Below, one piece after another: positions 1 through 64,000 of a stretch of 64,000 bases of DNA. Origin of the DNA: Actinoallomurus soli. Its GTDB lineage: Bacteria > Actinomycetota > Actinomycetes > Streptosporangiales > Streptosporangiaceae. A program made the position numbers and the translations under genes. The stretch's first letter is position 1, and every line of letters begins with the position of its first letter. The notes under the pieces were generated by a model. It saw only the letters and a program-made list of their open reading frames with translations. It ran no database searches and had not been told where the DNA came from. The stretch lies in NCBI RefSeq assembly GCF_024055715.1, contig NZ_JAMXMV010000009.1, positions 124,001 through 188,000 of the forward strand, read 5' to 3'.

Positions 1-44
1 TCACCGAGCAGCCGCCGGCCCAGGAGGCCGCCGCCACCGCCTGA
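1..44 (+). CDS. C-terminal tail of an upstream gene (partial)
   Basis: The reading frame beginning at base 3 runs TEQPPAQEAAATA and stops at a TGA at 42-44. An Ala/Pro/Gln/Glu-rich tail like this is common at the C-terminus of actinobacterial proteins. The stop lies inside the first copy of a 25-bp tandem repeat and is followed by a strong hairpin, as expected of a gene end. The product cannot be identified from 13 residues. It may belong to the pyrimidine operon that follows, but the hairpin at 167-205 argues for a separate transcription unit. Confidence 0.45.
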   Translation, partial: TEQPPAQEAAATA

Positions 45-114
45 CCGACGAACGCCCGTCACCACCTGACCGGCGAACGCCCGTCACCGCCTGACCGGCG
101 AACGCCCGTCATCA
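40..114. repeat. Three tandem copies of a 25-bp repeat
   Basis: Units start at 40, 65 and 90 and differ at only a few positions; a partial fourth unit (CCTGAT) starts at 115. The core is CCTGACCGGCGAACGCCCGT. The first unit includes the TGA stop of the upstream gene, so the array looks like local duplication of the gene end and its 3' flank. The rest of 45-427 holds only the hairpin at 167-205 and the leader of the next gene. Confidence 0.85.
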
Positions 115-166
115 CCTGATCAACGGCTCGTCCGGCGCCGCCGGGCAGCGGAATCGCCGAGCCGAC

Positions 167-205
167 GGGGCCGTCGCCCACCTGTTCCGGGTGGGCGACG
201 GCCCC
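167..205 (+). terminator. Strong hairpin, probable intrinsic terminator
   Basis: GGGGCCGTCGCCCAC (167-181) pairs perfectly with 191-205 across a 9-nt loop, giving a 15-bp GC-rich stem. No U-tract follows, which is usual for high-GC actinobacterial terminators. It lies about 120 bp after the upstream stop and 220 bp before the next start. Confidence 0.7.
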
Positions 206-427
206 GCGCATGAAGGCGGCCGAAACGCGGAATTCACTCATCGAGCGCCTCGTCGTGACACTTCCGTGAACGGGCGTCGGCGCAGGTGACGAGGTGCAAC
301 GCGGCCACCGGATCCCGTTACACCGTGGCACTGTACGACGCGCCCAACGGCTCGTAGCGTCAGCCGACATGAGGGCGGGGAGCCCACTCCCTCCCTGCCG
401 TTCACGCTTTCCGATGGGAGAGATCCG

Positions 428-1270
428 ATGAGCCCGATCGTGCGCGCGGCCCTGGTCCAGGCGACCTGGACGGGTGACACCGAGACGATGATCGCCAAAC
501 ACGAGGAGCACGCCCGCGCGGCCGCCGCGCAGGGCGCGAAGATCATCGGCTTCCAGGAGGTCTTCAACGCTCCGTACTTCTGCCAGGTGCAGGATTCCGA
601 GCACTACCGGTGGGCCGAGCCGGTGCCGGACGGCCCGACCGTGCGGCGCATGCGCGAGCTCGCCCGCGAGCTCGGCATGGTGATGGTCGTCCCCGTCTAC
701 GAGATCGAACAGTCGGGGTTCTACTACAACACCGCCGCCGTCATCGACGCCGACGGCACCTTCCTCGGCAAGTACCGCAAACACCACATCCCCCAGGTCA
801 AGGGCTTCTGGGAGAAGTTCTACTTCCGGCCCGGAAACCTCGGCTGGCCGGTCTTCGACACGGCCGCCGGCCGCGTCGGCGTCTACATCTGCTACGACCG
901 GCACTTCCCGGAGGGCTGGCGCGCCCTCGGCCTGGCCGGCGCCCAGCTCGTGTACAACCCGTCGGCCACGCACCGGGGCCTGTCGTCGTACCTGTGGAAG
1001 CTGGAGCAGCCCGCCGCGGCGGTCGCCAACGAGTACTTCGTCGCCGCGATCAACCGGGTCGGCGTGGAGGAGTACGGGGACAACGACTTCTACGGCACCA
1101 GCTACTTCGTCGACCCGCGCGGGCAGTTCGTCGGAGAGGTCGCCTCGGGCAAAGAGGAGGAGCTCGTCGTCCGCGACCTGGACTTCGGCCTGATCGACGA
1201 GGTGCGGCAGCAGTGGGCGTTCTACCGGGACCGCCGGCCGGACGCCTACGGCCCGCTGACCGACAAGTGA
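428..1270 (+). CDS. Beta-ureidopropionase / N-carbamoyl amidohydrolase (nitrilase superfamily)
   Basis: 280-aa cytoplasmic C-N hydrolase. The nitrilase triad is visible as E44 (FQEVFNAPYF), K118 (KYRKHHIPQVKGFWEKF) and C155 (YICYDRHFPEG). These surrounding motifs are typical of N-carbamoyl-beta-alanine/N-carbamoylputrescine hydrolases. The next gene is a dihydropyrimidinase, so the likely reaction is hydrolysis of N-carbamoyl-beta-alanine to beta-alanine, CO2 and ammonia, the last step of reductive pyrimidine degradation. A GGGAGAG ribosome site lies just before the ATG. The length is close to the usual ~280-300 aa. The alternative is N-carbamoyl-D-amino-acid or carbamoylputrescine hydrolase; the context favours the pyrimidine/hydantoin role. 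Confidence 0.88.
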   Translation: MSPIVRAALVQATWTGDTETMIAKHEEHARAAAAQGAKIIGFQEVFNAPYFCQVQDSEHYRWAEPVPDGPTVRRMRELARELGMVMVVPVYEIEQSGFYYNTAAVIDADGTFLGKYRKHHIPQVKGFWEKFYFRPGNLGWPVFDTAAGRVGVYICYDRHFPEGWRALGLAGAQLVYNPSATHRGLSSYLWKLEQPAAAVANEYFVAAINRVGVEEYGDNDFYGTSYFVDPRGQFVGEVASGKEEELVVRDLDFGLIDEVRQQWAFYRDRRPDAYGPLTDK

Positions 1271-1290
1271 CCCGGAGAGGAGCCGACCGC

Positions 1291-2697
1291 ATGGGGACCA
1301 CCGTGATCCGCGGCGGACTGGTGATCACCGCCGCCGAGGAGACGAACGCCGACGTCCTCGTCGAGGACGGCCGGGTCACCGCGCTCGCCGCGCACGACAG
1401 CGACGTCGCCCGCGTGTGGGCGGAGTCCGCCGGCCGCGTCATCGACGCGACCGGCAGGTACGTCATCCCGGGCGGCGTCGACGCGCACACCCACATGGAG
1501 ATGCCGTTCGGCGGGACGTACGCCGTCGACACGTTCGAGACCGGCACCCGCGCCGCCGCCTGGGGCGGGACCACCACGATCGTGGACTTCGCCGTGCAGA
1601 CCGTCGGCGAGTCGCTGCGCGCCGGGCTGGACGCCTGGCACGCCAAGGCCGACGGGAACTGCGCCGTCGACTACGCCTTCCACATGATCCTCTCCGACGT
1701 CACCGAGGACACGCTGAAGGAGATGGACGCCCTGGTCGACGAGGGCGTCACCAGCTTCAAGCTCTTCATGGCCTACCCCGGCGTCTTCTACAGCGACGAC
1801 GGCAAGATCCTGCGCGCCATGCAGCGCGCCGCCGGGAACGGCGGCCTGGTCATGATGCACGCCGAGAACGGCATCGCGATCGACGTGCTGGTCGAGCAGG
1901 CCCTGGCCGCCGGCCGTACCGACCCCCGCCACCACGGCGAGGTCCGCCACGCGCTGCTGGAGGCCGAGGCCACGCACCGCGCGATCCAGCTGGCGCGCGT
2001 CGCCGGGGCGCCGCTGTACGTCGTGCACGTCTCGGCGATGGAGGCGGTCGCCGAGCTCGCCCAGGCCCGTGACCTGGGCCTGCCCGTCTTCGGGGAGACC
2101 TGCCCGCAGTACCTCTTCCTGTCCGCCGACAACCTCGCCGAGCCGGACTTCGAGGGCGCCAAGTACGTCTGCTCCACGCCGCTGCGCCCGAAGGAGCACC
2201 AGGCGCACCTGTGGCGGGCGCTGCGGACCGACGACCTGCAAGTCGTCTCCACCGACCACTGCCCGTTCTGCTTCAAGGGCCAGAAGGAGATGGGCCTGGG
2301 CGATTTCTCGAAGATCCCCAACGGATTGCCGGGCGTCGAGAACCGCATGGACCTGCTGCACCAGGCGGTGGTCGACGGCCACATCTCGCGGCGCCGCTGG
2401 ATCGAGATCGCCTGCGCGGCCCCGGCCCGCATGTTCGGCCTGTACCCCCGGAAGGGGACGATCGCGCCGGGCTCGGACGCCGACATCGTGATCTACGATC
2501 CGGACGCCGCCCAGGTCATGTCCGCCGAGACCCACCACATGAACGTCGACTACTCGGCGTACGAGGGGCGGACCGTCACGGGCCGGGTCCAGACGGTCCT
2601 GTCCCGCGGCGAGGTCGTCGTCGACGACCGTTCCTACACCGGCCGGGCCGGTCACGGCCGCTTCATCGCCCGCGAGACCTGCCGGTACCCCGGTTGA
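1291..2697 (+). CDS. hydA: Dihydropyrimidinase (D-hydantoinase)
   Basis: 468-aa binuclear-zinc amidohydrolase that opens the ring of dihydrouracil/dihydrothymine or 5-substituted hydantoins. Visible family marks are the metal-binding HxH in DAHTHMEMPFGG, the lysine that becomes carboxylated in SFKLFMAYPG, metal histidines in MMHAENG and VVHVSAMEA, and the catalytic Asp in VSTDHCPF. The ATG at 1291 is chosen because the hydantoinase N-terminus (TTVIRGGLVITAAEETNADV) starts there and a GGAGAGGAG site precedes it; the open frame extends further upstream but overlaps the nitrilase gene. The gap to the preceding gene is 20 bp and to the next gene 13 bp, so all three are one operon. Its product is the substrate of the preceding enzyme. 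Confidence 0.93.
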   Translation: MGTTVIRGGLVITAAEETNADVLVEDGRVTALAAHDSDVARVWAESAGRVIDATGRYVIPGGVDAHTHMEMPFGGTYAVDTFETGTRAAAWGGTTTIVDFAVQTVGESLRAGLDAWHAKADGNCAVDYAFHMILSDVTEDTLKEMDALVDEGVTSFKLFMAYPGVFYSDDGKILRAMQRAAGNGGLVMMHAENGIAIDVLVEQALAAGRTDPRHHGEVRHALLEAEATHRAIQLARVAGAPLYVVHVSAMEAVAELAQARDLGLPVFGETCPQYLFLSADNLAEPDFEGAKYVCSTPLRPKEHQAHLWRALRTDDLQVVSTDHCPFCFKGQKEMGLGDFSKIPNGLPGVENRMDLLHQAVVDGHISRRRWIEIACAAPARMFGLYPRKGTIAPGSDADIVIYDPDAAQVMSAETHHMNVDYSAYEGRTVTGRVQTVLSRGEVVVDDRSYTGRAGHGRFIARETCRYPG

Positions 2698-2710
2698 GAA
2701 AGGCCGCCTC

Positions 2711-3730
2711 ATGGACTTCGGACTCGTCCTGCAGACCGATCCGCCCGCCTCGGCCGTCATCGAGCTGATGCGCCGCGCCGAGCGATGCGGCTTCACGTAC
2801 GGCTGGACGTTCGACTCCGCCGTGCTGTGGCAGGAGCCGTTCGTCATTCACAGCCAGATCCTCGCGCGGACCGAGCGCCTGATCGTCGGCCCCATGGTCA
2901 CCAATCCCGGCACCCGTACCTGGGAGGTCACCGCCTCGACGTTCGCCACGTTGAACTCGATGTTCGGGAACCGGACGATCTGCGGCATCGGCCGGGGCGA
3001 CTCCGCGATGCGCGTGGCGGGCCGCCGGCCGAACTCCCTGGCCGTGCTCGAGGAGGCGATCCACGTGATCCGGGAGCTCGCCGAGGGGCGTACGGCGGAG
3101 GTCGACGGCACGCCCATCCGCATCCCGTGGGTCGAGGAGGGCGCCCGGCTGCCGGTCTGGACGGCGGCGTACGGGCCCAAGGCCCTCGCCCTGACCGGCG
3201 CCAAGGCCGACGGCTTCATCCTGCAGCTCGCCGACGTGTACCTCACCGAGTGGATGGTCAAAGCGGTGCGGGACGCCGCGGCCGCCGCCGGCCGCGACCC
3301 CGCCGACGTCACGATCTGCGTCGCCGCTCCGGCGTACGTCACCGGCGACGACTCCCCCGAGGCCCTGGCGCACGCGCGGGACCAGTGCCGGTGGTTCGGC
3401 GGCATGGTCGGCAACCACGTCGCCGACCTCGTGAGCAGGTACGGCGAGTCGTCCTCCCTGGTGCCCGCGGAGCTGACCGACTACATCAAGGCCCGTCAGG
3501 GCTACGACTACGCCCACCACGGCCGTTCGGGCAACCCGGACGCCGCGTTCGTCCCGGACGAGATCGTCGACCGGTTCTGCCTGGTCGGCCCGGCCGAGGC
3601 GCACATCGACCGGCTGCGGAGGCTGCGGGCGCTCGGCGTCGACCAGTTCGCCGTCTACGACATGCACGACGCCAAGGAGAGAACGATCGACGCCTACGGC
3701 GGGACCGTCATCCCGGCCCTGACCGGCTGA
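2711..3730 (+). CDS. LLM-class flavin/F420-dependent oxidoreductase of the pyrimidine operon
   Basis: 339-aa single-domain luciferase-like (bacterial luciferase, TIM-barrel) oxidoreductase. The N-terminus MDFGLVLQTDPP and the segment MFGNRTICGIGRGDSAMR match the putative F420-dependent group often found beside dihydropyrimidinase. The end (LVGPAEAHIDRLRRLRALGVDQFAVYDMHD) is the usual C-terminal helix-strand of the family. It is third in the operon, 13 bp after the hydantoinase. A role in oxidising or reducing a pyrimidine-ring intermediate is inferred from linkage only; no substrate is shown by sequence. The cofactor could be FMN or F420. Confidence 0.8.
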   Translation: MDFGLVLQTDPPASAVIELMRRAERCGFTYGWTFDSAVLWQEPFVIHSQILARTERLIVGPMVTNPGTRTWEVTASTFATLNSMFGNRTICGIGRGDSAMRVAGRRPNSLAVLEEAIHVIRELAEGRTAEVDGTPIRIPWVEEGARLPVWTAAYGPKALALTGAKADGFILQLADVYLTEWMVKAVRDAAAAAGRDPADVTICVAAPAYVTGDDSPEALAHARDQCRWFGGMVGNHVADLVSRYGESSSLVPAELTDYIKARQGYDYAHHGRSGNPDAAFVPDEIVDRFCLVGPAEAHIDRLRRLRALGVDQFAVYDMHDAKERTIDAYGGTVIPALTG

Positions 3731-3742
3731 CCCGCCCGACCG

Positions 3743-3798
3743 CCCGGCCGGCACGCCCGAACCGCCCGGCCGGCATGCCCACCCGGCCGGCATGTCCG
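3743..3798. repeat. Imperfect direct repeats of CCCGGCCGGCAYGYCC
   Basis: The spacer between two convergent genes has three imperfect copies of the CCGGCCGGCA(C/T)G core, starting near 3743, 3765 and 3784. Each copy contains the self-complementary GCCGGC, so the tract can fold and may end transcription from both sides. No U-run is present. Confidence 0.5.
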
Positions 3799-3829
3799 AA
3801 GGCGTGACGGTCCGGGTGGCCACGGCCCG

Positions 3830-4219
3830 TCACGGCAGGGCCCGGTCGACGATGTCGAGGGCGTCCTCCTTGATCCTCGTGGTCGACTCCTTGGACACGA
3901 GCGGGAACGCCTGCCGCAGCTCGCGCCGGCCGACCACCGCGAGCGCGCCTCCGGCGGAGATCAGGCCGCCGCCCACCGTCAGCGCGGCGGCCCACATCGG
4001 CAGCCTCCGGGACAGTGCGGCGACCGAACCGGCCACGACCGCGCCCGTTCCGTAGGCGATCAGAGCGCCCCCGCCGCCGAGCAGCACCATCCCGCTCTTG
4101 GCACGCCCAGCGTTCTCGACCATCTCCTTACGGACGACCGCCATCTCGTCACGGACCAGGTGGACCGTCTGTGCCGTCACGTCCTGCAGGAGCTCGGACA
4201 TCGATTCGTCGTCGGCCAT
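3830..4219 (-). CDS. Phage-holin-like membrane protein (Holin-X, superfamily III)
   Basis: 129 aa. An N-terminal amphipathic helix (SMSELLQDVTAQTVHLVRDE) is followed by two closely spaced membrane spans (about 45-65 and 75-95) with glycine-rich faces, then a charged C-terminal tail. This is the pattern of the actinobacterial Holin-X / DUF1469 family, usually chromosomal membrane proteins rather than phage lysis genes. The gene is divergent from the tiny membrane-protein gene at 4344 and convergent with the pyrimidine operon. Function is unknown; it may be an envelope-stress protein. Confidence 0.72.
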   Translation of the reverse strand: MADDESMSELLQDVTAQTVHLVRDEMAVVRKEMVENAGRAKSGMVLLGGGGALIAYGTGAVVAGSVAALSRRLPMWAAALTVGGGLISAGGALAVVGRRELRQAFPLVSKESTTRIKEDALDIVDRALP

Positions 4220-4343
4220 CGCCGCCTCCTCACGTGTTTTACCCGAGCGCTACCCGGCACCGATGCGGAGTAACGCGCCCGGCTCGTACGGACGCCGTCC
4301 TGCGGGTATGGCCGTGACCAGGAACTCCGGAAGGAGGAGTGAC

Positions 4344-4517
4344 ATGTCGCTGTTCCTGGCCCTCATCCTCGTCGCGATAGCCCTCGGCATCTCCGGATGG
4401 GTGGTGAAGGGCCTCTTCTTCCTGTTGATCATCGGAATCGTGGTGTTCCTGGCCGACATGATCCTCGGCGGAATCCTGCTCGGCCGGCGCCGCGGCCGGC
4501 CCCGCGCCGTACGCTGA
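4344..4517 (+). CDS. Small hydrophobic membrane protein (57 aa)
   Basis: A strong ribosome site (AAGGAGGAG, 4331-4339) precedes the ATG by 4 nt. The protein has two hydrophobic segments (about 3-22 and 24-46) and ends in a basic [11 protein letters not shown] tail, which should stay in the cytoplasm. Such 50-60-aa hydrophobic proteins are frequent next to stress and envelope genes in actinomycetes. The next gene is convergent with only a 30-bp gap. Function is unknown. Confidence 0.72.
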   Translation: MSLFLALILVAIALGISGWVVKGLFFLLIIGIVVFLADMILGGILLGRRRGRPRAVR

Positions 4518-4547
4518 CGCCGGCCCGCCCGGCGGGGAGCGGCCGGG

Positions 4548-5972
4548 TCAGTCCTTGCCGTGGTTCTTGCCCTTGCCCTTCGCCCTGCCCTTGGGCTCAC
4601 CGGCCTTCTCCTTGCCGGGAGGGGCCGGCCGGCGGACGACGGCTCGCGTCCGCTCCGCGGATCCGCCGGTACCGGGGGACGTGGGGCGCGCGGTCCGGCG
4701 TGGTGCCGAGGGCGTCGTGAGGGTACGGGCCGCGTAGACCGTGACCGTCGTGCCGACGGCCATCTCCCCGGAGGGGGTGAGCCCGACCACCGTGCCGGAG
4801 CTCCGTCCCGGGACCACCTGGTGCCGGACGCTGACCCGCAGGCCCAGCCGCCGCAGCGCCTCCACGACGGAGTCCAGGCGGTGCCCGTAGTAGTCGGTGG
4901 GATCGACGGTGACCGTCCGGCGGGGCCGGGCCGACGGCGCGCCGCCGGTCTGCGCGCGTGCCGACCGCACGGCGGACGGGCTGCGCAACGCCCACCCGCT
5001 CGCTCCGGTGAGCGCCGCGGCGGCGACCGCTCCGACGCCGAGGAGGAGGGCCCGCCGGTGCGGCGAGGCGGGGACCTCGGCCGTGCCCGCGGCGGTCGAC
5101 GGCTCATCCTCGGCGGCGAGGACGGGGCCGGGCGGCGCGGCGACCACCGCCGGGTCGTCGCGCAGCCGCCGGGCCCACTCGGCGACGGCGACGGCGTCCG
5201 GCCGGGCCGCGGGGTCCTTGGCGGTGAGCGCCTCCACCAGGGCGCGCACGGGCTCGGGGACGCTGTCGGGAAGCGGCGGGACGGGGCGGTCGCGGTGGGC
5301 GATGGCGACCGCCAGCGCGTCATCGCCCTGGAACGGCGGCCGCCCGGCCAGGCACTCCCAGGCGATCACGCCCAGGCTGTAAAGGTCGCCGGCGGGTGTC
5401 ACGCCGTACCCGGCCGCCTGCTCGGGCGCCAGGTACAGCGGGGTGCCGATCACCTCGCCGGTGCGGGTCAGCCGGAGCGTCTCGGGCCCGCGCGCGATGC
5501 CGAAATCGGTGATCTTCACACTGCCGTCCGGGCGGATGAGCAGGTTCGCCGGCTTCATGTCGCGATGAACGAGCACGGCCGCGTGGACGCACGCCAGGCC
5601 CTCGGCCGCCTGCGCGACGATCTCGACGACGCGGCGAGGCGGCAGCGTGCGCGCACGGGCGAGCACGGCCGACAGCGGCTCCCCGTCGATGAGTTCCATG
5701 ACGAGGTACGGCCGCTGGTCCTCCCGGCCGTCACCGTAGTCGTAGACCTCCGCGAGGCGCGGGTGGGACAGGGCCGCCAGGTGCCGTGCCTCCAGCCGGA
5801 GCCGCTCGCGGTACTCCTCGCTCTCGGCGTGCTCCGGGCGCAACATCTTGACGGCCACCGTGCGGTCGAGCGCGGTGTCCTCCGCCCGCCAGACCTCGCC
5901 CACACCCCCGGCCGCCAACCGCTCGCACAACCGGTAACGCTCTCCGACCACTCTCGGCACCACGGTAGGCAT
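4548..5972 (-). CDS. Membrane Ser/Thr protein kinase with a PASTA-like extracellular domain
   Basis: 474 aa from the ATG at 5972; an in-frame ATG at 6023 is possible, but the kinase fold starts at GERYRLCERLAAGGVG and a GGCGGAG site precedes 5972. The Hanks kinase is complete: glycine loop, AVK lysine (K42), HRDMKPAN catalytic loop, DFG, and GTPLYLAPEQ. A membrane span near residue 290 (RRALLLGVGAVAAAALTG) is followed by a single PASTA-like repeat with the typical DSVVEALRRLGLRVSV and PSGEMAVGTTVTVYA pattern. The tail after it is rich in Pro, Lys and Gly. PknB proteins usually carry three or four PASTA units, so this is a reduced form. A role in sensing cell-wall fragments is inferred from the domain. 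Confidence 0.85.
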   Translation of the reverse strand: MPTVVPRVVGERYRLCERLAAGGVGEVWRAEDTALDRTVAVKMLRPEHAESEEYRERLRLEARHLAALSHPRLAEVYDYGDGREDQRPYLVMELIDGEPLSAVLARARTLPPRRVVEIVAQAAEGLACVHAAVLVHRDMKPANLLIRPDGSVKITDFGIARGPETLRLTRTGEVIGTPLYLAPEQAAGYGVTPAGDLYSLGVIAWECLAGRPPFQGDDALAVAIAHRDRPVPPLPDSVPEPVRALVEALTAKDPAARPDAVAVAEWARRLRDDPAVVAAPPGPVLAAEDEPSTAAGTAEVPASPHRRALLLGVGAVAAAALTGASGWALRSPSAVRSARAQTGGAPSARPRRTVTVDPTDYYGHRLDSVVEALRRLGLRVSVRHQVVPGRSSGTVVGLTPSGEMAVGTTVTVYAARTLTTPSAPRRTARPTSPGTGGSAERTRAVVRRPAPPGKEKAGEPKGRAKGKGKNHGKD

Positions 5973-6053
5973 GGGACTCCGCCTACCCGTCTCTGTCCGG
6001 AAAACACCGATAACCTGCATCACACGTGGTACGCCGGGTTTTCGGTGGCGTGA

Positions 6054-6983
6054 TCAGCGTCCGAGCAGGCCCGTCAGCGCGTCGAGGACCGTGGGCCAGG
6101 CGCCGGACAGCGGGTCGATCAGCGCCAGATGGCCGGTGCCGGGAAGCTCGATCCGGGTGCAGGCGTCTCCCGCCGCCCGTGCCGCGTCGGCGTACCGGCG
6201 CGACTGCTCGACCGGGACGTCCTCGTCCGCCGTCCCGTGTACCAGCACGGACGGGATCGAGGACGGGAGCAGCGCCAGCGGATCGGCGAGCGCGGCGCGC
6301 TCGGGCAGGTCGCCGGCGGGCCCGCCCAGCAGGTCGTCGGCGGCCCCGTCGCTCAGGCCCTGGCGCGAGGCGAGTTCGAGCGCCGCCACCGGCGCCAGCG
6401 CGAGCACTCCGCGCAGCGGCGGCGCCGCCGGGAGACGCCAGGGGGCGCACGCGGGAAGGCGCGCCCGTGACGCGGCCCACAGCGCGAGGTGACCGCCCGC
6501 CGAGTGGCCCAGCAGCACGACGTCACCGATCCCGCCCGGAACGACTCCGGCCGCGAGCGCGGGAACGGCGTCGACGGCCCGGGCGACGTCGTCGAAGGTG
6601 CCCGGCCAGCCGCCGCCGTCCTGCCCCACGCGGCGGTACTCGACCGCGGCGGTGGCGAAGCCGCGGGCGGCGAGGTCGTCGGCCATCGGCCCGGTGTGCG
6701 CCCGGTCGTACCGGGCACGCCAGAACCCGCCGTGCACGATGACGACCAGCGGCGCCGCCGCACTCGCGCCGTTCCGGGGGAACCGCAGGTCGGCGACCTG
6801 GTCCGGCAGGTCGCCGTACGCGACCGTCGCGTCCGGCGTGGAGGCGCGCCGGGTCAGCACGCCGGACGGCCCCCCGGCAGGCGCGCCGGAGGACACGGCG
6901 GAGGACGCGGCGGAACGCGCCCCGGCGGACACGGCGGAAGGCTCGGCCGGACTCGTGCGCCGGCCGCCTCTGATGTCGTTCAC
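6054..6983 (-). CDS. Alpha/beta hydrolase (esterase / kynurenine-formamidase-like)
   Basis: 309 aa. After a low-complexity Ala/Ser N-terminus, the hydrolase fold shows the HGGFWR oxyanion motif, the GHSAGG nucleophile elbow, a likely catalytic Asp in VHGTADEDVPVEQS, and His in PGTGHLALIDP. The HGG plus GHSAGG pair is found in the hormone-sensitive-lipase and kynurenine formamidase groups. The first ~45 residues are not part of the fold, so the true start may be internal. It is divergent from the PucR gene. The substrate is unknown; a small ester or N-formyl amide is plausible. Confidence 0.8.
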   Translation of the reverse strand: MNDIRGGRRTSPAEPSAVSAGARSAASSAVSSGAPAGGPSGVLTRRASTPDATVAYGDLPDQVADLRFPRNGASAAAPLVVIVHGGFWRARYDRAHTGPMADDLAARGFATAAVEYRRVGQDGGGWPGTFDDVARAVDAVPALAAGVVPGGIGDVVLLGHSAGGHLALWAASRARLPACAPWRLPAAPPLRGVLALAPVAALELASRQGLSDGAADDLLGGPAGDLPERAALADPLALLPSSIPSVLVHGTADEDVPVEQSRRYADAARAAGDACTRIELPGTGHLALIDPLSGAWPTVLDALTGLLGR

Positions 6984-7224
6984 CCCTCACCTGTACCGAG
7001 GTCACGACCGTCCCGGCAAGCGGAAAGATCATGCGTGCTCAGAATCGGGGAGAGCGTGGAGCTGTGACCGGTGCCCTCCCCGAGAGGGTCCACGGCCGGC
7101 GCCGTACGGATTCCGGCCGCCGGCACGGCACCTCGGTGGGCCTGTGAGGGTGGGCATCCCCGGGGACCCGGAATAGTCTCTTGCTCATCGCTACCCGGAG
7201 GGGTGAAGGAGACAGGCCGGCGGC

Positions 7225-8901
7225 TTGAGCGAACAGACACCCACACCTGCCGCGCGGGGGCCGCGGTCCACGGCCGCCCGGCTCACGGTCCGCGACGTCC
7301 TGAGCCTGGACCTGGTGGCGACCTGGGGGCCGGAGGTCGTGGCCGGCGCCGCGCACCTGGACCGCCCGGTGCGCTGGCTGCACGTCGCCGAGGCCACGGA
7401 CGTCGCCGTCATGCTCGCCGGCGGGGAGATGGTGCTGACCACGGGCCTGCTCCTGGCCGGGAACGACCGGGCTCAGGCGGAGTACATCGAGTCGATGCGG
7501 CGCGTGGGCGTCGCGGCGGTCGTGCTCGGCCTCGGCCGCGCGTTCCGCACCACGCCCGAACCCATGCGCCGGGCGGCGCAGCGGTGCGGGATGCCGCTGA
7601 TCGTGCTGCACCGGCCGGCGCCGTTCGTCCGGATGACCGAGGAGGTCCACTCACGGCTCCTCTCCGGCAGGTTCGCCGCTCTCGACCTGTCCGACAACAT
7701 CCGGTCCTCGCTCACCGCCCTCAACCTGTCCGGGGCCACGCTGCAGCAGTTGCTCGACGAGATCGCGTGCTACAGCGGCTGTCCGGTCGTGCTGGTCAAC
7801 CTGGCCCAGCGGGTTCTCGCCTCGGCCGGCGACCGGGCCCCGCTGAGCGAACTGCTGCGCGACTGGGACCGCGTCTCCCGGCAGGTCGCCGAGCTCGCGG
7901 GAAGCGGGCCGGTGACCGTCGAACCCGACGGGTGGATCGTCGTGGACCTGGAGGCGCGCGGCCGCCGATGGGGGCGGCTGGTCCTCTTCGGGTACGCCGG
8001 GTCGGAGGAGTTCGGGCTGCTGCTCGGCGCCCGGGCGGCCGAGGCGCTGGCGATGCACCGCCTGCTGGGCGACCGCGACCGCGGCTGGGAGGAGCAGGCC
8101 GCGGAGTCCCTGCTGCTCGACCTGGCCTCCGGAGCCGCCCGGCCCGAGCAGCTCTTCACCCGGGTACGCGCCGCCGGGCTGCCCGTCGACCGCCGGACCT
8201 TCGTGCCCTTAGTGGTCCGTGTCCTCGACGACGGCCGTGCCGACGGCGAACGCGGCGACACGCCGGAGCTCGTCGACCGGGCGGTGGCGGAGACGCCGGA
8301 GGTGGCGGGGCTGGTCGCCCGGATCGAGCCGGAGGGCACGGCCGCGCTGCTGAGCATCCCCTGCGGCGAGGACGCAGGCGCCGTGCTCCGCCGGGTCGCG
8401 CTCCGGGTCCGGGAGGCGCTGGCCCTGCGCGGACGTCGGGCCGTGCTCGGCGCCGGCTTCGCCTGCTCGGTGCTGGACGAGGTCCGCCGGTCGTTCGTCG
8501 AGGCGGTCCACGTCGCGGACGCGGCGGTGGCCGCGCCCCCTGACGGGCCGGTCGCCCGGCTGGGAGACGTGCGGCTGCGCGGGCTCGTACGGCTCCTGCG
8601 GGACGACCCGGAGCTGCAGGCGTTCATCGAACGCGAGCTCGGCCCGCTGCTGGAGAATCCCTCGCTCCTCGGCGTGCTCCGCACGTACATGGAGACGGGC
8701 CGCAACAAGTCCCTGGCCGCGCAGGCGCTCCACGTCAGCCGCCCGACCCTGTACCGCCGGCTGCAGCGCATCGAGGCGCTGCTCGGCATCGACCTGGAGG
8801 ACTGGGAGCGCCTCACCTCCCTGTACGTCGCGCTCCTCGCCCATGAAGGCCAGACCGGCCCCCGGCCGGTCACACCGCGTTCCGCGCCGGACCGGCCGTA
8901 G
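7225..8901 (+). CDS. PucR-family transcriptional regulator
   Basis: 558 aa. The N-terminal PurC-like domain (VRDVLSLDLVATWGPEVVAG, MVLTTGLLL) is followed by a GGDEF-like middle region and a C-terminal helix-turn-helix (TGRNKSLAAQALHVSRPTLYRRLQRIE), the complete PucR/CdaR layout. The start is a TTG at 7225, with AAGGAGAC about 11 nt upstream. PucR regulators often control purine, allantoin or other nitrogen-source catabolism. The reductive pyrimidine operon 3.5 kb away is one possible target, but several unrelated genes intervene. The opposite gene is a hydrolase, which could also be under its control. Confidence 0.88.
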   Translation: MSEQTPTPAARGPRSTAARLTVRDVLSLDLVATWGPEVVAGAAHLDRPVRWLHVAEATDVAVMLAGGEMVLTTGLLLAGNDRAQAEYIESMRRVGVAAVVLGLGRAFRTTPEPMRRAAQRCGMPLIVLHRPAPFVRMTEEVHSRLLSGRFAALDLSDNIRSSLTALNLSGATLQQLLDEIACYSGCPVVLVNLAQRVLASAGDRAPLSELLRDWDRVSRQVAELAGSGPVTVEPDGWIVVDLEARGRRWGRLVLFGYAGSEEFGLLLGARAAEALAMHRLLGDRDRGWEEQAAESLLLDLASGAARPEQLFTRVRAAGLPVDRRTFVPLVVRVLDDGRADGERGDTPELVDRAVAETPEVAGLVARIEPEGTAALLSIPCGEDAGAVLRRVALRVREALALRGRRAVLGAGFACSVLDEVRRSFVEAVHVADAAVAAPPDGPVARLGDVRLRGLVRLLRDDPELQAFIERELGPLLENPSLLGVLRTYMETGRNKSLAAQALHVSRPTLYRRLQRIEALLGIDLEDWERLTSLYVALLAHEGQTGPRPVTPRSAPDRP

Positions 8902-9038
8902 TTCACCGCGAACCGACCGGGCGGTCATTCGCCCCCGAGCGCGTCGTCCTCGCACGTCGGCGCGGTTTAGGTCGCCCGGGAGGGGGCAGCCCGGACGAGG
9001 ACGGTACGGGCGGCGTGGCGGTTCATGAGGAGCCCGTC

Positions 9039-9371
9039 ATGAGAGCCACGAACACCGACGAGATCAAGGAAGTCCTCTCCGACATGGACTTCCCCGCGAG
9101 CAAGGAAGAGATCGTCGACCACGCCCGCGACAAGGCCGCGGGCACCGAGGCGGAGCGGGCTCTGCGGGCGCTTCCCCTCGGCGAGTACGGCTCCGTCGCG
9201 GAGGTGCAGCGGTCGGTACCCCTGGAGCCGGATCCCGATCGAACGGCCTCTGAGCGGAACTACCAGCGCCGGCACCACCGGAAGCCGGGTCTGGCGGAGC
9301 ACGAGCGCGAGGTGGAACGGCCGCCCGTGGAGGACGAACTGCGCTCCGACCCCGACGAGCGACCTCGCTGA
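9039..9371 (+). CDS. DUF2795 domain protein
   Basis: 110 aa starting at the ATG at 9039, preceded by GAGGAG (9027-9032); a GTG at 9015 lacks such a site. The first ~55 residues (IKEVLSDMDFPASKEEIVDHA, then ALRALPLGEYGSVAEVQRSV) match the DUF2795 fold, a small helical domain common in actinobacteria. The rest is highly charged and probably disordered. Function is unknown. Confidence 0.78.
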   Translation: MRATNTDEIKEVLSDMDFPASKEEIVDHARDKAAGTEAERALRALPLGEYGSVAEVQRSVPLEPDPDRTASERNYQRRHHRKPGLAEHEREVERPPVEDELRSDPDERPR

Positions 9372-9523
9372 CGGCCCGCGCACGAACGGCGGAGCGGTGC
9401 TTCGTCACCTCCGGGGAGGTGCCCGGGCAGACACCTGTGGGCGGACGGTCACCACGCCGGCCCGGAAGCGAGAGCCGCCCGATGGCGACGTGTCCCGCTC
9501 CCGGGCCGGATCCGCGTCGGGGG

Positions 9524-10033
9524 TCAGCCGACCTGGAGGTCGACGCAGGAGTAGAAGGCGTTCGCGGTGTCGGCGATGTTCCAGACCGCCAGCAGCTTCA
9601 CGCGGCCGGACACGTTGCCGAGATCGATGGTGTGCGAGACGGTGCCCGGCGGCTGGGCGTTGTTGCCGCTGACGTCGCCGACCAGCGTGTTGCCGATGTA
9701 GTACTGCCAGTCGGTGGTGCGGTGGCGGGCGGTGAACACCCAGGTGAAGGTGACCGTGCGCCCGACCTGCGTCGCGCGCCAGCCCTTGCCGTCGTCGTCG
9801 AGTTCGGCGAACCGAGCGTTGCCGCCGCTGCAGCTGTGCAGGCCCTTCGGGCCTTCGACGCTCTGCGGCTCGTACTTGATGTCGCCGCACTGGACGATGC
9901 CCTGGGCGCACTGGGCCTGCCGGCTCGGCGGGGAGTCGATGTAGCCGTGGGCGCCGGCGGCGCCGGCGAGCGCCACGATGATCGCCGGGGTGAGAGCGAC
10001 GCCCGCGGCGGCGGTGACAAGCCTTCTGGTCAT
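9524..10033 (-). CDS. Secreted lytic polysaccharide monooxygenase, AA10 family
   Basis: 169 aa. A Sec signal peptide ends ...GAAGA just before H29-GYIDSPPSR; that histidine becomes residue 1 of the mature enzyme and supplies the amino-terminal half of the copper histidine brace. The second brace His is in FTARHRTTDWQYYIG, and the axial aromatic region is NAFYSCVDLQV. Four cysteines fit the usual disulfides. It is a single-domain enzyme without a carbohydrate-binding module, so it should act on chitin or cellulose surfaces; the preference cannot be told from sequence by eye. A perfect AGGAAACTTTCCT palindrome sits in the promoter region. Confidence 0.92.
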   Translation of the reverse strand: MTRRLVTAAAGVALTPAIIVALAGAAGAHGYIDSPPSRQAQCAQGIVQCGDIKYEPQSVEGPKGLHSCSGGNARFAELDDDGKGWRATQVGRTVTFTWVFTARHRTTDWQYYIGNTLVGDVSGNNAQPPGTVSHTIDLGNVSGRVKLLAVWNIADTANAFYSCVDLQVG

Positions 10034-10155
10034 GTGAGCTCCTCATGGTCGACGGCCACCCGAGCGGCGGCCGTTGCGGGGACGTACCTGGGCTCGAGGC
10101 GTGGCGGAGGCGGGGCACGAGCCGCCATGACGGTCTCCGATGCGCGCCGACTAAA

Positions 10156-10168
10156 AGGAAACTTTCCT
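10156..10168 (-). promoter_or_regulatory. Palindromic operator AGGAAACTTTCCT upstream of the LPMO
   Basis: A 13-bp perfect inverted repeat lies about 120 bp before the LPMO start. On the minus strand it sits between a possible -35 (TGGCAA) and a -10-like TTTAGT/TTAGTC, in the spacer where a repressor or activator would act. Apart from this and the hairpin at 10454-10505, the 10034-10532 spacer shows no gene. Confidence 0.5.
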
Positions 10169-10453
10169 GTTTGCCAGAGTTTGACTCCGCCGTGACCGGC
10201 TGTCAATACCCGGGAAACGCGAGGCCGGTCGCGCCGGGAGACCGCCGCGGGCCGACGCATCACCCGGGGGTGTACGGCGAATGTCACCGGCGGATGGATG
10301 AATCCCGCGCGCGGGCCACGTAGCTTTTAGGTCGTACGACGAACACGAGACGACCACAACGGCCCTCGTCCCCGTTGGATTGGGGGGTTCACCGGGGACA
10401 CCTCAACAGGGCCGATATCCAGACGCTCGGAGTCATTCCGGGCCGATGATGGT

Positions 10454-10505
10454 GAACGTCCGCGAGCGCGCTCTTTTGGGGGAAAGGGCAGGCTCGCGGA
10501 CGTTC
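10454..10505 (-). terminator. Long hairpin after the kinase gene
   Basis: GAACGTCCGCGAGC (10454-10467) is perfectly complementary to 10492-10505, a 14-bp stem with a 24-nt loop. It lies 28 nt past the stop codon of the kinase gene, in the position of a terminator. Confidence 0.6.
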
Positions 10506-10532
10506 GCGTCTCCGGACGGGAGCGGACGGGCG

Positions 10533-12257
10533 TCAGGACGCCGGCTGGAAGCTCGCGGCGAACACGTCGAAGTACCGCCGGCTGCGGGACCACTGCGCGG
10601 CCGGCGTCGACCAGTACAGCGCGTACGCCCGATGCCCGTTCACGAGGATGTTGCGGTTCAGCACGTGGGTCTTCTCACCGCCGGAGGTGTGCAGGAACTC
10701 CAGGTCGGCGGCCTTCTCGAAGTATCCGTGCACGGATTCCAGCCGGATCCGGGTGTACCCGGCGTCGCTACCGCGCCGGTAGGCGTCCTGCTGCCGCCAG
10801 TCGGCCAGCGGATCGCTCTTCGGATGGGTCGTCTGGTCGATGAGAAGGTACCGGGACGAGCCGGGGTCGCGTACGTAGACGTAACCGCCGTCATGGCTGA
10901 CCTTCCAGCCGCGCGGCACACCGATCGAGAAGCCGGAGTCGTCCTCGTAGCGGCGGAAGTCGGCCGGCAGCGCGGTGCCGCCGGGAGACGGGGAGGCGGC
11001 CGTCGTCTGCCGTGACCTCGACGGGCTCGCCGAAGCGCTGGACCGGGCCGACGGCGTCGTGAGCGGCGACGCGCTCCGGCCGGTCCCCTTGCCGTTCGTG
11101 CCCGTGAGGCCCGCCGCGTGATGGTGTGACCGGTTCAGGAGGACGGTGAGGGCCCCCGCCGCCCCGAGCAGGAGGACGATCGACACGACGGCGGCGGCTC
11201 GTCCCCACCGGTGCGCCGGACGTGCCGGCAGGGGTCCGGTCCCTCCGGGCGGCTCCGTGTCCTCTCGGGGCGGCTCCGCGCCGGGCGTCCCGCCGCGGGG
11301 CCGTACGGGTGCGGCGTCGCGGGGCCGTTCGTCCTCGGCGGGACGGCCGACCGGCATCTTGTACGGCACCGGCGGCGGGTCCGCCGCGCGGGCACGGGTC
11401 TCCGGGTCCGCCGGGGCCGCGGCGCCGGTCTCCTCCCGTGCCGTGACCTCGGTGAGCGCCCGGGCGAGGGCGACGGCGTCGAGGCGGTCGGCCGGATCCT
11501 TGCGGAGCAGGCCCTCGATCACGGGCCACAACGCTCCGGCACGTCGCGGGGGATTCGGTGGATCGGTGAGGATCGCGGTGAGGGTGGCCATCACGTTGTC
11601 GCGGTGGAAGGGCGTCTCCCCCTCCACGGCCGTGTAGAGCGTGGCGCCGAGCGACCACAGGTCGGAGGCGGGGGTGAGGGGCCTGCCCCGCGCCTGCTCC
11701 GGCGACAGGTAGGCGGGAGAGCCGATCAGGACGCCGGACCGGGTCAGCGTCGGCTCCCCCTCCGCGACCGCGATCCCGAAGTCGCCGAGGACCACCCGGC
11801 CGTCCGGGGCGATGAGGATGTTTCCGGGCTTGACGTCCCGGTGCAGGACGCCCGCGGCGTGGGCCGCCGACAGCGCCGCCAGCACCTCCAGCCCGATCCG
11901 GGCCGCGTCCGCGGGGGCGAAGGGACCGTCCTCGTCGAGGATCCCGCTCAGCGAACGGGCGGACGGGATCAGCTCCATGACGATCCAGGGCCGTTCCTCG
12001 GCCTCGACGACGTCGAAGATCCGGACGACCCCCGGATGGCTGAGCCGGGCCGCGGTGCGCGCCTCCCGCATCATGCGGCCGCGCATGGTCTCCTTGTCCC
12101 GGGCGCTCAGGTTGGGCGGGAAGACCAGTTCCTTGACGGCGACGTCCCGTCCGAGCAGCTCGTCGCGGGCCCGCCAGACCGCGCCCATGCCGCCGCTCCC
12201 GAGGGAATCGGCGACCCGATATCTCTCGCCGAGAAGAGTGCCGTTCGCGGAGGACAT
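10533..12257 (-). CDS. Membrane Ser/Thr protein kinase with extracellular sensor region
   Basis: 574 aa from the ATG at 12257; the frame is open to a GTG at 12338, but the kinase fold begins right after 12257 (GTLLGERYRVADSLGSGGMG). The kinase has the AVKEL lysine, HRDVKPGN, DFG and GSPAYLSPEQ motifs. A Pro/Glu/Arg-rich linker leads to one membrane span (AAAVVSIVLLLGAAGALTVLL). Outside the membrane, a Ser/Thr-rich stalk is followed by a ~150-residue globular domain (DSGFSIGVPRGWKVS ... RRYFDVFAASFQPAS). This C-terminal domain recurs on actinobacterial kinases but its ligand is unknown. It is not a PASTA domain. Confidence 0.85.
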   Translation of the reverse strand: MSSANGTLLGERYRVADSLGSGGMGAVWRARDELLGRDVAVKELVFPPNLSARDKETMRGRMMREARTAARLSHPGVVRIFDVVEAEERPWIVMELIPSARSLSGILDEDGPFAPADAARIGLEVLAALSAAHAAGVLHRDVKPGNILIAPDGRVVLGDFGIAVAEGEPTLTRSGVLIGSPAYLSPEQARGRPLTPASDLWSLGATLYTAVEGETPFHRDNVMATLTAILTDPPNPPRRAGALWPVIEGLLRKDPADRLDAVALARALTEVTAREETGAAAPADPETRARAADPPPVPYKMPVGRPAEDERPRDAAPVRPRGGTPGAEPPREDTEPPGGTGPLPARPAHRWGRAAAVVSIVLLLGAAGALTVLLNRSHHHAAGLTGTNGKGTGRSASPLTTPSARSSASASPSRSRQTTAASPSPGGTALPADFRRYEDDSGFSIGVPRGWKVSHDGGYVYVRDPGSSRYLLIDQTTHPKSDPLADWRQQDAYRRGSDAGYTRIRLESVHGYFEKAADLEFLHTSGGEKTHVLNRNILVNGHRAYALYWSTPAAQWSRSRRYFDVFAASFQPAS

Positions 12258-12368
12258 GACGCCGGAGATACCCGCGCGTTTTTCACGTAATCCCCTGGCA
12301 AAGACGGCGTCGCGGGCGGTACCGCGATCCTCCCGCACACGCCAGCCACTCAGCAGGCTCAGGGGAGC

Positions 12369-12728
12369 TCAGCGGGCGGCGCAGCTGATGCAGGTGCGCG
12401 CCGCCGGGCGCGCGAGGAGGCGCTCCGGAGCGATCGGGCGACCACAGCGTTCGCACATCCCGTAGGTGCCCTCATTGAGGCGTTCGACCGCCCGGTCGAG
12501 ATCGGCGAGATGGCGGCGCGCCTGGTCGAGCAGGGACTCGACCTGGGAGCGCTCGAAGGCGATGGTCGCGCCCTCCGGATCGTGCTCGTCGTCGACGCCG
12601 ATCTGGCTGGCGGACTCGACGATGCCCTCCCAGTCGCGGGTCAGCGCCGCGATCTCCTCCAGGACGCTCGCCCGCTCGGCGCGCAGCGTCTGCGCCGGCG
12701 AGGACGCGGAGAACGACTCGGTCACCAT
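12369..12728 (-). CDS. DksA/TraR-family C4 zinc-finger protein
   Basis: 119 aa from the ATG at 12728; upstream in-frame codons overlap the divergent LacI promoter and lack homology. A helical coiled-coil (TLRAERASVLEEIAALTRDW ... HLADLDRAVERLNEGTYG) is followed by a zinc finger with two CxxC pairs (MCERCG and TCISC). The family binds in the RNA polymerase secondary channel or acts as a stress regulator; short actinobacterial members are like RbpA/CarD neighbours rather than true DksA. It is divergent from the LacI gene, 95 bp apart. Confidence 0.83.
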   Translation of the reverse strand: MVTESFSASSPAQTLRAERASVLEEIAALTRDWEGIVESASQIGVDDEHDPEGATIAFERSQVESLLDQARRHLADLDRAVERLNEGTYGMCERCGRPIAPERLLARPAARTCISCAAR

Positions 12729-12772
12729 CCTTACAACCGCACGACCCCCCGCCGGGATTCCCGGCCCCACCG

Positions 12773-12824
12773 CTTGCTGCAACGCCTGCAAGTGTTTTGC
12801 GTGATCTGCGCTATTCTTGCGGCA
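12773..12824 (+). promoter_or_regulatory. Probable leaderless promoter of the LacI gene with a small inverted repeat
   Basis: TATTCT at 12812-12817 is placed so that transcription would start at or next to the ATG at 12824, and no ribosome site precedes that ATG. CTTGC (12773-12777) and GCAAG (12788-12792) form an inverted repeat just upstream, a possible autoregulatory site. The -35 is not clear. Confidence 0.4.
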
Positions 12825-13828
12825 TGTCACGACGACTTGCTGATGTGGCTCGGAAGGCCGGGGTAAGCGAGGCCACCGTCAGCCGGGTGCTCAACGGCAA
12901 ACCCGGTGTCTCGGCAGCCACCCGCGACAACGTGCTGACCGCGCTCGACGTGCTCGGCTACGAGCGGCCGACCCAGTTGCGGGGCGACCGGGCGCGGCTC
13001 GTGGGCCTGGTGCTGCCGGAGTTGCAGAACCCGATCTTCCCGGCGCTGGCCGAGGTGGTCAGCGGCGCCCTGGTGCAGCTGGGTTTCACGCCGGTCCTGT
13101 GCACCCGTACGGCGGGCGGGCTGTCCGAGCCGGAGTACGTCAACCTCCTGCTCGACCAGCAGGCGTCCGGCGTGATCTTCGCGGGCGGGATGTTCGCCGA
13201 GGCGGACGCCTCCCATGACCACTATCACCTGCTCCGCAAACGCGGCATGCCCGTCGTTCTCGTCAACGCGGCGGTCGCCGACCTCGGATTCCCCGCAGTG
13301 GCGACCGACGACGCCGTCGCGATCGAGCAGGCGTACGGGCACCTGCGCTCGCTCGGCCATGAGCGGATCGGCCTCGTCGTCGGCCCGGCGGACCACATGC
13401 CGTCTCGCCGCAAGGTGGCGACCTTCGAGCGGCTCGCCGGCGAGGCCGGCCTCCCCTCCGACGGCGAGTTCGTCGAGCGCACGCTGTTCTCGCTGGAGGG
13501 CGGCCAGGCGGCGACGTCACGCCTGCTGCGCCGGGAGGTCACGGCCGTGATCTGCGGCAGCGACCCGCTGGCGCTCGGCGCGGTCAAGGCGGTCCGCCGG
13601 CAGGGCAAACGCGTGCCCGAGGACGTCTCGGTGGTCGGCTTCGACGACTCGGCGTTCATGAGCTGCGCGGATCCACCGCTGACCACGGTCCGCCAGCCCA
13701 TCGACGCGATGGGGCGGGCGGTGGTCACCCTCCTCGGCGCCCAGATCGACGGCTCGCAGGCGGCCGACGACGAGTTGCTGTTCGAGCCGGAGCTCGTCGT
13801 CCGGGGCTCCACCGGCCCGGTCCGCTGA
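12824..13828 (+). CDS. LacI-family transcriptional repressor
   Basis: 334 aa. The N-terminal helix-turn-helix and hinge are typical (RLADVARKAGVSEATVSRVL, NGKPGVSAATRDNV). The rest is a periplasmic-binding-protein-like effector domain ending with the usual DVSVVGFDDSAF and LTTVRQPI motifs. It lies directly before an alpha-glucoside ABC transporter, GH13 and GH15 genes on the same strand, so it probably represses them until an alpha-glucoside or trehalose-like inducer binds. A strong terminator separates it from that operon. Confidence 0.9.
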   Translation: MSRRLADVARKAGVSEATVSRVLNGKPGVSAATRDNVLTALDVLGYERPTQLRGDRARLVGLVLPELQNPIFPALAEVVSGALVQLGFTPVLCTRTAGGLSEPEYVNLLLDQQASGVIFAGGMFAEADASHDHYHLLRKRGMPVVLVNAAVADLGFPAVATDDAVAIEQAYGHLRSLGHERIGLVVGPADHMPSRRKVATFERLAGEAGLPSDGEFVERTLFSLEGGQAATSRLLRREVTAVICGSDPLALGAVKAVRRQGKRVPEDVSVVGFDDSAFMSCADPPLTTVRQPIDAMGRAVVTLLGAQIDGSQAADDELLFEPELVVRGSTGPVR

Positions 13829-13853
13829 CGGGCACGGCGGTCTCCTCCCCTTT

Positions 13854-13889
13854 CCAGGCGTCCTCCCGCCTTCGCGGGAGGACGCCTGG
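13854..13889 (+). terminator. Intrinsic terminator after the LacI gene
   Basis: CCAGGCGTCCTCCCGC (13854-13869) pairs perfectly with 13874-13889 over a 4-nt loop, a 16-bp stem about 26 nt after the stop. An AT-rich stretch (about 13946-13976) follows and probably carries the promoter of the transporter operon, though no clear -35/-10 pair was found. Confidence 0.85.
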
Positions 13890-14075
13890 CGCGTTCACCG
13901 GAGCGACGAGGCGCTGAGCCGCCTTCACAGGAGAAGTCGCCTGTCAACTTTTTTCGATCTTTAGTACGTCTATTGCAGTGGCATGTTGGTCTCTATATCG
14001 TTCTCGCACCGGATCCTGCAGTCCCGGTCCCCGGCCCACGGCCTCGCCCGAGGCCAGTCCAGGAGGGAGTCGACG

Positions 14076-15425
14076 ATGAGACCCCGAAGGCTTGCGATCC
14101 TGCTGGCGGCAGGGCTCGCCCTGACCGGTACGGCGTGCGGGGGCGGTGACGATTCCAAGAACGACGCCTCGAGCGGGAAGGTGACCATCACGGTCGGCTG
14201 CATGCCCGCGAAGAGCCAGCCGATCCAGCGCCGGGAGTGGACGGAGGACGTCGCCGCGTTCGAGAAGCTGCACCCGGACATCACCGTGGTCGGCAAGGAC
14301 GCCTTCCCCTGCGCCGACCCGAAGACGTTCACGGCCAAGCTCGCGGGCGGCCAGATGGAGGACGTCTTCTACGCCTACTTCACCGACATCCAGAGCGTCA
14401 TCACGTCCGGTCAGGCCGCCGACATCAGCAAGTACGTCGGCGGCGTCAAGCAGTTCCCCGACATCCAGCCGTCCGTGAAGAAGGTCTTCACCGGTCCCGA
14501 CGGCAAGATCTACGGCCTGCCCCGGCAGAACTACTCGATGGGCCTGCTCTACAACCGCAACCTGTTCGAACAGGCGGGCCTCGACCCCGACAAGCCCCCC
14601 GCGACCTGGGCGGAGCTGCGCGCGGACGCGAAGAAGATCGCGGGTCTGGGCAAGGGCATCGTCGGCTACGCCGACTACAGCGCGGGCAACCAGGGCGGCT
14701 GGCACTTCACCACCGAGCTGTACGCCCAGGGCGGCGACGTCGTCACGCCCGACGGGAAGAAGGCCGCGTTCAACAGCCCGCAGGGCCGCGCCGTGCTGCA
14801 GAACCTGCAGCAGATGCGCTGGACGGACGACAGCATGGGCTCCAAGCAGCTGCTGCAGCTCGCCGACGTGCAGCAGATGATGGCCGCCGGCCGGCTCGGC
14901 ATGTACCTGTCGGCCCCGGACAACATCACCGCGCTGGTCGACCAGTTCCAGAGCAAGTACAAGGACTACGGCCTGGCGCCGATCCCCGAGGCGAAGGGCA
15001 CCCTCCTCGGCGGCGACGGCTACCTGTTCAACGTGAAGGACTCCCCCGCCAAGATCAAGGCGGGCCTGCTGTGGCTGGAGTACTACGCCCTCACGCCGGG
15101 CCAGGGACAGCTGAACTACCAGCGGGCCGCGAAGTACGGACGCGCCGTCGGCCTCCCGCAGCCGAACTTCTACACCGGCCAGACCGCGGCCACCGACCAC
15201 TCGCTGCGCACCGCCGCCGCCAACGTCCCGGTCGCCAACTACAAGCCGTACGAGGACGCGGTCGACCGCATCCCCGGCCGGCTCGAGCCGGCGAACGCGC
15301 AGCAGATCTACGCCGTCCTCGACTCGGTCATGTCGGGCGTGCTGACGGACCGCACCATCAACATCGACCAGCTCCTCGCGACGGCACAGAAGAAGGTCGA
15401 CGGCATCCTCGCCCGATCCAACTGA
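14076..15425 (+). CDS. Sugar ABC transporter substrate-binding lipoprotein (alpha-glucoside type)
   Basis: 449 aa. The ATG at 14076 follows AGGAGGGA by 7 nt. A signal peptide ends ALTGTAC with C21 as the lipid-modified residue. The mature part is a cluster-1 (MalE-like) binding protein: AFEKLHPDITVVG, LPRQNYSMGLLYNRNLFEQAGL and PATWAELRADAKKI are typical. With the two permeases and alpha-glucosidases downstream it should capture maltose/trehalose-like or other alpha-glucosides. No ATPase gene accompanies it. Confidence 0.88.
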   Translation: MRPRRLAILLAAGLALTGTACGGGDDSKNDASSGKVTITVGCMPAKSQPIQRREWTEDVAAFEKLHPDITVVGKDAFPCADPKTFTAKLAGGQMEDVFYAYFTDIQSVITSGQAADISKYVGGVKQFPDIQPSVKKVFTGPDGKIYGLPRQNYSMGLLYNRNLFEQAGLDPDKPPATWAELRADAKKIAGLGKGIVGYADYSAGNQGGWHFTTELYAQGGDVVTPDGKKAAFNSPQGRAVLQNLQQMRWTDDSMGSKQLLQLADVQQMMAAGRLGMYLSAPDNITALVDQFQSKYKDYGLAPIPEAKGTLLGGDGYLFNVKDSPAKIKAGLLWLEYYALTPGQGQLNYQRAAKYGRAVGLPQPNFYTGQTAATDHSLRTAAANVPVANYKPYEDAVDRIPGRLEPANAQQIYAVLDSVMSGVLTDRTINIDQLLATAQKKVDGILARSN

Positions 15426-15462
15426 GCAGGCCACGGCCGGGTGACGACGTGAGGAGAGACCG

Positions 15463-16407
15463 GTGACCACGACGATCCTGAGGAAGGCCGCACCGCGGCG
15501 TTCGACGTCCCGCCCGGCCGGGCCACGCCGGTCCGTGTCCCGGCACGCCGTCCGGCGCGGCCTGTCCGCGTACGGGTTCCTGTGCGGAGCGCTGATCTGC
15601 TTCGCACTGTTCTCCTGGTACCCGATCGTGCGGGAGGCGCTGCTCGGCTTCCAGAAGACGAACTTCGTCGGACGGTCCGAGTGGGTCGGCCTGGACAACT
15701 TCCGCCGGGTGGCCGGCGACCCGGCGTTCGGCAGTGCCTGGCTGAACACCCTGGAGTTCACCGGGCTGGCCCTGCTCTGCGGCTACGTCCTGCCGTTCGT
15801 CACGGCGGTCGTGCTGAACGAGCTGCGCCACGCGCGCGCCTACCTCAGGTTCGTCGTGTACCTGCCCGTCATGCTCCCGCCGGCGGTCGCGGTGCTGCTG
15901 TTCAAGTGGTTCTACGACCCCGGTCCCGGACTGTTCAACCAACTGCTGCACGTGGCCCACCTGCCGGGGCTGAACTGGCTGGACTCCACGAGCACCGCGC
16001 TGCTGTCCCTCGTCATCGTCTCCACGTGGATGAACATGGGCAGCGGCACGCTCATCTACCTCGCCGCCCTGCAGAGCGTGCAGAGCGAGCTGTACGAGGC
16101 GGCGGAGCTGGACGGGGCCGGGCTGCTGCGGCGGGTCTGGCACGTCACGATCCCGCAGACGCGGCTGATCCTGCTGGTCATGCTCCTGCTCCAGGTGATC
16201 GCCACCATGCAGGTCTTCGTCGAGCCGTACCTGCTCACCGGCGGCGGGCCGCAGGACGCCACGGTCAGCGTCGTCTACCTGATGTACCTGTACGCGTTCC
16301 GCTTCAACAGCTACGGCGGGGGCAGCGCCCTCGGGCTGATGCTGATGGTCGTCCTCATGGTGTTCTCGGCGGTGTATCTGCGGGTCACCCGGGACGGCGG
16401 GCGATGA
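15463..16407 (+). CDS. Sugar ABC transporter permease (MalF/UgpA-like)
   Basis: 314 aa with six predicted membrane spans. The cytoplasmic coupling loop has the EAA motif (LYEAAELDGAGLLRRVWHVT). It starts with GTG after GGAGAG, 37 bp behind the binding-protein gene and 16 bp before the second permease, so the three are co-transcribed. Confidence 0.9.
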   Translation: MTTTILRKAAPRRSTSRPAGPRRSVSRHAVRRGLSAYGFLCGALICFALFSWYPIVREALLGFQKTNFVGRSEWVGLDNFRRVAGDPAFGSAWLNTLEFTGLALLCGYVLPFVTAVVLNELRHARAYLRFVVYLPVMLPPAVAVLLFKWFYDPGPGLFNQLLHVAHLPGLNWLDSTSTALLSLVIVSTWMNMGSGTLIYLAALQSVQSELYEAAELDGAGLLRRVWHVTIPQTRLILLVMLLLQVIATMQVFVEPYLLTGGGPQDATVSVVYLMYLYAFRFNSYGGGSALGLMLMVVLMVFSAVYLRVTRDGGR

Positions 16408-16423
16408 GACGAGGAGGCCGGAG

Positions 16424-17416
16424 TTGACCGAGCCCACCATCGGGGCGGCCACCACGGCCGCCGGGCGGCGCCACCGGCGGGGGCGCGCCGCGTCCGAGCG
16501 GCCGCGCCGGCGCAGCCGGAGGGGCGCCCCCGGCGAGACGCCCGCCCCGCGGACCCTGATCTCGGCCCGCGCGCTCAACACCCCGCGCGGCCGGGTGATC
16601 TACTGGATCGTTCTCATCGCCGTGATCGTGCTGTTCACCGCCGTCTTCGTCTTTCCGCTGTACTGGATGGTGACCGGCGCGATGAAGTCCTCCGGCGAGC
16701 TGGCGCGAACCCCGCCGACGCTGTTCCCGCGGCACCCCCACCCCGGCGTCTACCGCGACGCGTGGCGGCGGCTGTACCTGGGCAGGTTCCTGCTCAACAC
16801 GCTCGAGTACGCCGTGGGCGCCTGGCTGTTGCAGCTGGCGGTCTGCGTCCCGGCGGCGTACGCCCTGTCCAAGCTGCGGCCCGTGCTCGGCCGCGCGGTC
16901 CTCGGCATGATGCTGGCCACCCTGATGATCCCGTCGACCGTCCTGCTGGTCCCGCTGTACCTGACCGTGCGGGACGTGCCGCTCCTGCACGCCAACCTGC
17001 TGAACACGCCGTTCGCGATCTGGTTCCCGGCCGCGGCCAACGCGTTCGGCATCTTCCTGCTCAAGCGGTTCTTCGACTCCATCCCCGGGGAGCTGCTGGA
17101 GGCCGCGGCCATCGACGGCGCGTCGTCCTGGCGGATCCTCTGGTCCATCGTCCTGCCGATCTCGCGGCCGATCATCGCGGTCGTGTCGATCTTCGCCGTG
17201 GTGGGCGTCTGGAAGGACTTCGTGTGGCCGCTGCTGGTGCTGCCCGACAGCAACCGGATGACGGTGAGCGTGGCGATCTCCTCCCTGTCGGAGCAGACGC
17301 CGCAGAACATCCTCATCGCCGCGCTCGTGATCGCGAGCATCCCGGCCGTGGCGGTCTTCCTGCTGTTCCAGCGCCACATCATGGCCGGCCTGACCGCCGG
17401 CGGGCTGAAGGGGTGA
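16424..17416 (+). CDS. Sugar ABC transporter permease (MalG/UgpE-like)
   Basis: 330 aa. A basic N-terminal extension of about 50 residues precedes the first membrane span (IYWIVLIAVIVLFTAVFVFP); the EAA loop reads LLEAAAIDGASSWRILWSI. The start is a TTG at 16424 with GAGGAGG 8 nt upstream. It pairs with the preceding permease. The missing ATPase is probably a shared MsiK-type protein encoded elsewhere. Confidence 0.9.
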   Translation: MTEPTIGAATTAAGRRHRRGRAASERPRRRSRRGAPGETPAPRTLISARALNTPRGRVIYWIVLIAVIVLFTAVFVFPLYWMVTGAMKSSGELARTPPTLFPRHPHPGVYRDAWRRLYLGRFLLNTLEYAVGAWLLQLAVCVPAAYALSKLRPVLGRAVLGMMLATLMIPSTVLLVPLYLTVRDVPLLHANLLNTPFAIWFPAAANAFGIFLLKRFFDSIPGELLEAAAIDGASSWRILWSIVLPISRPIIAVVSIFAVVGVWKDFVWPLLVLPDSNRMTVSVAISSLSEQTPQNILIAALVIASIPAVAVFLLFQRHIMAGLTAGGLKG

Positions 17417-17534
17417 GACGCGCGGACCACGTCCCACGGCCGGGCCGTCCACCGGACGGCCCGCGGCGCGATCCGTGCCGTTCCGGACCACGCCAGCCCG
17501 TACCCGCGCCGACCAACGACATCGAGGGAGATTG

Positions 17535-19127
17535 ATGACCGGCATGGCCGAAAACGTTCCTTCCGGCACCGCCCCGGACTCCGCCGGGTGGTGGCGGGGA
17601 GCCGCGATCTACCAGGTCTACCTGCGCAGTTTCGCGGACGGCAACGGGGACGGCATCGGGGACCTGGCGGGGCTGCGAGGGCACCTCGGCCACCTCGCCG
17701 ACCTGGGCGTCGACGCCCTGTGGCTGAACCCGTGGTATCCCTCGCCGATGGTCGACGGCGGCTACGACGTCGCGGACTACCGGGACATCGACCCGGTCTT
17801 CGGCACGCTCGCCGAGGCGGAGAAGCTCATCGAGGAGGCGCACGGGCTCGGGCTCAGGGTCATCATCGACATCGTCCCGAACCACTGCTCCGACCGCCAC
17901 GCGTGGTTCCAGGAGGCGCTGCGGGCCGAGCCGGGCTCCGCGGCGCGGGAGCGGTTCTGGTTCCGGCCGGGACGCGGCGACGCGCCGCCGAATGACTGGG
18001 AGTCCATCTTCGGCGGCCCGGCGTGGACCCGGGTGCCGGACGGTGAGTGGTACCTCCACCTGTTCGCCCCGGAACAGCCCGACTTCAACTGGACCAATCC
18101 GGAGGTCCGCGAGGAGTTCCTCGACGTCCTGCGGTTCTGGTTCGACCGGGGAGTGGACGGCATCCGCATCGACTCCGCCGCCGTGCTGGTCAAGGACCCG
18201 GACGCGGAGCCGGACGGGCGCGACCCGTACACCGACCGGGACGGCGTGCACGACATCTACCGCGCCTGGCGGCGGACCTCCGACGGATACGGCGACCGCG
18301 CGCTGATCGGGGAGCTGTGGCTGCCCGACCAGGACCGCTTCGCCGCCTACCTGGCCCCCGATGAACTGCACACGGCCTTCAACTTCGACTTCCTGGGCTG
18401 CCCGTGGGACGCCGCGGCGCTGCGCCGGGTGATCGACACGACCCTGGAGACCCACACGCCGCTCGGCGCGCCGCCGACCTGGGTGCTGTCCAACCACGAC
18501 GTCACCCGGCCGGTCACGCGGTTCGGCCGGGAGGACACGTCGTTCGACCTGAACGAGCGGCGGCACGGGGCGCCGACGGACCTGCGGCTCGGCCTGCGCC
18601 GCTCCCGGGCGGCGGCCCTGCTGGCGATGGCGCTCCCCGGCAGCGTCTACGTCTACCAGGGCGAGGAGCTCGGACTCTGGGAGGTCGAGGACCTGCCCGA
18701 GGAGGTGCTGGAGGACCCGATCTGGTTCCGCTCCGGCCGTACCGACCGCGGCCGGGACGGCTGCCGGGTGCCCATCCCGTGGTCCGGTGACGCGCCCGGC
18801 CTCGGCTTCGGCGGTGAGCCGTGGCTGCCCCAGCCGGCGGCCTGGCGCGACCTGGCGGTCGAGGCCCAGTCGGGCGACCCGTCCTCGACGCTCGGCCTCT
18901 ACCGGCGAGGACTGCGGCTGCGGCGGGAACTGCTCGGCTACGGCGGCATGACCTGGCGGCCGATGGGCGAGAACGTCCTGGCGTTCGACCGGGAGAACGG
19001 GATCACCTGCGTCGTCAACCTCGGCGCCGGCCCCGTACGCCTGCCGGAGGGCCGGGAGCCACTGCTGGCCAGCGATCCCCTCGAGCGGGGCGAGCTCCCC
19101 TCGGACACCGCCGTCTGGCTGCGCTGA
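17535..19127 (+). CDS. Alpha-glucosidase, GH13 (oligo-1,6-glucosidase/AglA type)
   Basis: 530-aa cytoplasmic enzyme without signal peptide. The GH13 regions are complete: nucleophile D213 in GIRIDSAA, acid/base E260 in LIGELWLPD, and D322 in LSNHDVTRP. The ADGNGDGIGDLAGLRGHL and DGGYDVADYRDIDPVFG motifs are those of exo-acting alpha-glucosidases (GH13 subfamilies near 30). The ATG at 17535 has GAGGGAG upstream. It should release glucose from disaccharides brought in by the ABC importer encoded just before it. Confidence 0.92.
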   Translation: MTGMAENVPSGTAPDSAGWWRGAAIYQVYLRSFADGNGDGIGDLAGLRGHLGHLADLGVDALWLNPWYPSPMVDGGYDVADYRDIDPVFGTLAEAEKLIEEAHGLGLRVIIDIVPNHCSDRHAWFQEALRAEPGSAARERFWFRPGRGDAPPNDWESIFGGPAWTRVPDGEWYLHLFAPEQPDFNWTNPEVREEFLDVLRFWFDRGVDGIRIDSAAVLVKDPDAEPDGRDPYTDRDGVHDIYRAWRRTSDGYGDRALIGELWLPDQDRFAAYLAPDELHTAFNFDFLGCPWDAAALRRVIDTTLETHTPLGAPPTWVLSNHDVTRPVTRFGREDTSFDLNERRHGAPTDLRLGLRRSRAAALLAMALPGSVYVYQGEELGLWEVEDLPEEVLEDPIWFRSGRTDRGRDGCRVPIPWSGDAPGLGFGGEPWLPQPAAWRDLAVEAQSGDPSSTLGLYRRGLRLRRELLGYGGMTWRPMGENVLAFDRENGITCVVNLGAGPVRLPEGREPLLASDPLERGELPSDTAVWLR

Positions 19128-19164
19128 ACCGGGTGCTCGGGCTCCTCCCCCGCCGACGCCGCTC

Positions 19165-19182
19165 CGTCTAGGCTGGTAGACG
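19165..19182 (+). promoter_or_regulatory. Inverted repeat CGTCTA-N6-TAGACG with TAGGCT -10-like element
   Basis: The short spacer before the GH15 gene holds 6-bp inverted arms at 19165-19170 and 19177-19182. TAGGCT (19169-19174) within it resembles an actinobacterial -10. It may be a local promoter and operator, so the GH15 gene may not depend wholly on the upstream operon. No good -35 is seen. Confidence 0.4.
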
Positions 19183-19213
19183 CGCATCGGCGACCGGGGG
19201 AGGAGCCGCTGCC

Positions 19214-21055
19214 ATGGACACGACACCGAGCACGTCCGCGAGGCGAGGGCAGACCGGAGCCGGCCGCTACCTTCCGATCTCCGATCACGGGCTGATCGGC
19301 GACCTGCGAACGGTGGCCCTGGTCGGCACCGACGGCACCATCGACTGGTACTGCTGCCCGAGGTTCGACGCGCCCAGCGTCTTCGCCGCCATCCTCGACG
19401 CCGACCGGGGCGGAGCGTTCGAGCTGGCCGCGATCGCGCCGGCCAGGACCAAGCAGTTCTACTTTCCCGACACGAACGTGCTGATCACCCGGTTCTTCAC
19501 CGAGGACGGGCTCGGCGAGGTCCAGGACTTCATGCCGGTCTGCGAGACCGGCGAGGCCGACCGGCACCGGCTGATCCGGCGGGTGATGTGCGTACGCGGA
19601 TCGCTCCCGTTCCGCGCCCGGGTCGCTCCCCGGTTCGGCTACGGCGCGGACCCCCACACCGCGCGGATGCTCGACGACTCGGTGCTCTTCGAGTCCGAGG
19701 CGCTCACGCTCGCGCTGACCGCCACAGTGCCGCTCGAGTGCGACGGCGTGGACGTCCACGCCGAGTTCAAGCTCACCGAGGGCCAGGCCGCGGTCTTCGC
19801 CCTGGACCAGATCGGCGACACGATCGCGCCGCGTGGCTGTCCGTACACCGAGGCGGAACGGGAATTCACCGCCACGGTCGCCTTCTGGCGGACCTGGCTG
19901 TCGTCATCCCGCTATCGCGGCCGATGGCGGGAGATGGTGCACCGCTCGGCGCTGACCCTCAAGCTGCTGACCTACGCCCCCACCGGCGCGATCGTCGCCG
20001 CGCCCACCACGAGCCTGCCGGAGCGCCTCGGAGGCGGACGGAACTGGGACTACCGTTACGTCTGGGTCCGTGACGCGGCGTTCGCCGTGTACGCGCTGCT
20101 GCGCCTGGGCTTCACCGGAGAGGCCGAGGCGTTGATGGCCTTCCTGCGGCGGCGGACGAACCTGTGCGGTGACGGGCCGTCCGGGCCCTTGCAGATCATG
20201 TACGGCATCGACGGGCGTACCGACCTGCCCGAGCGCGAGCTGCCCCATCTGGAAGGTCATCGCGGTTCGGCGCCGGTCCGGGTCGGCAACGCCGCCGCCG
20301 ACCAGCTGCAGCTCGACATCTACGGTGCTCTGATCGACTCCGTATACCTCTACGACAAGTGGGGGCAGCCGATCTCCAGCGACCACTGGGATGGGGTGTG
20401 CGCCGTGGTCGACTGGGTCTGCCGCAACTGGGACCAGCCCGATGAGGGCATCTGGGAGACCCGTTCCGGGCGCCGGAGATTCCTGTACTCGCGGCTGATG
20501 TGCTGGGTGGCGATCGAACGGGCCATGCGCACGGCGCGGCGCCGCGGCCTGCCCGGTGAGCTCCCGCAGTGGATGAGATCCAGGGATGAGATCTACCGGC
20601 GGATCATGGGGAGCTGCTGGTGTCCTGCCCGGAAGGCGTTCGTCCAGCACGAGGACGGTGACGCGCTCGACGCGGCCGTGCTGATGATGCCGCTGGCCAA
20701 GTTCGTCTCCCCCACCGACCCGAAGTGGCTGTCGACGCTGGACGCGCTCACCGCGGATCTGGTGTCCGACTCGCTGGTCTACCGTTACGACCCGCGGATC
20801 AGCCCGGACGGCGTCGGGGACGAGGAGGGCACCTTCTCCATCTGCTCCTTCTGGTACGTCGAGGCCCTCGCCCGCGCCGGGCGCGTGGAGGAGGCCCGGC
20901 TGGCCTTCGAGAAGATGCTCACCTACGCCAACCACGTCGGCCTGTACGCCGAGGAGATCAGCCACACCGGAGAACAGCAGGGCAATTTCCCGCAGGCGTT
21001 CACCCACCTGGCACTGATCAGCGCCGCGTTCAACCTCGACCGCGCACTCGGCTGA
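19214..21055 (+). CDS. Glycoside hydrolase family 15 (glucoamylase/trehalase-like)
   Basis: 613 aa, cytoplasmic (no signal peptide). An N-terminal beta-sandwich (ISDHGLIGDLRTVALVGTDG, IDWYCCPRFDAPSVF) precedes the (alpha/alpha)6 barrel (GGGRNWDYRYVWVRDAAF). The likely catalytic acid lies in QPDEGIWETR (E411) and the base in HTGEQQGNFPQAF (E587). Bacterial GH15 proteins with this N-terminal pattern include glucoamylases and trehalases; mycobacterial-type trehalases belong here. Placement after a GH13 alpha-glucosidase operon fits either trehalose or alpha-glucan breakdown. GGGGGAGGAG precedes the ATG. Confidence 0.88.
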   Translation: MDTTPSTSARRGQTGAGRYLPISDHGLIGDLRTVALVGTDGTIDWYCCPRFDAPSVFAAILDADRGGAFELAAIAPARTKQFYFPDTNVLITRFFTEDGLGEVQDFMPVCETGEADRHRLIRRVMCVRGSLPFRARVAPRFGYGADPHTARMLDDSVLFESEALTLALTATVPLECDGVDVHAEFKLTEGQAAVFALDQIGDTIAPRGCPYTEAEREFTATVAFWRTWLSSSRYRGRWREMVHRSALTLKLLTYAPTGAIVAAPTTSLPERLGGGRNWDYRYVWVRDAAFAVYALLRLGFTGEAEALMAFLRRRTNLCGDGPSGPLQIMYGIDGRTDLPERELPHLEGHRGSAPVRVGNAAADQLQLDIYGALIDSVYLYDKWGQPISSDHWDGVCAVVDWVCRNWDQPDEGIWETRSGRRRFLYSRLMCWVAIERAMRTARRRGLPGELPQWMRSRDEIYRRIMGSCWCPARKAFVQHEDGDALDAAVLMMPLAKFVSPTDPKWLSTLDALTADLVSDSLVYRYDPRISPDGVGDEEGTFSICSFWYVEALARAGRVEEARLAFEKMLTYANHVGLYAEEISHTGEQQGNFPQAFTHLALISAAFNLDRALG

Positions 21056-21074
21056 CCGGCGCCCGCCGCCGGTC
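21054..21074 (+). terminator. Hairpin at the end of the GH15 gene
   Basis: GACCGGCG (21054-21061, overlapping the stop) pairs with CGCCGGTC (21067-21074) over 5 nt. The 8-bp stem lies between this gene and the next promoter. Confidence 0.5.
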
Positions 21075-21121
21075 TCATCACCCGGCGGCCGCCGGTCGCC
21101 GTTCAGCACGCTCACCCACTC

Positions 21122-21164
21122 TTGACATGCTTACGTCAGTCCTTAAATCATGCCAAAAAATTAG
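21122..21164 (+). promoter_or_regulatory. Promoter-operator of the beta-glucuronidase gene (putative ROK box 1)
   Basis: TTGACA (21122-21127) is the -35; the AT-rich TTAAATCATGCC block begins at 21143 and covers the -10. Over 44 bp (21121-21164) the sequence is identical at 37 positions to the region before the binding-protein gene at 22989-23032, far more than promoter elements alone need. A related block occurs beside the ROK gene at 34674-34695. This is best read as a shared repressor site. Confidence 0.75.
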
Positions 21165-21182
21165 GTCTTTCCCGGAGGTGCC

Positions 21183-22949
21183 GTGCTACGTCCTCAGGAG
21201 ACGCCCAGCCGCGAACGTGTCGGTCTCAACGGGCTGTGGGCCTTCGCGCTCGACCCCGGCGACCGGGGGCGCGCCGAGCGGTGGTGGTCCGGCCCGCTGC
21301 CCGGCGCGTCGGAGATGCCGGTGCCGGCGAGCTTCAACGACGTGCCGGCCACCCGGGACGCCCACGACCACGTCGGCGACGTGTGGTACCAGCGAGAGGT
21401 ACGGATCCCGGCCGGGTGGGCGGGCCGGCGGGTCGTGCTGCGGTTCGACGCCGCCGCCCATCGCGCCGTGGTCTGGTGGAACGACGCCGAGGTCGGACGG
21501 CACGACGGCGGTTACACGCCGTTCGAGTGCGACCTGACCGGGCACGCCCGCCCGGGCGGGACCGGCCGGGTGACGGTGGTGGTCGACAACCGGCTGACCC
21601 CCTCCTCGATCCCGCCCGGGATCGTCGACGTCCTGCCGGACGGGCGCCGCCGCCAGCGGTACTTCCACGACTTCTTCAACTACGCCGGGCTGCACCGCGC
21701 CGTCTGGCTCTGCAGCACGCCCCGCTCCTACGTCCGCGACATCACCGTGACCACGGAGGTGACGGGCGCCGACGCCCGGGTCCACTACCGCGTGGACGTC
21801 GTGGACGGGCGGGTCGCCGAGGTCGTGCTGCGCGACGCCGACGGCGCCGAGCGAGCGCGGGCGACGACCGCCGCCGGCACGCTCGAGGTGCCGGACGCGA
21901 CGCTGTGGCGGCCCGGCCACGGGCACCTGCACCGCCTCGAGGTCCGTACGGACGGCGAGGACGCCGACGAGTACGCGCTGCCGGTCGGCATCCGCGAGGT
22001 GAAGGTGGACGGCGACCGCTTCCTGATCAACGGCGAGCCGTTCCACTTCCGGGGGTTCGGCAGGCACGAGGACAACCCCGTGCGCGGCAAGGGCCACGAC
22101 GACGTGCACATGGTGCACGACTTCGCGCTGCTCGACTGGATCGGCGCGAACTCCTTCCGCACCTCGCACTACCCGTACGCCGAGGAGGTGCTGGAGTACG
22201 CCGACCGGCACGGCATCGTGGTCATCGACGAGACCCCGGCCGTCGGGCTCAACTTCGAGATCGCGCACACGCTCGTCCCCGGCGATCCCCCGCACATCTG
22301 GGCGGCGATCGACGACACCACCCGGGCTGCCCACCTGCGCGCCATCCAGGAACTCGTGGCCCGCGACAAGAACCACCCGAGCGTGGTCATGTGGAGCATC
22401 GCCAACGAACCGGACTCGGCCCGGCCCGAGGCGCGCACGTACTTCGAGCCGCTCGTCCGGGCCGCGCGCGAGGCCGACCCGAGCCGGCCCGTCTGCTTCG
22501 CCCAGGTCCAGCTGCCCCCGGACAAGGACGTCATGAGCGACCTGTTCGACGTCATCTGCCTCAACCGCTACAACGGCTGGTACGTCGACACCGGCGACCT
22601 GGTGACGGCGGAGCGCGAGCTGGAGGCGGAGCTGCGCGAGTGGGTCCGCCTCCACGGCAAGCCGATCATCGTGACCGAGTACGGCGCGGACGCGATCGCC
22701 GGCGTGCGCTCGGTCGCGGCGGGCACCTGGACCGAGGACTACCAGGTCGCGCTGCTGGAGACCTTCCACCGGGTCTTCGACCGTGTCGACTCCGTCGTGG
22801 GCGAGCACGTCTGGAACTTCGCCGACTTCGCCACCGGGTACGGCGTGAACCGCGCCGATGGCAACAAGAAGGGCGTCTTCACGCGGGACCGCCGGCCTAA
22901 GGCGGCCGCCTTCGCCCTGCGCCGCCGCTGGCGGACGGAGGCGGACTGA
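21183..22949 (+). CDS. uidA: Beta-glucuronidase (GH2)
   Basis: 588 aa, cytoplasmic, starting at GTG 21183 with GGAGG 4 nt upstream. GH2 sugar-binding and immunoglobulin-like domains lead to a TIM barrel with acid/base E409 (SIANEPD) and nucleophile E499 (VTEYGAD). The NKKG motif (N561, K563) followed by VFTRDRRPK is the glucuronate-carboxylate-binding signature that separates beta-glucuronidases from beta-galactosidases. The length equals that of other GUS enzymes (~600 aa). It is transcribed from the first of two twin promoters, so it is co-regulated with the downstream importer and GH1 gene. It probably removes glucuronic acid from imported glycosides or oligosaccharides. Confidence 0.92.
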   Translation: MLRPQETPSRERVGLNGLWAFALDPGDRGRAERWWSGPLPGASEMPVPASFNDVPATRDAHDHVGDVWYQREVRIPAGWAGRRVVLRFDAAAHRAVVWWNDAEVGRHDGGYTPFECDLTGHARPGGTGRVTVVVDNRLTPSSIPPGIVDVLPDGRRRQRYFHDFFNYAGLHRAVWLCSTPRSYVRDITVTTEVTGADARVHYRVDVVDGRVAEVVLRDADGAERARATTAAGTLEVPDATLWRPGHGHLHRLEVRTDGEDADEYALPVGIREVKVDGDRFLINGEPFHFRGFGRHEDNPVRGKGHDDVHMVHDFALLDWIGANSFRTSHYPYAEEVLEYADRHGIVVIDETPAVGLNFEIAHTLVPGDPPHIWAAIDDTTRAAHLRAIQELVARDKNHPSVVMWSIANEPDSARPEARTYFEPLVRAAREADPSRPVCFAQVQLPPDKDVMSDLFDVICLNRYNGWYVDTGDLVTAERELEAELREWVRLHGKPIIVTEYGADAIAGVRSVAAGTWTEDYQVALLETFHRVFDRVDSVVGEHVWNFADFATGYGVNRADGNKKGVFTRDRRPKAAAFALRRRWRTEAD

Positions 22950-22989
22950 CGGTATGCGCATTCGTGACAATCGCGCGATCATCACGCCC

Positions 22990-23032
22990 TTGACACGCTT
23001 ATCTCAGATCTTAAATCATGCCTTAAAATTAG
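22990..23032 (+). promoter_or_regulatory. Promoter-operator of the second sugar ABC operon (putative ROK box 2)
   Basis: TTGACA (22990-22995), then TTAAATCATGCC from 23011 and AAAATTAG ending at 23032. It is the near copy of the site at 21122-21164. The AT-rich block overlaps the expected -10 and start point, the best position for a repressor. Confidence 0.75.
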
Positions 23033-23053
23033 CCTCACGGAGGAAGTGGCATT

Positions 23054-24367
23054 ATGAGCGTGCGGGCCCGTACCGCCTTCGGCGCCGTCCTAGGCGCGAC
23101 CGTCCTCGCCGTGCTCCCCGGCTGCGGGGGCGGGACCTCCACCGCGCCGAACGGTGGCAACAGCCACCCCAAGACGCTCACCTACTGGGCGAGCAACCAG
23201 GGCGCCAGCCTGGAAGACGACAAGGCCAAGCTCACCCCCGAGCTGCAGGCGTTCGAGAAGCAGACCGGCATCAAGGTCAAGCTCGAGGTCGTCCCGTGGT
23301 CCGACCTGCTCAACCGCATCCTCGCCGCGACCACCTCCGGGCAGGGCCCCGACGTGATGAACATCGGCAACACCTGGTCGGCGTCGCTGCAGGCGACCGG
23401 CGCCCTCCTGCCCTTCACCGACGCCAACTTCGCCAAGATCGGCGGCAAGGACCGGTTCCAGGCTTCGGCGCTCGGCTCGACGGGCGCGGCCGGCAAGCCG
23501 CCGACGGCGGTGCCGCTCTACTCCCTGTCGTACGCGCTGTACTACAACAAGAAGCTCTTCGGCCAGGCCGGGATCAGCAAGCCGCCGGCCACCTGGAACG
23601 AACTCGTCCAGGACGGCAAGAAGCTGACCACCGGCGGCCACACCGGCCTGGCCATCGAGGGCGCCAGCATCCCGGAGAACACCCACCACGCCTTCGTCTT
23701 CGCCAAGCAGCACGGCGGTGACTTCTTCGACGCGCAGGGCAACCCGACCTTCACCGCACCGGGCGTCGCCGAGGGCGTCAAGCAGTACGTCGACTTCGTG
23801 GCCGGCGACAAGATCGCCTCGCCGAGCGACGCGGAGTACGCCCAGAACGAGTCCGTCCGCGACTTCGCCTCCGGCAAGGCCGCGATGATCCTCTGGCAGG
23901 CCGGCGGCAAGAACTTCCAGAGCCACGGGATGAAGCCCGACGACTACGGCGTCGCGCCGGTTCCCGTCCAGTCCGGCGCGCCCGGACAGGGGCAGAACGT
24001 GAACTCCATGGTCGCGGGGATCAACATGGCCGTCTTCAAGAACACCGGCAACCTCGACGGCGCCCTGAAGTTCGTGCAGTTCATGACCAGCGACGCCGAG
24101 CAGAAGAAGCTCAACTCCGAGTACGGCTCGATCCCGGCGGTCAAGACCGCCGCGCAGGACCCGGCGTTCGCCACCCCGGAGCAGAACATCCTGCGCACCA
24201 CCATCGCCACCAGCGCGACGCCGATGCCGCAGGTGCCCAAGGAATCGCAGTTCGAGCAGGTCATCGGTAGTGCGCTGAAGGACCTGCTGGCCGACGCGGC
24301 GGCCGGGCGGCCGGTGACGCTGGAGTCGGTGCGCAGCCGGCTCGCCAAGGCCCAGCAGCAGATGTAG
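23054..24367 (+). CDS. Sugar ABC transporter substrate-binding lipoprotein
   Basis: 437 aa. The signal peptide ends in the lipobox LPGC (C24). The mature protein is a MalE-like binding protein (FEKQTGIKVKLEVVPWSDL, VPLYSLSYALYYNKKLFGQ, FASGKAAMILWQAGG). CGGAGGAAG precedes the ATG. It leads an operon of two permeases and a GH1 enzyme and has its own copy of the promoter found before the GUS gene, so a beta-linked glucuronide or glucoside is the expected ligand. Confidence 0.88.
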   Translation: MSVRARTAFGAVLGATVLAVLPGCGGGTSTAPNGGNSHPKTLTYWASNQGASLEDDKAKLTPELQAFEKQTGIKVKLEVVPWSDLLNRILAATTSGQGPDVMNIGNTWSASLQATGALLPFTDANFAKIGGKDRFQASALGSTGAAGKPPTAVPLYSLSYALYYNKKLFGQAGISKPPATWNELVQDGKKLTTGGHTGLAIEGASIPENTHHAFVFAKQHGGDFFDAQGNPTFTAPGVAEGVKQYVDFVAGDKIASPSDAEYAQNESVRDFASGKAAMILWQAGGKNFQSHGMKPDDYGVAPVPVQSGAPGQGQNVNSMVAGINMAVFKNTGNLDGALKFVQFMTSDAEQKKLNSEYGSIPAVKTAAQDPAFATPEQNILRTTIATSATPMPQVPKESQFEQVIGSALKDLLADAAAGRPVTLESVRSRLAKAQQQM

Positions 24368-24383
24368 CGCGGGTCCACCACTG

Positions 24384-25379
24384 ATGACGACGACCGCGCA
24401 TCGCGAGGCGCCCCCCGGAGCCCGGGAGACCGGCCCGGGGGCGCCGCGCCGGCGCCCGTTCCGCATCCCCGACCGGGTGCGGCGCGGGGGCCTGCCGTAC
24501 CTCCTCCTGCTGCCCGCGATCCTCCTCGAGCTCATCGTCCACGTCATCCCGATGGTCCTGGGCGTGGCGATGAGCTTCAAGGAGCTCACCCAGTTCTTCA
24601 TCCGCGAATGGTGGAAGGCCCCCTGGACCGGGTGGGACAACTACCGCGTCGTGGTGAAGGTGAACGGGCCGATCGGGCACGCCCTGCTGAGCTCCTTCCT
24701 CGTCACCTGCGCCTTCACCGTGCTGGCCGTCGGCCTGTCCTGGCTGCTCGGCACGGCCGCGGCCATCCTCATGCAGGACGGCTTCCGCGGCCGGGGGTTC
24801 CTGCGGGCGCTGTTCCTCACCCCGTACGCCCTGCCGCTGTACGCCTCGGTGATCGTCTGGGCGTTCATGTTCCAGCACGACAACGGCATCGTGAACCACG
24901 TCCTGCACGACCAGCTGCACCTCACCGGCAAGCCGACCTTCTGGCTGCTCGGCGACAACAGCTTCTACTCCCTCGTCATCGTCTCGGTCTGGCGCAACTG
25001 GCCGTTCGCCTTCCTCGTCGTCGTCGCCGGCCTGCAGAACATCCCGCGCGAGCTGTACGAGGCCTCGGCGATCGACGGCGCCGGGATCTGGCAGCAGATC
25101 CGCCGGATCACGCTGCCGTCCCTGCGCCCGGTCAACCAGGTCCTCGTCCTGGTCCTGTTCCTGTGGACGTTCAACGACTTCTCCACGCCGTACGTGCTGT
25201 TCGGCCAGGCGCCACCGGCGGGCGGCGACCTGGTCTCCCTGCACATCTACCAGTCCTCGTTCATCACCTGGAACTTCGGCGAGGGGTCGGCGATGTCGGT
25301 GCTGATGCTGCTGTTCCTCGGCCTGGTCACGGCCGTCTACCTGCTGGTCACGTCACGAAGGAGGGGCGCACGTGCCTGA
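24384..25379 (+). CDS. Sugar ABC transporter permease (MalF-like)
   Basis: 331 aa. A hydrophilic N-terminus of ~30 residues precedes six membrane spans, with the EAA-type loop LYEASAIDGAGIWQQIRRIT. The gap to the binding-protein gene is 16 bp and the 3' end overlaps the next permease by 8 bp, so translation is probably coupled. Confidence 0.9.
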   Translation: MTTTAHREAPPGARETGPGAPRRRPFRIPDRVRRGGLPYLLLLPAILLELIVHVIPMVLGVAMSFKELTQFFIREWWKAPWTGWDNYRVVVKVNGPIGHALLSSFLVTCAFTVLAVGLSWLLGTAAAILMQDGFRGRGFLRALFLTPYALPLYASVIVWAFMFQHDNGIVNHVLHDQLHLTGKPTFWLLGDNSFYSLVIVSVWRNWPFAFLVVVAGLQNIPRELYEASAIDGAGIWQQIRRITLPSLRPVNQVLVLVLFLWTFNDFSTPYVLFGQAPPAGGDLVSLHIYQSSFITWNFGEGSAMSVLMLLFLGLVTAVYLLVTSRRRGARA

Positions 25380-26229
25380 CCGCTCACCGATGGCGCCGCC
25401 GCGCTCGTTCGTGTGGACCCGGCGCGTCGTCCTGACCCTGCTCACGGTGTTCTCGGCGCTGCCCGTGTACGTCATGCTGAGCAGCTCGCTCAAGCCGCTG
25501 CAGGACGTCGCGGGGACGTTCCACTGGTTTCCGGAACGGCTCACCCTCCGCCCGTACATCGACATGTGGCGGACCGTTCCGCTCGCCCACTACTTCGCCA
25601 ACTCGATCATCGTCTCCGTCGGCGCGACGGTCTGCTCGGTCGTCGTGGCGATCTTCGCGGCGTACGCGGTCAGCCGCTACCGGTTCAAGGGCCGCCGGGT
25701 GTTCACCGTCACGGTGCTGTCCACCCAGATGTTCCCCGGCATCCTGTTCCTCCTGCCGCTGTTCCTCATCTACGTCGGTGTCGGCAACGCCACCGGCCTG
25801 GCGCTGAGCGGCTCGCGCGGCGGTCTGATCCTGACCTTCCTCACCTTCTCGCTGCCCTTCTCGATCTGGATGCTGGTCGGCTACTTCGACTCCATCCCGG
25901 AAGGGCTCGACGAGGCGGCGATGGTGGACGGCTGCGGGCCGCTCGGCGCGCTGTTCCGCGTCGTCATCCCCGCCTCGCTGCCGGGCATCGTCGCGGTGGC
26001 GATCTACGCCTTCATGACCGCCTGGAGCGAGGTCCTGTTCGCCTCCGTGATGACCAACGACGCGACCCGCACGCTGGCCGTGGGGCTGCGCGCGTACGCG
26101 ACCGAGACCGACGTGTACTGGAACCAGGTGATGGCCGCCTCGCTGTTCGTCAGCGTCCCCGTGGTCGCCGGGTTCCTCCTCCTGCAGCGTTACCTGGTCG
26201 CCGGGCTCACCGCCGGGGCCGTCAAGTGA
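25372..26229 (+). CDS. Sugar ABC transporter permease (MalG-like)
   Basis: 285 aa starting with GTG inside the end of the previous gene. Six membrane spans, with the coupling loop [20 protein letters not shown]. Its stop codon overlaps a possible GTG start of the GH1 gene. As in the first importer, no ATPase gene is present, which points to a shared MsiK-like ATPase. Confidence 0.9.
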
Positions 26230-26258
26230 ACGCCGCCACCACCACAGAAAGGCACTCC

Positions 26259-27605
<1,347 letters not shown>

Positions 27606-27643
27606 CGTCGCTTCCGCCGGGTCTTCACGGCCCGCGTCCAGAC

Positions 27644-27683
27644 CGCGGCCCTCGCCGGTGTCCGTCTCCCGGCGAGGGCCGCG
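27644..27683 (+). terminator. Intrinsic terminator of the GH1 operon
   Basis: CGCGGCCCTCGCCGG (27644-27658) is perfectly complementary to 27669-27683, a 15-bp stem with a 10-nt loop, 38 nt after the GH1 stop. Confidence 0.8.
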
Positions 27684-27689
27684 CCATCG

Positions 27690-27758
27690 CGAGCCGGGTA
27701 GGACCCGGAATCGAGCCGGGCAGGGACGCGGGCTCGCGAACCGGGTACGGACGCGGGA
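27690..27758. repeat. Three imperfect ~23-bp tandem repeats
   Basis: Related units with the core GA(G/A)CCGGG(T/C)A begin near 27690, 27712 and 27735, between the terminator and the next gene. They are GC-rich with no clear hairpin or coding function. Confidence 0.5.
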
Positions 27759-27809
27759 CGGCGCCGAAATTCGCGCCACGAGGCACCCGGTCCGGGTTAC
27801 GTTCGGGGC

Positions 27810-28469
27810 GTGGCGTGGGGAACCAGGATCGCAACGTTGGCGGCTTTGGCCGCGGGACCCGTACTGATCGCCGTGGGCGTGGCGCTGGGCGCCGGGCCCT
27901 TCGCCGACTTCGAGGCGTACGAGCGGGCACCGCTGTGCGGGTCGCCGCCACCGGCCGACACGGGTCACTGCGTCACACGGCTGCCGATGACCGTCATCAA
28001 GAAGTCCACGTACACGACCGAGGACCCGGACCCACCGGACCCGCCGCAGTTCCCGCAGCCGCCCCCACCGCCTCCGCCCCCGATGGGGCCGTTCCGGGTG
28101 GTCCTCCCGACCGCGGTGAGGCAGCGGGTCGTCGCCGCCTCGCGGACCACCCACTACAAGGTCACCGTGCGCACCGCGGACGGGCGGTACCACGACTTCG
28201 AGGTGGAGCACGGCTTCTACAAGGTGGCCGAGACGGGCACCACCGGCACCGCCGACATCTGGCACGGCCGCGTGGTACGGCTGCAGATCGGCACGCACGT
28301 CGACGACGAGTGGCCGGACTGGAAGCTGGGCATCCCGGTCTGCATCGTTCTGGCGGGGACGGTCGTGTTCGTCGTCGTGGTGATCCGCCTCATCAGGCGC
28401 CGCGTCCGTGAGCGGAGGCGCAGACGGCGCGGCTCCGGCTTTCAGGGCTCCCCATGGGGAGCTTGGTGA
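27810..28469 (+). CDS. Membrane protein with proline-rich external linker
   Basis: 219 aa from a GTG at 27810. One membrane span near the N-terminus (about 8-28), an outside region with DPDPPDPPQFPQPPPPPPPP (residues about 72-91), a folded stretch (HYKVTVRTADGRYHDFEVEH), and a second span near 176-198, then a very basic cytoplasmic tail (RLIRRRVRERRRRRR). It resembles small actinobacterial membrane proteins of unknown role with a DUF3592-like core. Its last 28 bp overlap the convergent WYL-regulator gene. Confidence 0.68.
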   Translation: MAWGTRIATLAALAAGPVLIAVGVALGAGPFADFEAYERAPLCGSPPPADTGHCVTRLPMTVIKKSTYTTEDPDPPDPPQFPQPPPPPPPPMGPFRVVLPTAVRQRVVAASRTTHYKVTVRTADGRYHDFEVEHGFYKVAETGTTGTADIWHGRVVRLQIGTHVDDEWPDWKLGIPVCIVLAGTVVFVVVVIRLIRRRVRERRRRRRGSGFQGSPWGAW

Positions 28470-29470
28470 GCCTGCCCGCCTCGGCGTGAATCGGACCGGT
28501 GGGTGATTCGGGCGGCATCGGCGTAGCGCGCGGCGAGGCGCGCGAACGCGGTGGCCAGCTCCGGCGGGCCGATGACCTCGACGTCGGCGTCGAAACGGCC
28601 GATCGCGGCGGCCAGACCGGTCCATGACCAGGAGCCGAGGGTGAGCCGGCAGCGGTCGGGGCCGAGTTCTTCGACGACTCCGTCCCGGGCGAAGGGGGCC
28701 ACGGCGGTGGCGGGAAGGTCGAGGACGACCTCCCCCCGGCAGGGCCAGTCGGTGGTGGTGCCGTCGGTGCCACGGAAACGGCCGGTGACGAAGGCGGACA
28801 CGCCGCCGGGGAGCTCGCGCGGGTTGAAGCGCGGGCCGGTGGGCGTGCGCGGGCGGATGCGGTCGACGCGGAAGGTGCGCCAGTCGTCGCGGTCGAGGTC
28901 CCAGGCGAGGAGGTACCAGCGGCCCTGCCAGGTGACCAGGTGGTGGGGCTGTGTTCTGCGGGGTCGCTCAGCGGGATCGGTGTGGTCGCGGCCGTAGTCG
29001 AAGCGAAGCTCCGCATGGGCGTGGATCGCGTTGCTCAGCTCCGTCAGGAGTCGCGGGTCGCCTGGTGAGGCGTCGTCGTTCTCGGGTGGCTGGACGGCGG
29101 TGATCCGGAGCATGTCGACGCGGTGGCGCAGACGGGGCGGCAGGACCTGGCGGATGGTGGCCAGGGCCCGTGTGGCGTCTTCGCCGATCGTGGTGTCGGC
29201 GGCCGCGGTCTGGAGCGCAACGGCCAGGGCGACGGCTTGGTCGTCGTCGAACAGCAGGGGCGGCAGCTGCGAGCCGGCCTCCAGGCGATAACCGCCGGAA
29301 GGCCCCTTGAAAGCCGCGATCGGATACCCGAGCTCCCGCAGGCGATCCACGTCACGGCGCACCGTGCGCGGGGTGACGTCGAGCCGCTCGGCGAGGTCGT
29401 CGCCGGACCAGTCACGGTGCATCTGAAGCAGGGAGAGCAGCGCGAGCAATCGCGACGAGGTCTTCTGCAT
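28442..29470 (-). CDS. WYL-domain transcriptional regulator (YafY type)
   Basis: 342 aa. An N-terminal winged helix-turn-helix (RLLALLSLLQMHRDWSGDDL, VTPRTVRRDVDRLRELGYPI) is followed by a WYL effector domain, with the diagnostic GRWYLLAWDLDRDDWRTFRV. Members sense nucleic-acid or small-molecule ligands and often control a neighbouring divergent gene, here a VOC-family protein. A GGACA-N5-TGTCC inverted repeat just upstream is a good candidate for its own operator. Confidence 0.9.
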   Translation of the reverse strand: MQKTSSRLLALLSLLQMHRDWSGDDLAERLDVTPRTVRRDVDRLRELGYPIAAFKGPSGGYRLEAGSQLPPLLFDDDQAVALAVALQTAAADTTIGEDATRALATIRQVLPPRLRHRVDMLRITAVQPPENDDASPGDPRLLTELSNAIHAHAELRFDYGRDHTDPAERPRRTQPHHLVTWQGRWYLLAWDLDRDDWRTFRVDRIRPRTPTGPRFNPRELPGGVSAFVTGRFRGTDGTTTDWPCRGEVVLDLPATAVAPFARDGVVEELGPDRCRLTLGSWSWTGLAAAIGRFDADVEVIGPPELATAFARLAARYADAARITHRSDSRRGGQAHQAPHGEP

Positions 29471-29493
29471 GGTCCCATTCTGCGCGGAGTACA

Positions 29494-29508
29494 GGACACA
29501 ACCTGTCC
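29494..29508. promoter_or_regulatory. Inverted repeat GGACA-N5-TGTCC in the WYL/VOC divergent region
   Basis: The arms at 29494-29498 and 29504-29508 are perfect; a second overlapping symmetry, ACAGG-N6-CCTGT, spans 29491-29506. It lies 24 bp from the WYL start codon, where binding would block its own promoter and possibly influence the divergent VOC gene. Confidence 0.5.
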
Positions 29509-29638
29509 GCTACCCCGGGAATGGTGGACACCAGAGCCGCCGGGGAGCATCGCCCCTGGTGGTCATGGGTCGCCGCGCCCGTGGGCTCTGTCGGGCCGGT
29601 GGCGCACCTCCGTGGAACCGAAGGCAAGGAGCAAGGAC

Positions 29639-30061
29639 ATGTCCGTCACCACCACCACTCACCTGAACTTCCGGGGCACCGCGCGTGAGGCGCTCGACTT
29701 CTACCAGTCCGTGTTCGGCGGGCGCACCGTCGCCGTCACGTACAAGGACGCCGGCGCCGTGCAGAACGAGAACGAGGCGGACTGGGTGATGTGGGGCGAG
29801 GTCGTCGGCGACAACGGCTTCCACGTGATGGCCTACGACGCGCCCTCCCAGCTGCCCTGGAGCCAGGGTGACGACCCGTTCTTCGTGTCCGTACGCGGCG
29901 ATGACGCCGACGAGATCAGCGCCTTGTGGCGGAAGCTGGCGGAGGGCTCGACGGTGGTGCGCCCCCTGGAGGCGGCGCAGTGGGCGCCGCTGTACGGCAT
30001 GCTCACCGACCGCTTCGGCGTGACCTGGGTCCTCGACGTCGCCGCTCCGTACAACGGCTGA
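29639..30061 (+). CDS. VOC-family protein (PhnB/glyoxalase-like)
   Basis: 140 aa from the ATG at 29639, with AAGGAGCAAGGA upstream. The N-terminal TTTHLNFRGTAREALDFYQS and the C-terminal LYGMLTDRFGVTWVLDV match the PhnB/3-demethylubiquinone-9 methyltransferase-like branch of the vicinal-oxygen-chelate fold. Such proteins next to WYL/YafY regulators are common, and the pair is usually of unknown function. It could bind a small toxin or metabolite. Confidence 0.85.
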   Translation: MSVTTTTHLNFRGTAREALDFYQSVFGGRTVAVTYKDAGAVQNENEADWVMWGEVVGDNGFHVMAYDAPSQLPWSQGDDPFFVSVRGDDADEISALWRKLAEGSTVVRPLEAAQWAPLYGMLTDRFGVTWVLDVAAPYNG

Positions 30062-30088
30062 GCGACCGGCCAGACGCAGAAGAACTCC

Positions 30089-30120
30089 CCCGGGCCGCCG
30101 CGTCCCCGCGGCGGCCCGGG
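30089..30120 (+). terminator. Intrinsic terminator after the VOC gene
   Basis: CCCGGGCCGCCGCG (30089-30102) pairs perfectly with 30107-30120 around a TCCC loop, giving a 14-bp stem 27 nt past the stop. Confidence 0.82.
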
Positions 30121-30149
30121 CATGACGAACCGGAAGGGAACGGGTCACC

Positions 30150-31175
30150 GTGCGAATGCGACAGCTGGGACGTACCGGCATCGAGGTCAGCGCCTACTGC
30201 CTGGGCACCATGATGTTCGGGACGGGCAATCCCGACCACGACGACTGCGTGCGCATGATCCACCGGGCGCTCGACGCGGGCATCAACTTCCTCGACACCG
30301 CCGACGTGTACGGCTACAGCGCGACCGAGGAGATCGTCGGCAAGGCCCTGAAGGGGCGCCGCGACGAGGTGGTGCTGGCCACCAAGTTCAACGGCCCGAT
30401 GGGCGAGGGCCCCAACCGCGGGGGCAGCTCACGCCGCTGGATCATGACCGCGGTCGAGGACTCACTGCGACGGTTGCGGACCGACCACATCGACCTCTAC
30501 CAGATCCACCACCCGGACCCGCACACGGACATCGAGGAGACCCTCTCCGCGCTCTCCGACCTGGTGCGCGCCGGAAAGGTCCGCGCGATCGGCTCCTCCA
30601 ACCTGCCGGCCTCGCAGATCGTCGAGGCCCAGTGGGTGTCCGAGCGGCGCGGACTGCACCGGCTGCGCACCGAGCAGCCCACCTACTCCATCCTCAACCG
30701 CGGCATCGAGCGGGAGGTCCTGCCGGCCTGCCGCCGCTACGGCATGGGCGTCCTCGTGTGGAGCCCGCTGGCCATGGGCCTGCTGACCGGCCGCTACCGC
30801 AAGGGCACCGCGCCGAACGACGCCCGCATGCGGTGGGTCCCCCGGCACCTCACCGACGAGAACAAGCTCGACGCCGTCGAACGACTCCTGCCCATCGCCG
30901 ACGAGGCCGGTGTCTCCCTCACCCACCTGGCCATGGCCTTCGCCGTCGGCCACCCGGACGTCACGTCCGCGATCATCGGCCCGCGCACCATGGAGCACCT
31001 GGACGACCTGATCGCGGGTGCGACCGTCACCCTCGGCGACGACGTCCTCGACCGGATCGACGCGATCGTCCCGCCCGGCGCCGATCTCGGCCCCCTGGAC
31101 GTCTCCTACACCCCGCCCTCCCTCACCCGGCCCGGACTGCGCCGCCGTCCGGTCGGCGAGCGGTCCGCGGCCTGA
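30150..31175 (+). CDS. Aldo-keto reductase
   Basis: 341 aa from a GTG at 30150. AKR barrel motifs are present: MRMRQLGRTGIEVSAYCLGT, the catalytic Asp and Tyr in INFLDTADVYGYS, Lys in VVLATKFNGPMG, and His in LYQIHHPDPHTDIEE. The PLAMGLLTGRYRKG loop places it with NADPH-linked bacterial AKRs of the YakC/Tas type. It is followed after only 6 bp by a DNA-glycosylase-like gene, so the two are probably co-transcribed. Substrate unknown. Confidence 0.88.
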   Translation: MRMRQLGRTGIEVSAYCLGTMMFGTGNPDHDDCVRMIHRALDAGINFLDTADVYGYSATEEIVGKALKGRRDEVVLATKFNGPMGEGPNRGGSSRRWIMTAVEDSLRRLRTDHIDLYQIHHPDPHTDIEETLSALSDLVRAGKVRAIGSSNLPASQIVEAQWVSERRGLHRLRTEQPTYSILNRGIEREVLPACRRYGMGVLVWSPLAMGLLTGRYRKGTAPNDARMRWVPRHLTDENKLDAVERLLPIADEAGVSLTHLAMAFAVGHPDVTSAIIGPRTMEHLDDLIAGATVTLGDDVLDRIDAIVPPGADLGPLDVSYTPPSLTRPGLRRRPVGERSAA

Positions 31176-31181
31176 GCGCCC

Positions 31182-32282
31182 ATGACCGTCCTCAGCGCCC
31201 GCGCCCTGGGCCGCGCGACCCTCGCCCGCCAGTACCTGCTCGAGCGCGCGGACACCCCGGCCCGTGACGCCGTGGCGCACCTGTGCGGCCTGCAGGCGCA
31301 GGAACCCCAGGAACCGTTCACCGGCCTGTGGTCCCGTCTGCGCGCTTTCAAGCCGGAGGAACTGGACGAGGCGCTGACGGACCGGACGGTCGTCCGTACG
31401 CACCTGATGCGCCGCACCGTCCACCTGGTCACCGCCGACGACGCGCTGGCCTGGCGGGCCCGCCATGACGCCATGCTGCGGCAGCGGGTGACGGCCACCT
31501 ACCGGCGTGAACTCGCGGGCATCGACCTGGACGAGGTGGCCGCGGCCGGGCGCGCGGTCATGGCCGACGGCCGGCCCCGTACCATGGCCGACCTCGTCCG
31601 CGCGCTCGAGGACCGCTGGCCCGGCCCGCCGCGCCGGGTCCTGGGCGAGCTCCTCGTCGCGGCCCTCATCCCGATGGTCCAGCTCCCGCCGCGCGGCCTG
31701 TGGCACACGACCGCCGGGGTGCGGAACCTGCCCCTGGCCGCCTGGGTCGGGCGTGAGATCGCCCCGCCGTCCGCCGACCCGGGCGATCCGGTCGGGCAGC
31801 AACTGGTACGGCGTTACCTCGCCGCCTACGGGCCCGCCGCCACCGCGGACCTCCGCGCCTGGTGCGGTCTCGCCGGTCTTCCCGCCGCCGTCGAGGCCCT
31901 CCGTGAGCGGCTCGTCGTCTTCCGCGACGAACGCGGCCGTGAACTTCTCGACCTGCCCGACGCGCCACGCCCGTCTCCGGACACGCCCGCCCCCGTCCGG
32001 TTCCTCCCGGCCTTCGACAACGCGATCCTCGGCTACCACGACCGCGGCCGCATCATCGACGACGCCCACCGCGGTCTGTCCGTCGCCGGCCGGCGCGCCG
32101 TGCTCGTCGACGGACGCGTCGCCGCCCCCTGGACCGTACGCGACCGGCGGATCCGCGTGACGCCGCTGCGGCCCCTCTCCGTCCCGGAGCGAGAGGCCGT
32201 CGGTGAGGAGGCCCACGACCTCGCCGCCTTCCTGGACGAGGGCGTCGACCGCGTCGAGATCACCGCCCATGCCGACCGCTGA
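31182..32282 (+). CDS. AlkZ-like winged-helix DNA glycosylase (HTH_42 family)
   Basis: 366 aa. The protein belongs to the HTH_42 (winged helix DNA-binding) family, seen in LLERADTPARDAVAHLCGLQ, RTHLMRRTVHLVTADDALAW and the C-terminal FLPAFDNAILGYHDRGRII. The QAQ at residues 38-40 sits at the position of the catalytic QxQ motif of AlkZ, the azinomycin-resistance glycosylase that unhooks interstrand crosslinks; E. coli YcaQ has QxD instead. It is likely a base-excision enzyme for bulky or crosslinked N7-alkyl-purines, although most family members are untested. It follows the aldo-keto reductase by 6 bp. Confidence 0.8.
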   Translation: MTVLSARALGRATLARQYLLERADTPARDAVAHLCGLQAQEPQEPFTGLWSRLRAFKPEELDEALTDRTVVRTHLMRRTVHLVTADDALAWRARHDAMLRQRVTATYRRELAGIDLDEVAAAGRAVMADGRPRTMADLVRALEDRWPGPPRRVLGELLVAALIPMVQLPPRGLWHTTAGVRNLPLAAWVGREIAPPSADPGDPVGQQLVRRYLAAYGPAATADLRAWCGLAGLPAAVEALRERLVVFRDERGRELLDLPDAPRPSPDTPAPVRFLPAFDNAILGYHDRGRIIDDAHRGLSVAGRRAVLVDGRVAAPWTVRDRRIRVTPLRPLSVPEREAVGEEAHDLAAFLDEGVDRVEITAHADR

Positions 32283-32337
32283 GCGCGTGCGTCGGCCGAG
32301 GGTCGCCGCGCTCGCGGGCCGCGGCGCGAGCGCGGGA

Positions 32338-32368
32338 GGGCCCGCGCGGCTGGATGCCGCGCGGGCCC
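32338..32368. terminator. Bidirectional hairpin between convergent genes
   Basis: GGGCCCGCGCGGC (32338-32350) pairs perfectly with 32356-32368 over a 5-nt loop. It lies between the glycosylase gene and the stop of the opposite-strand secreted-protein gene and can serve both. Confidence 0.8.
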
Positions 32369-32389
32369 GGAGTGGCAGGGGCCGGCGGG

Positions 32390-34585
32390 TCAGGGGTAGC
32401 TGACCACGTCGACCGGGGTGGTCGCGGTGCCCTGGGCGGCGCCGCCGGTGTTGTTGATGACGTGGTCGATCGTGCCGTTGCCGCCGAGGGACACGGTCAG
32501 CAGGTCGTGGAACTTCACGCCGGAGGTGTTCGGCGCCTCGAAGGCGTGCGCCGCGTGGATCGAGGGATCGACGTTGAAGTAGCAGTAGCTGCCGAGACCC
32601 CACCCTTCGTGGGTCGTGACGTTCGCCCCCACCTTGTAGGCGGCGTAGCCGTTGGTGGAGCCGTTCATCCAGGCGGCCTGGTTCGGCGGGTCGTACGGCA
32701 TCTCGTTCTGGAAGAAGAACGTCTTGCCGCGCTCGCCGTTCCAGACGACCTCGTACTTCTGGTAGTGCTCGACGAACAGGCCGTACGCCGTCACGTCGTT
32801 GCCGTTGACGATCAGGCCGGTGTCGGCGGTGTTGCTCGTCCAGCCGACGCCGGAGCCGTGATCGGCCCGCCAGGCCCAGATGTGGTCGATGATCGCGTTG
32901 TTGCTGTTGACGACCAGGCTGTTGGTGGCCTTGCCCACGCCCGCGCCGCCGATCCGGAAGAACACGTCCTGAATCGAGGTCGGGTCGGCGGAGTGGTCGG
33001 CCGTGGACCCGCTCGGCCCGACCTGCAGCAGGTTGGGCGAGTTGGTCGCGCCGGCGTCGAACAGCAGGCCGGCGATCTTCACGCCGTTGACGTCGGCGAC
33101 GGACATCGGCGTGACGCCGTTCTGCGGCACCAGCGTGGCGTAACCGAGGCCGAGGACGACCGTGTCCGCGCGGGTCACGTTGAGCGTCTGGTCGATGGTG
33201 TAGACACCCGGGGTGAACAGCAGGTTGAGACCCTGGGCCAGCGCCTGGTTGAGGGTCGCCGCGCTGTCGGACGGATGGGCGACGTAGAACTGGGTCAGCG
33301 GGATCGACGAGCCGGGCGTGCTGCCGCCGCTCCAGGTCGTGCCCTGGGTGTTCTGCCGCAGCGACGGCACGAACACGCGGTACGCGCCGGAGGAGTCGAC
33401 GTACAGGAACGGCTTCTCCCGCGTCACCGGCGCGTTCGCCACGGTCGTGTACGGCGGGTTCGGGAAGCTCTGCGCCGGTGCGCCCGCGACGCCGGTGAAC
33501 ACCATGTTCCACACGCCGTTCAGCCAGCCGCCGATCTGGCTGTTGCGGGTGAACCACTGCTGCTGGGAGTACGGCTGCACCTGGCCGTCGACCTTGGTGT
33601 CGGCGATGTAGCCGCCGCTGGCCCAGCCGTAGCCGGTCGGGGCGAGATTCAGGTCGCCCTTGATGTGCATGCGGCGGAACGGCGCGGCCTGCGAGACCGC
33701 CCAGCGGTCGGACCCGCCAGTGGGCTGCACCGCCATGTTCTCCGCGGAGCGCCAGAAGTTCTGGGTGGCGTTCCCGTTCATCCAGCCGGCGTCGACGTTC
33801 ACCGAGCCGTTGATGGTGACGTCGTCGGGGTTCGCGCCGAGCCCGGCGATGGAGGTGTAGAAGCCGATGTTGGCGTTGACGTTGTAGCTGCCCGGCTTGA
33901 ACAGCAGCGCGTACCGCTGGCTGCCGAACTGGTTGCTCTCCTGCTGGCTGAACACGCTGTCGAGCCGGCTCTGGATGGTGGCCGACGACATCGACGGGTC
34001 GAACACGTACACGTTGGGACCGAGGTCGCCGCCTCCGGGGAGCGTGCCGCCTCCCCCGCTCGCGGTGTGGACGACGAACTCCCAGAGCGAGTAGCCGTAA
34101 CCGGTGGTGCGGGCGGTGCCGTACATGCGAATGTAGCGGCCGGTGCCGCTGACGTTCAGCGTCTCGGTGCCGCCCTGACCCGTCGTGGTGGAGTAGATGG
34201 TGGTCCAGGTGTTCCCGTCGGACGAGGTCTGGATCTGGTACGCCTTGCCGGCGGCCGTCTCCCACTGCAGCACCACCTGGCAGATGGACTGCGAGGAGCC
34301 GAGGTCGACCTGAAGCCACTGCGGGTCGCTGAAGGCGCTGGACCAACGGGTGCCGGTGTCGCCGTCGACCGCGTTGGAGGCGGGGGTGCCGGAGTTCTCG
34401 GTGGAGGACGCGGTGGCGGGGCGGCCCTGGGCGGCGTTGGCGGTGCCGCAGGTCGCGGCACGCGAGGTCGGCGCGAGGGCGACGAACAGGCCGGTGAGGA
34501 GGGCGATGACCGCGGCGATCGAGATCGGCGACTGCCGATGGGACCGGGGTCGGGTCCGGCCACCTGGGACGAAAGCGGGTTTCAT
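32390..34585 (-). CDS. Secreted discoidin (CBM32-like) plus beta-helix protein
   Basis: 731 aa from the ATG at 34585 (GGGAGA 6 nt before). A long basic signal peptide (membrane segment ISIAAVIALLTGLFVAL) leads to a F5/8-type C/discoidin domain, residues about 45-175 (ASNAVDGDTGTRWSSAFSDP, WLQVDLGSSQSICQVVLQW). A Gly-rich linker follows, then a large domain with NVYVFDPSMSSATIQSRLD and repeated short strands and Asn ladders typical of a right-handed beta-helix (pectate-lyase-like). Relatives are often labelled adenylyl cyclase in databases, which the sequence does not support. It probably binds and cleaves or modifies a polysaccharide; the CAZy family cannot be set by eye. Its promoter resembles the GUS and sugar-importer promoters. 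Confidence 0.75.
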   Translation of the reverse strand: MKPAFVPGGRTRPRSHRQSPISIAAVIALLTGLFVALAPTSRAATCGTANAAQGRPATASSTENSGTPASNAVDGDTGTRWSSAFSDPQWLQVDLGSSQSICQVVLQWETAAGKAYQIQTSSDGNTWTTIYSTTTGQGGTETLNVSGTGRYIRMYGTARTTGYGYSLWEFVVHTASGGGGTLPGGGDLGPNVYVFDPSMSSATIQSRLDSVFSQQESNQFGSQRYALLFKPGSYNVNANIGFYTSIAGLGANPDDVTINGSVNVDAGWMNGNATQNFWRSAENMAVQPTGGSDRWAVSQAAPFRRMHIKGDLNLAPTGYGWASGGYIADTKVDGQVQPYSQQQWFTRNSQIGGWLNGVWNMVFTGVAGAPAQSFPNPPYTTVANAPVTREKPFLYVDSSGAYRVFVPSLRQNTQGTTWSGGSTPGSSIPLTQFYVAHPSDSAATLNQALAQGLNLLFTPGVYTIDQTLNVTRADTVVLGLGYATLVPQNGVTPMSVADVNGVKIAGLLFDAGATNSPNLLQVGPSGSTADHSADPTSIQDVFFRIGGAGVGKATNSLVVNSNNAIIDHIWAWRADHGSGVGWTSNTADTGLIVNGNDVTAYGLFVEHYQKYEVVWNGERGKTFFFQNEMPYDPPNQAAWMNGSTNGYAAYKVGANVTTHEGWGLGSYCYFNVDPSIHAAHAFEAPNTSGVKFHDLLTVSLGGNGTIDHVINNTGGAAQGTATTPVDVVSYP

Positions 34586-34673
34586 GAACGTCTCCCGGTT
34601 GCGGGGGCGGGGAGGAGAGGACGCGTGCGGCGCCGTCGGCGCACGCGTCGAGGCGGGGCCCATTGCTACAGGG

Positions 34674-34718
34674 CTTAATTAATGACGTGATTTAACCTCG
34701 GGGGTCGCAGCTCGTCAA
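34674..34718 (-). promoter_or_regulatory. Promoter-operator of the beta-helix gene (putative ROK box 3)
   Basis: On the minus strand TTGACG (34718-34713) and TTAAAT (34695-34690) are spaced by exactly 17 bp. TTAAATCACGTCATTAATTA continues the -10 and matches TTAAATCATGCC...ATTA of the two sites at 21143 and 23011. The TTAATTAA palindrome at its end is a common element of actinobacterial ROK operators. The divergent ROK gene starts 73 bp away. Confidence 0.65.
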
Positions 34719-34790
34719 GGCCGCGTAACACCCGCCCGCGCGGCTTTTCGAGTGCTTGTTATAAGATCTGAACTAATCGGGGAGGTCGGT

Positions 34791-36020
34791 ATGCGGGAGC
34801 ACGTCACACCAGAACGACGGCGAGGCACGGTGCGTGACCTCCGTCGCGACAACCGGTCGGTCCTGCTCTGGTCGCTCTACTTCGACCAGCCCTGCACGCG
34901 CCAGGAGCTCAGCCGGGCGACCGGCCTGTCCCCCGCGTCGGTCAGCAACGTCGTCCGTGAGCTGATCGAGGAGGGCGTCGTCGCCGAGGCCGGCGCGGTC
35001 GACTCCGACGGCGGCCGCCCGCGCGTCCTGCTCCGCATGAACAGCGACTACGGGTACGTCATCGGAGTGGACGTCGGCGAGACCCGCGTCCGCGTCGAGC
35101 TGTTCGACCTCGCGATGAACGAGCGCGCCAGGGCCGACTTCCCGCTGGACCCGCGGGAGCACGGCGTCACGACGATCGTCGAGCGCATCCTGGAGGGCCT
35201 GTCCGCCGTGCTCTCCGACGCGGACGTCGACGCCTCGTCGGTGCTCGGCGTCGGCATCGGCGTCCCGGGCGTCGTCGAGCAGGGTGACGAGGTGCTCGTG
35301 CACGGCCAGACGTACGGCTGGGAGGGCGTCCCCCTGGAGCGCCTGCTGCGCGCCGGGACCGACCTGCCGCTGCACATCGACAACGGCGCCAACACGATGG
35401 GCCGCGCCGAGATGTGGTTCGGCGCGGGCCAGGGCGCCCAGCACGCGGTCGTCTGCCTGATCGGCTCGGGCGTCGGCGCGAGCATCATCGCGCACGGCCG
35501 GACCCACCGCGGATCCACGTCCAGCGCCGGCGAGTGGGGCCACACCACCATCGTGGTGGGCGGGCGCGGGTGCCGGTGCGGCTCGGCGGGCTGCCTGGAG
35601 GCGTACGTCGGCGCCGAGGCCGTCCTGGACCGCTACGGGAGGATCCCCGGCCAGGACGAGGAGTCGGCGCTGGCCGCCCTGCTCGACGCGGCCACCCGAG
35701 GGCAGGAGGAGGCCGCGCACGTCCTGGACGAGACCGCGTTGTACCTCGGCGTCGGCCTCGCCGACCTGATCAACCTCTTCAACCCCGAGCGGATCATCCT
35801 CGGCGGCTGGGCCGGCCTCCTGCTCGGCGAGCGGCTGCTGCCGGCCATCCGCGACGCCGCCCGGCGCAACTCCCTCAAGCACGCCTTCTCCGAGACGTCG
35901 ATCGAGCTGGGCCGCCTGGGCCCGGAGGCCGTGGCCCTGGGCGCCGCGACCCTCCCCATCGAACTCTTCCTCAACGGCGCCCCGCTGTCCGTCACGGACC
36001 GCCACCGCTCCGCCGGCTGA
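34791..36020 (+). CDS. ROK-family transcriptional repressor (NagC/XylR-like)
   Basis: 409 aa from the ATG at 34791 (GGGGAGG 5 nt upstream). A winged helix-turn-helix (FDQPCTRQELSRATGLSPAS, VSNVVRELIEEGVV) precedes a sugar-kinase-like ROK fold. The zinc site is complete: GEWGHTTIVVGGRGCRCGSAGC. The kinase site reads HIDNGANTM where active ROK kinases have (E)NDANA, so the catalytic Asp is replaced by Gly and it should only bind sugar. It is divergent from the beta-helix gene, whose promoter carries a box shared with the GUS and sugar-importer operons. Confidence 0.92.
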   Translation: MREHVTPERRRGTVRDLRRDNRSVLLWSLYFDQPCTRQELSRATGLSPASVSNVVRELIEEGVVAEAGAVDSDGGRPRVLLRMNSDYGYVIGVDVGETRVRVELFDLAMNERARADFPLDPREHGVTTIVERILEGLSAVLSDADVDASSVLGVGIGVPGVVEQGDEVLVHGQTYGWEGVPLERLLRAGTDLPLHIDNGANTMGRAEMWFGAGQGAQHAVVCLIGSGVGASIIAHGRTHRGSTSSAGEWGHTTIVVGGRGCRCGSAGCLEAYVGAEAVLDRYGRIPGQDEESALAALLDAATRGQEEAAHVLDETALYLGVGLADLINLFNPERIILGGWAGLLLGERLLPAIRDAARRNSLKHAFSETSIELGRLGPEAVALGAATLPIELFLNGAPLSVTDRHRSAG

Positions 36021-36387
36021 CGAAGGATCAAAAGGCGAGGGGTTCGGACCCGGCCGTCTCCGGCGTCAGGGAGCCGGGCTGACGGCGCTCGCGGCGTTCG
36101 CGTCCGAGACCGGCTGCTTCGGGTCCCGCGCCCCGCGCGCCATGCCCGACTCTGGGGTCCGCACCGTGGCTGCGATGCCGGCGCAATCGCGCGCCGAGGG
36201 AGCAGGGCACCGCGATCCCTGGCGTCTGCTGTTCCCTGAAGACACCACACGCCGGGATGACGGGCTCGAAGCCCCGTCGACGACCGGGACCGGCGAGCGG
36301 CCGACCGGCCGCGCTCTGCCGGTCGGCCACGGGTGGCGCGCAGCGATGACGCCGTGGAACGCGTCATGCCACCGGCCAACGATGTGA
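36021..36387. other. Intergenic stretch without recognised genes
   Basis: Both strands were read and no frame with a ribosome site or family motif was found. Some short open frames exist but show random composition. Base composition is slightly less GC-rich than the flanks. The promoter of the next gene begins at its right end. Confidence 0.6.
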
Positions 36388-36436
36388 TTGCCGAGTGAGT
36401 GGGAGACGTGTAGCGTCAACTCCAACGTTGTAGTTG
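36388..36436 (+). promoter_or_regulatory. Promoter and palindromic operator of the SDR gene
   Basis: TTGCCG (36388-36393) and TAGCGT (36411-36416) are 17 bp apart. The 20-bp palindrome CAACTCCAACGTTGTAGTTG (36417-36436, one mismatched pair) follows directly and covers the predicted transcription start. The CAAC...GTTG arms resemble the two sites before the Clp_N regulator gene. Confidence 0.65.
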
Positions 36437-36459
36437 TAAACTTAGCCGACGGAGGGCAT

Positions 36460-37251
36460 ATGCCGGATTCAGCGTCCGAATCGCGCGTCGTGATCGTCAC
36501 GGGGGCCGCTCAGGGCATCGGCGCTGCGGCCGCGTGGCGTTTCGCCGAGGACGGCGCCAAAGTCGTGCTCACGGATCTGGCCCCGGACGGCGCGGCCGAG
36601 GTCGCGGCGAAGATCGCGGCGGCCCACCCCGGCTCCGACGCCATCGGACTCCACACCGACGTCACCGATCCCTCGGCCTGTGACGAGCTGGTCACCGCCG
36701 CCGTCGCACGGCACGGCCGGCTCGACGTGCTGGCCGTGGCCACCGTGGTCGCACCACAGTGGTCACCGCTCAAGGACCTGCCGCCCTCCGAGTGGGACCG
36801 GGTCATGGCCGTCAACGCCAAGGGCCCGTTCCTGCTGTCGCGCAGCGCCATTCCCGCGCTCACCGCGCCGGGTGGCAGCATCGTCTACGTCTACTCGGGC
36901 CACGCGCAGCTCGGCGCACCGGGCCGGGCCGTCTACAGCGCGTCCAAGGGAGCGCTCGGCTCGATGATCAAGAGCCTCGCACTCGAACTCGCACCCGACC
37001 GGATCACGGTCAACGGCGTCGCGCCGCTGCACATCGACGCGCCGCTGAACGACACCAGCCTGAAATCCATGGCGGCCGAAGCCGGGATCACGGTGGAGGA
37101 GGCGCGGGCACGGCGGGACAGCGCGATTCCCCTTGGCCGCCCGGCGATGCTGCGAGAGATCGCCGACGCCATGGCCTACCTCACCTCTCCACAAGCCGCC
37201 TACATCACCGGAACGATCCTCGACATCAACGGCGGCATCCTGCTGCGGTAG
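36460..37251 (+). CDS. Short-chain dehydrogenase/reductase (SDR)
   Basis: 263 aa from the ATG at 36460, directly after GGAGGG. The Rossmann motif is VTGAAQGIGAAAAW and the catalytic Tyr/Lys lie in AVYSASKGALG. The Ser of the triad is in VYVYSGHAQLG; the usual NAG segment reads AVATVVAP, a change at the structural Asn. NG-GILLR closes the fold. The cofactor-discriminating VVLTDLAP favours NAD(H). The substrate is unknown. Its promoter carries a palindrome like those before the next gene, so the pair looks co-regulated. Confidence 0.85.
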   Translation: MPDSASESRVVIVTGAAQGIGAAAAWRFAEDGAKVVLTDLAPDGAAEVAAKIAAAHPGSDAIGLHTDVTDPSACDELVTAAVARHGRLDVLAVATVVAPQWSPLKDLPPSEWDRVMAVNAKGPFLLSRSAIPALTAPGGSIVYVYSGHAQLGAPGRAVYSASKGALGSMIKSLALELAPDRITVNGVAPLHIDAPLNDTSLKSMAAEAGITVEEARARRDSAIPLGRPAMLREIADAMAYLTSPQAAYITGTILDINGGILLR

Positions 37252-37275
37252 CCCCCAGAGCCCACCGGAACCTGC

Positions 37276-37320
37276 GTCAACTACAGGTTGACGATTTGCG
37301 ATCGTCAATCTACGGTTGAC
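37276..37320 (+). promoter_or_regulatory. Leaderless promoter with two operators before the Clp_N regulator
   Basis: TTGACG (37288-37293) and TACGGT (37311-37316) are 17 bp apart; the ATG follows the -10 by 6 nt, so the transcript should be leaderless. Operator 1, GTCAACTACAGGTTGAC (37276-37292), covers the -35. Operator 2, GTCAATCTACGGTTGAC (37304-37320), covers the -10. Both have GTCAA(C)-N5-GTTGAC symmetry and their starts are 28 bp apart. Confidence 0.75.
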
Positions 37321-37322
37321 GC

Positions 37323-38027
37323 ATGAGTCCACTCGACATCAGCCTCGCCGACCTGATCGCCCGTCTCGATGAGGAACTCCCCGACACCAACGACCTGACC
37401 CGCATCAGCGAGGCGCAACTGCGCGCCCAGACCCTGTCCGACCTCGGTGACCAGCTCGTCGGCCACTACGTCGCCAAGGCCAAGCAGGCCGGCGCGTCGT
37501 GGAGTGAGATCGGTGACGCCATCGGGGTGTCCAAACAGGCCGCGCAGCAACGCCACGCGCCCAACGCGTTCGAGCGGTTCACCGACCTGAACCGGCACAG
37601 CATCGTGCTGGCACAGGAGGCCGCCCGAACGCACAAGCACGACTTCATCGGCACCGAACACGTCCTGCTCGGCCTGCTCGGCGAACAACGGGGTCTGGCG
37701 TACGAGGTGCTGATGGCGAAGACCGAGTCGGAGCAACGCATTCGGAACGCGATCGAGGAAGCGATGCCGCCGGCCGGGGAGAAGGCGCCACGGGGTCACA
37801 TCGCGTTCCGGCCGGAGAGCAAGAAGGTCTTCGAGCAGGCACAGCGCGCGTCGGCCGACCTCGGCCACGACTGGGTCGGCACGGAACACACGCTGCTGGG
37901 ACTGATCCGCGTCGAGGAGAGCCCGGCCGCGCGGATCCTGCGCGACCTCGGCTTCACGTCGGACGAGCTCCACGAAACGGTCAAGACCGAGATCATCGAA
38001 CGGTCCGCCGCCCGCGACAAGGAGTAA
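37323..38027 (+). CDS. HTH plus double Clp_N domain protein, putative one-component regulator
   Basis: 234 aa. Residues about 40-80 form a helix-turn-helix (GASWSEIGDAIGVSKQAAQQ), and residues about 82-225 hold two Clp N-terminal repeats (HDFIGTEHVLLGLLGEQRGL and HDWVGTEHTLLGLIRVEESP). Clp_N repeats in ClpC/ClpA bind adaptors and peptides, but here no ATPase domain follows. The combination suggests a DNA-binding protein whose activity is set by peptide or small-molecule binding. Its leaderless promoter is covered by two palindromes, and a related palindrome controls the SDR gene 70 bp upstream, so autorepression plus control of the SDR is likely. Confidence 0.8.
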   Translation: MSPLDISLADLIARLDEELPDTNDLTRISEAQLRAQTLSDLGDQLVGHYVAKAKQAGASWSEIGDAIGVSKQAAQQRHAPNAFERFTDLNRHSIVLAQEAARTHKHDFIGTEHVLLGLLGEQRGLAYEVLMAKTESEQRIRNAIEEAMPPAGEKAPRGHIAFRPESKKVFEQAQRASADLGHDWVGTEHTLLGLIRVEESPAARILRDLGFTSDELHETVKTEIIERSAARDKE

Positions 38028-38172
38028 CGAAACGATCAGCCGGCGCAGCGGGCCTGAACGAACTGCCGCTGCGGCCGAGTCAGCGCGATCCCAGCCCGCA
38101 ACCCTGCTCGGACTCCATGCCGGACGCGGAATGGGATGGCCGTGGCCCTGCTGAGACGGTCACACTGCGGTC

Positions 38173-38799
38173 ATGCCTCTTCCTGCTCCGCATGAGTCGG
38201 AGTTGCGCGCGCTGGAACGGAGATACGTCTCCTGGAGCCAGACAGGCCCGCTTCGCCTGCGTTATCTGAAGATCATGGGAGTCAACGCCCTACGGGACGG
38301 CGAGCCGCGACGCTCCTTGCTCGTGCAGTCGCTGGCCGAAGACGCGCGACAGATCACCGACGATGAACTCGGCCTCCTCCTCACAAGCGAGTGGCGTGCC
38401 CGACTCACCGCCGCCTGGTTGATCGGCCTCGATCACCGAACACAGTTCCGCGACAGGATCGGTTCCCTGCTGCGCGACGGCCCCCTGATGAAGGCCGGCG
38501 CCGGTTACTCCCTCGCCCTCGCCCGCTTCGGACAACACTCCGACGCAGCGCTCCTGGCCACGTGCCTTGAGCGCAGGCTGTCGATGCCGGAGCCGTTCTA
38601 CGAACAGCACTTCGTGATCGGCGCGCTCCTGTATCTGGACGAACGACTCGGAACGGATCATGCGAGGGACATGGTGCGCCGCTCATGGCGACAGCCCGTG
38701 ACCGGCCAGGAGGTCCGGGAACGGTTCAGGGGCTACGTGAAGCAACTGTGTGCGTTCGCCGACGAATGCATGCTTCGAACATCCGGCGAGCCAGAGTGA
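38173..38799 (+). CDS. DUF6000-family protein
   Basis: 208 aa. The segments LTSEWRARLTAAWLIGLDHR, KAGAGYSLALARFGQHSDAA and FVIGALLYLDERLGTDHA match a helical family found mostly in actinobacteria (DUF6000), usually of unknown function and often near recombination-prone regions. No signal peptide or membrane span. No ribosome site precedes the ATG, so it may be leaderless. The 38028-38172 spacer shows no other feature. Confidence 0.65.
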   Translation: MPLPAPHESELRALERRYVSWSQTGPLRLRYLKIMGVNALRDGEPRRSLLVQSLAEDARQITDDELGLLLTSEWRARLTAAWLIGLDHRTQFRDRIGSLLRDGPLMKAGAGYSLALARFGQHSDAALLATCLERRLSMPEPFYEQHFVIGALLYLDERLGTDHARDMVRRSWRQPVTGQEVRERFRGYVKQLCAFADECMLRTSGEPE

Positions 38800-38939
38800 C
38801 CGTCGCACGACTCTTCGGCGCGGCGGCCTACGAGTGATCGTTAAGAGTCGTGGATCGCCGGCTTCGACGTTCTGAGTTGAGCCGCGATGGGGGGCCGCTG
38901 GTGGCGCAGGGCGACGAGGCGTTGCCGAGCCGGAGGCGA

Positions 38940-39149
38940 TCAGGCCGTGACGGGCTGTACCTCCTGGGCGGCCCGCGCGTCGTAGTCGTCGCGGGCGTCC
39001 AGGACGGCATTGATGTTCTCCTCGGACCAGGCGCGGATCGCGTGCATCAGCGCGGTGACGCTCTCACCCAGCCCGGTGGCCGCGTATTCGACCTTCGGCG
39101 GAATCGTCGGGTAGACCGTGCGGGTGACAAAGCCGTCTCGCTCCAGGGC
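38940..39149 (-). pseudogene. HxlR-family regulator, C-terminal fragment
   Basis: The minus strand from 39149 reads ALERDGFVTRTVYPTIPPKV EYAATGLGESV, then HAIRAWSEENI, and stops at 38940-38942. This is the second half of an HxlR winged-helix regulator (MarR-like, about 110-150 aa). The N-terminal ~45 residues with the first helices are missing: at 39150 the codon before Ala becomes TGA and all similarity ends. The break coincides with the start of the oxidoreductase fragment on the other strand. Confidence 0.78.
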
Positions 39150-39526
39150 TCAGCCACGAGGAGGCCGCGGCGCTACCGCTCGTCGGCCTGACCGCCTGGC
39201 ACGCACTGGTGGAGATCGCGCAGCTGCGGCCGGGGCAACGGGCACTGATCCACGGTGCGGGCGGCGGGCTCGGGCACGTCGCGGTGCAGTTGGCCAAGCA
39301 CCTCGGCGCAGAGGTGATCGGCACGGCGAGCGCGGCCAAGCACGACTTCCTGCGCGGGTTGGGTGCGGACCAACTGATCGATTACCGGACTCAGGACTAC
39401 ACCGAGGTGCTCCGGAACGCACCGGTGGACGCGGTGCTGGAGACCCTGGGCGGCGGAAACGCCGAGCGTTCCTTCGGCGTGCTGCGGCAGGGCGGCGTGC
39501 AGGGCCAACTTGCGATCACGGTCTGA
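39149..39526 (+). pseudogene. Medium-chain dehydrogenase/quinone oxidoreductase fragment
   Basis: From 39149 the plus strand reads LSHEEAAALPLVGLTAWHAL, then the NADPH-binding IHGAGGGLGHVAVQLAKHLG and LETLGGGNAERSFGVLRQGG, and stops at 39526. This is the central Rossmann part of a zinc-independent medium-chain reductase (~310 aa). The N-terminal GroES-like domain (~115 residues) and the C-terminal ~70 residues are absent. HxlR regulators often lie divergent from such oxidoreductases, so the two fragments look like the remains of such a pair after a deletion took both 5' halves. Confidence 0.78.
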
Positions 39527-39600
39527 AAGGATCGCGTGAGGTGTGATCAGGCAGTGGCGTTCCGGCGGCCGACCCAGGGCTCACGCAGCCGACGGGCGGG

Positions 39601-40779
39601 TCAGCCGGCGTTCGGCTCCGCGGGCAGCCACCCGAAGTCGTCTGCGGGCTGCCGTGCCGGGGCGAGCCAGCGCAGGTACGGGTCGGCCAGGGCGAGCAGG
39701 CTGTCGTCCTGGCGGCCATGGTCCCGCAGGCTGACTCCGACCAGGTAAAGGGTGTTGCGCTTGGCCAGCGGCCCCTGCAAGGCGGGCACGGCCACGTTGG
39801 TGGCGGCGACCAGACCGGGGGCTTCGGCGAAAGCCCACGCCACCGGTCGTCGCTGGGCGAGCTCGTCAAGCCGGCTGAGGAAGGCGGCCCTGGACCGGAC
39901 GCCCAGGTAGCTGAGCAACGACGCGGTGAAGACCACGATGGGCTCGCTGCCGGGCAGGTCGGCGAGCAGCCGGGCGGTGTCGGCGGCGGCGTCGCCGCGC
40001 ACGACGGGCGGGACCCCGATCGCGACGGCGAGCTCCATGGCTCCTCGCAACGTGGCCAATCCGTCCACGTCTTCGGGCCAGATGAAGGCCTCCAGCCAGG
40101 CTCTGTCCACCGGATCGGCCAGCGAGACCGGCCGCATGTCGATGCCGAGTCTGGAGGTGATCTCCGGGAGGGGCCGGCGGAGCGGGTCAGCGGACGTGGC
40201 GCCGCGAAGTTCGCACGAGATGACGACAGGTGAGTCCGTTGCCGGGGTCATTTCCCGGCCGCCGATACGGTAGCGATAGCGGTCGAGCAGCAGATTGAGG
40301 CCGGCGCTCGCGCCTACCTCCGCGAGGACGACCGGTTCGCCCCAGCGTTCGCTGACATGGCCCAGCGCGAGGCGAAGGGCCGCACAACGGCGGATCTCGT
40401 TGGTCTGGGTGGACCCGGTGCGCAGCAGGTGGTCGAGTTCGTCGCCGTGCTCCGCGCAGAACGCGGCGAATGTTGTGATGAGCTGATCGTCGACTGGTCG
40501 CCGGCCTCCGTGAATCGGATAATAGGAAGCGAGCGCCGCATCGGGATGCGCGGCCAAGACGGAGTTCACCGCCGCGAACAGCAAGCTGGGTCGGCGCTGG
40601 TCGCGCGGTGTCCGCATGAGCAGGGCAAGCAGCTCGTCGTTGCTCGTCACCGCCTTGCTCAGTGCCTCGTACACCAGTGACCGGCCCTGCCCGTGAGCGG
40701 CGGAGAAGACACCGAACAGGCGACGTAGATGCTCCGCCTCCACGGCCGTGTCGGCCGGTTGTTCTTCGGACAACCTCAT
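39601..40779 (-). CDS. DUF2332 domain protein
   Basis: 392 aa from the ATG at 40779 with GGGAGG upstream. The whole length matches DUF2332 (SLVYEALSKAVTSNDELLAL, TNEIRRCAALRLALGHVSER, LAEVGASAGLNLLLDRYRYR), an actinobacterial and alphaproteobacterial family with a methyltransferase-like Rossmann core: EVGASAGLN resembles the SAM-binding glycine motif. Function unknown; a methyltransferase is possible. It lies 23 bp downstream of the box operon's last gene and could be read through from it. Confidence 0.82.
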   Translation of the reverse strand: MRLSEEQPADTAVEAEHLRRLFGVFSAAHGQGRSLVYEALSKAVTSNDELLALLMRTPRDQRRPSLLFAAVNSVLAAHPDAALASYYPIHGGRRPVDDQLITTFAAFCAEHGDELDHLLRTGSTQTNEIRRCAALRLALGHVSERWGEPVVLAEVGASAGLNLLLDRYRYRIGGREMTPATDSPVVISCELRGATSADPLRRPLPEITSRLGIDMRPVSLADPVDRAWLEAFIWPEDVDGLATLRGAMELAVAIGVPPVVRGDAAADTARLLADLPGSEPIVVFTASLLSYLGVRSRAAFLSRLDELAQRRPVAWAFAEAPGLVAATNVAVPALQGPLAKRNTLYLVGVSLRDHGRQDDSLLALADPYLRWLAPARQPADDFGWLPAEPNAG

Positions 40780-40802
40780 GCACCTCCCTTGGAAGTGGTG
40801 CG

Positions 40803-41543
40803 TCAGCGCTTTCGCCGCTCCAGGAAGGCGGTCATCCGGGCCTGCTTGTCCTCGCTCTCGAACAGCAGGGCCTGGGCCGCCAGATCGAAGGTCGTGGTCG
40901 CGGGCCGGGCGCTGCGCAGCGCGAGCTTGGTCAGTTCCAGGGCCCGCCAGGAGCGCTCGGCGATGGTGGCCGCGAGCGCCCTGCCGCGTTCGGGCAGGTC
41001 CTCACCGCTGTCGGCGACCTCGTCGACCAGGCCGGCGGCGAGGGCCTCGCGGGCGTCGAGCCGCGCGCCGGCGTACAGCATGCGGCGGGCGGTGGCCAGG
41101 CCGACCAGTTGCGGCAGCCGCCAGTTCGCCCCCGCGCCGGCGATGATGCCCAATGAGAGCTCCGGCTGGGCGAACCGCGCGCCCGGCGAGGCGATGCGGA
41201 AGTCGCAGGCCAGCGCCAGCTCGCAGCCGCCGCCGAACGCCGGGCCGTCGACGAGCGCGATCGTCGGCCAGCGGTGGGCCTCCAGCCGTTCGAACAGGCC
41301 GGCGTTGATGGCCAGCAGCGCCGCGTCGGCGTCGCGCTCGCGCAGTTCGGCGATGTCCGCCCCGGCGGCGAACATGCCGGGCGTGGTCGAGTGCACGATC
41401 AGGACGCACGGCTCACGACGGGCCTCGTCGAGCACCGCCGTGAGCTCGGTGACCATCGCCTGGTCGAGCGCGTTGTGCTTGGCGGGCCGGTCGAGGCCGA
41501 CCCACCACAGGTGATCCTCACGGCGGACCTGGACCAGCGTCAC
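40803..41543 (-). CDS. Enoyl-CoA hydratase/isomerase of the box operon
   Basis: 246-aa crotonase. The oxyanion-hole segments are FAAGADIAEL and GPAFGGGCELALACDF. One acidic residue is present in QPELSLGI, but the second Glu of typical hydratases (in the helix before LTG/YAG) is replaced by Arg (ATARRMLYAG), as in some isomerases. It sits at the end of the benzoyl-CoA operon, 4 bp after the hydroxyacyl-CoA dehydrogenase gene. In the box pathway it could hydrate or isomerise dehydroadipyl-CoA after ring opening. Confidence 0.8.
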   Translation of the reverse strand: MTLVQVRREDHLWWVGLDRPAKHNALDQAMVTELTAVLDEARREPCVLIVHSTTPGMFAAGADIAELRERDADAALLAINAGLFERLEAHRWPTIALVDGPAFGGGCELALACDFRIASPGARFAQPELSLGIIAGAGANWRLPQLVGLATARRMLYAGARLDAREALAAGLVDEVADSGEDLPERGRALAATIAERSWRALELTKLALRSARPATTTFDLAAQALLFESEDKQARMTAFLERRKR

Positions 41544-41547
41544 GATG

Positions 41548-43041
41548 TCACTCCGCTCCCGTCAAAGGCGTTCCGGTCAGGGCGCGGCGGCGCAGCAGCG
41601 GGGCGGGCCGGTACCGCGGGTCCCCGTAGACCTCTTGGAGGATGGTCACGATCTCGTGTACGGTCTCGGCGCCCCAGCGGTCCCCCCAGGCGAGCGGGCC
41701 GAGTGGGTGGCCGGCACCCAGCCGCATGGCCGTGTCGATGTCGGCGGCGGTGGCGATCCCCCGCTGGAGAGCGTCGGCGGCCAGGTTGACCAGCATCGCG
41801 ACGGTCCGGGTGACGATGAGGCCGGGCGTGTCGTCGATGACGTGCACGGCCAGGCCGGCGGCCTGCAGCAGGCCGATCGCCTCGTCCAGGGCCTCCTCCG
41901 GGCAGTCGTCGCAGGGCGCGACGGCGATCGCGGTGGCGGTGGCGTCGTCCAGCGTACGGTCGACGACGATCACCGCCCGGCCGTGGTCCTCGGCCAGTTC
42001 GGTGGCCATCTCGCCGTTGCTGCGGACGAGCAGGGCGCCGCTCGGCAGGACGACCGTGCCGTTCGACAGCCCACCGCTACGGACGTCGATCCCGGCGCGG
42101 GTCAGCAGCGGGCGCAGGTCGTCCGCGTCGTTGTCGGTCACCTCTCCGGCCGGTGCCGGGCGGGGCGCGGCCGGGGTCGCCGCGGGCGGCCGCGCGTCCT
42201 CGCCGTAGGTGTAGACGCCCCGCCCGCTCTTACGGCCGAGCCGGCCCGCCTCCACCAGGGAGCGCTGCGCCGGGGACGGCGCGAAGCGCGGGTCCTGGGC
42301 GAACGCCGCCCACACCGAGCGGGTGACGGCCTCGTTGACGTCGTGGCCGATCAGGTCCATCAGCGCGAACGGCCCCATCGGGAAGCCGCCGGCACCGGTC
42401 AGGACGGCGTCGATGGTCTCGGGCGCGGCGGCGCGCTCCTCGTGCAGCCGCCAGGCCTCGGCGTAGTACGGCCGGGCGATCCGGTTGACGATGAACCCCG
42501 GCGTCGCGGCGGCGCGGACCACCGTCTTGCCCCACCGCTCGACGAGGGCGGCCGTCCAGTCGGCGAGCTCCGGCGACGTGTCGGCGCCGGCGATCAGCTC
42601 GACCAGGCGCATGCGCGGCACCGGGTTGAAGAAGTGCAGGCCGAGGACCCGCTCGGGGTGCTCCAGGCCGGCCGCGATCGCCGTGGGCGACAGGGACGAG
42701 GTGTTGCTGGCCAGCACGCACTCCGGGCCGACGGCCGTCTCCAGGTCGGCGAACAGCCGGCGCTTGACCTCCAGGTCCTCGACGATCGCCTCGATCACCA
42801 GCCCGGCGGGGGCGAGCGCGGCGGCGGAGTCGACGGCGGTCAGGTCGAGGGCCTCCGGGTCCGCATCGATCTTGCCACGGGCCACGAGCGTCTTCACCCG
42901 CTCCCGGATGCCGGACACCGCGCGGTCGGCGGCGCCGGGGACGGCGTCCAGCAGCAGGACCGGGTGGCCGGCCAGCGCGGCGACCTGGGCGATGCCGGTG
43001 CCCATGGTGCCCGCGCCGACCACGGCGACGACGTCGTGCAT
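41548..43041 (-). CDS. 3-hydroxyacyl-CoA dehydrogenase (PaaH-like, 3-hydroxyadipyl-CoA)
   Basis: 497 aa. The N-terminal Rossmann motif VAVVGAGTMGTGIAQVAALA is followed by SNTSSLS, HFFNPVP and the catalytic-His loop, then two C-terminal 3HCDH helical domains (ALMDLIGHDVNEAVTRSV and RLGAGHPLGPLAWGDRWGAE). The duplicated C-terminal domain and length are those of PaaH-type enzymes. In the box pathway it would oxidise 3-hydroxyadipyl-CoA to 3-oxoadipyl-CoA, which a thiolase elsewhere would cleave to succinyl-CoA and acetyl-CoA. Confidence 0.88.
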   Translation of the reverse strand: MHDVVAVVGAGTMGTGIAQVAALAGHPVLLLDAVPGAADRAVSGIRERVKTLVARGKIDADPEALDLTAVDSAAALAPAGLVIEAIVEDLEVKRRLFADLETAVGPECVLASNTSSLSPTAIAAGLEHPERVLGLHFFNPVPRMRLVELIAGADTSPELADWTAALVERWGKTVVRAAATPGFIVNRIARPYYAEAWRLHEERAAAPETIDAVLTGAGGFPMGPFALMDLIGHDVNEAVTRSVWAAFAQDPRFAPSPAQRSLVEAGRLGRKSGRGVYTYGEDARPPAATPAAPRPAPAGEVTDNDADDLRPLLTRAGIDVRSGGLSNGTVVLPSGALLVRSNGEMATELAEDHGRAVIVVDRTLDDATATAIAVAPCDDCPEEALDEAIGLLQAAGLAVHVIDDTPGLIVTRTVAMLVNLAADALQRGIATAADIDTAMRLGAGHPLGPLAWGDRWGAETVHEIVTILQEVYGDPRYRPAPLLRRRALTGTPLTGAE

Positions 43042-43051
43042 GGTGTTCCTC

Positions 43052-43573
43052 TCACCCGATCCGGCGCAGGCTCGTACGGTAGCGTGCCGCGTTCTCCTGG
43101 TAGAGAGCGACGGCCTCGACGATCCACTTGGCGAGTTCTCCCGGCGCGGGCCGTTCCCTGGCCGGGACGCCCACGGCGATGTGCCCGGCGGAGACGCGGG
43201 AGTCCTCGGTGACCAGAGCAGCGGCGCCGACCGCGGCGCCCGGCTCGATGACGGCGCGGTTCAGGACGGTCGACCCGGATCCGATGAGGCAGTCGTCGCC
43301 GACCGCGCAGCCCTCCAGGTGGGCGTTGTGGCCGACGACGCAGCGGTCACCGATGAGCGTCGGCCACTCCTCGGTGGTGTGCAGCACGGTGCCGTCCTGG
43401 ATGGAGGTGGCCGCCCCGACCTCGATGCGCCCGTAGTCGCCGCGCAGCACCGCGGCGGGCCAGACCGAGGCGTGCGGCCCGATCGTCACCGCGCCGATCA
43501 CGGTCGCGTCCGGATGCACGAACGCGTCCGGGTGGATGTCGGGGGTCAGCCCGCCGAGGGCGTAGATCGCCAT
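43052..43573 (-). CDS. PaaY-like gamma-carbonic-anhydrase/thioesterase
   Basis: 173 aa. A left-handed beta-helix of hexapeptide repeats (IGAVTIGPHASVWPAAVLRG) with the zinc-binding histidines of the gamma-CA family in LHTT and VGHNAHLEG. It overlaps the upstream gene by one base (TGATG). PaaY in phenylacetate pathways is a thioesterase that releases CoA from dead-end ring intermediates; a similar rescue role for benzoyl-CoA epoxide by-products is inferred from linkage. True carbonic anhydrase activity remains possible. Confidence 0.8.
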   Translation of the reverse strand: MAIYALGGLTPDIHPDAFVHPDATVIGAVTIGPHASVWPAAVLRGDYGRIEVGAATSIQDGTVLHTTEEWPTLIGDRCVVGHNAHLEGCAVGDDCLIGSGSTVLNRAVIEPGAAVGAAALVTEDSRVSAGHIAVGVPARERPAPGELAKWIVEAVALYQENAARYRTSLRRIG

Positions 43574-44433
43574 CAGGTCTCCGGCTTCAGGTTGTAGACG
43601 CGGACGGCGTTGCCGGCCAGCACGAGCGCGGCGGTCTCCTCGTCGGGGCAGAGCGCGGCGATCGCGCGCGCGTTCCTGGCGATTCCCGGCACTCCCGGCC
43701 AGTCCGTACCGAAGATCATGCGCCGGGTGAGGCGGTTCCAGTTGTGCTTGGCGTAGTAGTCGCGGAGCCGGGACGGGGGCAGGCCGGACAGCTCGATCCA
43801 CACGCGCTCGTTGGACAGGGCCATGAAGGCGGCCGCGTCGTACCACCAGCCCCGGCCGCCGTGCGCGAGCGCGACGTTCAGCCGCCGGAAGTCGCGCAGC
43901 ACGTCGTCGAGCAGGACGGGGTCGGCGAAGCGGTTGGACGAGCCGGGGAACGTGCTGGTCCCACAGTGCACGACCAGCGGGATCCCGGCCGCCTGGCACA
44001 CCTCGTACGCGGGGTACAGGGCGCGGTCGTTGGCCGCGACGCCCGCGTGGACCGGATGCAGCTTGCAGGCGACCGCGCCGAGGTCGAGCTGGCGCTGCAG
44101 CTCCTCGTCGATCGGGTAGTGCAGGTGCGGGTTGATGTTGGCGATCAGCTTGATCCGCGCCGGGTTGTACGCGGTGAGCGGCAGCATGTCCTCGACCGGC
44201 TGGTACCCGGTCGCCTTCGGGCTGTACTCGGCGAGCACGAGCGCGACGTCCACGCCCTCGTCGGCCAGGTACGCGTCGAACCGGGCGGGGTCGACCGTGC
44301 CGGAGGCGTCGTAGACCCGGTCGAGGATCTCCCGGTCGCCGAAGTCGTGCGCCCACTGCCGCCACGCGGGCTTGAGCGTGGGCAGCCGAGCGGCGTGCAG
44401 GTGGACGTCGACCAGGGGCATGCCGTCGAGCAT
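43573..44433 (-). CDS. Amidohydrolase 2 (ACMSD-like metal hydrolase/decarboxylase)
   Basis: 286 aa from the ATG at 44433 (GAGGCGG upstream; an ATG at 44421 is also possible). The metal-binding VDVHLH opens the TIM barrel, with ACKLHPVHAGV, VVHCGTSTFPGSSNRF and the catalytic Asp in FGTDWPGVPG. PF04909 includes aromatic decarboxylases and lactonases. Inside the benzoate operon it may act on a hydroxybenzoate precursor or on a ring-opened lactone; no substrate is shown by sequence. The stop overlaps the next start by one base. Confidence 0.78.
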   Translation of the reverse strand: MLDGMPLVDVHLHAARLPTLKPAWRQWAHDFGDREILDRVYDASGTVDPARFDAYLADEGVDVALVLAEYSPKATGYQPVEDMLPLTAYNPARIKLIANINPHLHYPIDEELQRQLDLGAVACKLHPVHAGVAANDRALYPAYEVCQAAGIPLVVHCGTSTFPGSSNRFADPVLLDDVLRDFRRLNVALAHGGRGWWYDAAAFMALSNERVWIELSGLPPSRLRDYYAKHNWNRLTRRMIFGTDWPGVPGIARNARAIAALCPDEETAALVLAGNAVRVYNLKPET

Positions 44434-44570
44434 CAGACCGCCTCGCGGGCGGCGGCCGGGTGGGGGTTCGCGGACATCCTCGGTTGCGCGGGCATCGTCG
44501 GTTTCGCCGGCACCCTTCCATCCTGGCGGATCGCCGTACGACCAGTGAACCCTGCGGCATTGTGGATCAT
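44433..44570 (-). CDS. Small proline-rich protein coupled to both neighbours (45 aa)
   Basis: Between the ligase and amidohydrolase genes an ATG at 44570 overlaps the ligase stop (ATGA) and the frame ends at 44433 in a TGATG that is also the start of the amidohydrolase. Thus a 45-codon frame fits the gap exactly with coupling at both ends. The product is basic and has a repeating pattern PAKPTM / PAQPRM / SANPHP near residues 21-38. GGAGG lies 10-12 nt before the ATG, inside the ligase end. No family is recognised. It could be a true small protein or a translated linker that couples expression of the two genes. Confidence 0.5.
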   Translation of the reverse strand: MIHNAAGFTGRTAIRQDGRVPAKPTMPAQPRMSANPHPAAAREAV

Positions 44571-46135
44571 GACAACGCGGCCTCCTGCTGGGGCCCGGAC
44601 AGCACACCGGTGGCGTGCGCCCGCAGCTCCACCCGCCGTATCTTGCCGGTCGGGGTGGTCGGCAGCGTCTCGACGAAGAGCACCCGGCGCGGCCGCTTGA
44701 ACGACGGCAGCCCCGCCCGGCAGAACTCCACGAGCTCCGCCTCCGTCACCTCGGCCGCCGTGACGACGTAGGCGACCGGCTTCTCCAGGCCGTCGGTGTC
44801 GATGCCGGCCACGACGATGGCCTGGGCGACCGCCGGGTGCGCCAGCAGCCGGGTCTCCACCTCGGCCGGCGACACCCACATGCCGCTGGCCTTCAGCATG
44901 TCGCTCGTACGGCCCTGGCAGGCGTAGTAGCCGTCGGCGTCCCGCACGTACGTGTCGCCGGTGCACAGCCACTCCCCCTGGAAAACCTGCCGGGACGCGG
45001 CGTACCGGGACCAGTACCCGGTCGCGGCCGACTCGCCCCGGACGTACAGGGTGCCGGGCGTGCCCTGGGCGACCTCGCGCCCCTCCTCGTCGAGGATGCG
45101 CAGCTCGTAGCCGGGCACCGCGCGGCCGGTCGTACCGGGCCGTACGGAGCCCTCCGTGTTGGACAGGAAGATGTGCAGCATCTCGGTCATGCCGATGCCG
45201 TCGAGGATGTCGACGCCGAAGTGCCCGGTCCACCGGTGGTAGAGCGCGGCGGGCAGTGGCTCGCCGGCCGACGCCGACAGCCGTACTCCCCCGAGCGCCG
45301 TGGGAGGCAGATCGGCGCGGAGCATGTTGGCGAAGAACGTCGGCCCGGCGAAGAACAGCGTCGCGCCGTACGTGCGGGCGCGGTCGGCGAGCAGGTCCGG
45401 CCGGGACGGCGCGGGTTCCAGGATCGTCGCGGCGCCCGCCCAGAGGGGGAAAAGCAGCGAGTTGCCCAGGCCGTACGCGAAGAACGCCTTGGCCGCCGAC
45501 AGGCACCGGTCGCCGGGACGGATGCCGAGGACCTGGGCGCCGTACGTCTCGCACACGACGCGGACCGAGCCGTGGCGGTGCATCGCGGCTTTGGGCGTGC
45601 CGGTCGTGCCCGACGTGTAGAGCCAGAACGCCGGGGAGTCGGCCGTGGTCGCGGGGGGCGCGCCGTCCGGTTCGGCGGCGGTCAGGTCCGCGAGCGCGTG
45701 CACCGGCAGCGGCACGGTCATCGCGGCGCCTTCCGCGGCGAGGACGCCGGCCAGTTCGGGCGCCGCGGCGGCGGCCTCGGCGGCGACCTCGGTGAACTCC
45801 GGCGTCACCGCCAGCAGCCGCGCCCGCGAGTCGCGCAGCAGCTCGGCGAGCCCGTCGGCGTGCAGCATCGTCGACACCGGCACCGGGATGGCGCCGATCC
45901 GCAGGGCCGCGAGGAACACCGTGACGAAATCCGGCGAGTCGGACATGAACATCAGCACCCGCTGCTCGGGCAGCAGCCCGATCGCGCGCAGCCCCGCGGC
46001 GGTGCGCCGGACGCGTTCGTGCAGCTGAGCGTAGGTCAGCTCGCCGCCCGCGCCGGTCAGCGCCAGGCGGTCGCCGTCCCCTCGCTCCAGGTGGCGGTCG
46101 AGCAGGTAGTGGCAGGCGTTGAAGGGTTCGCTCAT
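44567..46135 (-). CDS. Benzoate-CoA ligase family protein
   Basis: 522 aa. The AMP-binding motif is LYTSGTTGTPKAAMHRHGSV, followed by AKAFFAYGLGNSLLFPLWAG and GIGMTEMLHIFLSN. The C-terminal hinge GRTSDMLKASGMWVSPAEVE and the acyl-transfer lysine in TPTGKIRRVEL are hallmarks of benzoate/4-hydroxybenzoate-CoA ligases. It would form benzoyl-CoA, the substrate of BoxB, encoded 20 bp upstream. The ATG at 46135 is supported by the domain start (FNACHYLLDRHLERGDGDRL). Confidence 0.9.
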   Translation of the reverse strand: MSEPFNACHYLLDRHLERGDGDRLALTGAGGELTYAQLHERVRRTAAGLRAIGLLPEQRVLMFMSDSPDFVTVFLAALRIGAIPVPVSTMLHADGLAELLRDSRARLLAVTPEFTEVAAEAAAAAPELAGVLAAEGAAMTVPLPVHALADLTAAEPDGAPPATTADSPAFWLYTSGTTGTPKAAMHRHGSVRVVCETYGAQVLGIRPGDRCLSAAKAFFAYGLGNSLLFPLWAGAATILEPAPSRPDLLADRARTYGATLFFAGPTFFANMLRADLPPTALGGVRLSASAGEPLPAALYHRWTGHFGVDILDGIGMTEMLHIFLSNTEGSVRPGTTGRAVPGYELRILDEEGREVAQGTPGTLYVRGESAATGYWSRYAASRQVFQGEWLCTGDTYVRDADGYYACQGRTSDMLKASGMWVSPAEVETRLLAHPAVAQAIVVAGIDTDGLEKPVAYVVTAAEVTEAELVEFCRAGLPSFKRPRRVLFVETLPTTPTGKIRRVELRAHATGVLSGPQQEAALS

Positions 46136-46155
46136 GGGCTGCCGTCCTGGGGGCT

Positions 46156-47574
46156 TCAGGCGAGGTGGACGTAGTCGTAGTCGAAGGGCTTGCCGTTGAT
46201 CCCCTGGCGGGGCGGGGCGATCCAGGCTGCGATCTTGCCACGCTCGTAGACCGGGCGCATGAGCGACCGGACGTAGGTCTTGTCGAGGTCGGTGGGCAGC
46301 CACTCGCCCTTGCGCCGGTCCCACTCCTCCTGGGAGACGACCTCGCCGTCGGGGGTGGCCTGGATTCCGGCGAACGCGCCGACCTGCCGGTTGAAGGCGA
46401 CGCTCGGCAGGTGAAGCCGCTGTGGCAGGCCGGCCTCCTCCAGGATGCGGTTCCACCGGTTGACGCCGCTCTGGCAGTCGGCGATGTACTCGCGCCGCAG
46501 GTCGGTGTTGAGGCCGACCAGCGCCGCGACCTCGGTCTGCCCGATCCGGCCGTCGACGACCGCGTCGACCATGATCGAGTCGTCGGTGAGCCGGTGGTCG
46601 TCCTTGCGGCGCTCCTCCGACCAGCGGCCCTTGATCCCGGCGGTGAAGTAGTTCGCGACGTTGGTGGAGGTCTCGGAGCCGAACAGGTCCAGCGACACCG
46701 AGTAGTGGAAGTTCAGGTACTTCTGGATCATGCGCAGCGGGATGCCGCCGTGCCCGACGACGTCGTCGGTGTCGTGCTCCAGCATCAGCTCCACCGTCCG
46801 CCGCACCACCCTGTCGATGCCGGTGGTGCCCACGAACATGTGGTGCGCCTCCTCCTTCAGCATGAACTCGCAGGTCCGCGACAGCGGGTCGAACCCGCTC
46901 TCCTTCAGCGTGCCGAGCTGGTACTTGCCGTCCCGGTCGGTGAAGTAGGTGAACATGAAGAACGACAGCCAGTCCGGCGTCTCCTCGTTGAACGCCCCGA
47001 GGATGCGCGGGGCGTCCTCGCTGCCGGAGTTGCGGTGCAGCAGTTCCTCGGCCTCCTCGCGGCCCTCCCGGCCGAAGTAGGCGTGCAGGAGGTACACCAT
47101 CGCCCACAGGTGGCGGCCCTCCTCGACGTTGACCTGGAACAGGTTCCGCAGGTCGTACAGGCTCGGCGCGGTCGCGCCGAGGTTGCGCTGCTGCTCGACC
47201 GAGGCGGGCTCGGTGTCGCCCTGGATGACGATGAGGCGCTGCAGCTCCGCGCGGTACTCCCCCGGGACCTTCTGCCAGACCGGCTCGCCCTTGTGCTCGC
47301 CGAACGCGATGCGCCGGTCCTGGCGCGGCTCGGCCAGGAAGATGCCCCAGCGGTAGTCGCGCATCGCGACGTGGCCGAAGTGCGCCCAGCCCTCGCGGCC
47401 GACGTTGATCGCGGTGCGCAGGTAGACGTCCTCGGTGGGCAGGGTCGGCCCCATCGACTCCCACCAGGACAGGAAGTTCGGCTGCCAGGACTCCAGGGCC
47501 CGCTGCAGGCGCCGGTCCTCGCGCAGGTCGACGTTGTTGGGGATCTTCTCGCCGTAGTCGGCGGTCGTCGTCAT
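46156..47574 (-). CDS. boxB: Benzoyl-CoA 2,3-epoxidase, diiron subunit BoxB
   Basis: 472 aa, the length of known BoxB. Diiron ligands are visible in VNVEEGRHLWAMVYLLHAYF and FMLKEEAHHMFVGTTGIDRV. It adds one oxygen of O2 across the 2,3 bond of benzoyl-CoA, with electrons from BoxA. No boxA gene is seen in the window, so the reductase must be encoded elsewhere. It follows boxC by 2 bp. Confidence 0.94.
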   Translation of the reverse strand: MTTTADYGEKIPNNVDLREDRRLQRALESWQPNFLSWWESMGPTLPTEDVYLRTAINVGREGWAHFGHVAMRDYRWGIFLAEPRQDRRIAFGEHKGEPVWQKVPGEYRAELQRLIVIQGDTEPASVEQQRNLGATAPSLYDLRNLFQVNVEEGRHLWAMVYLLHAYFGREGREEAEELLHRNSGSEDAPRILGAFNEETPDWLSFFMFTYFTDRDGKYQLGTLKESGFDPLSRTCEFMLKEEAHHMFVGTTGIDRVVRRTVELMLEHDTDDVVGHGGIPLRMIQKYLNFHYSVSLDLFGSETSTNVANYFTAGIKGRWSEERRKDDHRLTDDSIMVDAVVDGRIGQTEVAALVGLNTDLRREYIADCQSGVNRWNRILEEAGLPQRLHLPSVAFNRQVGAFAGIQATPDGEVVSQEEWDRRKGEWLPTDLDKTYVRSLMRPVYERGKIAAWIAPPRQGINGKPFDYDYVHLA

Positions 47575-47576
47575 CG

Positions 47577-49301
<1,725 letters not shown>

Positions 49302-49335
49302 CAGGAGATCCTCCCGCAGAGTTCCAGATTCCAAC

Positions 49336-49363
49336 ACTCTACGGATTAATGGAGGAGCGTCAA
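49336..49363 (-). promoter_or_regulatory. Promoter of the box operon
   Basis: On the minus strand TTGACG (49363-49358) and TAGAGT (49341-49336) are separated by 16 bp. The TSS would be ~28 nt before the boxC ATG. AT-rich spacer ATTAATCCG may hold a regulator site. Confidence 0.65.
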
Positions 49364-49442
49364 GGCTAAGTAGAGCTTTCCGGATGGCCGCCGGCTCGGG
49401 GCTTGTAAGAAGACGATCAAAGGCGTACAACCCTCCTGGACA

Positions 49443-49454
49443 GACAACGTTGTC
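49443..49454 (+). promoter_or_regulatory. LacI-type operator before the GH92 gene
   Basis: GACAACGTTGTC is a perfect 12-bp palindrome with the central CG typical of LacI/CcpA-like binding sites. It lies 23 bp before the start codon. No LacI gene is adjacent. Confidence 0.65.
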
Positions 49455-49477
49455 ATCAGGGAGAGGTAACCCCCCTT

Positions 49478-52400
49478 ATGCCCTCTCGTCATAACCCCTC
49501 ACGACGCCGGTTGCGGGCACTCGCGGTCGTCATCGCGGCCGCCGGGACGCTCACGGCCGGCAGCGGCGCGGCGGCCGGGGCCCTGCCCCTGTCCCCGCCG
49601 GGCAACGCCGCCGGAGACGCGCTCGTGAGCGATCCCGCGTCCCTGGTCGATCCCCTGATCGGCACGGGCTCCGGAGGCGCCACGGTCGGGCAGGTGGACA
49701 CATATCCGGGCGCGACGGCGCCGTTCGGCATGGTGTCCTTCAGCCCCGACACCCCCTCCCGGCCCGACGGCGGGGGCTACAACCACGACGACTCCTCCAC
49801 CACCGGCTTCAGCCTCACCCACATGTCCGGCCCGGGCTGCGGCGCCTTCGGCGACTTCCCGATCCTGCCGACCGTGGGCGCCCTGGAGGACGACCCGGCG
49901 AACACCACGGCGGCGTTCCAGCACGGCGACGAGCACGCCGCGCCGGGCTCGTACTCGGTAGGGCTCAACCCGGGCACGCCCACGGCGGTGCACGCCGACC
50001 TGGCGGCCACGACCCGTACCGGCATCGCCCGGTTCGCCTATCCCAGTACCACCGCGGCGAACGTGCTGTTCAAGATGGGCGCCGCGCAGTCCGGCAACCA
50101 GTCGGCGAGCGTTCAGGTGGTGGGCGACGACACGGTGACGGGCACGGAGACGGCCGGGCAGTTCTGCGGAACGCCGGGCACGTACCCGGTGCACTTCGTC
50201 GCCAGGTTCAGCCGGCCGTTCTCCTCGTACGGCACCTGGCACACCGCGCCCACCGGGGACAACGTCTTCACCCAGCCCACCGGCGACCTGTCCTGGAGCT
50301 ACCACGAGGTGGCGAGCGGCGGAACGACGGCGAGCATCACGCCCGCGCAGACGCCCGACGGGAGCAGCGCGGTCGCCTGGAAGCAGAGCAACGCGCTGGC
50401 CAACACCTGGATCGAGACCACTCCCCCGGCGCTGACCCAGGGCGACACCTACCAGGCCAGCGTCACGCTGCAGGGCAGCGGGAACGTCTACCTCAACTTC
50501 TACAACGGCCGCCAGGACGTCGGCGGCAAGGCCGTGAACCTCACCTCCACCCCGGTGACCCTGACGGTCGACGCCGCGATCCCGACCGGGTCCATCGGCA
50601 GGCCGGTCTTCCAGGTGCGAACGGCGGGCGCCGGCCCGGTCGACCTGCTGGCCTCGGCGGCGTCGCTCCGCAGGGAGGCCGTCGTCAAGACGCCCGGCAG
50701 CACGAAGATGAGCACGCACGGCACCGCTGTGCCACGCGTGCCCGCCGGACCCGACGGCAGGCCGGCCGGAAACACCAGGACACCGGTCGCCCCGCGCGGC
50801 GTCGAGGCGAAGGGCGCGCAGTCGCGCACCCAGGTCGCGGGCACCGAGGGACTGCAGTCCGGCGCCTGGGTCGGCTTCGACACCACGAAGCGGCAGCAGG
50901 TGACGATGAAGGTCGCGCTGTCGTACGTGAGCGAGAAGGACGCCGCCGCCAACCTCGCCGCCGAGAACCCCGGCTGGAACGTCTCCGCGGTCGCCAAGCA
51001 CACGTACCGGCAGTGGAACGACCTGCTCTCCCGCATCCGCGTCGGCGGCGGCACCGCGGCCCAGCGCAAGGAGTTCTACACCGCGCTGTACCACACCATG
51101 CTCGAACCGAGCGTCTTCTCCGACGCCGACGGCGACTACCTCGGCTTCGACGACAAGGTCCACCGGACCGCCCGCGGCACGGCGCAGTACGCGAACTTCT
51201 CGGGTTGGGACATCTACCGCTCCGAGATCCCCCTCCTCGCCGTGGTCGCGCCCGAGCAGACGAGCCAGATGATGACCTCACTGCTCAACGACCAGGCGCA
51301 GGGCGGCTGGCTGCCCAAGTGGGGATTCGCCAACGACTACACCGACGTCATGAACGGTGACGCCGCCGACGCGCTGATCGCCGAGGCGTACGCCATGGGC
51401 GCCCGGCACTTCGACGCCAAGGCCGCGCTGGCCGCCATGGTCAAGGGCGCCACCCAGGTGCCGTCCTCGCCCGCCGAGATGGGCCAGGGCTGGTACGTCG
51501 AGCGGCCCCAGCTGTCCTCCTACCAGTCGCTCGGGTACGTCCCGAACACGACGAAGAGCTCCCTGTCCCCCGAGAACAACGGGGCCTCGGAGACCATCGA
51601 GTACGCCACCGCGGACTTCGGCATCGCCCAGCTCGCCAAGGCGCTCGGGCAGGACTCGACCTACAAGACGTTCCTGCAGCGGTCGCAGAACTGGACGAAC
51701 ATCTTCAACACCGCCACCGGCTACATCCAGCCGCGTGACGGCGACGGCCAGTTCCCGAAGTTCGATCCCACCACGGACGGGATGGGCAACTTCGGGCAGT
51801 CCGGCTTCCAGGAGGGCAACGCCGCCCAGTACACCTGGGCGATCCCGCAGAACATCCACGGCCTGATCACCGCGATGGGCGGCGACCAGGCGGCGATCCA
51901 GCGCCTGGACACCTACTTCCAGCAGCTCAACGCCGGCCCCAACCTGCCGTATGAGTGGGCCGGCAACGAGCCCGCCTTCCTCACCCCGTGGATCTACGGT
52001 TACGCCGGCGCGCCCTACAAGAGCGAGGAGATCGTCCACCGCCTGCTCACGACGGTCTACTCGGACACCCCCGGCGGGGAGCCCGGCAACGACGACCTCG
52101 GCTCCATGAGCTCCTGGTTCGTCTGGTCCAGCCTCGGCATGTACCCGGCGACCCCGGGCACGCCGGTGCTCGCGCTGGGCGCGCCGATCTTCTCCCGGGC
52201 CGAGTTCGACCTGCCCGGAGGGCACCGGCTGAAGCTGACCGCGCCGGGCGCCTCGACGACCACCTACGTGCACGGCGTGTCCGTCAACGGGAAGTCCTGG
52301 GCGCCGGCCTGGCTGTCCGCGTCCCTGCTCACCGGGGCCGACGCCGCCGCGGGCGGGCGGACCACCACCGAGTTGGCGTTCGACCTGACGTCCACCGCCG

Positions 52401-52945
52401 ACACGTCGTGGGGGGCCGCGGTCGCCGACGCGCCGCCGTCCTACCCGGCCGGACCGCTGACGTTCCCGCCGGGTCGCAAGCCGATCATCCTCACCCCGAC
52501 CGGACCCAACCTGCTCGGCAGCGCGTCCACCGGCGAGCTGTCCTGGCAGGGACCGGTGCAGAACGGCGTCGGCTCGGTGCCCGGATCCGTCGCCTCCGCC
52601 ACCACGCCCGAGGGGAAGAGCGCGGTGCACTGGACCGAGACGAACGCCGCGCCCAACACCTGGATCTGGGTCGATCCGGCGTCCGCGCTGCCCGCGGGCC
52701 AGAGTTACCAGGCCTCGGTCACCCTCGAAGGCAAGGGAACGGTGTACCTGGACTTCTGGAACGGGCAGCAGGACCTGACCAGTCAGACCGTGCAACTCAC
52801 CGGCACGCCGCAGACGGTGACCGTCCAGGGCGCGGTCCCGTCGGCGGCGGACACCCACCTCCAGATCCGTACGGGGGACGTCGGCCCGATCGATCTCTAC
52901 GCCAGCGACGCGTCCCTCCAGGTGCTGACGCAGAAGCAGGACTGA
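49478..52945 (+). CDS. Secreted GH92 alpha-mannosidase-like enzyme with two carbohydrate-binding modules
   Basis: 1155 aa. A signal peptide (LAVVIAAAGTLTAGSGAAAG) leads to the GH92 N-terminal beta-sandwich (LIGTGSGGATVGQVDTYPGA). At about residue 265 this domain is interrupted by a ~125-residue module and a Pro-rich linker (to ~455), after which it resumes at SGAWVGFDTT. The catalytic barrel contains GWDIYRSEIPLL, the acid Glu in QEGNAAQYTWAIP, and the base region GNDDLGSMSSWFVWSSLGMY. A second copy of the inserted module ends the protein (from ~1014): YQASVTLQGSGNVYLNFYNG versus YQASVTLEGKGTVYLDFWNG. GH92 enzymes are calcium-dependent alpha-mannosidases; the linkage preference is unknown. 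A LacI-type operator precedes it. Confidence 0.9.
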   Translation: MPSRHNPSRRRLRALAVVIAAAGTLTAGSGAAAGALPLSPPGNAAGDALVSDPASLVDPLIGTGSGGATVGQVDTYPGATAPFGMVSFSPDTPSRPDGGGYNHDDSSTTGFSLTHMSGPGCGAFGDFPILPTVGALEDDPANTTAAFQHGDEHAAPGSYSVGLNPGTPTAVHADLAATTRTGIARFAYPSTTAANVLFKMGAAQSGNQSASVQVVGDDTVTGTETAGQFCGTPGTYPVHFVARFSRPFSSYGTWHTAPTGDNVFTQPTGDLSWSYHEVASGGTTASITPAQTPDGSSAVAWKQSNALANTWIETTPPALTQGDTYQASVTLQGSGNVYLNFYNGRQDVGGKAVNLTSTPVTLTVDAAIPTGSIGRPVFQVRTAGAGPVDLLASAASLRREAVVKTPGSTKMSTHGTAVPRVPAGPDGRPAGNTRTPVAPRGVEAKGAQSRTQVAGTEGLQSGAWVGFDTTKRQQVTMKVALSYVSEKDAAANLAAENPGWNVSAVAKHTYRQWNDLLSRIRVGGGTAAQRKEFYTALYHTMLEPSVFSDADGDYLGFDDKVHRTARGTAQYANFSGWDIYRSEIPLLAVVAPEQTSQMMTSLLNDQAQGGWLPKWGFANDYTDVMNGDAADALIAEAYAMGARHFDAKAALAAMVKGATQVPSSPAEMGQGWYVERPQLSSYQSLGYVPNTTKSSLSPENNGASETIEYATADFGIAQLAKALGQDSTYKTFLQRSQNWTNIFNTATGYIQPRDGDGQFPKFDPTTDGMGNFGQSGFQEGNAAQYTWAIPQNIHGLITAMGGDQAAIQRLDTYFQQLNAGPNLPYEWAGNEPAFLTPWIYGYAGAPYKSEEIVHRLLTTVYSDTPGGEPGNDDLGSMSSWFVWSSLGMYPATPGTPVLALGAPIFSRAEFDLPGGHRLKLTAPGASTTTYVHGVSVNGKSWAPAWLSASLLTGADAAAGGRTTTELAFDLTSTADTSWGAAVADAPPSYPAGPLTFPPGRKPIILTPTGPNLLGSASTGELSWQGPVQNGVGSVPGSVASATTPEGKSAVHWTETNAAPNTWIWVDPASALPAGQSYQASVTLEGKGTVYLDFWNGQQDLTSQTVQLTGTPQTVTVQGAVPSAADTHLQIRTGDVGPIDLYASDASLQVLTQKQD

Positions 52946-52961
52946 CGCACCACCGAGAGCT

Positions 52962-53002
52962 CGCCCGCCGCTTCCCCGGTTCCTGGGGGGAAGCGGCGGG
53001 CG
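52962..53002 (+). terminator. Intrinsic terminator after the GH92 gene
   Basis: CGCCCGCCGCTTCCCC (52962-52977) pairs perfectly with 52987-53002 (16 bp) over a 9-nt loop, 17 nt past the stop. Confidence 0.85.
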
Positions 53003-53067
53003 GCCTGAAAATCGGTGAAAGCCCTGTTGCCCGGTTCCGCGACCCGGCTTAGTTTCGCGATGCGCGT

Positions 53068-53094
53068 CATCGAACGATGTTCGGTATCTCGAAC
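53068..53094 (+). promoter_or_regulatory. Overlapping palindromes before the GH30 gene
   Basis: CATCGAACGATG (53068-53079) and CGAACGATGTTCG (53071-53083) overlap, and CGAAC recurs at 53090-53094. The cluster ends about 20 bp before the start codon and may be a repressor site. Confidence 0.45.
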
Positions 53095-53114
53095 AAGCAG
53101 CCGTGGAGGGCCCT

Positions 53115-54899
53115 ATGTCGCGAACCGCACGCCATATCCGGCTGATGGCCGCCGCGGCCCTCGGCCTCGGTTCGATCTTCGCGATGAGCCACCTGCCGGC
53201 GAACGCCGCGTCGACCGTGGCGATCAACGGCGGCACGACGTACCAGAAGATCGACGGGTTCGGCGTATCGGAGGCGTTCGGCCAGGCCAACTCCATCCGC
53301 AACGCCGCGAGCACGACGCGGCAGCAGGCCCTCGATCTGCTGTTCAGCACGACCAAGGGCGCCGGGTTCAGCATCCTGCGCAGCATCATCCCCTCGGGCA
53401 GCGACTCCATCGAGCCGAAGGCCCCCTCCAGCCCCTCGGCCACCCCGGCCTACGTCTGGAACGGCAACGACGACGCCCAGGATCAGGGGCAGGTGTGGCT
53501 GGCCAAGCAGGCGAAGGGCTACGGCGTCACGAACTTCTACAACGACGCCTGGAGCGCGCCGGGGTTCATGAAGACCAACGGCAGCGACTCGAACGGCGGC
53601 TCGCTGTGCGGCACCCCGGGGGCCTCGTGCGGGTCCGGGGACTGGCGGCAGGCCTACGCGAACTACCTGGTCCAGCACGCGAAGTTCTGGGCCTCGGCCG
53701 GGCTGACCCCCTCCGCGGTCGGCTTCGTGAACGAGCCGACCCTCAGCACGAGCTACTCCAGCATGCTGGTGAATCCGACGCAGGCCGCGAGCTTCCTGTC
53801 GGTCCTCGGTCCCACGATGAAGGCTTCCGGACTGTCCACCAAGGTCGCGTGCTGTGACGCCCTCGGCTTCAACAACCTCCCCGGCTACGTCAGCGCGGTG
53901 CAGGGCAACGCGACCGCGAACGCGGGCGTCGGGCTGTTCACCAGCCACGGCTACTCCGGCGCGCCGACGTCCCCGATCGACACCGGCGGCCGGCCGCTCT
54001 GGGAGTCCGAGTGGTCGATCAACGGGAACACCTGGAACACCGCGTGGGACGACGGCAGCCAAGCCTCCGGGCTGACCTGGGCCCAGCAGATCCACACCGG
54101 CCTGACCCAGGCGAACCTCAACGCGTTCCTGTACTGGTGGGGCGTCAGCTCCACCAGCCACGACAGCTCCCTGATCGGGCTGACCGGCTCGACGCTGACA
54201 CCGTCCAAGCGGTACTACGCGCTGGCCGGATACAGCCGGTTCATCCGCCCCGGCGCGACACGCATCGCGGCCACCACCGGGGACGGCAACCTCAAGGTCT
54301 CCGCCTACAAGAACACCGACGGCTCCGTCGCCCTCGTGGTCCTCAACACCGGCACGAGCAGCACGTCGGCCACGTACACGCTGAGCAACGCGGGCCTGTC
54401 GAGCGGCACCGTGACCCCTTACCTGACCAACGGGAGCAACAGCCTCGCCCCGCAGAGCGCGATCGCCCTGGGCGGAGGCGCGTTCACGGCGACCGTCCCT
54501 GCACGGTCCCTCGTCACCTACCAGATCACCGGCACCGACACCGGCACGCCGTCGCCCACCCCGACGCCGACGCCTCCGGCGGGCGGCTGCAAGGTCGGCG
54601 CGACGGTGAGCGCGTGGAACACCGGGCTGACCGAGGACCTCACGATCACCAATACCGGCACGACGCCCATCGACGGCTGGACGCTGAAGTTCACCCTCCC
54701 CGCCGGGCAGAAGATCACGTCGGGCTGGAACGCGACCTTCACCTCCTCCGGGAGCCAGGTGACCGCCACGAACGCCTCCTACAACGGTTCGCTGGCGCCC
54801 GGTGCGTCCATCGGCATCGGCTTCCAGGCCGACCACACCGGTGACACGGCCGCCCCGACGGCGTTCACCCTCAACGGCTCCTCCTGCGAGGTGGCCTGA
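53115..54899 (+). CDS. Secreted GH30 glycosidase (xylanase-like) with CBM2
   Basis: 594 aa from the ATG at 53115 (GGAGG upstream). The signal peptide ends ...LPANA. The barrel begins TTYQKIDGFGVSEAFGQ and has the two GH30 catalytic glutamates in VGFVNEPT (about E207) and LWESEWS (about E297/E299). DAWSAPGFMKTNGSDSNGG is typical of the GH30 group close to subfamily 7 glucuronoxylanases. The GH30 beta-sandwich follows, then a Pro/Thr linker and a family-2 cellulose-binding module from about residue 490 (GATVSAWNTGLTEDLTITNT, conserved Trp residues, flanking Cys). It should attack xylan held close to cellulose; beta-glucanase activity cannot be excluded. Confidence 0.85.
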   Translation: MSRTARHIRLMAAAALGLGSIFAMSHLPANAASTVAINGGTTYQKIDGFGVSEAFGQANSIRNAASTTRQQALDLLFSTTKGAGFSILRSIIPSGSDSIEPKAPSSPSATPAYVWNGNDDAQDQGQVWLAKQAKGYGVTNFYNDAWSAPGFMKTNGSDSNGGSLCGTPGASCGSGDWRQAYANYLVQHAKFWASAGLTPSAVGFVNEPTLSTSYSSMLVNPTQAASFLSVLGPTMKASGLSTKVACCDALGFNNLPGYVSAVQGNATANAGVGLFTSHGYSGAPTSPIDTGGRPLWESEWSINGNTWNTAWDDGSQASGLTWAQQIHTGLTQANLNAFLYWWGVSSTSHDSSLIGLTGSTLTPSKRYYALAGYSRFIRPGATRIAATTGDGNLKVSAYKNTDGSVALVVLNTGTSSTSATYTLSNAGLSSGTVTPYLTNGSNSLAPQSAIALGGGAFTATVPARSLVTYQITGTDTGTPSPTPTPTPPAGGCKVGATVSAWNTGLTEDLTITNTGTTPIDGWTLKFTLPAGQKITSGWNATFTSSGSQVTATNASYNGSLAPGASIGIGFQADHTGDTAAPTAFTLNGSSCEVA

Positions 54900-55050
54900 T
54901 CGCGCGAACCGCTCTCGGGCGGCCGGCCAGGACGCGTGACACGCTGCGCCGGCGCCGGTCCGATCCGCACACCGTCGCGCATGGCCTGGACCGCCCGGCG
55001 GCGGACCTGCGCGCTCCCCCCACGGTCCGCGCGGCGCAGCAGAACAATCA

Positions 55051-56079
55051 CTATTGAGGGCAGGCCTGGTCGACTCCCGAATCACGCATCTTCCCGGTCG
55101 TGTCGTAGAAGGTCCAGTCGTACGCGCGGTCCTTGAGAGTGAGCAGCATAACGCCCGGCACGTCGGTGAGACGCACCTGGCTGTGAGCGGCGTGCACGGC
55201 GTGGAATCCGTAGAATGTCGAGCCGCCTGTCGCGACCACGAACTCGCGGATTCCGCCGACCTGGTCGAGCACATGATTCGGTGTTTGCGGTGCGAATCTC
55301 TCGTAGCCGTGGAAATGCCCGTTCATGACGATGGCGGCATGAGCCGCGTAGAGGTCCTGCCAGAACGGATAGACCTGGGGGGTGGTGTACTCCGCCCTGG
55401 GAACCGCGTCCGATGAGGAGAACAGCGGCCGGTGCCAGTAGGCCAGGATGCACCGGTGGGGATGGAGTTTGCGGTAGGCGGTGAGGTGGTCCCGCAGCCA
55501 CTTCTCCTGCGGCGATCCCGCCTGACAGCCTCCCGCGAACTGGCATTCCGAGTCCAGCGCGATGAAATGCCAGATGGTACCGACATCGAAGGCATAGTAG
55601 GGCTTGGCCGCCGAGCCCGCCGCCCCGCCGAAGTACTTGAAGTAACCGGTGGCGTTCTCGTTACCCTTGTACTGTTCGTGATTTCCGAGTGACGGGTGGG
55701 TCACGGACTTCAAGGCTCCCCAGCCGCTCTTCGCGTAGCAGTCCGTGAACTCCTTGAACGTCCCGAAGTCGTTGTTCTGGTCGCCGAGTCCGGTGAATTC
55801 CAGGGAGGAATGAAGAGCCCTGAGTGACAGGGCGAGTTTGGCCGTGGCGATCGCCTTCGGCGAGGGCGTGTTGAAGCCCAGCCCGCAGGAGGGGATGTCC
55901 CCCACCGCGATCATGTAGTTGGGGTCGGACGCGTCCGACCCGTCCTGGGCGGGATCGGCCGCCCGCCCCACGGTCGTCATCCGCGAGCGGGCCATCGCCG
56001 GGGCGGCCGCGGGCAGGGCGCTCGCCGTGAGGGCCAGGGGCAGAGCCAGCGCCGCCGGTGCCAGCATCCGTGTCAGCAT
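55051..56079 (-). CDS. Secreted metallophosphoesterase
   Basis: 342 aa with a signal peptide (MLAPAALALPLALTASALPA). Calcineurin-like metal motifs are seen as VGDI and GLGDQNND, then GNHEQYKG, and GHFHGYERF near the C-terminus. The layout is that of small bacterial purple-acid-phosphatase/PhoD-distant phosphoesterases. AAGGAGA precedes the ATG. It is convergent with the GH30 gene and 15 bp beyond the SBBP gene's stop, so it may be transcribed after that gene. Substrate unknown. Confidence 0.85.
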   Translation of the reverse strand: MLTRMLAPAALALPLALTASALPAAAPAMARSRMTTVGRAADPAQDGSDASDPNYMIAVGDIPSCGLGFNTPSPKAIATAKLALSLRALHSSLEFTGLGDQNNDFGTFKEFTDCYAKSGWGALKSVTHPSLGNHEQYKGNENATGYFKYFGGAAGSAAKPYYAFDVGTIWHFIALDSECQFAGGCQAGSPQEKWLRDHLTAYRKLHPHRCILAYWHRPLFSSSDAVPRAEYTTPQVYPFWQDLYAAHAAIVMNGHFHGYERFAPQTPNHVLDQVGGIREFVVATGGSTFYGFHAVHAAHSQVRLTDVPGVMLLTLKDRAYDWTFYDTTGKMRDSGVDQACPQ

Positions 56080-56094
56080 GAGGATCTCCTTGTC

Positions 56095-58677
56095 TCATCG
56101 CCCGCTGCGCGTGAGCAGCGCCGTCCACCGGTGCGCGTGACCGTGCCGCAGGTGACCGCTCAGACGTGACCGCGCGGAGTTCACGCTCGTGTGGTCCGCG
56201 CGGGATCCGAGGTTCCCGGTCAGGGCCGAGTCGTTGGTGTTACCCGCCACCGCGCTGCCTCCCGCCGCTTGCCGATGCCTCGCCTGCTGAGCCCGCCCGT
56301 GCCGCTGAGCCTGCCGCTGTCGCTGAGTCTGCCGCTGAGACACGTGTCTCGGCGCGGTGGTCGGCGCGGGACCGGGTGCGGCGACGTTCAGCTTCAGCAC
56401 GAACGCGTCGGCGATCCCGCCGCCGTACGCGGGCTGCAAGGCCCCGGACGTACGCGGGAAGTCCCTGGAGTCGGTGACGCCGGTGAGGTACGCGCTGCCC
56501 GACGTGTCGACCGCGATCCCGTCGCCCTCGTCGTACGCGCCGCCACCGAGGTAGGTCGAGTACACGAGCGCGCCGCCGTCCGGGGCGAGTTCGGTCACGT
56601 ACGCGTCGCTGTCGCCGCCGTAGTACGCGGCCTGGAACGCTCCGGCGGTCACCGGGAAGTTCCTGGAGCTGGTCGCCCCGGTGACGAAGGTGTCGCCGGA
56701 GGCGTCCACCGCGATCCCGTCACCCTGGTCGTCGCCGCTGCCGCCGAGGTAGGTGGAGTAGACGAGCGCGCCGCCGTCCGGGTCGAGCGCGGTCACGAAC
56801 GCGTCGATGTAGCCGCCGCCGAACGTCGCCTGGACGGCGCCGGACGTGTGCGGATAGTCGGTGGAGTCGGTGGCTCCCGTGACGTAGGCGTTGCCGGAGG
56901 AACCCACGGTGATCTCGTAGCCGAGTTCGCTGCCGGTGCCGCCGAGGTAGGTCGAGTAGACCAGTGCGCCGTCGGCCGGGGCGAGCTTGGTCACGAACGC
57001 GTCAAGGGCGCCGGCCAACGTGCCCTGGTACGCTCCCGCCGTCGTGGGGAAGTCCGAGGACGCGGTGAGCCCGGTGAGGTAGGCGTTGCCGGAGGCGTCC
57101 ACCGCGATCCCGTCGGCCTCGGTGTAGTCGCCGCCGCCGAGGTACCTGGAGTAGGCGAGCGTGCCGCCGGTGGGGTCGAGCTTGGTCGCGAACGCGTCGG
57201 TGCCCCCGGACATCGGGGGGCCGGTCGTGCGCGGGAAGTCGCCGGAGTAGGTGTACCCGGCGACATACGCGTCGCCGGAGGCGTCCACCCCGATGCCGTC
57301 GGCCTGGTCGTTCTCGGTGCCGCCCAGATAGGTGGAGTAGGCGAGCGTGCCGCCGGTGGGATCGAGCTTGGTGACGAAGGCGTCCCCGTTGCCGCGGTAG
57401 GTGGTCTGGACGGCGCCGGCCGTGGTCGGGAAGTCGTCGGATTCGGTCTCTCCGGTGACGTAGGCGGCACCGGCGGAGTCCACCGCGATCCCGATGCCGA
57501 GGTCTTCGCCGCGGCCGCCGAGGTAGGTCGAGTAGAGCGCTGCCGTCCCCGTCGGGTCCAGCTTGGTCACGAACGCGTCGAAGCCGCCCCTCCGTTGCGG
57601 CTGGAACGCCCGGTTGACGGGAAAGTCGGTCGAGTCGGTGTCCCCGATGACGTAGGCGTTACCGGTGGCGTCCACCGCGATCCCGTTGCCCTCGTCGTAG
57701 CCGGTACCGCCGAGGTAGGTCGAGTAATCGATCCGAGGGTCGACGATCAACGGTCGGCCGCGGTCGTGATCCCCGATCGCGAAACCGACCTGGTCGGTGC
57801 CCGCGAGGGTGAAACGCGCCGCCACCGGCCGCGGACCGCCGTCCACGACCTGGTAGGCGCGGGGTGCCCGCTGTACCACGTCCCCGAGCGCGGTGGGCAT
57901 CACCAGGTCCCCGCCGCCGGTCAGCCGCGGCCGTCCGCGCAGACCTCCGATCGCGAACCTCACCGTCCCCGGATCGACCCCGGGAGCGACGGTGACGTCG
58001 TACTCCAGCCCCTGCCGGGTTCCGTACCAGCGCAGATCGACGCCCCGGTACACGCCCCGCTCGGTCACGTCGCGGTAGGTCGGGATGCCGGTCCGCCAGG
58101 CCGCGCGGTCACGACCCCGCAGGTAGTCGACCCGGCCGGCCAGCGGGCTCCCGCCGGTGATCGCAGGGGCCGCTGCGGCGCCGGCCGGCCGGAAGGACAG
58201 CACCGCGCTCGCATCGCGTTCAGGGCGCCTCAGGTGCCGTGTCCGCATGGCGTACGCCCGGCCGCCGACCTTCGCGGGCGCGTGCGGCGTCAGCGTGACC
58301 ACGGTCCGGTCCGCCGTGACGAACACCCCGAATCCAGGGCCATGCGCCAGATACCGGACTCCCGCCGCCGCCTGACCGCGGTTGGGCTCGAACGCCAACG
58401 GCAGACGCCCATACGCCGTGGCCACGCGGTCCTTCGCCGTCGCGACCTCGCGACCGGCCGTCGGGCTCACGCCGCTCGTGCCCAGGGCGGGCGCGGGTAC
58501 CAGGCCCGCCCACAGCAGGCTCCCGGAGGCGGCGATCAGCCCGGCCGTCCACGCCCGCCGCCCGCGGCGACCTCCCGGCCCCCGCTTCACTCTCGCCGTC
58601 CTGGCGGCACCACCGCCACGACGAGCGGTTCCATCATCAGCGACGGCATCGGCGAAGCCGCCCGCCTGATCCCCCAT
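56095..58677 (-). CDS. Secreted seven-repeat SBBP beta-propeller protein
   Basis: 860 aa from the ATG at 58677; a GTG at 58707 would add 10 residues. After a signal segment (WTAGLIAASGSLLWAGLVPA), an N-terminal domain of ~240 residues (LAFEPNRGQAAAGVRYLAHG, VDLRWYGTRQGLEYDVTVAP) is followed by seven SBBP repeats of ~64 residues. Each repeat has STYLGG-x-x-x-D-x-G-x-GIAVD-x-x-GNAYVTG-x-T-x-S-x-DFP and DAFVTKLDP. Seven units fit a closed propeller. The tail is low-complexity with many Arg/Gln/His (QRQTQRQRQAQRHGRAQQAR). It is probably a surface or matrix-binding protein. The ligand is unknown. Confidence 0.88.
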   Translation of the reverse strand: MGDQAGGFADAVADDGTARRGGGAARTARVKRGPGGRRGRRAWTAGLIAASGSLLWAGLVPAPALGTSGVSPTAGREVATAKDRVATAYGRLPLAFEPNRGQAAAGVRYLAHGPGFGVFVTADRTVVTLTPHAPAKVGGRAYAMRTRHLRRPERDASAVLSFRPAGAAAAPAITGGSPLAGRVDYLRGRDRAAWRTGIPTYRDVTERGVYRGVDLRWYGTRQGLEYDVTVAPGVDPGTVRFAIGGLRGRPRLTGGGDLVMPTALGDVVQRAPRAYQVVDGGPRPVAARFTLAGTDQVGFAIGDHDRGRPLIVDPRIDYSTYLGGTGYDEGNGIAVDATGNAYVIGDTDSTDFPVNRAFQPQRRGGFDAFVTKLDPTGTAALYSTYLGGRGEDLGIGIAVDSAGAAYVTGETESDDFPTTAGAVQTTYRGNGDAFVTKLDPTGGTLAYSTYLGGTENDQADGIGVDASGDAYVAGYTYSGDFPRTTGPPMSGGTDAFATKLDPTGGTLAYSRYLGGGDYTEADGIAVDASGNAYLTGLTASSDFPTTAGAYQGTLAGALDAFVTKLAPADGALVYSTYLGGTGSELGYEITVGSSGNAYVTGATDSTDYPHTSGAVQATFGGGYIDAFVTALDPDGGALVYSTYLGGSGDDQGDGIAVDASGDTFVTGATSSRNFPVTAGAFQAAYYGGDSDAYVTELAPDGGALVYSTYLGGGAYDEGDGIAVDTSGSAYLTGVTDSRDFPRTSGALQPAYGGGIADAFVLKLNVAAPGPAPTTAPRHVSQRQTQRQRQAQRHGRAQQARHRQAAGGSAVAGNTNDSALTGNLGSRADHTSVNSARSRLSGHLRHGHAHRWTALLTRSGR

Positions 58678-58920
58678 CTCGCCCCCCGACGCATTGATCG
58701 GACGCACGCTCGGATACGAGCCAGGTGATCATCGCCCGCTCGGCGTCACGCGCCCGCGCCGGACGGCGCCCGCTTGCCGAGACTTGGCCGCCCATGGTGG
58801 ATTCCCGGGAGAAAGGCGCGGCGGCCGGCAGCGGAGGGGGGATCCCCAGGGAGAACGTGCGGTGGCCCGCGCGGCCCGGTGCCTGCCACCGGTACGGCCA
58901 TCGGGTCGCGCGGGAACGGG

Positions 58921-59931
58921 TCACAGCCGGCGGGCGCGGCTGAGGTAGGTCTGGGCGACCACCACGACGGCGAGGAACGCGCCGCTGACGACCTGCTGGT
59001 AGGAGGAGGACAGGTCGCCGATCTGGTTGATGAGGTTCTGGATCACGCCGAGGAGGAGGACGCCCGCGATCGTGCCGCTCACCGAGCCGGCGCCGCCGGT
59101 CAGCAGCGTGCCGCCGATGACGACCGCGGCGATGACGTCGAGCTCCATGCCGGTGCCGAGGATGGTCACGCCCGACGAGAGGCGTGCGGCGTTCAGCGCG
59201 CCGGACAGCCCGGCCAGCATGCCGGACAGCACGTAGACGACGACCTTCGTACGGGCGACCGGGACGCCCATGAGCGCGGCGGCGTCCTCCGCGCCGCCGA
59301 TGGCGTACACCGCCTGCCCGAAGCCGGTCCGCTGCAGCACCACGCCGCCGATGACGAACAGGACGAGCGTCAGGTAGACGGGGTACCCCAGGCCGAACAG
59401 GTGTCCCTGGCCGAGCCGGGCGAGGACCGTGCCGTGCGGGATGAGGTACGTCGTCGCGCCCTCGTGCGAGATGGACAGCAGCAGGCCGCGCGCGCCGAGC
59501 AGGCCGGCAAGGGTGACGATGAACGGCGCCAGCCGGACCCGGGCGATCAGCAGGCCCTGCACCAGCCCGACCACGCCGCAGACCGCCAGCGGCACGAGGA
59601 GCCCGGCCACCGTCCCCCACCGCACGGCGTACGCGGCCAGGACGCCGCCGAGGGCGAAGACCGAGCCGACCGACAGGTCGATGCCGCCGGTGATGATGAC
59701 GAACGTCATGCCGAGCGCCACCATCGCGGGGAACGACGAGGTGATGGCGATGTCGCCGAGGTTCTCTCCGGTCGGGAAGCGGGCGAAGGACAGCGAGCCG
59801 ACCAGGAGCAGGAGGACGAGCACCGCGGTCGCGCCGTGGCGCTGGATCAGGCCGAAGGTGCGGTCGCGCCGGCTCGGCGCGTAGGCGTCCTGGGTGACGG
59901 GCGTGTCGGCCGTCGCTTGCTCGGTGGTCAT
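58921..59931 (-). CDS. Sugar ABC transporter permease (YjfF-like)
   Basis: 336 aa with about eight to ten membrane spans of the RbsC/BPD_transp_2 type (TFVIITGGIDLSVGSVFALG and GGAGSVSGTIAGVLLLGVIQ). It is last in an operon with the order binding protein, double ATPase, permease, permease, exactly that of ytfQ-ytfR-ytfT-yjfF. Its start overlaps the preceding stop by 4 bp (ATGA). A galactofuranose- or ribose-like sugar is the likely substrate. Confidence 0.85.
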   Translation of the reverse strand: MTTEQATADTPVTQDAYAPSRRDRTFGLIQRHGATAVLVLLLLVGSLSFARFPTGENLGDIAITSSFPAMVALGMTFVIITGGIDLSVGSVFALGGVLAAYAVRWGTVAGLLVPLAVCGVVGLVQGLLIARVRLAPFIVTLAGLLGARGLLLSISHEGATTYLIPHGTVLARLGQGHLFGLGYPVYLTLVLFVIGGVVLQRTGFGQAVYAIGGAEDAAALMGVPVARTKVVVYVLSGMLAGLSGALNAARLSSGVTILGTGMELDVIAAVVIGGTLLTGGAGSVSGTIAGVLLLGVIQNLINQIGDLSSSYQQVVSGAFLAVVVVAQTYLSRARRL

Positions 59932-60893
59932 CGTCCGGTCCCTCCCCTCGCCGCGTACACGGCGGCCAGGATGATCACTGCCTGCACCATCTGGGCGACC
60001 GAGTCGGGCAGGTTGTGCTTGATCAGCGTCGCCCGGACGAGCTGGATCAGCAGCGCGCCCGCGACGGTTCCCAGGACCCGCACCCGGCCGCCGGTGAGCG
60101 GCGTGCCGCCGACCACGACCGCGGTGATCGCCGACAGCTCCATCAGCAGGCCGAGCGACGACGGGTCGCTGGCCTGCAGGCGGGCCGTGGCCAGCACGCC
60201 CGCGACCGCGGCGAGCAGGCCGGACAGGACGTAGACCAGCAGGAGGACGCGCCGGACCGGCAGCCCCGACAGGACGCTCGCCGTACGGTTGCCGCCGATC
60301 GCGACGAGCTGCCGCCCGAAGGTCGTCCTGCGGACGACGCCCGCCACCAGCACGGTCAGCACGGCCGCGACGACCACGGGCAGCGGGATGCCGACGAGGC
60401 TCGACGATCCGAGGTCCAGGAGAGTCGTGTCGTGCACGTCCTTGAGCCGGCCGCCGGCGATGACGAGGGCGAGCCCCCGGCCGCCGACGAACAGGCAGAG
60501 GGTGGCGACGATCGGCTGGACGTTGACGAACGCCACGAGCGAGCCGTTCACTAGGCCGACCGCGACGCCGCCCACCAGGGCGACGAGGATCGCCGCGCCG
60601 ACGCCGTACCCGAGGTAGAGCGGGATGAGCGCGGTGGCCAGCGCCATCACCGAGCCGACCGAAAGGTCCACGCCCTCGGTGCCGATCACCAGCGCCATGC
60701 CGAGGGAGACGATGACGACCGGCGCGACCTGGACGAGCTGGGTGCGAAGGTTCTCCGTGCTGATGAAGTGCGGGGTGATCACGATGTTGACGACGATGAG
60801 CGCGGCGATCGCCGCGTACACCCCGTAGTTCTGCAGCCAGGCCAGCGTTCGCGCGCCGGCGGGCCGGGGCAGCGCGACGGCGGTGTCGCTCAT
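59928..60893 (-). CDS. Sugar ABC transporter permease (YtfT-like)
   Basis: 321 aa, RbsC-type membrane protein with the conserved LVIGTEGVDLSVGSVMALAT and TAVVVGGTPLTGGRVRVLGT. The ATG overlaps the ATPase stop by 4 bp, so translation is coupled. It forms a heterodimeric channel with the following permease. Confidence 0.87.
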   Translation of the reverse strand: MSDTAVALPRPAGARTLAWLQNYGVYAAIAALIVVNIVITPHFISTENLRTQLVQVAPVVIVSLGMALVIGTEGVDLSVGSVMALATALIPLYLGYGVGAAILVALVGGVAVGLVNGSLVAFVNVQPIVATLCLFVGGRGLALVIAGGRLKDVHDTTLLDLGSSSLVGIPLPVVVAAVLTVLVAGVVRRTTFGRQLVAIGGNRTASVLSGLPVRRVLLLVYVLSGLLAAVAGVLATARLQASDPSSLGLLMELSAITAVVVGGTPLTGGRVRVLGTVAGALLIQLVRATLIKHNLPDSVAQMVQAVIILAAVYAARGGTGR

Positions 60894-62449
60894 CCGGCGT
60901 TCTCCCGCGTGTGCGCGGCGATCGTGGTCATCACGCCCTCCTCGGTCAGTTCGTCTCCGGTCAGCTCACCGACGACGGCGCCGCCCCGCAAGACCACGAC
61001 GCGATCCGATCCCTCGACCAGCTCCTCCAGGTCCGAGGAGATCAGCAGGACGGCGAGGCCCGCCTCGGCGAGTTCGTCGACGAGCGCCTGGACCTCCGCC
61101 TTGGCGCCGACGTCGATGCCGCGCGTCGGCTCGTCCAGCAGCAGGACCTTCGGCTCGGTCGCCAGCCAGCGGGCCAGCAGGACCTTCTGCTGGTTGCCGC
61201 CGGACAGCTCGGCGACCGGCTGGTGCGGGCCGGTCGCCTTGATCCGCAGTCGCTTCATGAAGGTCTCGACGATCCGGTCGATGCGGGCGTCCGAGACGAC
61301 GCCGGCGCGGGCCAGGCGCGGGAGGGCGGCGAGGGCGATGTTGTCGCGGACCGAGAGCGTCGGCACGATGCCCTCCGCCTTGCGGTCCTCGGGCAGCAGC
61401 GCGATCCCCGCCCGTACCGCGGCCGTGGCCGAGCCCCGCCGGACCGGGAGCCCGGCCACGGTGACCCCGCCCGCGTCGAGCGGGAGCACGCCGGCGATGG
61501 CCTTCGCCGTCTCGGTACGGCCCGCGCCGAGCAGGCCGCCCAGTCCGACTACCTCGCGGGGCCGGATGGTCAGGGACACGTCGTCGAGCAGGTGCCGGCT
61601 GGTCAGCCCGCTCGCCTCCAGGACCGGCCGTCCGGACGCCTCGTGCGCTCCGGAGAACCGCGTGACGCCCTCGGAACGGACCTGGGCGACGTCGCGGCCG
61701 AGCATCAGCGAGACGAGGCGGAGCCGGTCCAGGTCCGCGAGGGCGCCCTGATGGACGACGCGGCCGTCGCGCAGGACCGTGACGCCGTCGCAGATCCGGT
61801 ACAGCTCGTCCAGGCGGTGGCTGACGTAGATCACCGCGATCCCCTGGCCGCGCAGCCGGTCGATGACGCCGAACAGCGTCTCGACCTCGCGAGGTTCGAG
61901 GGAGGACGTCGGCTCGTCCATGATGACGACGCGGGCGTCCACCGAGACGGCGCGGGCCAGCGCGACCATCTGCTGGGCGCCCACGCCGAGGGAGCGCAGT
62001 GGCAGCCGGACGTCCACCCGCACGCCGTACGACTCGAGCGTCCGGGCGGCCGTCTGGTGCATGCGGCGGGTGTCGATGAGGCCGAGGGCGCGGCGCGGCT
62101 CGCGGCCGAGGAGCAGGTTGCGGGCCACGCTGAGGTCGGGGACCAGCCCGATCTCCTGGTGCACCGCCTGGACGCCGGCGCGCTGCGCGTCCAGCGGGTC
62201 GGCGAACCCGGCGGTCCGGCCGGCGAGACGCACCTCGCCCTCGTCCGGCCGGTGCACCCCGGTGATCACCTTGATGAGGGTGGACTTGCCCGCGCCGTTC
62301 TCGCCGACCAGCGCGTGGACCTCGCCGGGACGCAGGCTGAGGGTCACCCGGTCCAGGGCGAGCACGCCGGTGAAGCGCTTGACGATGTCGCGGGCCTCCA
62401 GCAGCGGCGGGTCACCGGCGTTCGCCTGCTCGGGGACGGGATCGGTCAT
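60890..62449 (-). CDS. Sugar ABC transporter ATPase with two nucleotide-binding domains (YtfR/MglA-like)
   Basis: 519 aa. The first domain has Walker A GENGAGKST, Q-loop, signature LGVGAQQMV and Walker B VVIMDEPTSSL. The second domain has a degenerate Walker A (GLLGAGRTE) but a good signature LSGGNQQKVLLARWL and Walker B VLLLDEPTRG. This asymmetry is normal for the MglA/RbsA family. The start codon lies in a perfect 12-bp hairpin with its ribosome site in the loop. The sugar taken up is probably furanose- or pentose-like. Confidence 0.92.
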   Translation of the reverse strand: MTDPVPEQANAGDPPLLEARDIVKRFTGVLALDRVTLSLRPGEVHALVGENGAGKSTLIKVITGVHRPDEGEVRLAGRTAGFADPLDAQRAGVQAVHQEIGLVPDLSVARNLLLGREPRRALGLIDTRRMHQTAARTLESYGVRVDVRLPLRSLGVGAQQMVALARAVSVDARVVIMDEPTSSLEPREVETLFGVIDRLRGQGIAVIYVSHRLDELYRICDGVTVLRDGRVVHQGALADLDRLRLVSLMLGRDVAQVRSEGVTRFSGAHEASGRPVLEASGLTSRHLLDDVSLTIRPREVVGLGGLLGAGRTETAKAIAGVLPLDAGGVTVAGLPVRRGSATAAVRAGIALLPEDRKAEGIVPTLSVRDNIALAALPRLARAGVVSDARIDRIVETFMKRLRIKATGPHQPVAELSGGNQQKVLLARWLATEPKVLLLDEPTRGIDVGAKAEVQALVDELAEAGLAVLLISSDLEELVEGSDRVVVLRGGAVVGELTGDELTEEGVMTTIAAHTRENAG

Positions 62450-62476
62450 GAGGCCTCCTTCGTCGGCCTCATGACC
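62444..62476 (-). promoter_or_regulatory. Hairpin covering the ATPase start codon, with an 8-codon leader frame
   Basis: On the minus strand GGTCATGAGGCC pairs perfectly with GGCCTCATGACC over a 9-nt loop that holds the first part of the AAGGAGG ribosome site. The ATPase ATG is in the right arm. The left arm also begins a frame ATG AGG CCG ACG AAG GAG that ends in a TGA overlapping the ATPase ATG (ATGA). The element may lower or couple ATPase translation relative to the binding-protein gene. Confidence 0.55.
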
Positions 62477-62542
62477 AAGGTGCTGTGCTCACTGATTCCC
62501 TCGCTTCGCTCGGTCATGGGCACCCCCGGTCGTGTCGGAGCA

Positions 62543-62580
62543 TCGATCAGTACGCGGACGCTCGATCAGTACGCGGACGC
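62543..62580. repeat. Perfect 19-bp tandem duplication over the binding-protein stop codon
   Basis: TCGATCAGTACGCGGACGC occurs at 62543-62561 and again at 62562-62580 without any change. The stop codon of the binding-protein gene (62566-62568) is in the second copy; the first copy would encode the same final residues. It looks like a recent duplication. Confidence 0.85.
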
Positions 62581-63648
62581 GACCGACTGCTTGGCGTTGG
62601 AGGAGTCGTACTCCCGGTCGGAGATGATGACCTTGTCGGGAATCGGCTCGCCGTTCAGGAACTTGCTCAGCGTCTGGAACGCCAGCGGGCCGAAGCGGGG
62701 GTTGGACTCCACGACGGCGTAGATCCAGCCGCTGACGATCTGTGAGACGGCGTTGCGGGTGCCGTCCACCGAGACGATCTTGATGTCACCGGCCTTCTTG
62801 CCGGCGCCCTTGAGGGCGGTGACCGCGCCGAGCGCCATCTCGTCGTTCTCCGCGTAGATCGCGTTGACGTCGGGGTGGCTCTGAATCATCTGCTCGGTGA
62901 CCTGCTGGCCCTTCTCGCGGGCGAAGTCGCCGGTCTGCTCGAAGGTGATCTGGATGCCGGGCGCCTTCTTGGCGATCTCGTCCTTGAAGCCGCCGGTGCG
63001 CTCGGTGGTCACGTTGTTGCCGGACGCGCCGAGGAGGATCGCGACCTTGCCCTTGCCGCCCAGGGCCTTGATCATCTGGTCGGCGGCGCGCCGGCCCTGC
63101 TCGTAGAAGTCGGACCCGATGAAGGTCACGTAGTCCTTGCAGGCGGTCGCGTTGATCTTCCGGTCGATGGTGATGATCGGGATGTGCTTGGCGGAGGCCT
63201 GCTGCAGCACCGGTTCCCAGCCGTCGGAGTTCAGCGGCGCGATGACGAGCGCCTTCGCCCCCTGGGCGATGAGCTGCTGGACGTCGCTGATCTGCTTGCT
63301 GAACTGGGACTGCCCGTTGGTGGTCCGAAGGTTCGCGATCCCCTCCTGCTTCGCCTCCGCCTTGATCGAGGCCGTCTCGGCGATGCGGAAGGGGTTGGCC
63401 TCCTTCTCGGACTGGGAGAACCCGATGACCGAGCTCTTCGGGTCGAACTTCGCCGCCCCGAACTTGTCGATCGTGCAGGAGGGCGCGGAGCCCGTCGGGG
63501 TCTGCACCACCTGCCCGGCCTGGGCGCCCCCGCCCCCGGTCTGCTGGTCCTTCTCGGACTTGGCGCAGCCGGCGGCGACCAGGGCGGTCATCGCGACGAT
63601 CGTGGTGGTGAGCGTGACCGCGCGGGGGCGGTACGGAGGGACGGTCAT
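62566..63648 (-). CDS. Sugar ABC transporter substrate-binding lipoprotein (YtfQ-like)
   Basis: 360 aa. Lipobox VAAGC with C28. The mature protein is an RbsB/YtfQ-type periplasmic binding protein (VIGFSQSEKEANPFRIAETA, NGQSQFSKQISDVQQLIAQG, VSVDGTRNAVSQIVSGWIY). The SEKEANPFR segment and order of genes match the galactofuranose-binding YtfQ group. It is the first gene of the operon and lies 116 bp before the ATPase gene. Confidence 0.88.
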   Translation of the reverse strand: MTVPPYRPRAVTLTTTIVAMTALVAAGCAKSEKDQQTGGGGAQAGQVVQTPTGSAPSCTIDKFGAAKFDPKSSVIGFSQSEKEANPFRIAETASIKAEAKQEGIANLRTTNGQSQFSKQISDVQQLIAQGAKALVIAPLNSDGWEPVLQQASAKHIPIITIDRKINATACKDYVTFIGSDFYEQGRRAADQMIKALGGKGKVAILLGASGNNVTTERTGGFKDEIAKKAPGIQITFEQTGDFAREKGQQVTEQMIQSHPDVNAIYAENDEMALGAVTALKGAGKKAGDIKIVSVDGTRNAVSQIVSGWIYAVVESNPRFGPLAFQTLSKFLNGEPIPDKVIISDREYDSSNAKQSVASAY

Positions 63649-63685
63649 GGCTGGTCCTTCCCCAGGCGGAGGCGAGATGCCGGTA

Positions 63686-63715
63686 ATTGACGCACCCCCG
63701 ATCGAGTTCTGTCAA
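63686..63715 (-). promoter_or_regulatory. Promoter of the ytfQRT-yjfF-like operon
   Basis: On the minus strand TTGACA (63715-63710) and GTCAAT (63691-63686) are separated by 18 bp. TTGAC and GTCAA also form long inverted arms around the spacer. GATCG repeats occur upstream (63700-63770), possibly for a regulator. Confidence 0.5.
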
Positions 63716-63898
63716 TAGCGATCAGCAACGGTCGGATTTTTCGGTCTGAATCTTGCAGTATCGATCAGAGGCATTCATGCTGTCCTCACCGGTACCGGCC
63801 GTCCCAGTGCCCTCCTGGCCTCCGTCCGTTCCGGCGCAGTCGCCTGCCGCGCTGCGCCCCTCCGCCCATCACCCTGATCCAACAGATGGGAGTCTGCC

Positions 63899-64000
63899 GT
63901 GCCCACCCTCCGATCATCCAGCCTCGCCAGGCCCCGCGGCCCGGCGGTCGTCGTCGGCCTCGCGGTCGCGCTCCTGGCCGCCCTCGTCGCGCCCGCCTCG
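63899..64000 (+). CDS. N-terminus of a secreted protein (partial)
   Basis: A GTG at 63899 follows GGGAG by ~7 nt. The 34 residues read MPTLRSSSLARPRGPA, then a hydrophobic stretch VVVGLAVALLAALV and APAS, a Sec signal peptide cut by the window end. It is divergent from the YtfQ-like operon. Such genes often encode a secreted glycosidase matched to the importer, but no domain is visible. Confidence 0.6.
   Translation, partial: MPTLRSSSLARPRGPAVVVGLAVALLAALVAPAS

Follow-up and report, generated by a model that had tools for sequence, protein, structure and literature searches.

Genes and promoter-operators of the locus

The 64-kb window, i.e. the whole stretch of DNA that was analyzed, from a soil actinobacterium of the genus Actinoallomurus, encompasses a beta-glucuronidase gene (GUS), an operon for a sugar ABC importer and a beta-glucosidase, a gene for a secreted enzyme and a gene for a ROK-family regulator. 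The GUS protein (GH2, 588 amino acids, GTG start; 21183..22949, plus strand) scores 825 bits with the NCBIfam model NF007538 (cut-off 544) and 708 bits against the Escherichia coli enzyme (3k4a), with NEPD, TEYG and NKKG retained. The motifs of GH2 beta-glucuronidases are the catalytic NEP and TEYG and the glucuronate-binding NxK, and the protein is predicted to be a true beta-glucuronidase. On the same strand lie the genes for the solute-binding lipoprotein (SBP) of the importer (23054..24367; Pfam SBP_bac_1, 174 bits), permeases 1 and 2 (24384..25379 and 25372..26229; both Pfam BPD_transp_1) and a cytoplasmic GH1 beta-glucosidase (26235..27605; TIGR03356, 626 bits with a cut-off of 478.5; Pfam GH1, 515 bits), in which no signal peptide was seen by eye. 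This operon includes no ABC ATPase gene; MsiK is an example of an ATPase that is shared. Among the solved structures, the nearest to the SBP is Lin1841 (5ysb, 127 bits), which is described as binding beta-1,2-gluco-oligosaccharides in the excerpted text of PMC12369401.

The secreted protein (32390..34663, minus strand; the true start is likely to be the ATG at 34585, judged by eye against relatives) was recorded in the preliminary description as a beta-helix protein. Its residues 208-757 match SacteLam55A (4pew) of Streptomyces sp. SirexAA-E with 841 bits over 550 residues (362 of 547 positions, or 66%, identical), whereas residues 76-199 resemble 4zy9, a domain from a glucanase/chitosanase, and to a lesser degree CBM32 chains. 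All 13 SacteLam55A residues that were checked are identical in this protein, among them the general acid Glu502/Tyr505, the proton relay Thr149-Gln174-Ser198-Glu480 and the aromatic block; the list, which comes from the excerpted text of PMC10637969, covers acid catalysis, the proton relay, subsite -1, the aromatic block and the plus-subsites, and the offset of 44 between the numbering of the paper and that of the chain was set by us and fits all 13 residue names. The sequence identifies the ‘beta-helix’ protein as a CBM32-GH55 exo-beta-1,3-glucanase with predicted activity on laminarin. Exo-acting GH55 enzymes release gentio-oligosaccharides from branched laminarin and scarcely touch laminaribiose (PMC10637969, excerpts), a product spectrum that would make an importer and a cytoplasmic GH1 beta-glucosidase necessary.

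The open reading frame of the regulator (34791..36020, plus strand) can be extended back to a GTG at 34752, but the ATG at 34791 is most likely the start, to judge from, among other things, an alignment of 21 sequences. The Pfam ROK score of 179 bits was obtained with the longer ORF from 34752, and the helix-turn-helix matches over residues 37-78 are counted from the same position. The nearest solved structure is Lmo0178 (5f7p, 177 bits), and the protein also has a long match to the structures of Mlc. The zinc motif of ROK proteins is CxCGxxGCxE; here it reads CRCGSAGCLE, with C261, C263 and E270 invariant and C268 nearly so in the 21-sequence alignment. The protein combines a winged helix-turn-helix with a ROK domain and the zinc motif, and a palindromic AT-rich operator lies beside its homologs, as expected of the ROK family.

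A common element precedes GUS (21143), the SBP gene (23011) and the GH55 gene (34695, minus strand), and the ROK protein is its presumed reader. The GUS promoter-operator (21121..21164, plus strand) consists of TTGACA, a 15-bp spacer and TTAAATCATGCCAAAAAATTAG, with the operator at 21142-21164 (39.1 bits with the position weight matrix, PWM); that of the SBP operon (22989..23032, plus strand) consists of TTGACA, 15 bp and TTAAATCATGCCTTAAAATTAG, with the operator at 23010-23032. Alignment of these two stretches bears out the identity of 37 of 44 positions noted in the preliminary description, with the likeness dropping on both flanks. The third promoter-operator (34674..34718, minus strand), between the GH55 and ROK genes, reads TTGACG (34713-34718), 17 bp, TTAAATCACGTCATTAATTAAG, and its operator is GTTAAATCACGTCATTAATTAAG (34674-34696); it lies, as had been described, on the strand of the GH55 gene and faces the ROK gene. 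All three sites had been correctly recognized, but the spacer between TTGAC(A/G) and TTAAAT is not uniform, being 15 bp in the GUS and SBP promoters and 17 bp in the GH55 promoter. Immediately before the ROK start lies a second stretch that weakly resembles the palindrome (34755..34777, minus strand; PWM 16 bits), possibly an autoregulatory site; comparably weak matches accompany the ROK start in at least 7 of 30 ROK loci.

The exact 12-mer TTAAATCAYGYC is found at three places in the genome of 9,422,568 bases, all at this locus, with no matches for the reversed control; the 22-mer TTAAATCAYGYCNNWAANTWAG with up to three mismatches identifies the same three places only, and a slightly looser form adds two matches elsewhere, with three mismatches each. 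The search patterns were derived from the three sites, which therefore have zero mismatches by construction, so that the informative part of the scan is the absence of further places. Within the window alone, the 12-mer with two mismatches is not significant (3 found versus 1.8 expected; 26 of 100 shuffles reach 3), and the whole-genome counts therefore carry the case. The genome encodes two more GH55 proteins, 51% and 60% identical to the one described here, and no site was found at their genes by the 22-mer with up to three mismatches or by the looser pattern.

Architecture of the element and its spread among relatives

The consensus of 20 sites gathered beside homologous genes, CTTAAATCACGCCATGAATTAAG, is an imperfect 23-bp palindrome with 5-8 of the 11 pairs matching. 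In all 34 hand-picked sites, a perfect TTGAC lies 15-18 bp upstream of TTAAAT (17 bp in 22 sites, 18 bp in seven, 16 bp in one and 15 bp in four). The element reads as a complete promoter with a putative operator laid over TTAAAT, the presumed -10 hexamer, which is the layout expected of a repressor.

Seven of the eight Actinoallomurus genomes contain the 12-mer, at 11 places altogether (control, 0); one of these (L013, in G003:C13) is not part of the regulon and has no TTGAC. Across the family, the 22-mer at three mismatches is noisy, with many control matches, and was therefore recounted at one mismatch, which yields 36 matches in 30 of the 341 genomes, compared with none for the control across all 341. 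Homologs of the ROK, SBP, GH55 or GUS genes adjoin 32 of these matches, nine of which were assigned by coordinates alone, a ROK match being some 80 bp away. The other four comprise a locus cut by a contig end (G005), a site 288 bp before the gene of a secreted GH18-type protein (G206), a site that faces a kinase-like ORF (identified by eye) back to back with a secreted GH3 gene (G258:C34) and a site beside a PfkB/SBP/aldolase cluster (G233), which looks unrelated to the regulon. A scatter of sites before many unrelated genes, which the preliminary description had named as the outcome that would speak against a common regulator, is not what these counts display.

The arrangement of the genes varies around the same element. 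In locus L045, ROK, the site and SBP-TM1-TM2-GH1-GH55 form one cluster; L061 and L147 have the order GH55, site, ROK, site, SBP operon; and L064 and L067 the order GUS, site, SBP-TM1-TM2-GH1-ROK. The GH55 gene lies downstream of the GH1 gene on the same strand in both L045 and L056, and the site is located between ROK and an SBP-TM-TM-GH1 operon in some named Streptomyces, Actinacidiphila, Micromonospora and others. A single ROK regulon joining extracellular attack, uptake and cytoplasmic hydrolysis, as originally proposed, is well supported by this recurrence in several actinobacterial groups, with binding of the ROK protein predicted.

In each of 17 intergenic or upstream regions, taken partly from the family and partly from outside it, the best site (15.3 to 41.6 bits, the lowest in L157) exceeds those of all 300 dinucleotide shuffles. 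With eight loci set aside (three from the matrix genomes, one near-copy and four out of caution), a site of at least 25 bits is present in 13 of the 14 named loci with an SBP homolog, L157 being the miss, compared with 14 of the 58 named ROK loci without one. About half of the latter 14 have no recognized target gene in the fetched stretch; the presence of the site in loci without an SBP homolog implies that the edge of the regulon is not sharp. Among 30 ROK loci, matrix genomes included, 24 carry a site of at least 19 bits in the flank, and in four others the promoter of the clustered SBP gene carries one; the full site is absent in two (G282 and G067). Homologs of the ROK protein (E-value of 1e-100 or better) are found in 123 of the 341 family genomes, but the near-exact site in only 30, so the site of many homologs is diverged, of another kind or missing.

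Substrate, regulator and the beta-glucuronidase as a probable add-on

The substrate proposed in the preliminary description, a glucuronate-containing glycan, is not supported. The secreted protein belongs to GH55, and glucuronan was dropped as a candidate once this match was found. In relatives, the same promoter-operator precedes genes for a GH30 protein (L063 and L163) and a GH3-CBM6-CBM32 protein (L066), with 30.5, 33.9 and 36.7 bits. The best solved relative of the GH30 protein in L063 is 5ngk, which we take to be a beta-1,6-glucanase; glucosylceramidases and xylanases appear in the same match list. Given the identity of the GH55 enzyme and the GH30 and GH3 proteins in relatives, the core regulon most likely serves a beta-1,3(1,6)-glucan, for example laminarin or material of fungal walls, beta-1,3-glucan being a sugar of fungal and algal walls.

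We consider the following explanation probable. The ROK repressor would bind the 23-bp palindrome over the -10 region of the TTGAC-type promoters and, when bound, shut RNA polymerase out; glucose or a gluco-oligosaccharide would act as the effector that makes the repressor leave the three promoters together. The units so released would be the CBM32-GH55 exo-beta-1,3-glucanase, the SBP-permease-permease-GH1 operon, which would import and split the resulting gluco-oligosaccharides, and the beta-glucuronidase. The last of these would have entered the regulon through copying of the importer promoter to a position before the GUS gene in this lineage of Actinoallomurus. The part of the preliminary interpretation that links three steps of glycan use under a ROK protein is retained, whereas the glucuronate substrate is not.

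The beta-glucuronidase is an add-on to the regulon. GUS homologs (E-value of 1e-120 or better) occur at 31 places in 26 of the 341 family genomes, 30 of which are given as loci; the site precedes only three of the 30, scoring 39 bits, whereas none of the remaining 27, including L115 with only 249 bp upstream, exceeds -0.7 bits. The three are the gene described here and those of two members of another genus in the family (G027 and G028), in which GUS is divergent from SBP, the two genes lying back to back over one site. In four of the seven other Actinoallomurus genomes, GUS is located elsewhere without the site and is 86-89% identical. Among the 34 hand-picked sites, the 15-bp spacer is limited to this GUS and to three Actinoallomurus SBP promoters, its own and those of two genus-mates. 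The common spacer, together with the likeness of the two promoters, suggests that GUS was most likely wired in through a copy of the neighboring SBP promoter. On the GUS tree, the site must have been gained or lost at least twice along branches with good support; by itself, the tree would allow a single gain and a single loss, but the layouts are not the same.

It is very unlikely that the element is read instead by the WYL regulator (28442-29470), by the LacI regulator (12797-13828) or by a special sigma factor. Both regulator genes are less than 9 kb away from GUS or GH55, and the conserved TTGAC and TTAAAT could suit a sigma factor, but the palindromic conservation extends past TTAAAT, a feature that recognition by a sigma factor does not require. 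Of the fetched loci, L048 alone contains the WYL gene and L049 alone the LacI ortholog (both loci are from A. spadix), with weak LacI matches in L057 and L068, whereas most clusters that have the site also include ROK (e.g. L044, L045, L055, L056 and L061); the two regulators do not follow the site and were rejected as readers. The function of the importer leaves a live rival, since the SBP is nearest, among the PDB entries, to Lin1841: the importer and GH1 enzyme could be devoted to sophorooligosaccharides (beta-1,2-linked gluco-oligosaccharides), like those of the cluster SGR_2423-2427 of Streptomyces griseus, with GH55 merely co-regulated. The S. griseus GH1 enzyme, which is clustered with a Lin1841 homolog, prefers sophorose according to the excerpted text of PMC12369401, but the S. 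griseus structures 8KAP and 9U98 are not among the best 60 of the 193 PDB matches of the GH1 protein described here. The placement of GH55 behind GH1 on the same strand in L045 and L056, along with the presence of the same operator before GH55 in many genomes, also argues against this reading, which we regard as quite unlikely.

The original notion of a regulon for a glucuronate-containing glycan, in which GUS would be a core member and the importer would carry glucuronides, draws on the presence of the site before a predicted true beta-glucuronidase and on the recurrence of this link in two genera with different layouts, which hints at a real use. Against it stand the intact GH55 active site, the lack of the site at most GUS loci, the absence of GUS from most of the fetched clusters with the site and the GH30 and GH3 enzymes added in relatives, and this notion appears unlikely. 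A sizeable possibility, although short of being probable, is that GUS possesses the operator through promoter copying alone, so that its co-regulation is devoid of metabolic meaning. The near-identity of its promoter with that of the adjoining SBP gene, the restricted 15-bp spacer and the site-free GUS genes of the genus agree with such an accident, whereas the second arrangement in G027 and G028 and the repeated changes on the GUS tree speak for a use. What this use might be can be suggested tentatively: a beta-glucan capped or branched with glucuronic acid (GlcA) could be a real food, in which case GUS would have been wired into the beta-1,3(1,6)-glucan regulon apparently twice in Actinobacteria, and GlcA-beta-gluco-oligosaccharides would be imported and trimmed inside the cell by GUS and then by GH1. 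This reading is doubtful as it stands; if true, it would amount to an undescribed route of glucan utilization along with an undescribed substrate.

Relation to known ROK systems and biological implications

Comparison strongly supports placing the present system, as predicted from its sequence, with two known kinds, Thermotoga BglR and Streptomyces CsnR, as the closest. In Thermotoga maritima, BglR controls a laminarinase, a beta-glucosidase and a laminaribiose/cellobiose ABC importer and responds to cellobiose and glucose (PMC3750489, excerpts). The likeness lies in a ROK gene with a laminarinase, an importer and a beta-glucosidase under one operator, judged here from sequence; unlike the single BglR operon, the system described here consists of three scattered units and involves GH55, the TTGAC/palindrome element and a beta-glucuronidase. 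CsnR of Streptomyces lividans is a ROK repressor whose palindrome overlaps the start region of a secreted glycosidase gene and is conserved across actinomycetes (PMC3048496, excerpts). Here, too, an actinobacterial ROK protein is combined with a palindrome at the promoter of a secreted glycosidase, but the target of CsnR is a chitosanase rather than GH55, and the CsnR site, as given in the excerpted text of PMC4856308, differs by eye, so that the pairing of a CsnR operator with a chitosanase target that characterizes the CsnR regulon is not found at this locus.

More distant likenesses exist with RokB of Streptomyces coelicolor, a ROK protein with A-rich-edged sites, two of which are in its own divergent promoter region; unlike the present case, the RokB regulon has been proposed to concern amino acids, and the RokB motif is different (PMC4856308, excerpts). 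The S. griseus cluster SGR_2423-2427 likewise joins an ABC importer and GH1 with a Lin1841-like binding protein, but is devoted to beta-1,2-glucan and includes a GH193 enzyme (PMC12369401, excerpts); the terms GH55 and ROK are absent from the main text of that article. Among the literature matches listed, as represented by titles and the beginnings of abstracts, no published account of this regulon was recognized, and one may still exist.

The analysis provides a concrete, testable operator and regulator for the use of beta-1,3-glucan in Actinoallomurus and in some Actinomadura, Streptomyces and Micromonospora, and turns an unannotated ‘beta-helix’ protein into a predicted GH55 enzyme with a known active site. 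GUS offers a traceable case of gene capture into a regulon, most likely via promoter duplication. Its link to the regulon, in two layouts in two genera, raises the question of whether glucuronate-bearing beta-glucan may be part of the diet of these bacteria.

Genes next to and apparently outside the regulon

A separate, LacI-led cluster lies immediately upstream of the beta-glucuronidase (GUS) gene (window 12797-21055, + strand). Its genes, named by eye, encode the LacI regulator, a solute-binding protein (SBP), two permeases, and GH13-like and GH15-like enzymes, and no copy of the promoter-operator element is present in this cluster. In A. spadix (G007), the GH13-like gene is separated from the SBP operon by an unrelated gene on the opposite strand, which stands where the GH15-like gene and the GUS gene would otherwise be. 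A WYL-domain HTH regulator is encoded between the GH1 and GH55 units (28442-29470, - strand); among the loci compared, this gene is kept in A. spadix (L048) and was not found in the others.

Two additional GH55 genes of the source genome (contig C13, 17292-19511, locus L232, and contig C6, 18554-20263, locus L233), 51% and 60% identical to the GH55 of the regulon, apparently lie outside it.

Operator-like sites

A weak palindrome-like stretch (34755-34777, - strand; 16 bits with the weight matrix of the element) immediately precedes the ROK start and is a possible site of ROK autoregulation; at least 7 of 30 ROK loci have comparable weak matches close to the start of their ROK gene. The strongly palindromic operator-like site in genome G233 (L132:7968-7990; 33 bits on one strand and 27 on the other) adjoins a cluster of a PfkB kinase, an SBP and a class II aldolase, and this candidate perhaps belongs to a sister ROK. 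The exact copy of the 12-mer in genome G003 (C13:145426-145437; loci L013 and L050), which lacks TTGAC and has no regulon genes around it, is probably a chance occurrence.

Secreted proteins behind the element in relatives

In relatives, genes for several secreted proteins also have this promoter-operator upstream, namely those for a GH30-lectin (L063), a GH30-CBM32 (L163), a GH3-CBM6-CBM32 (L066) and a GH18-lectin (L131) protein.
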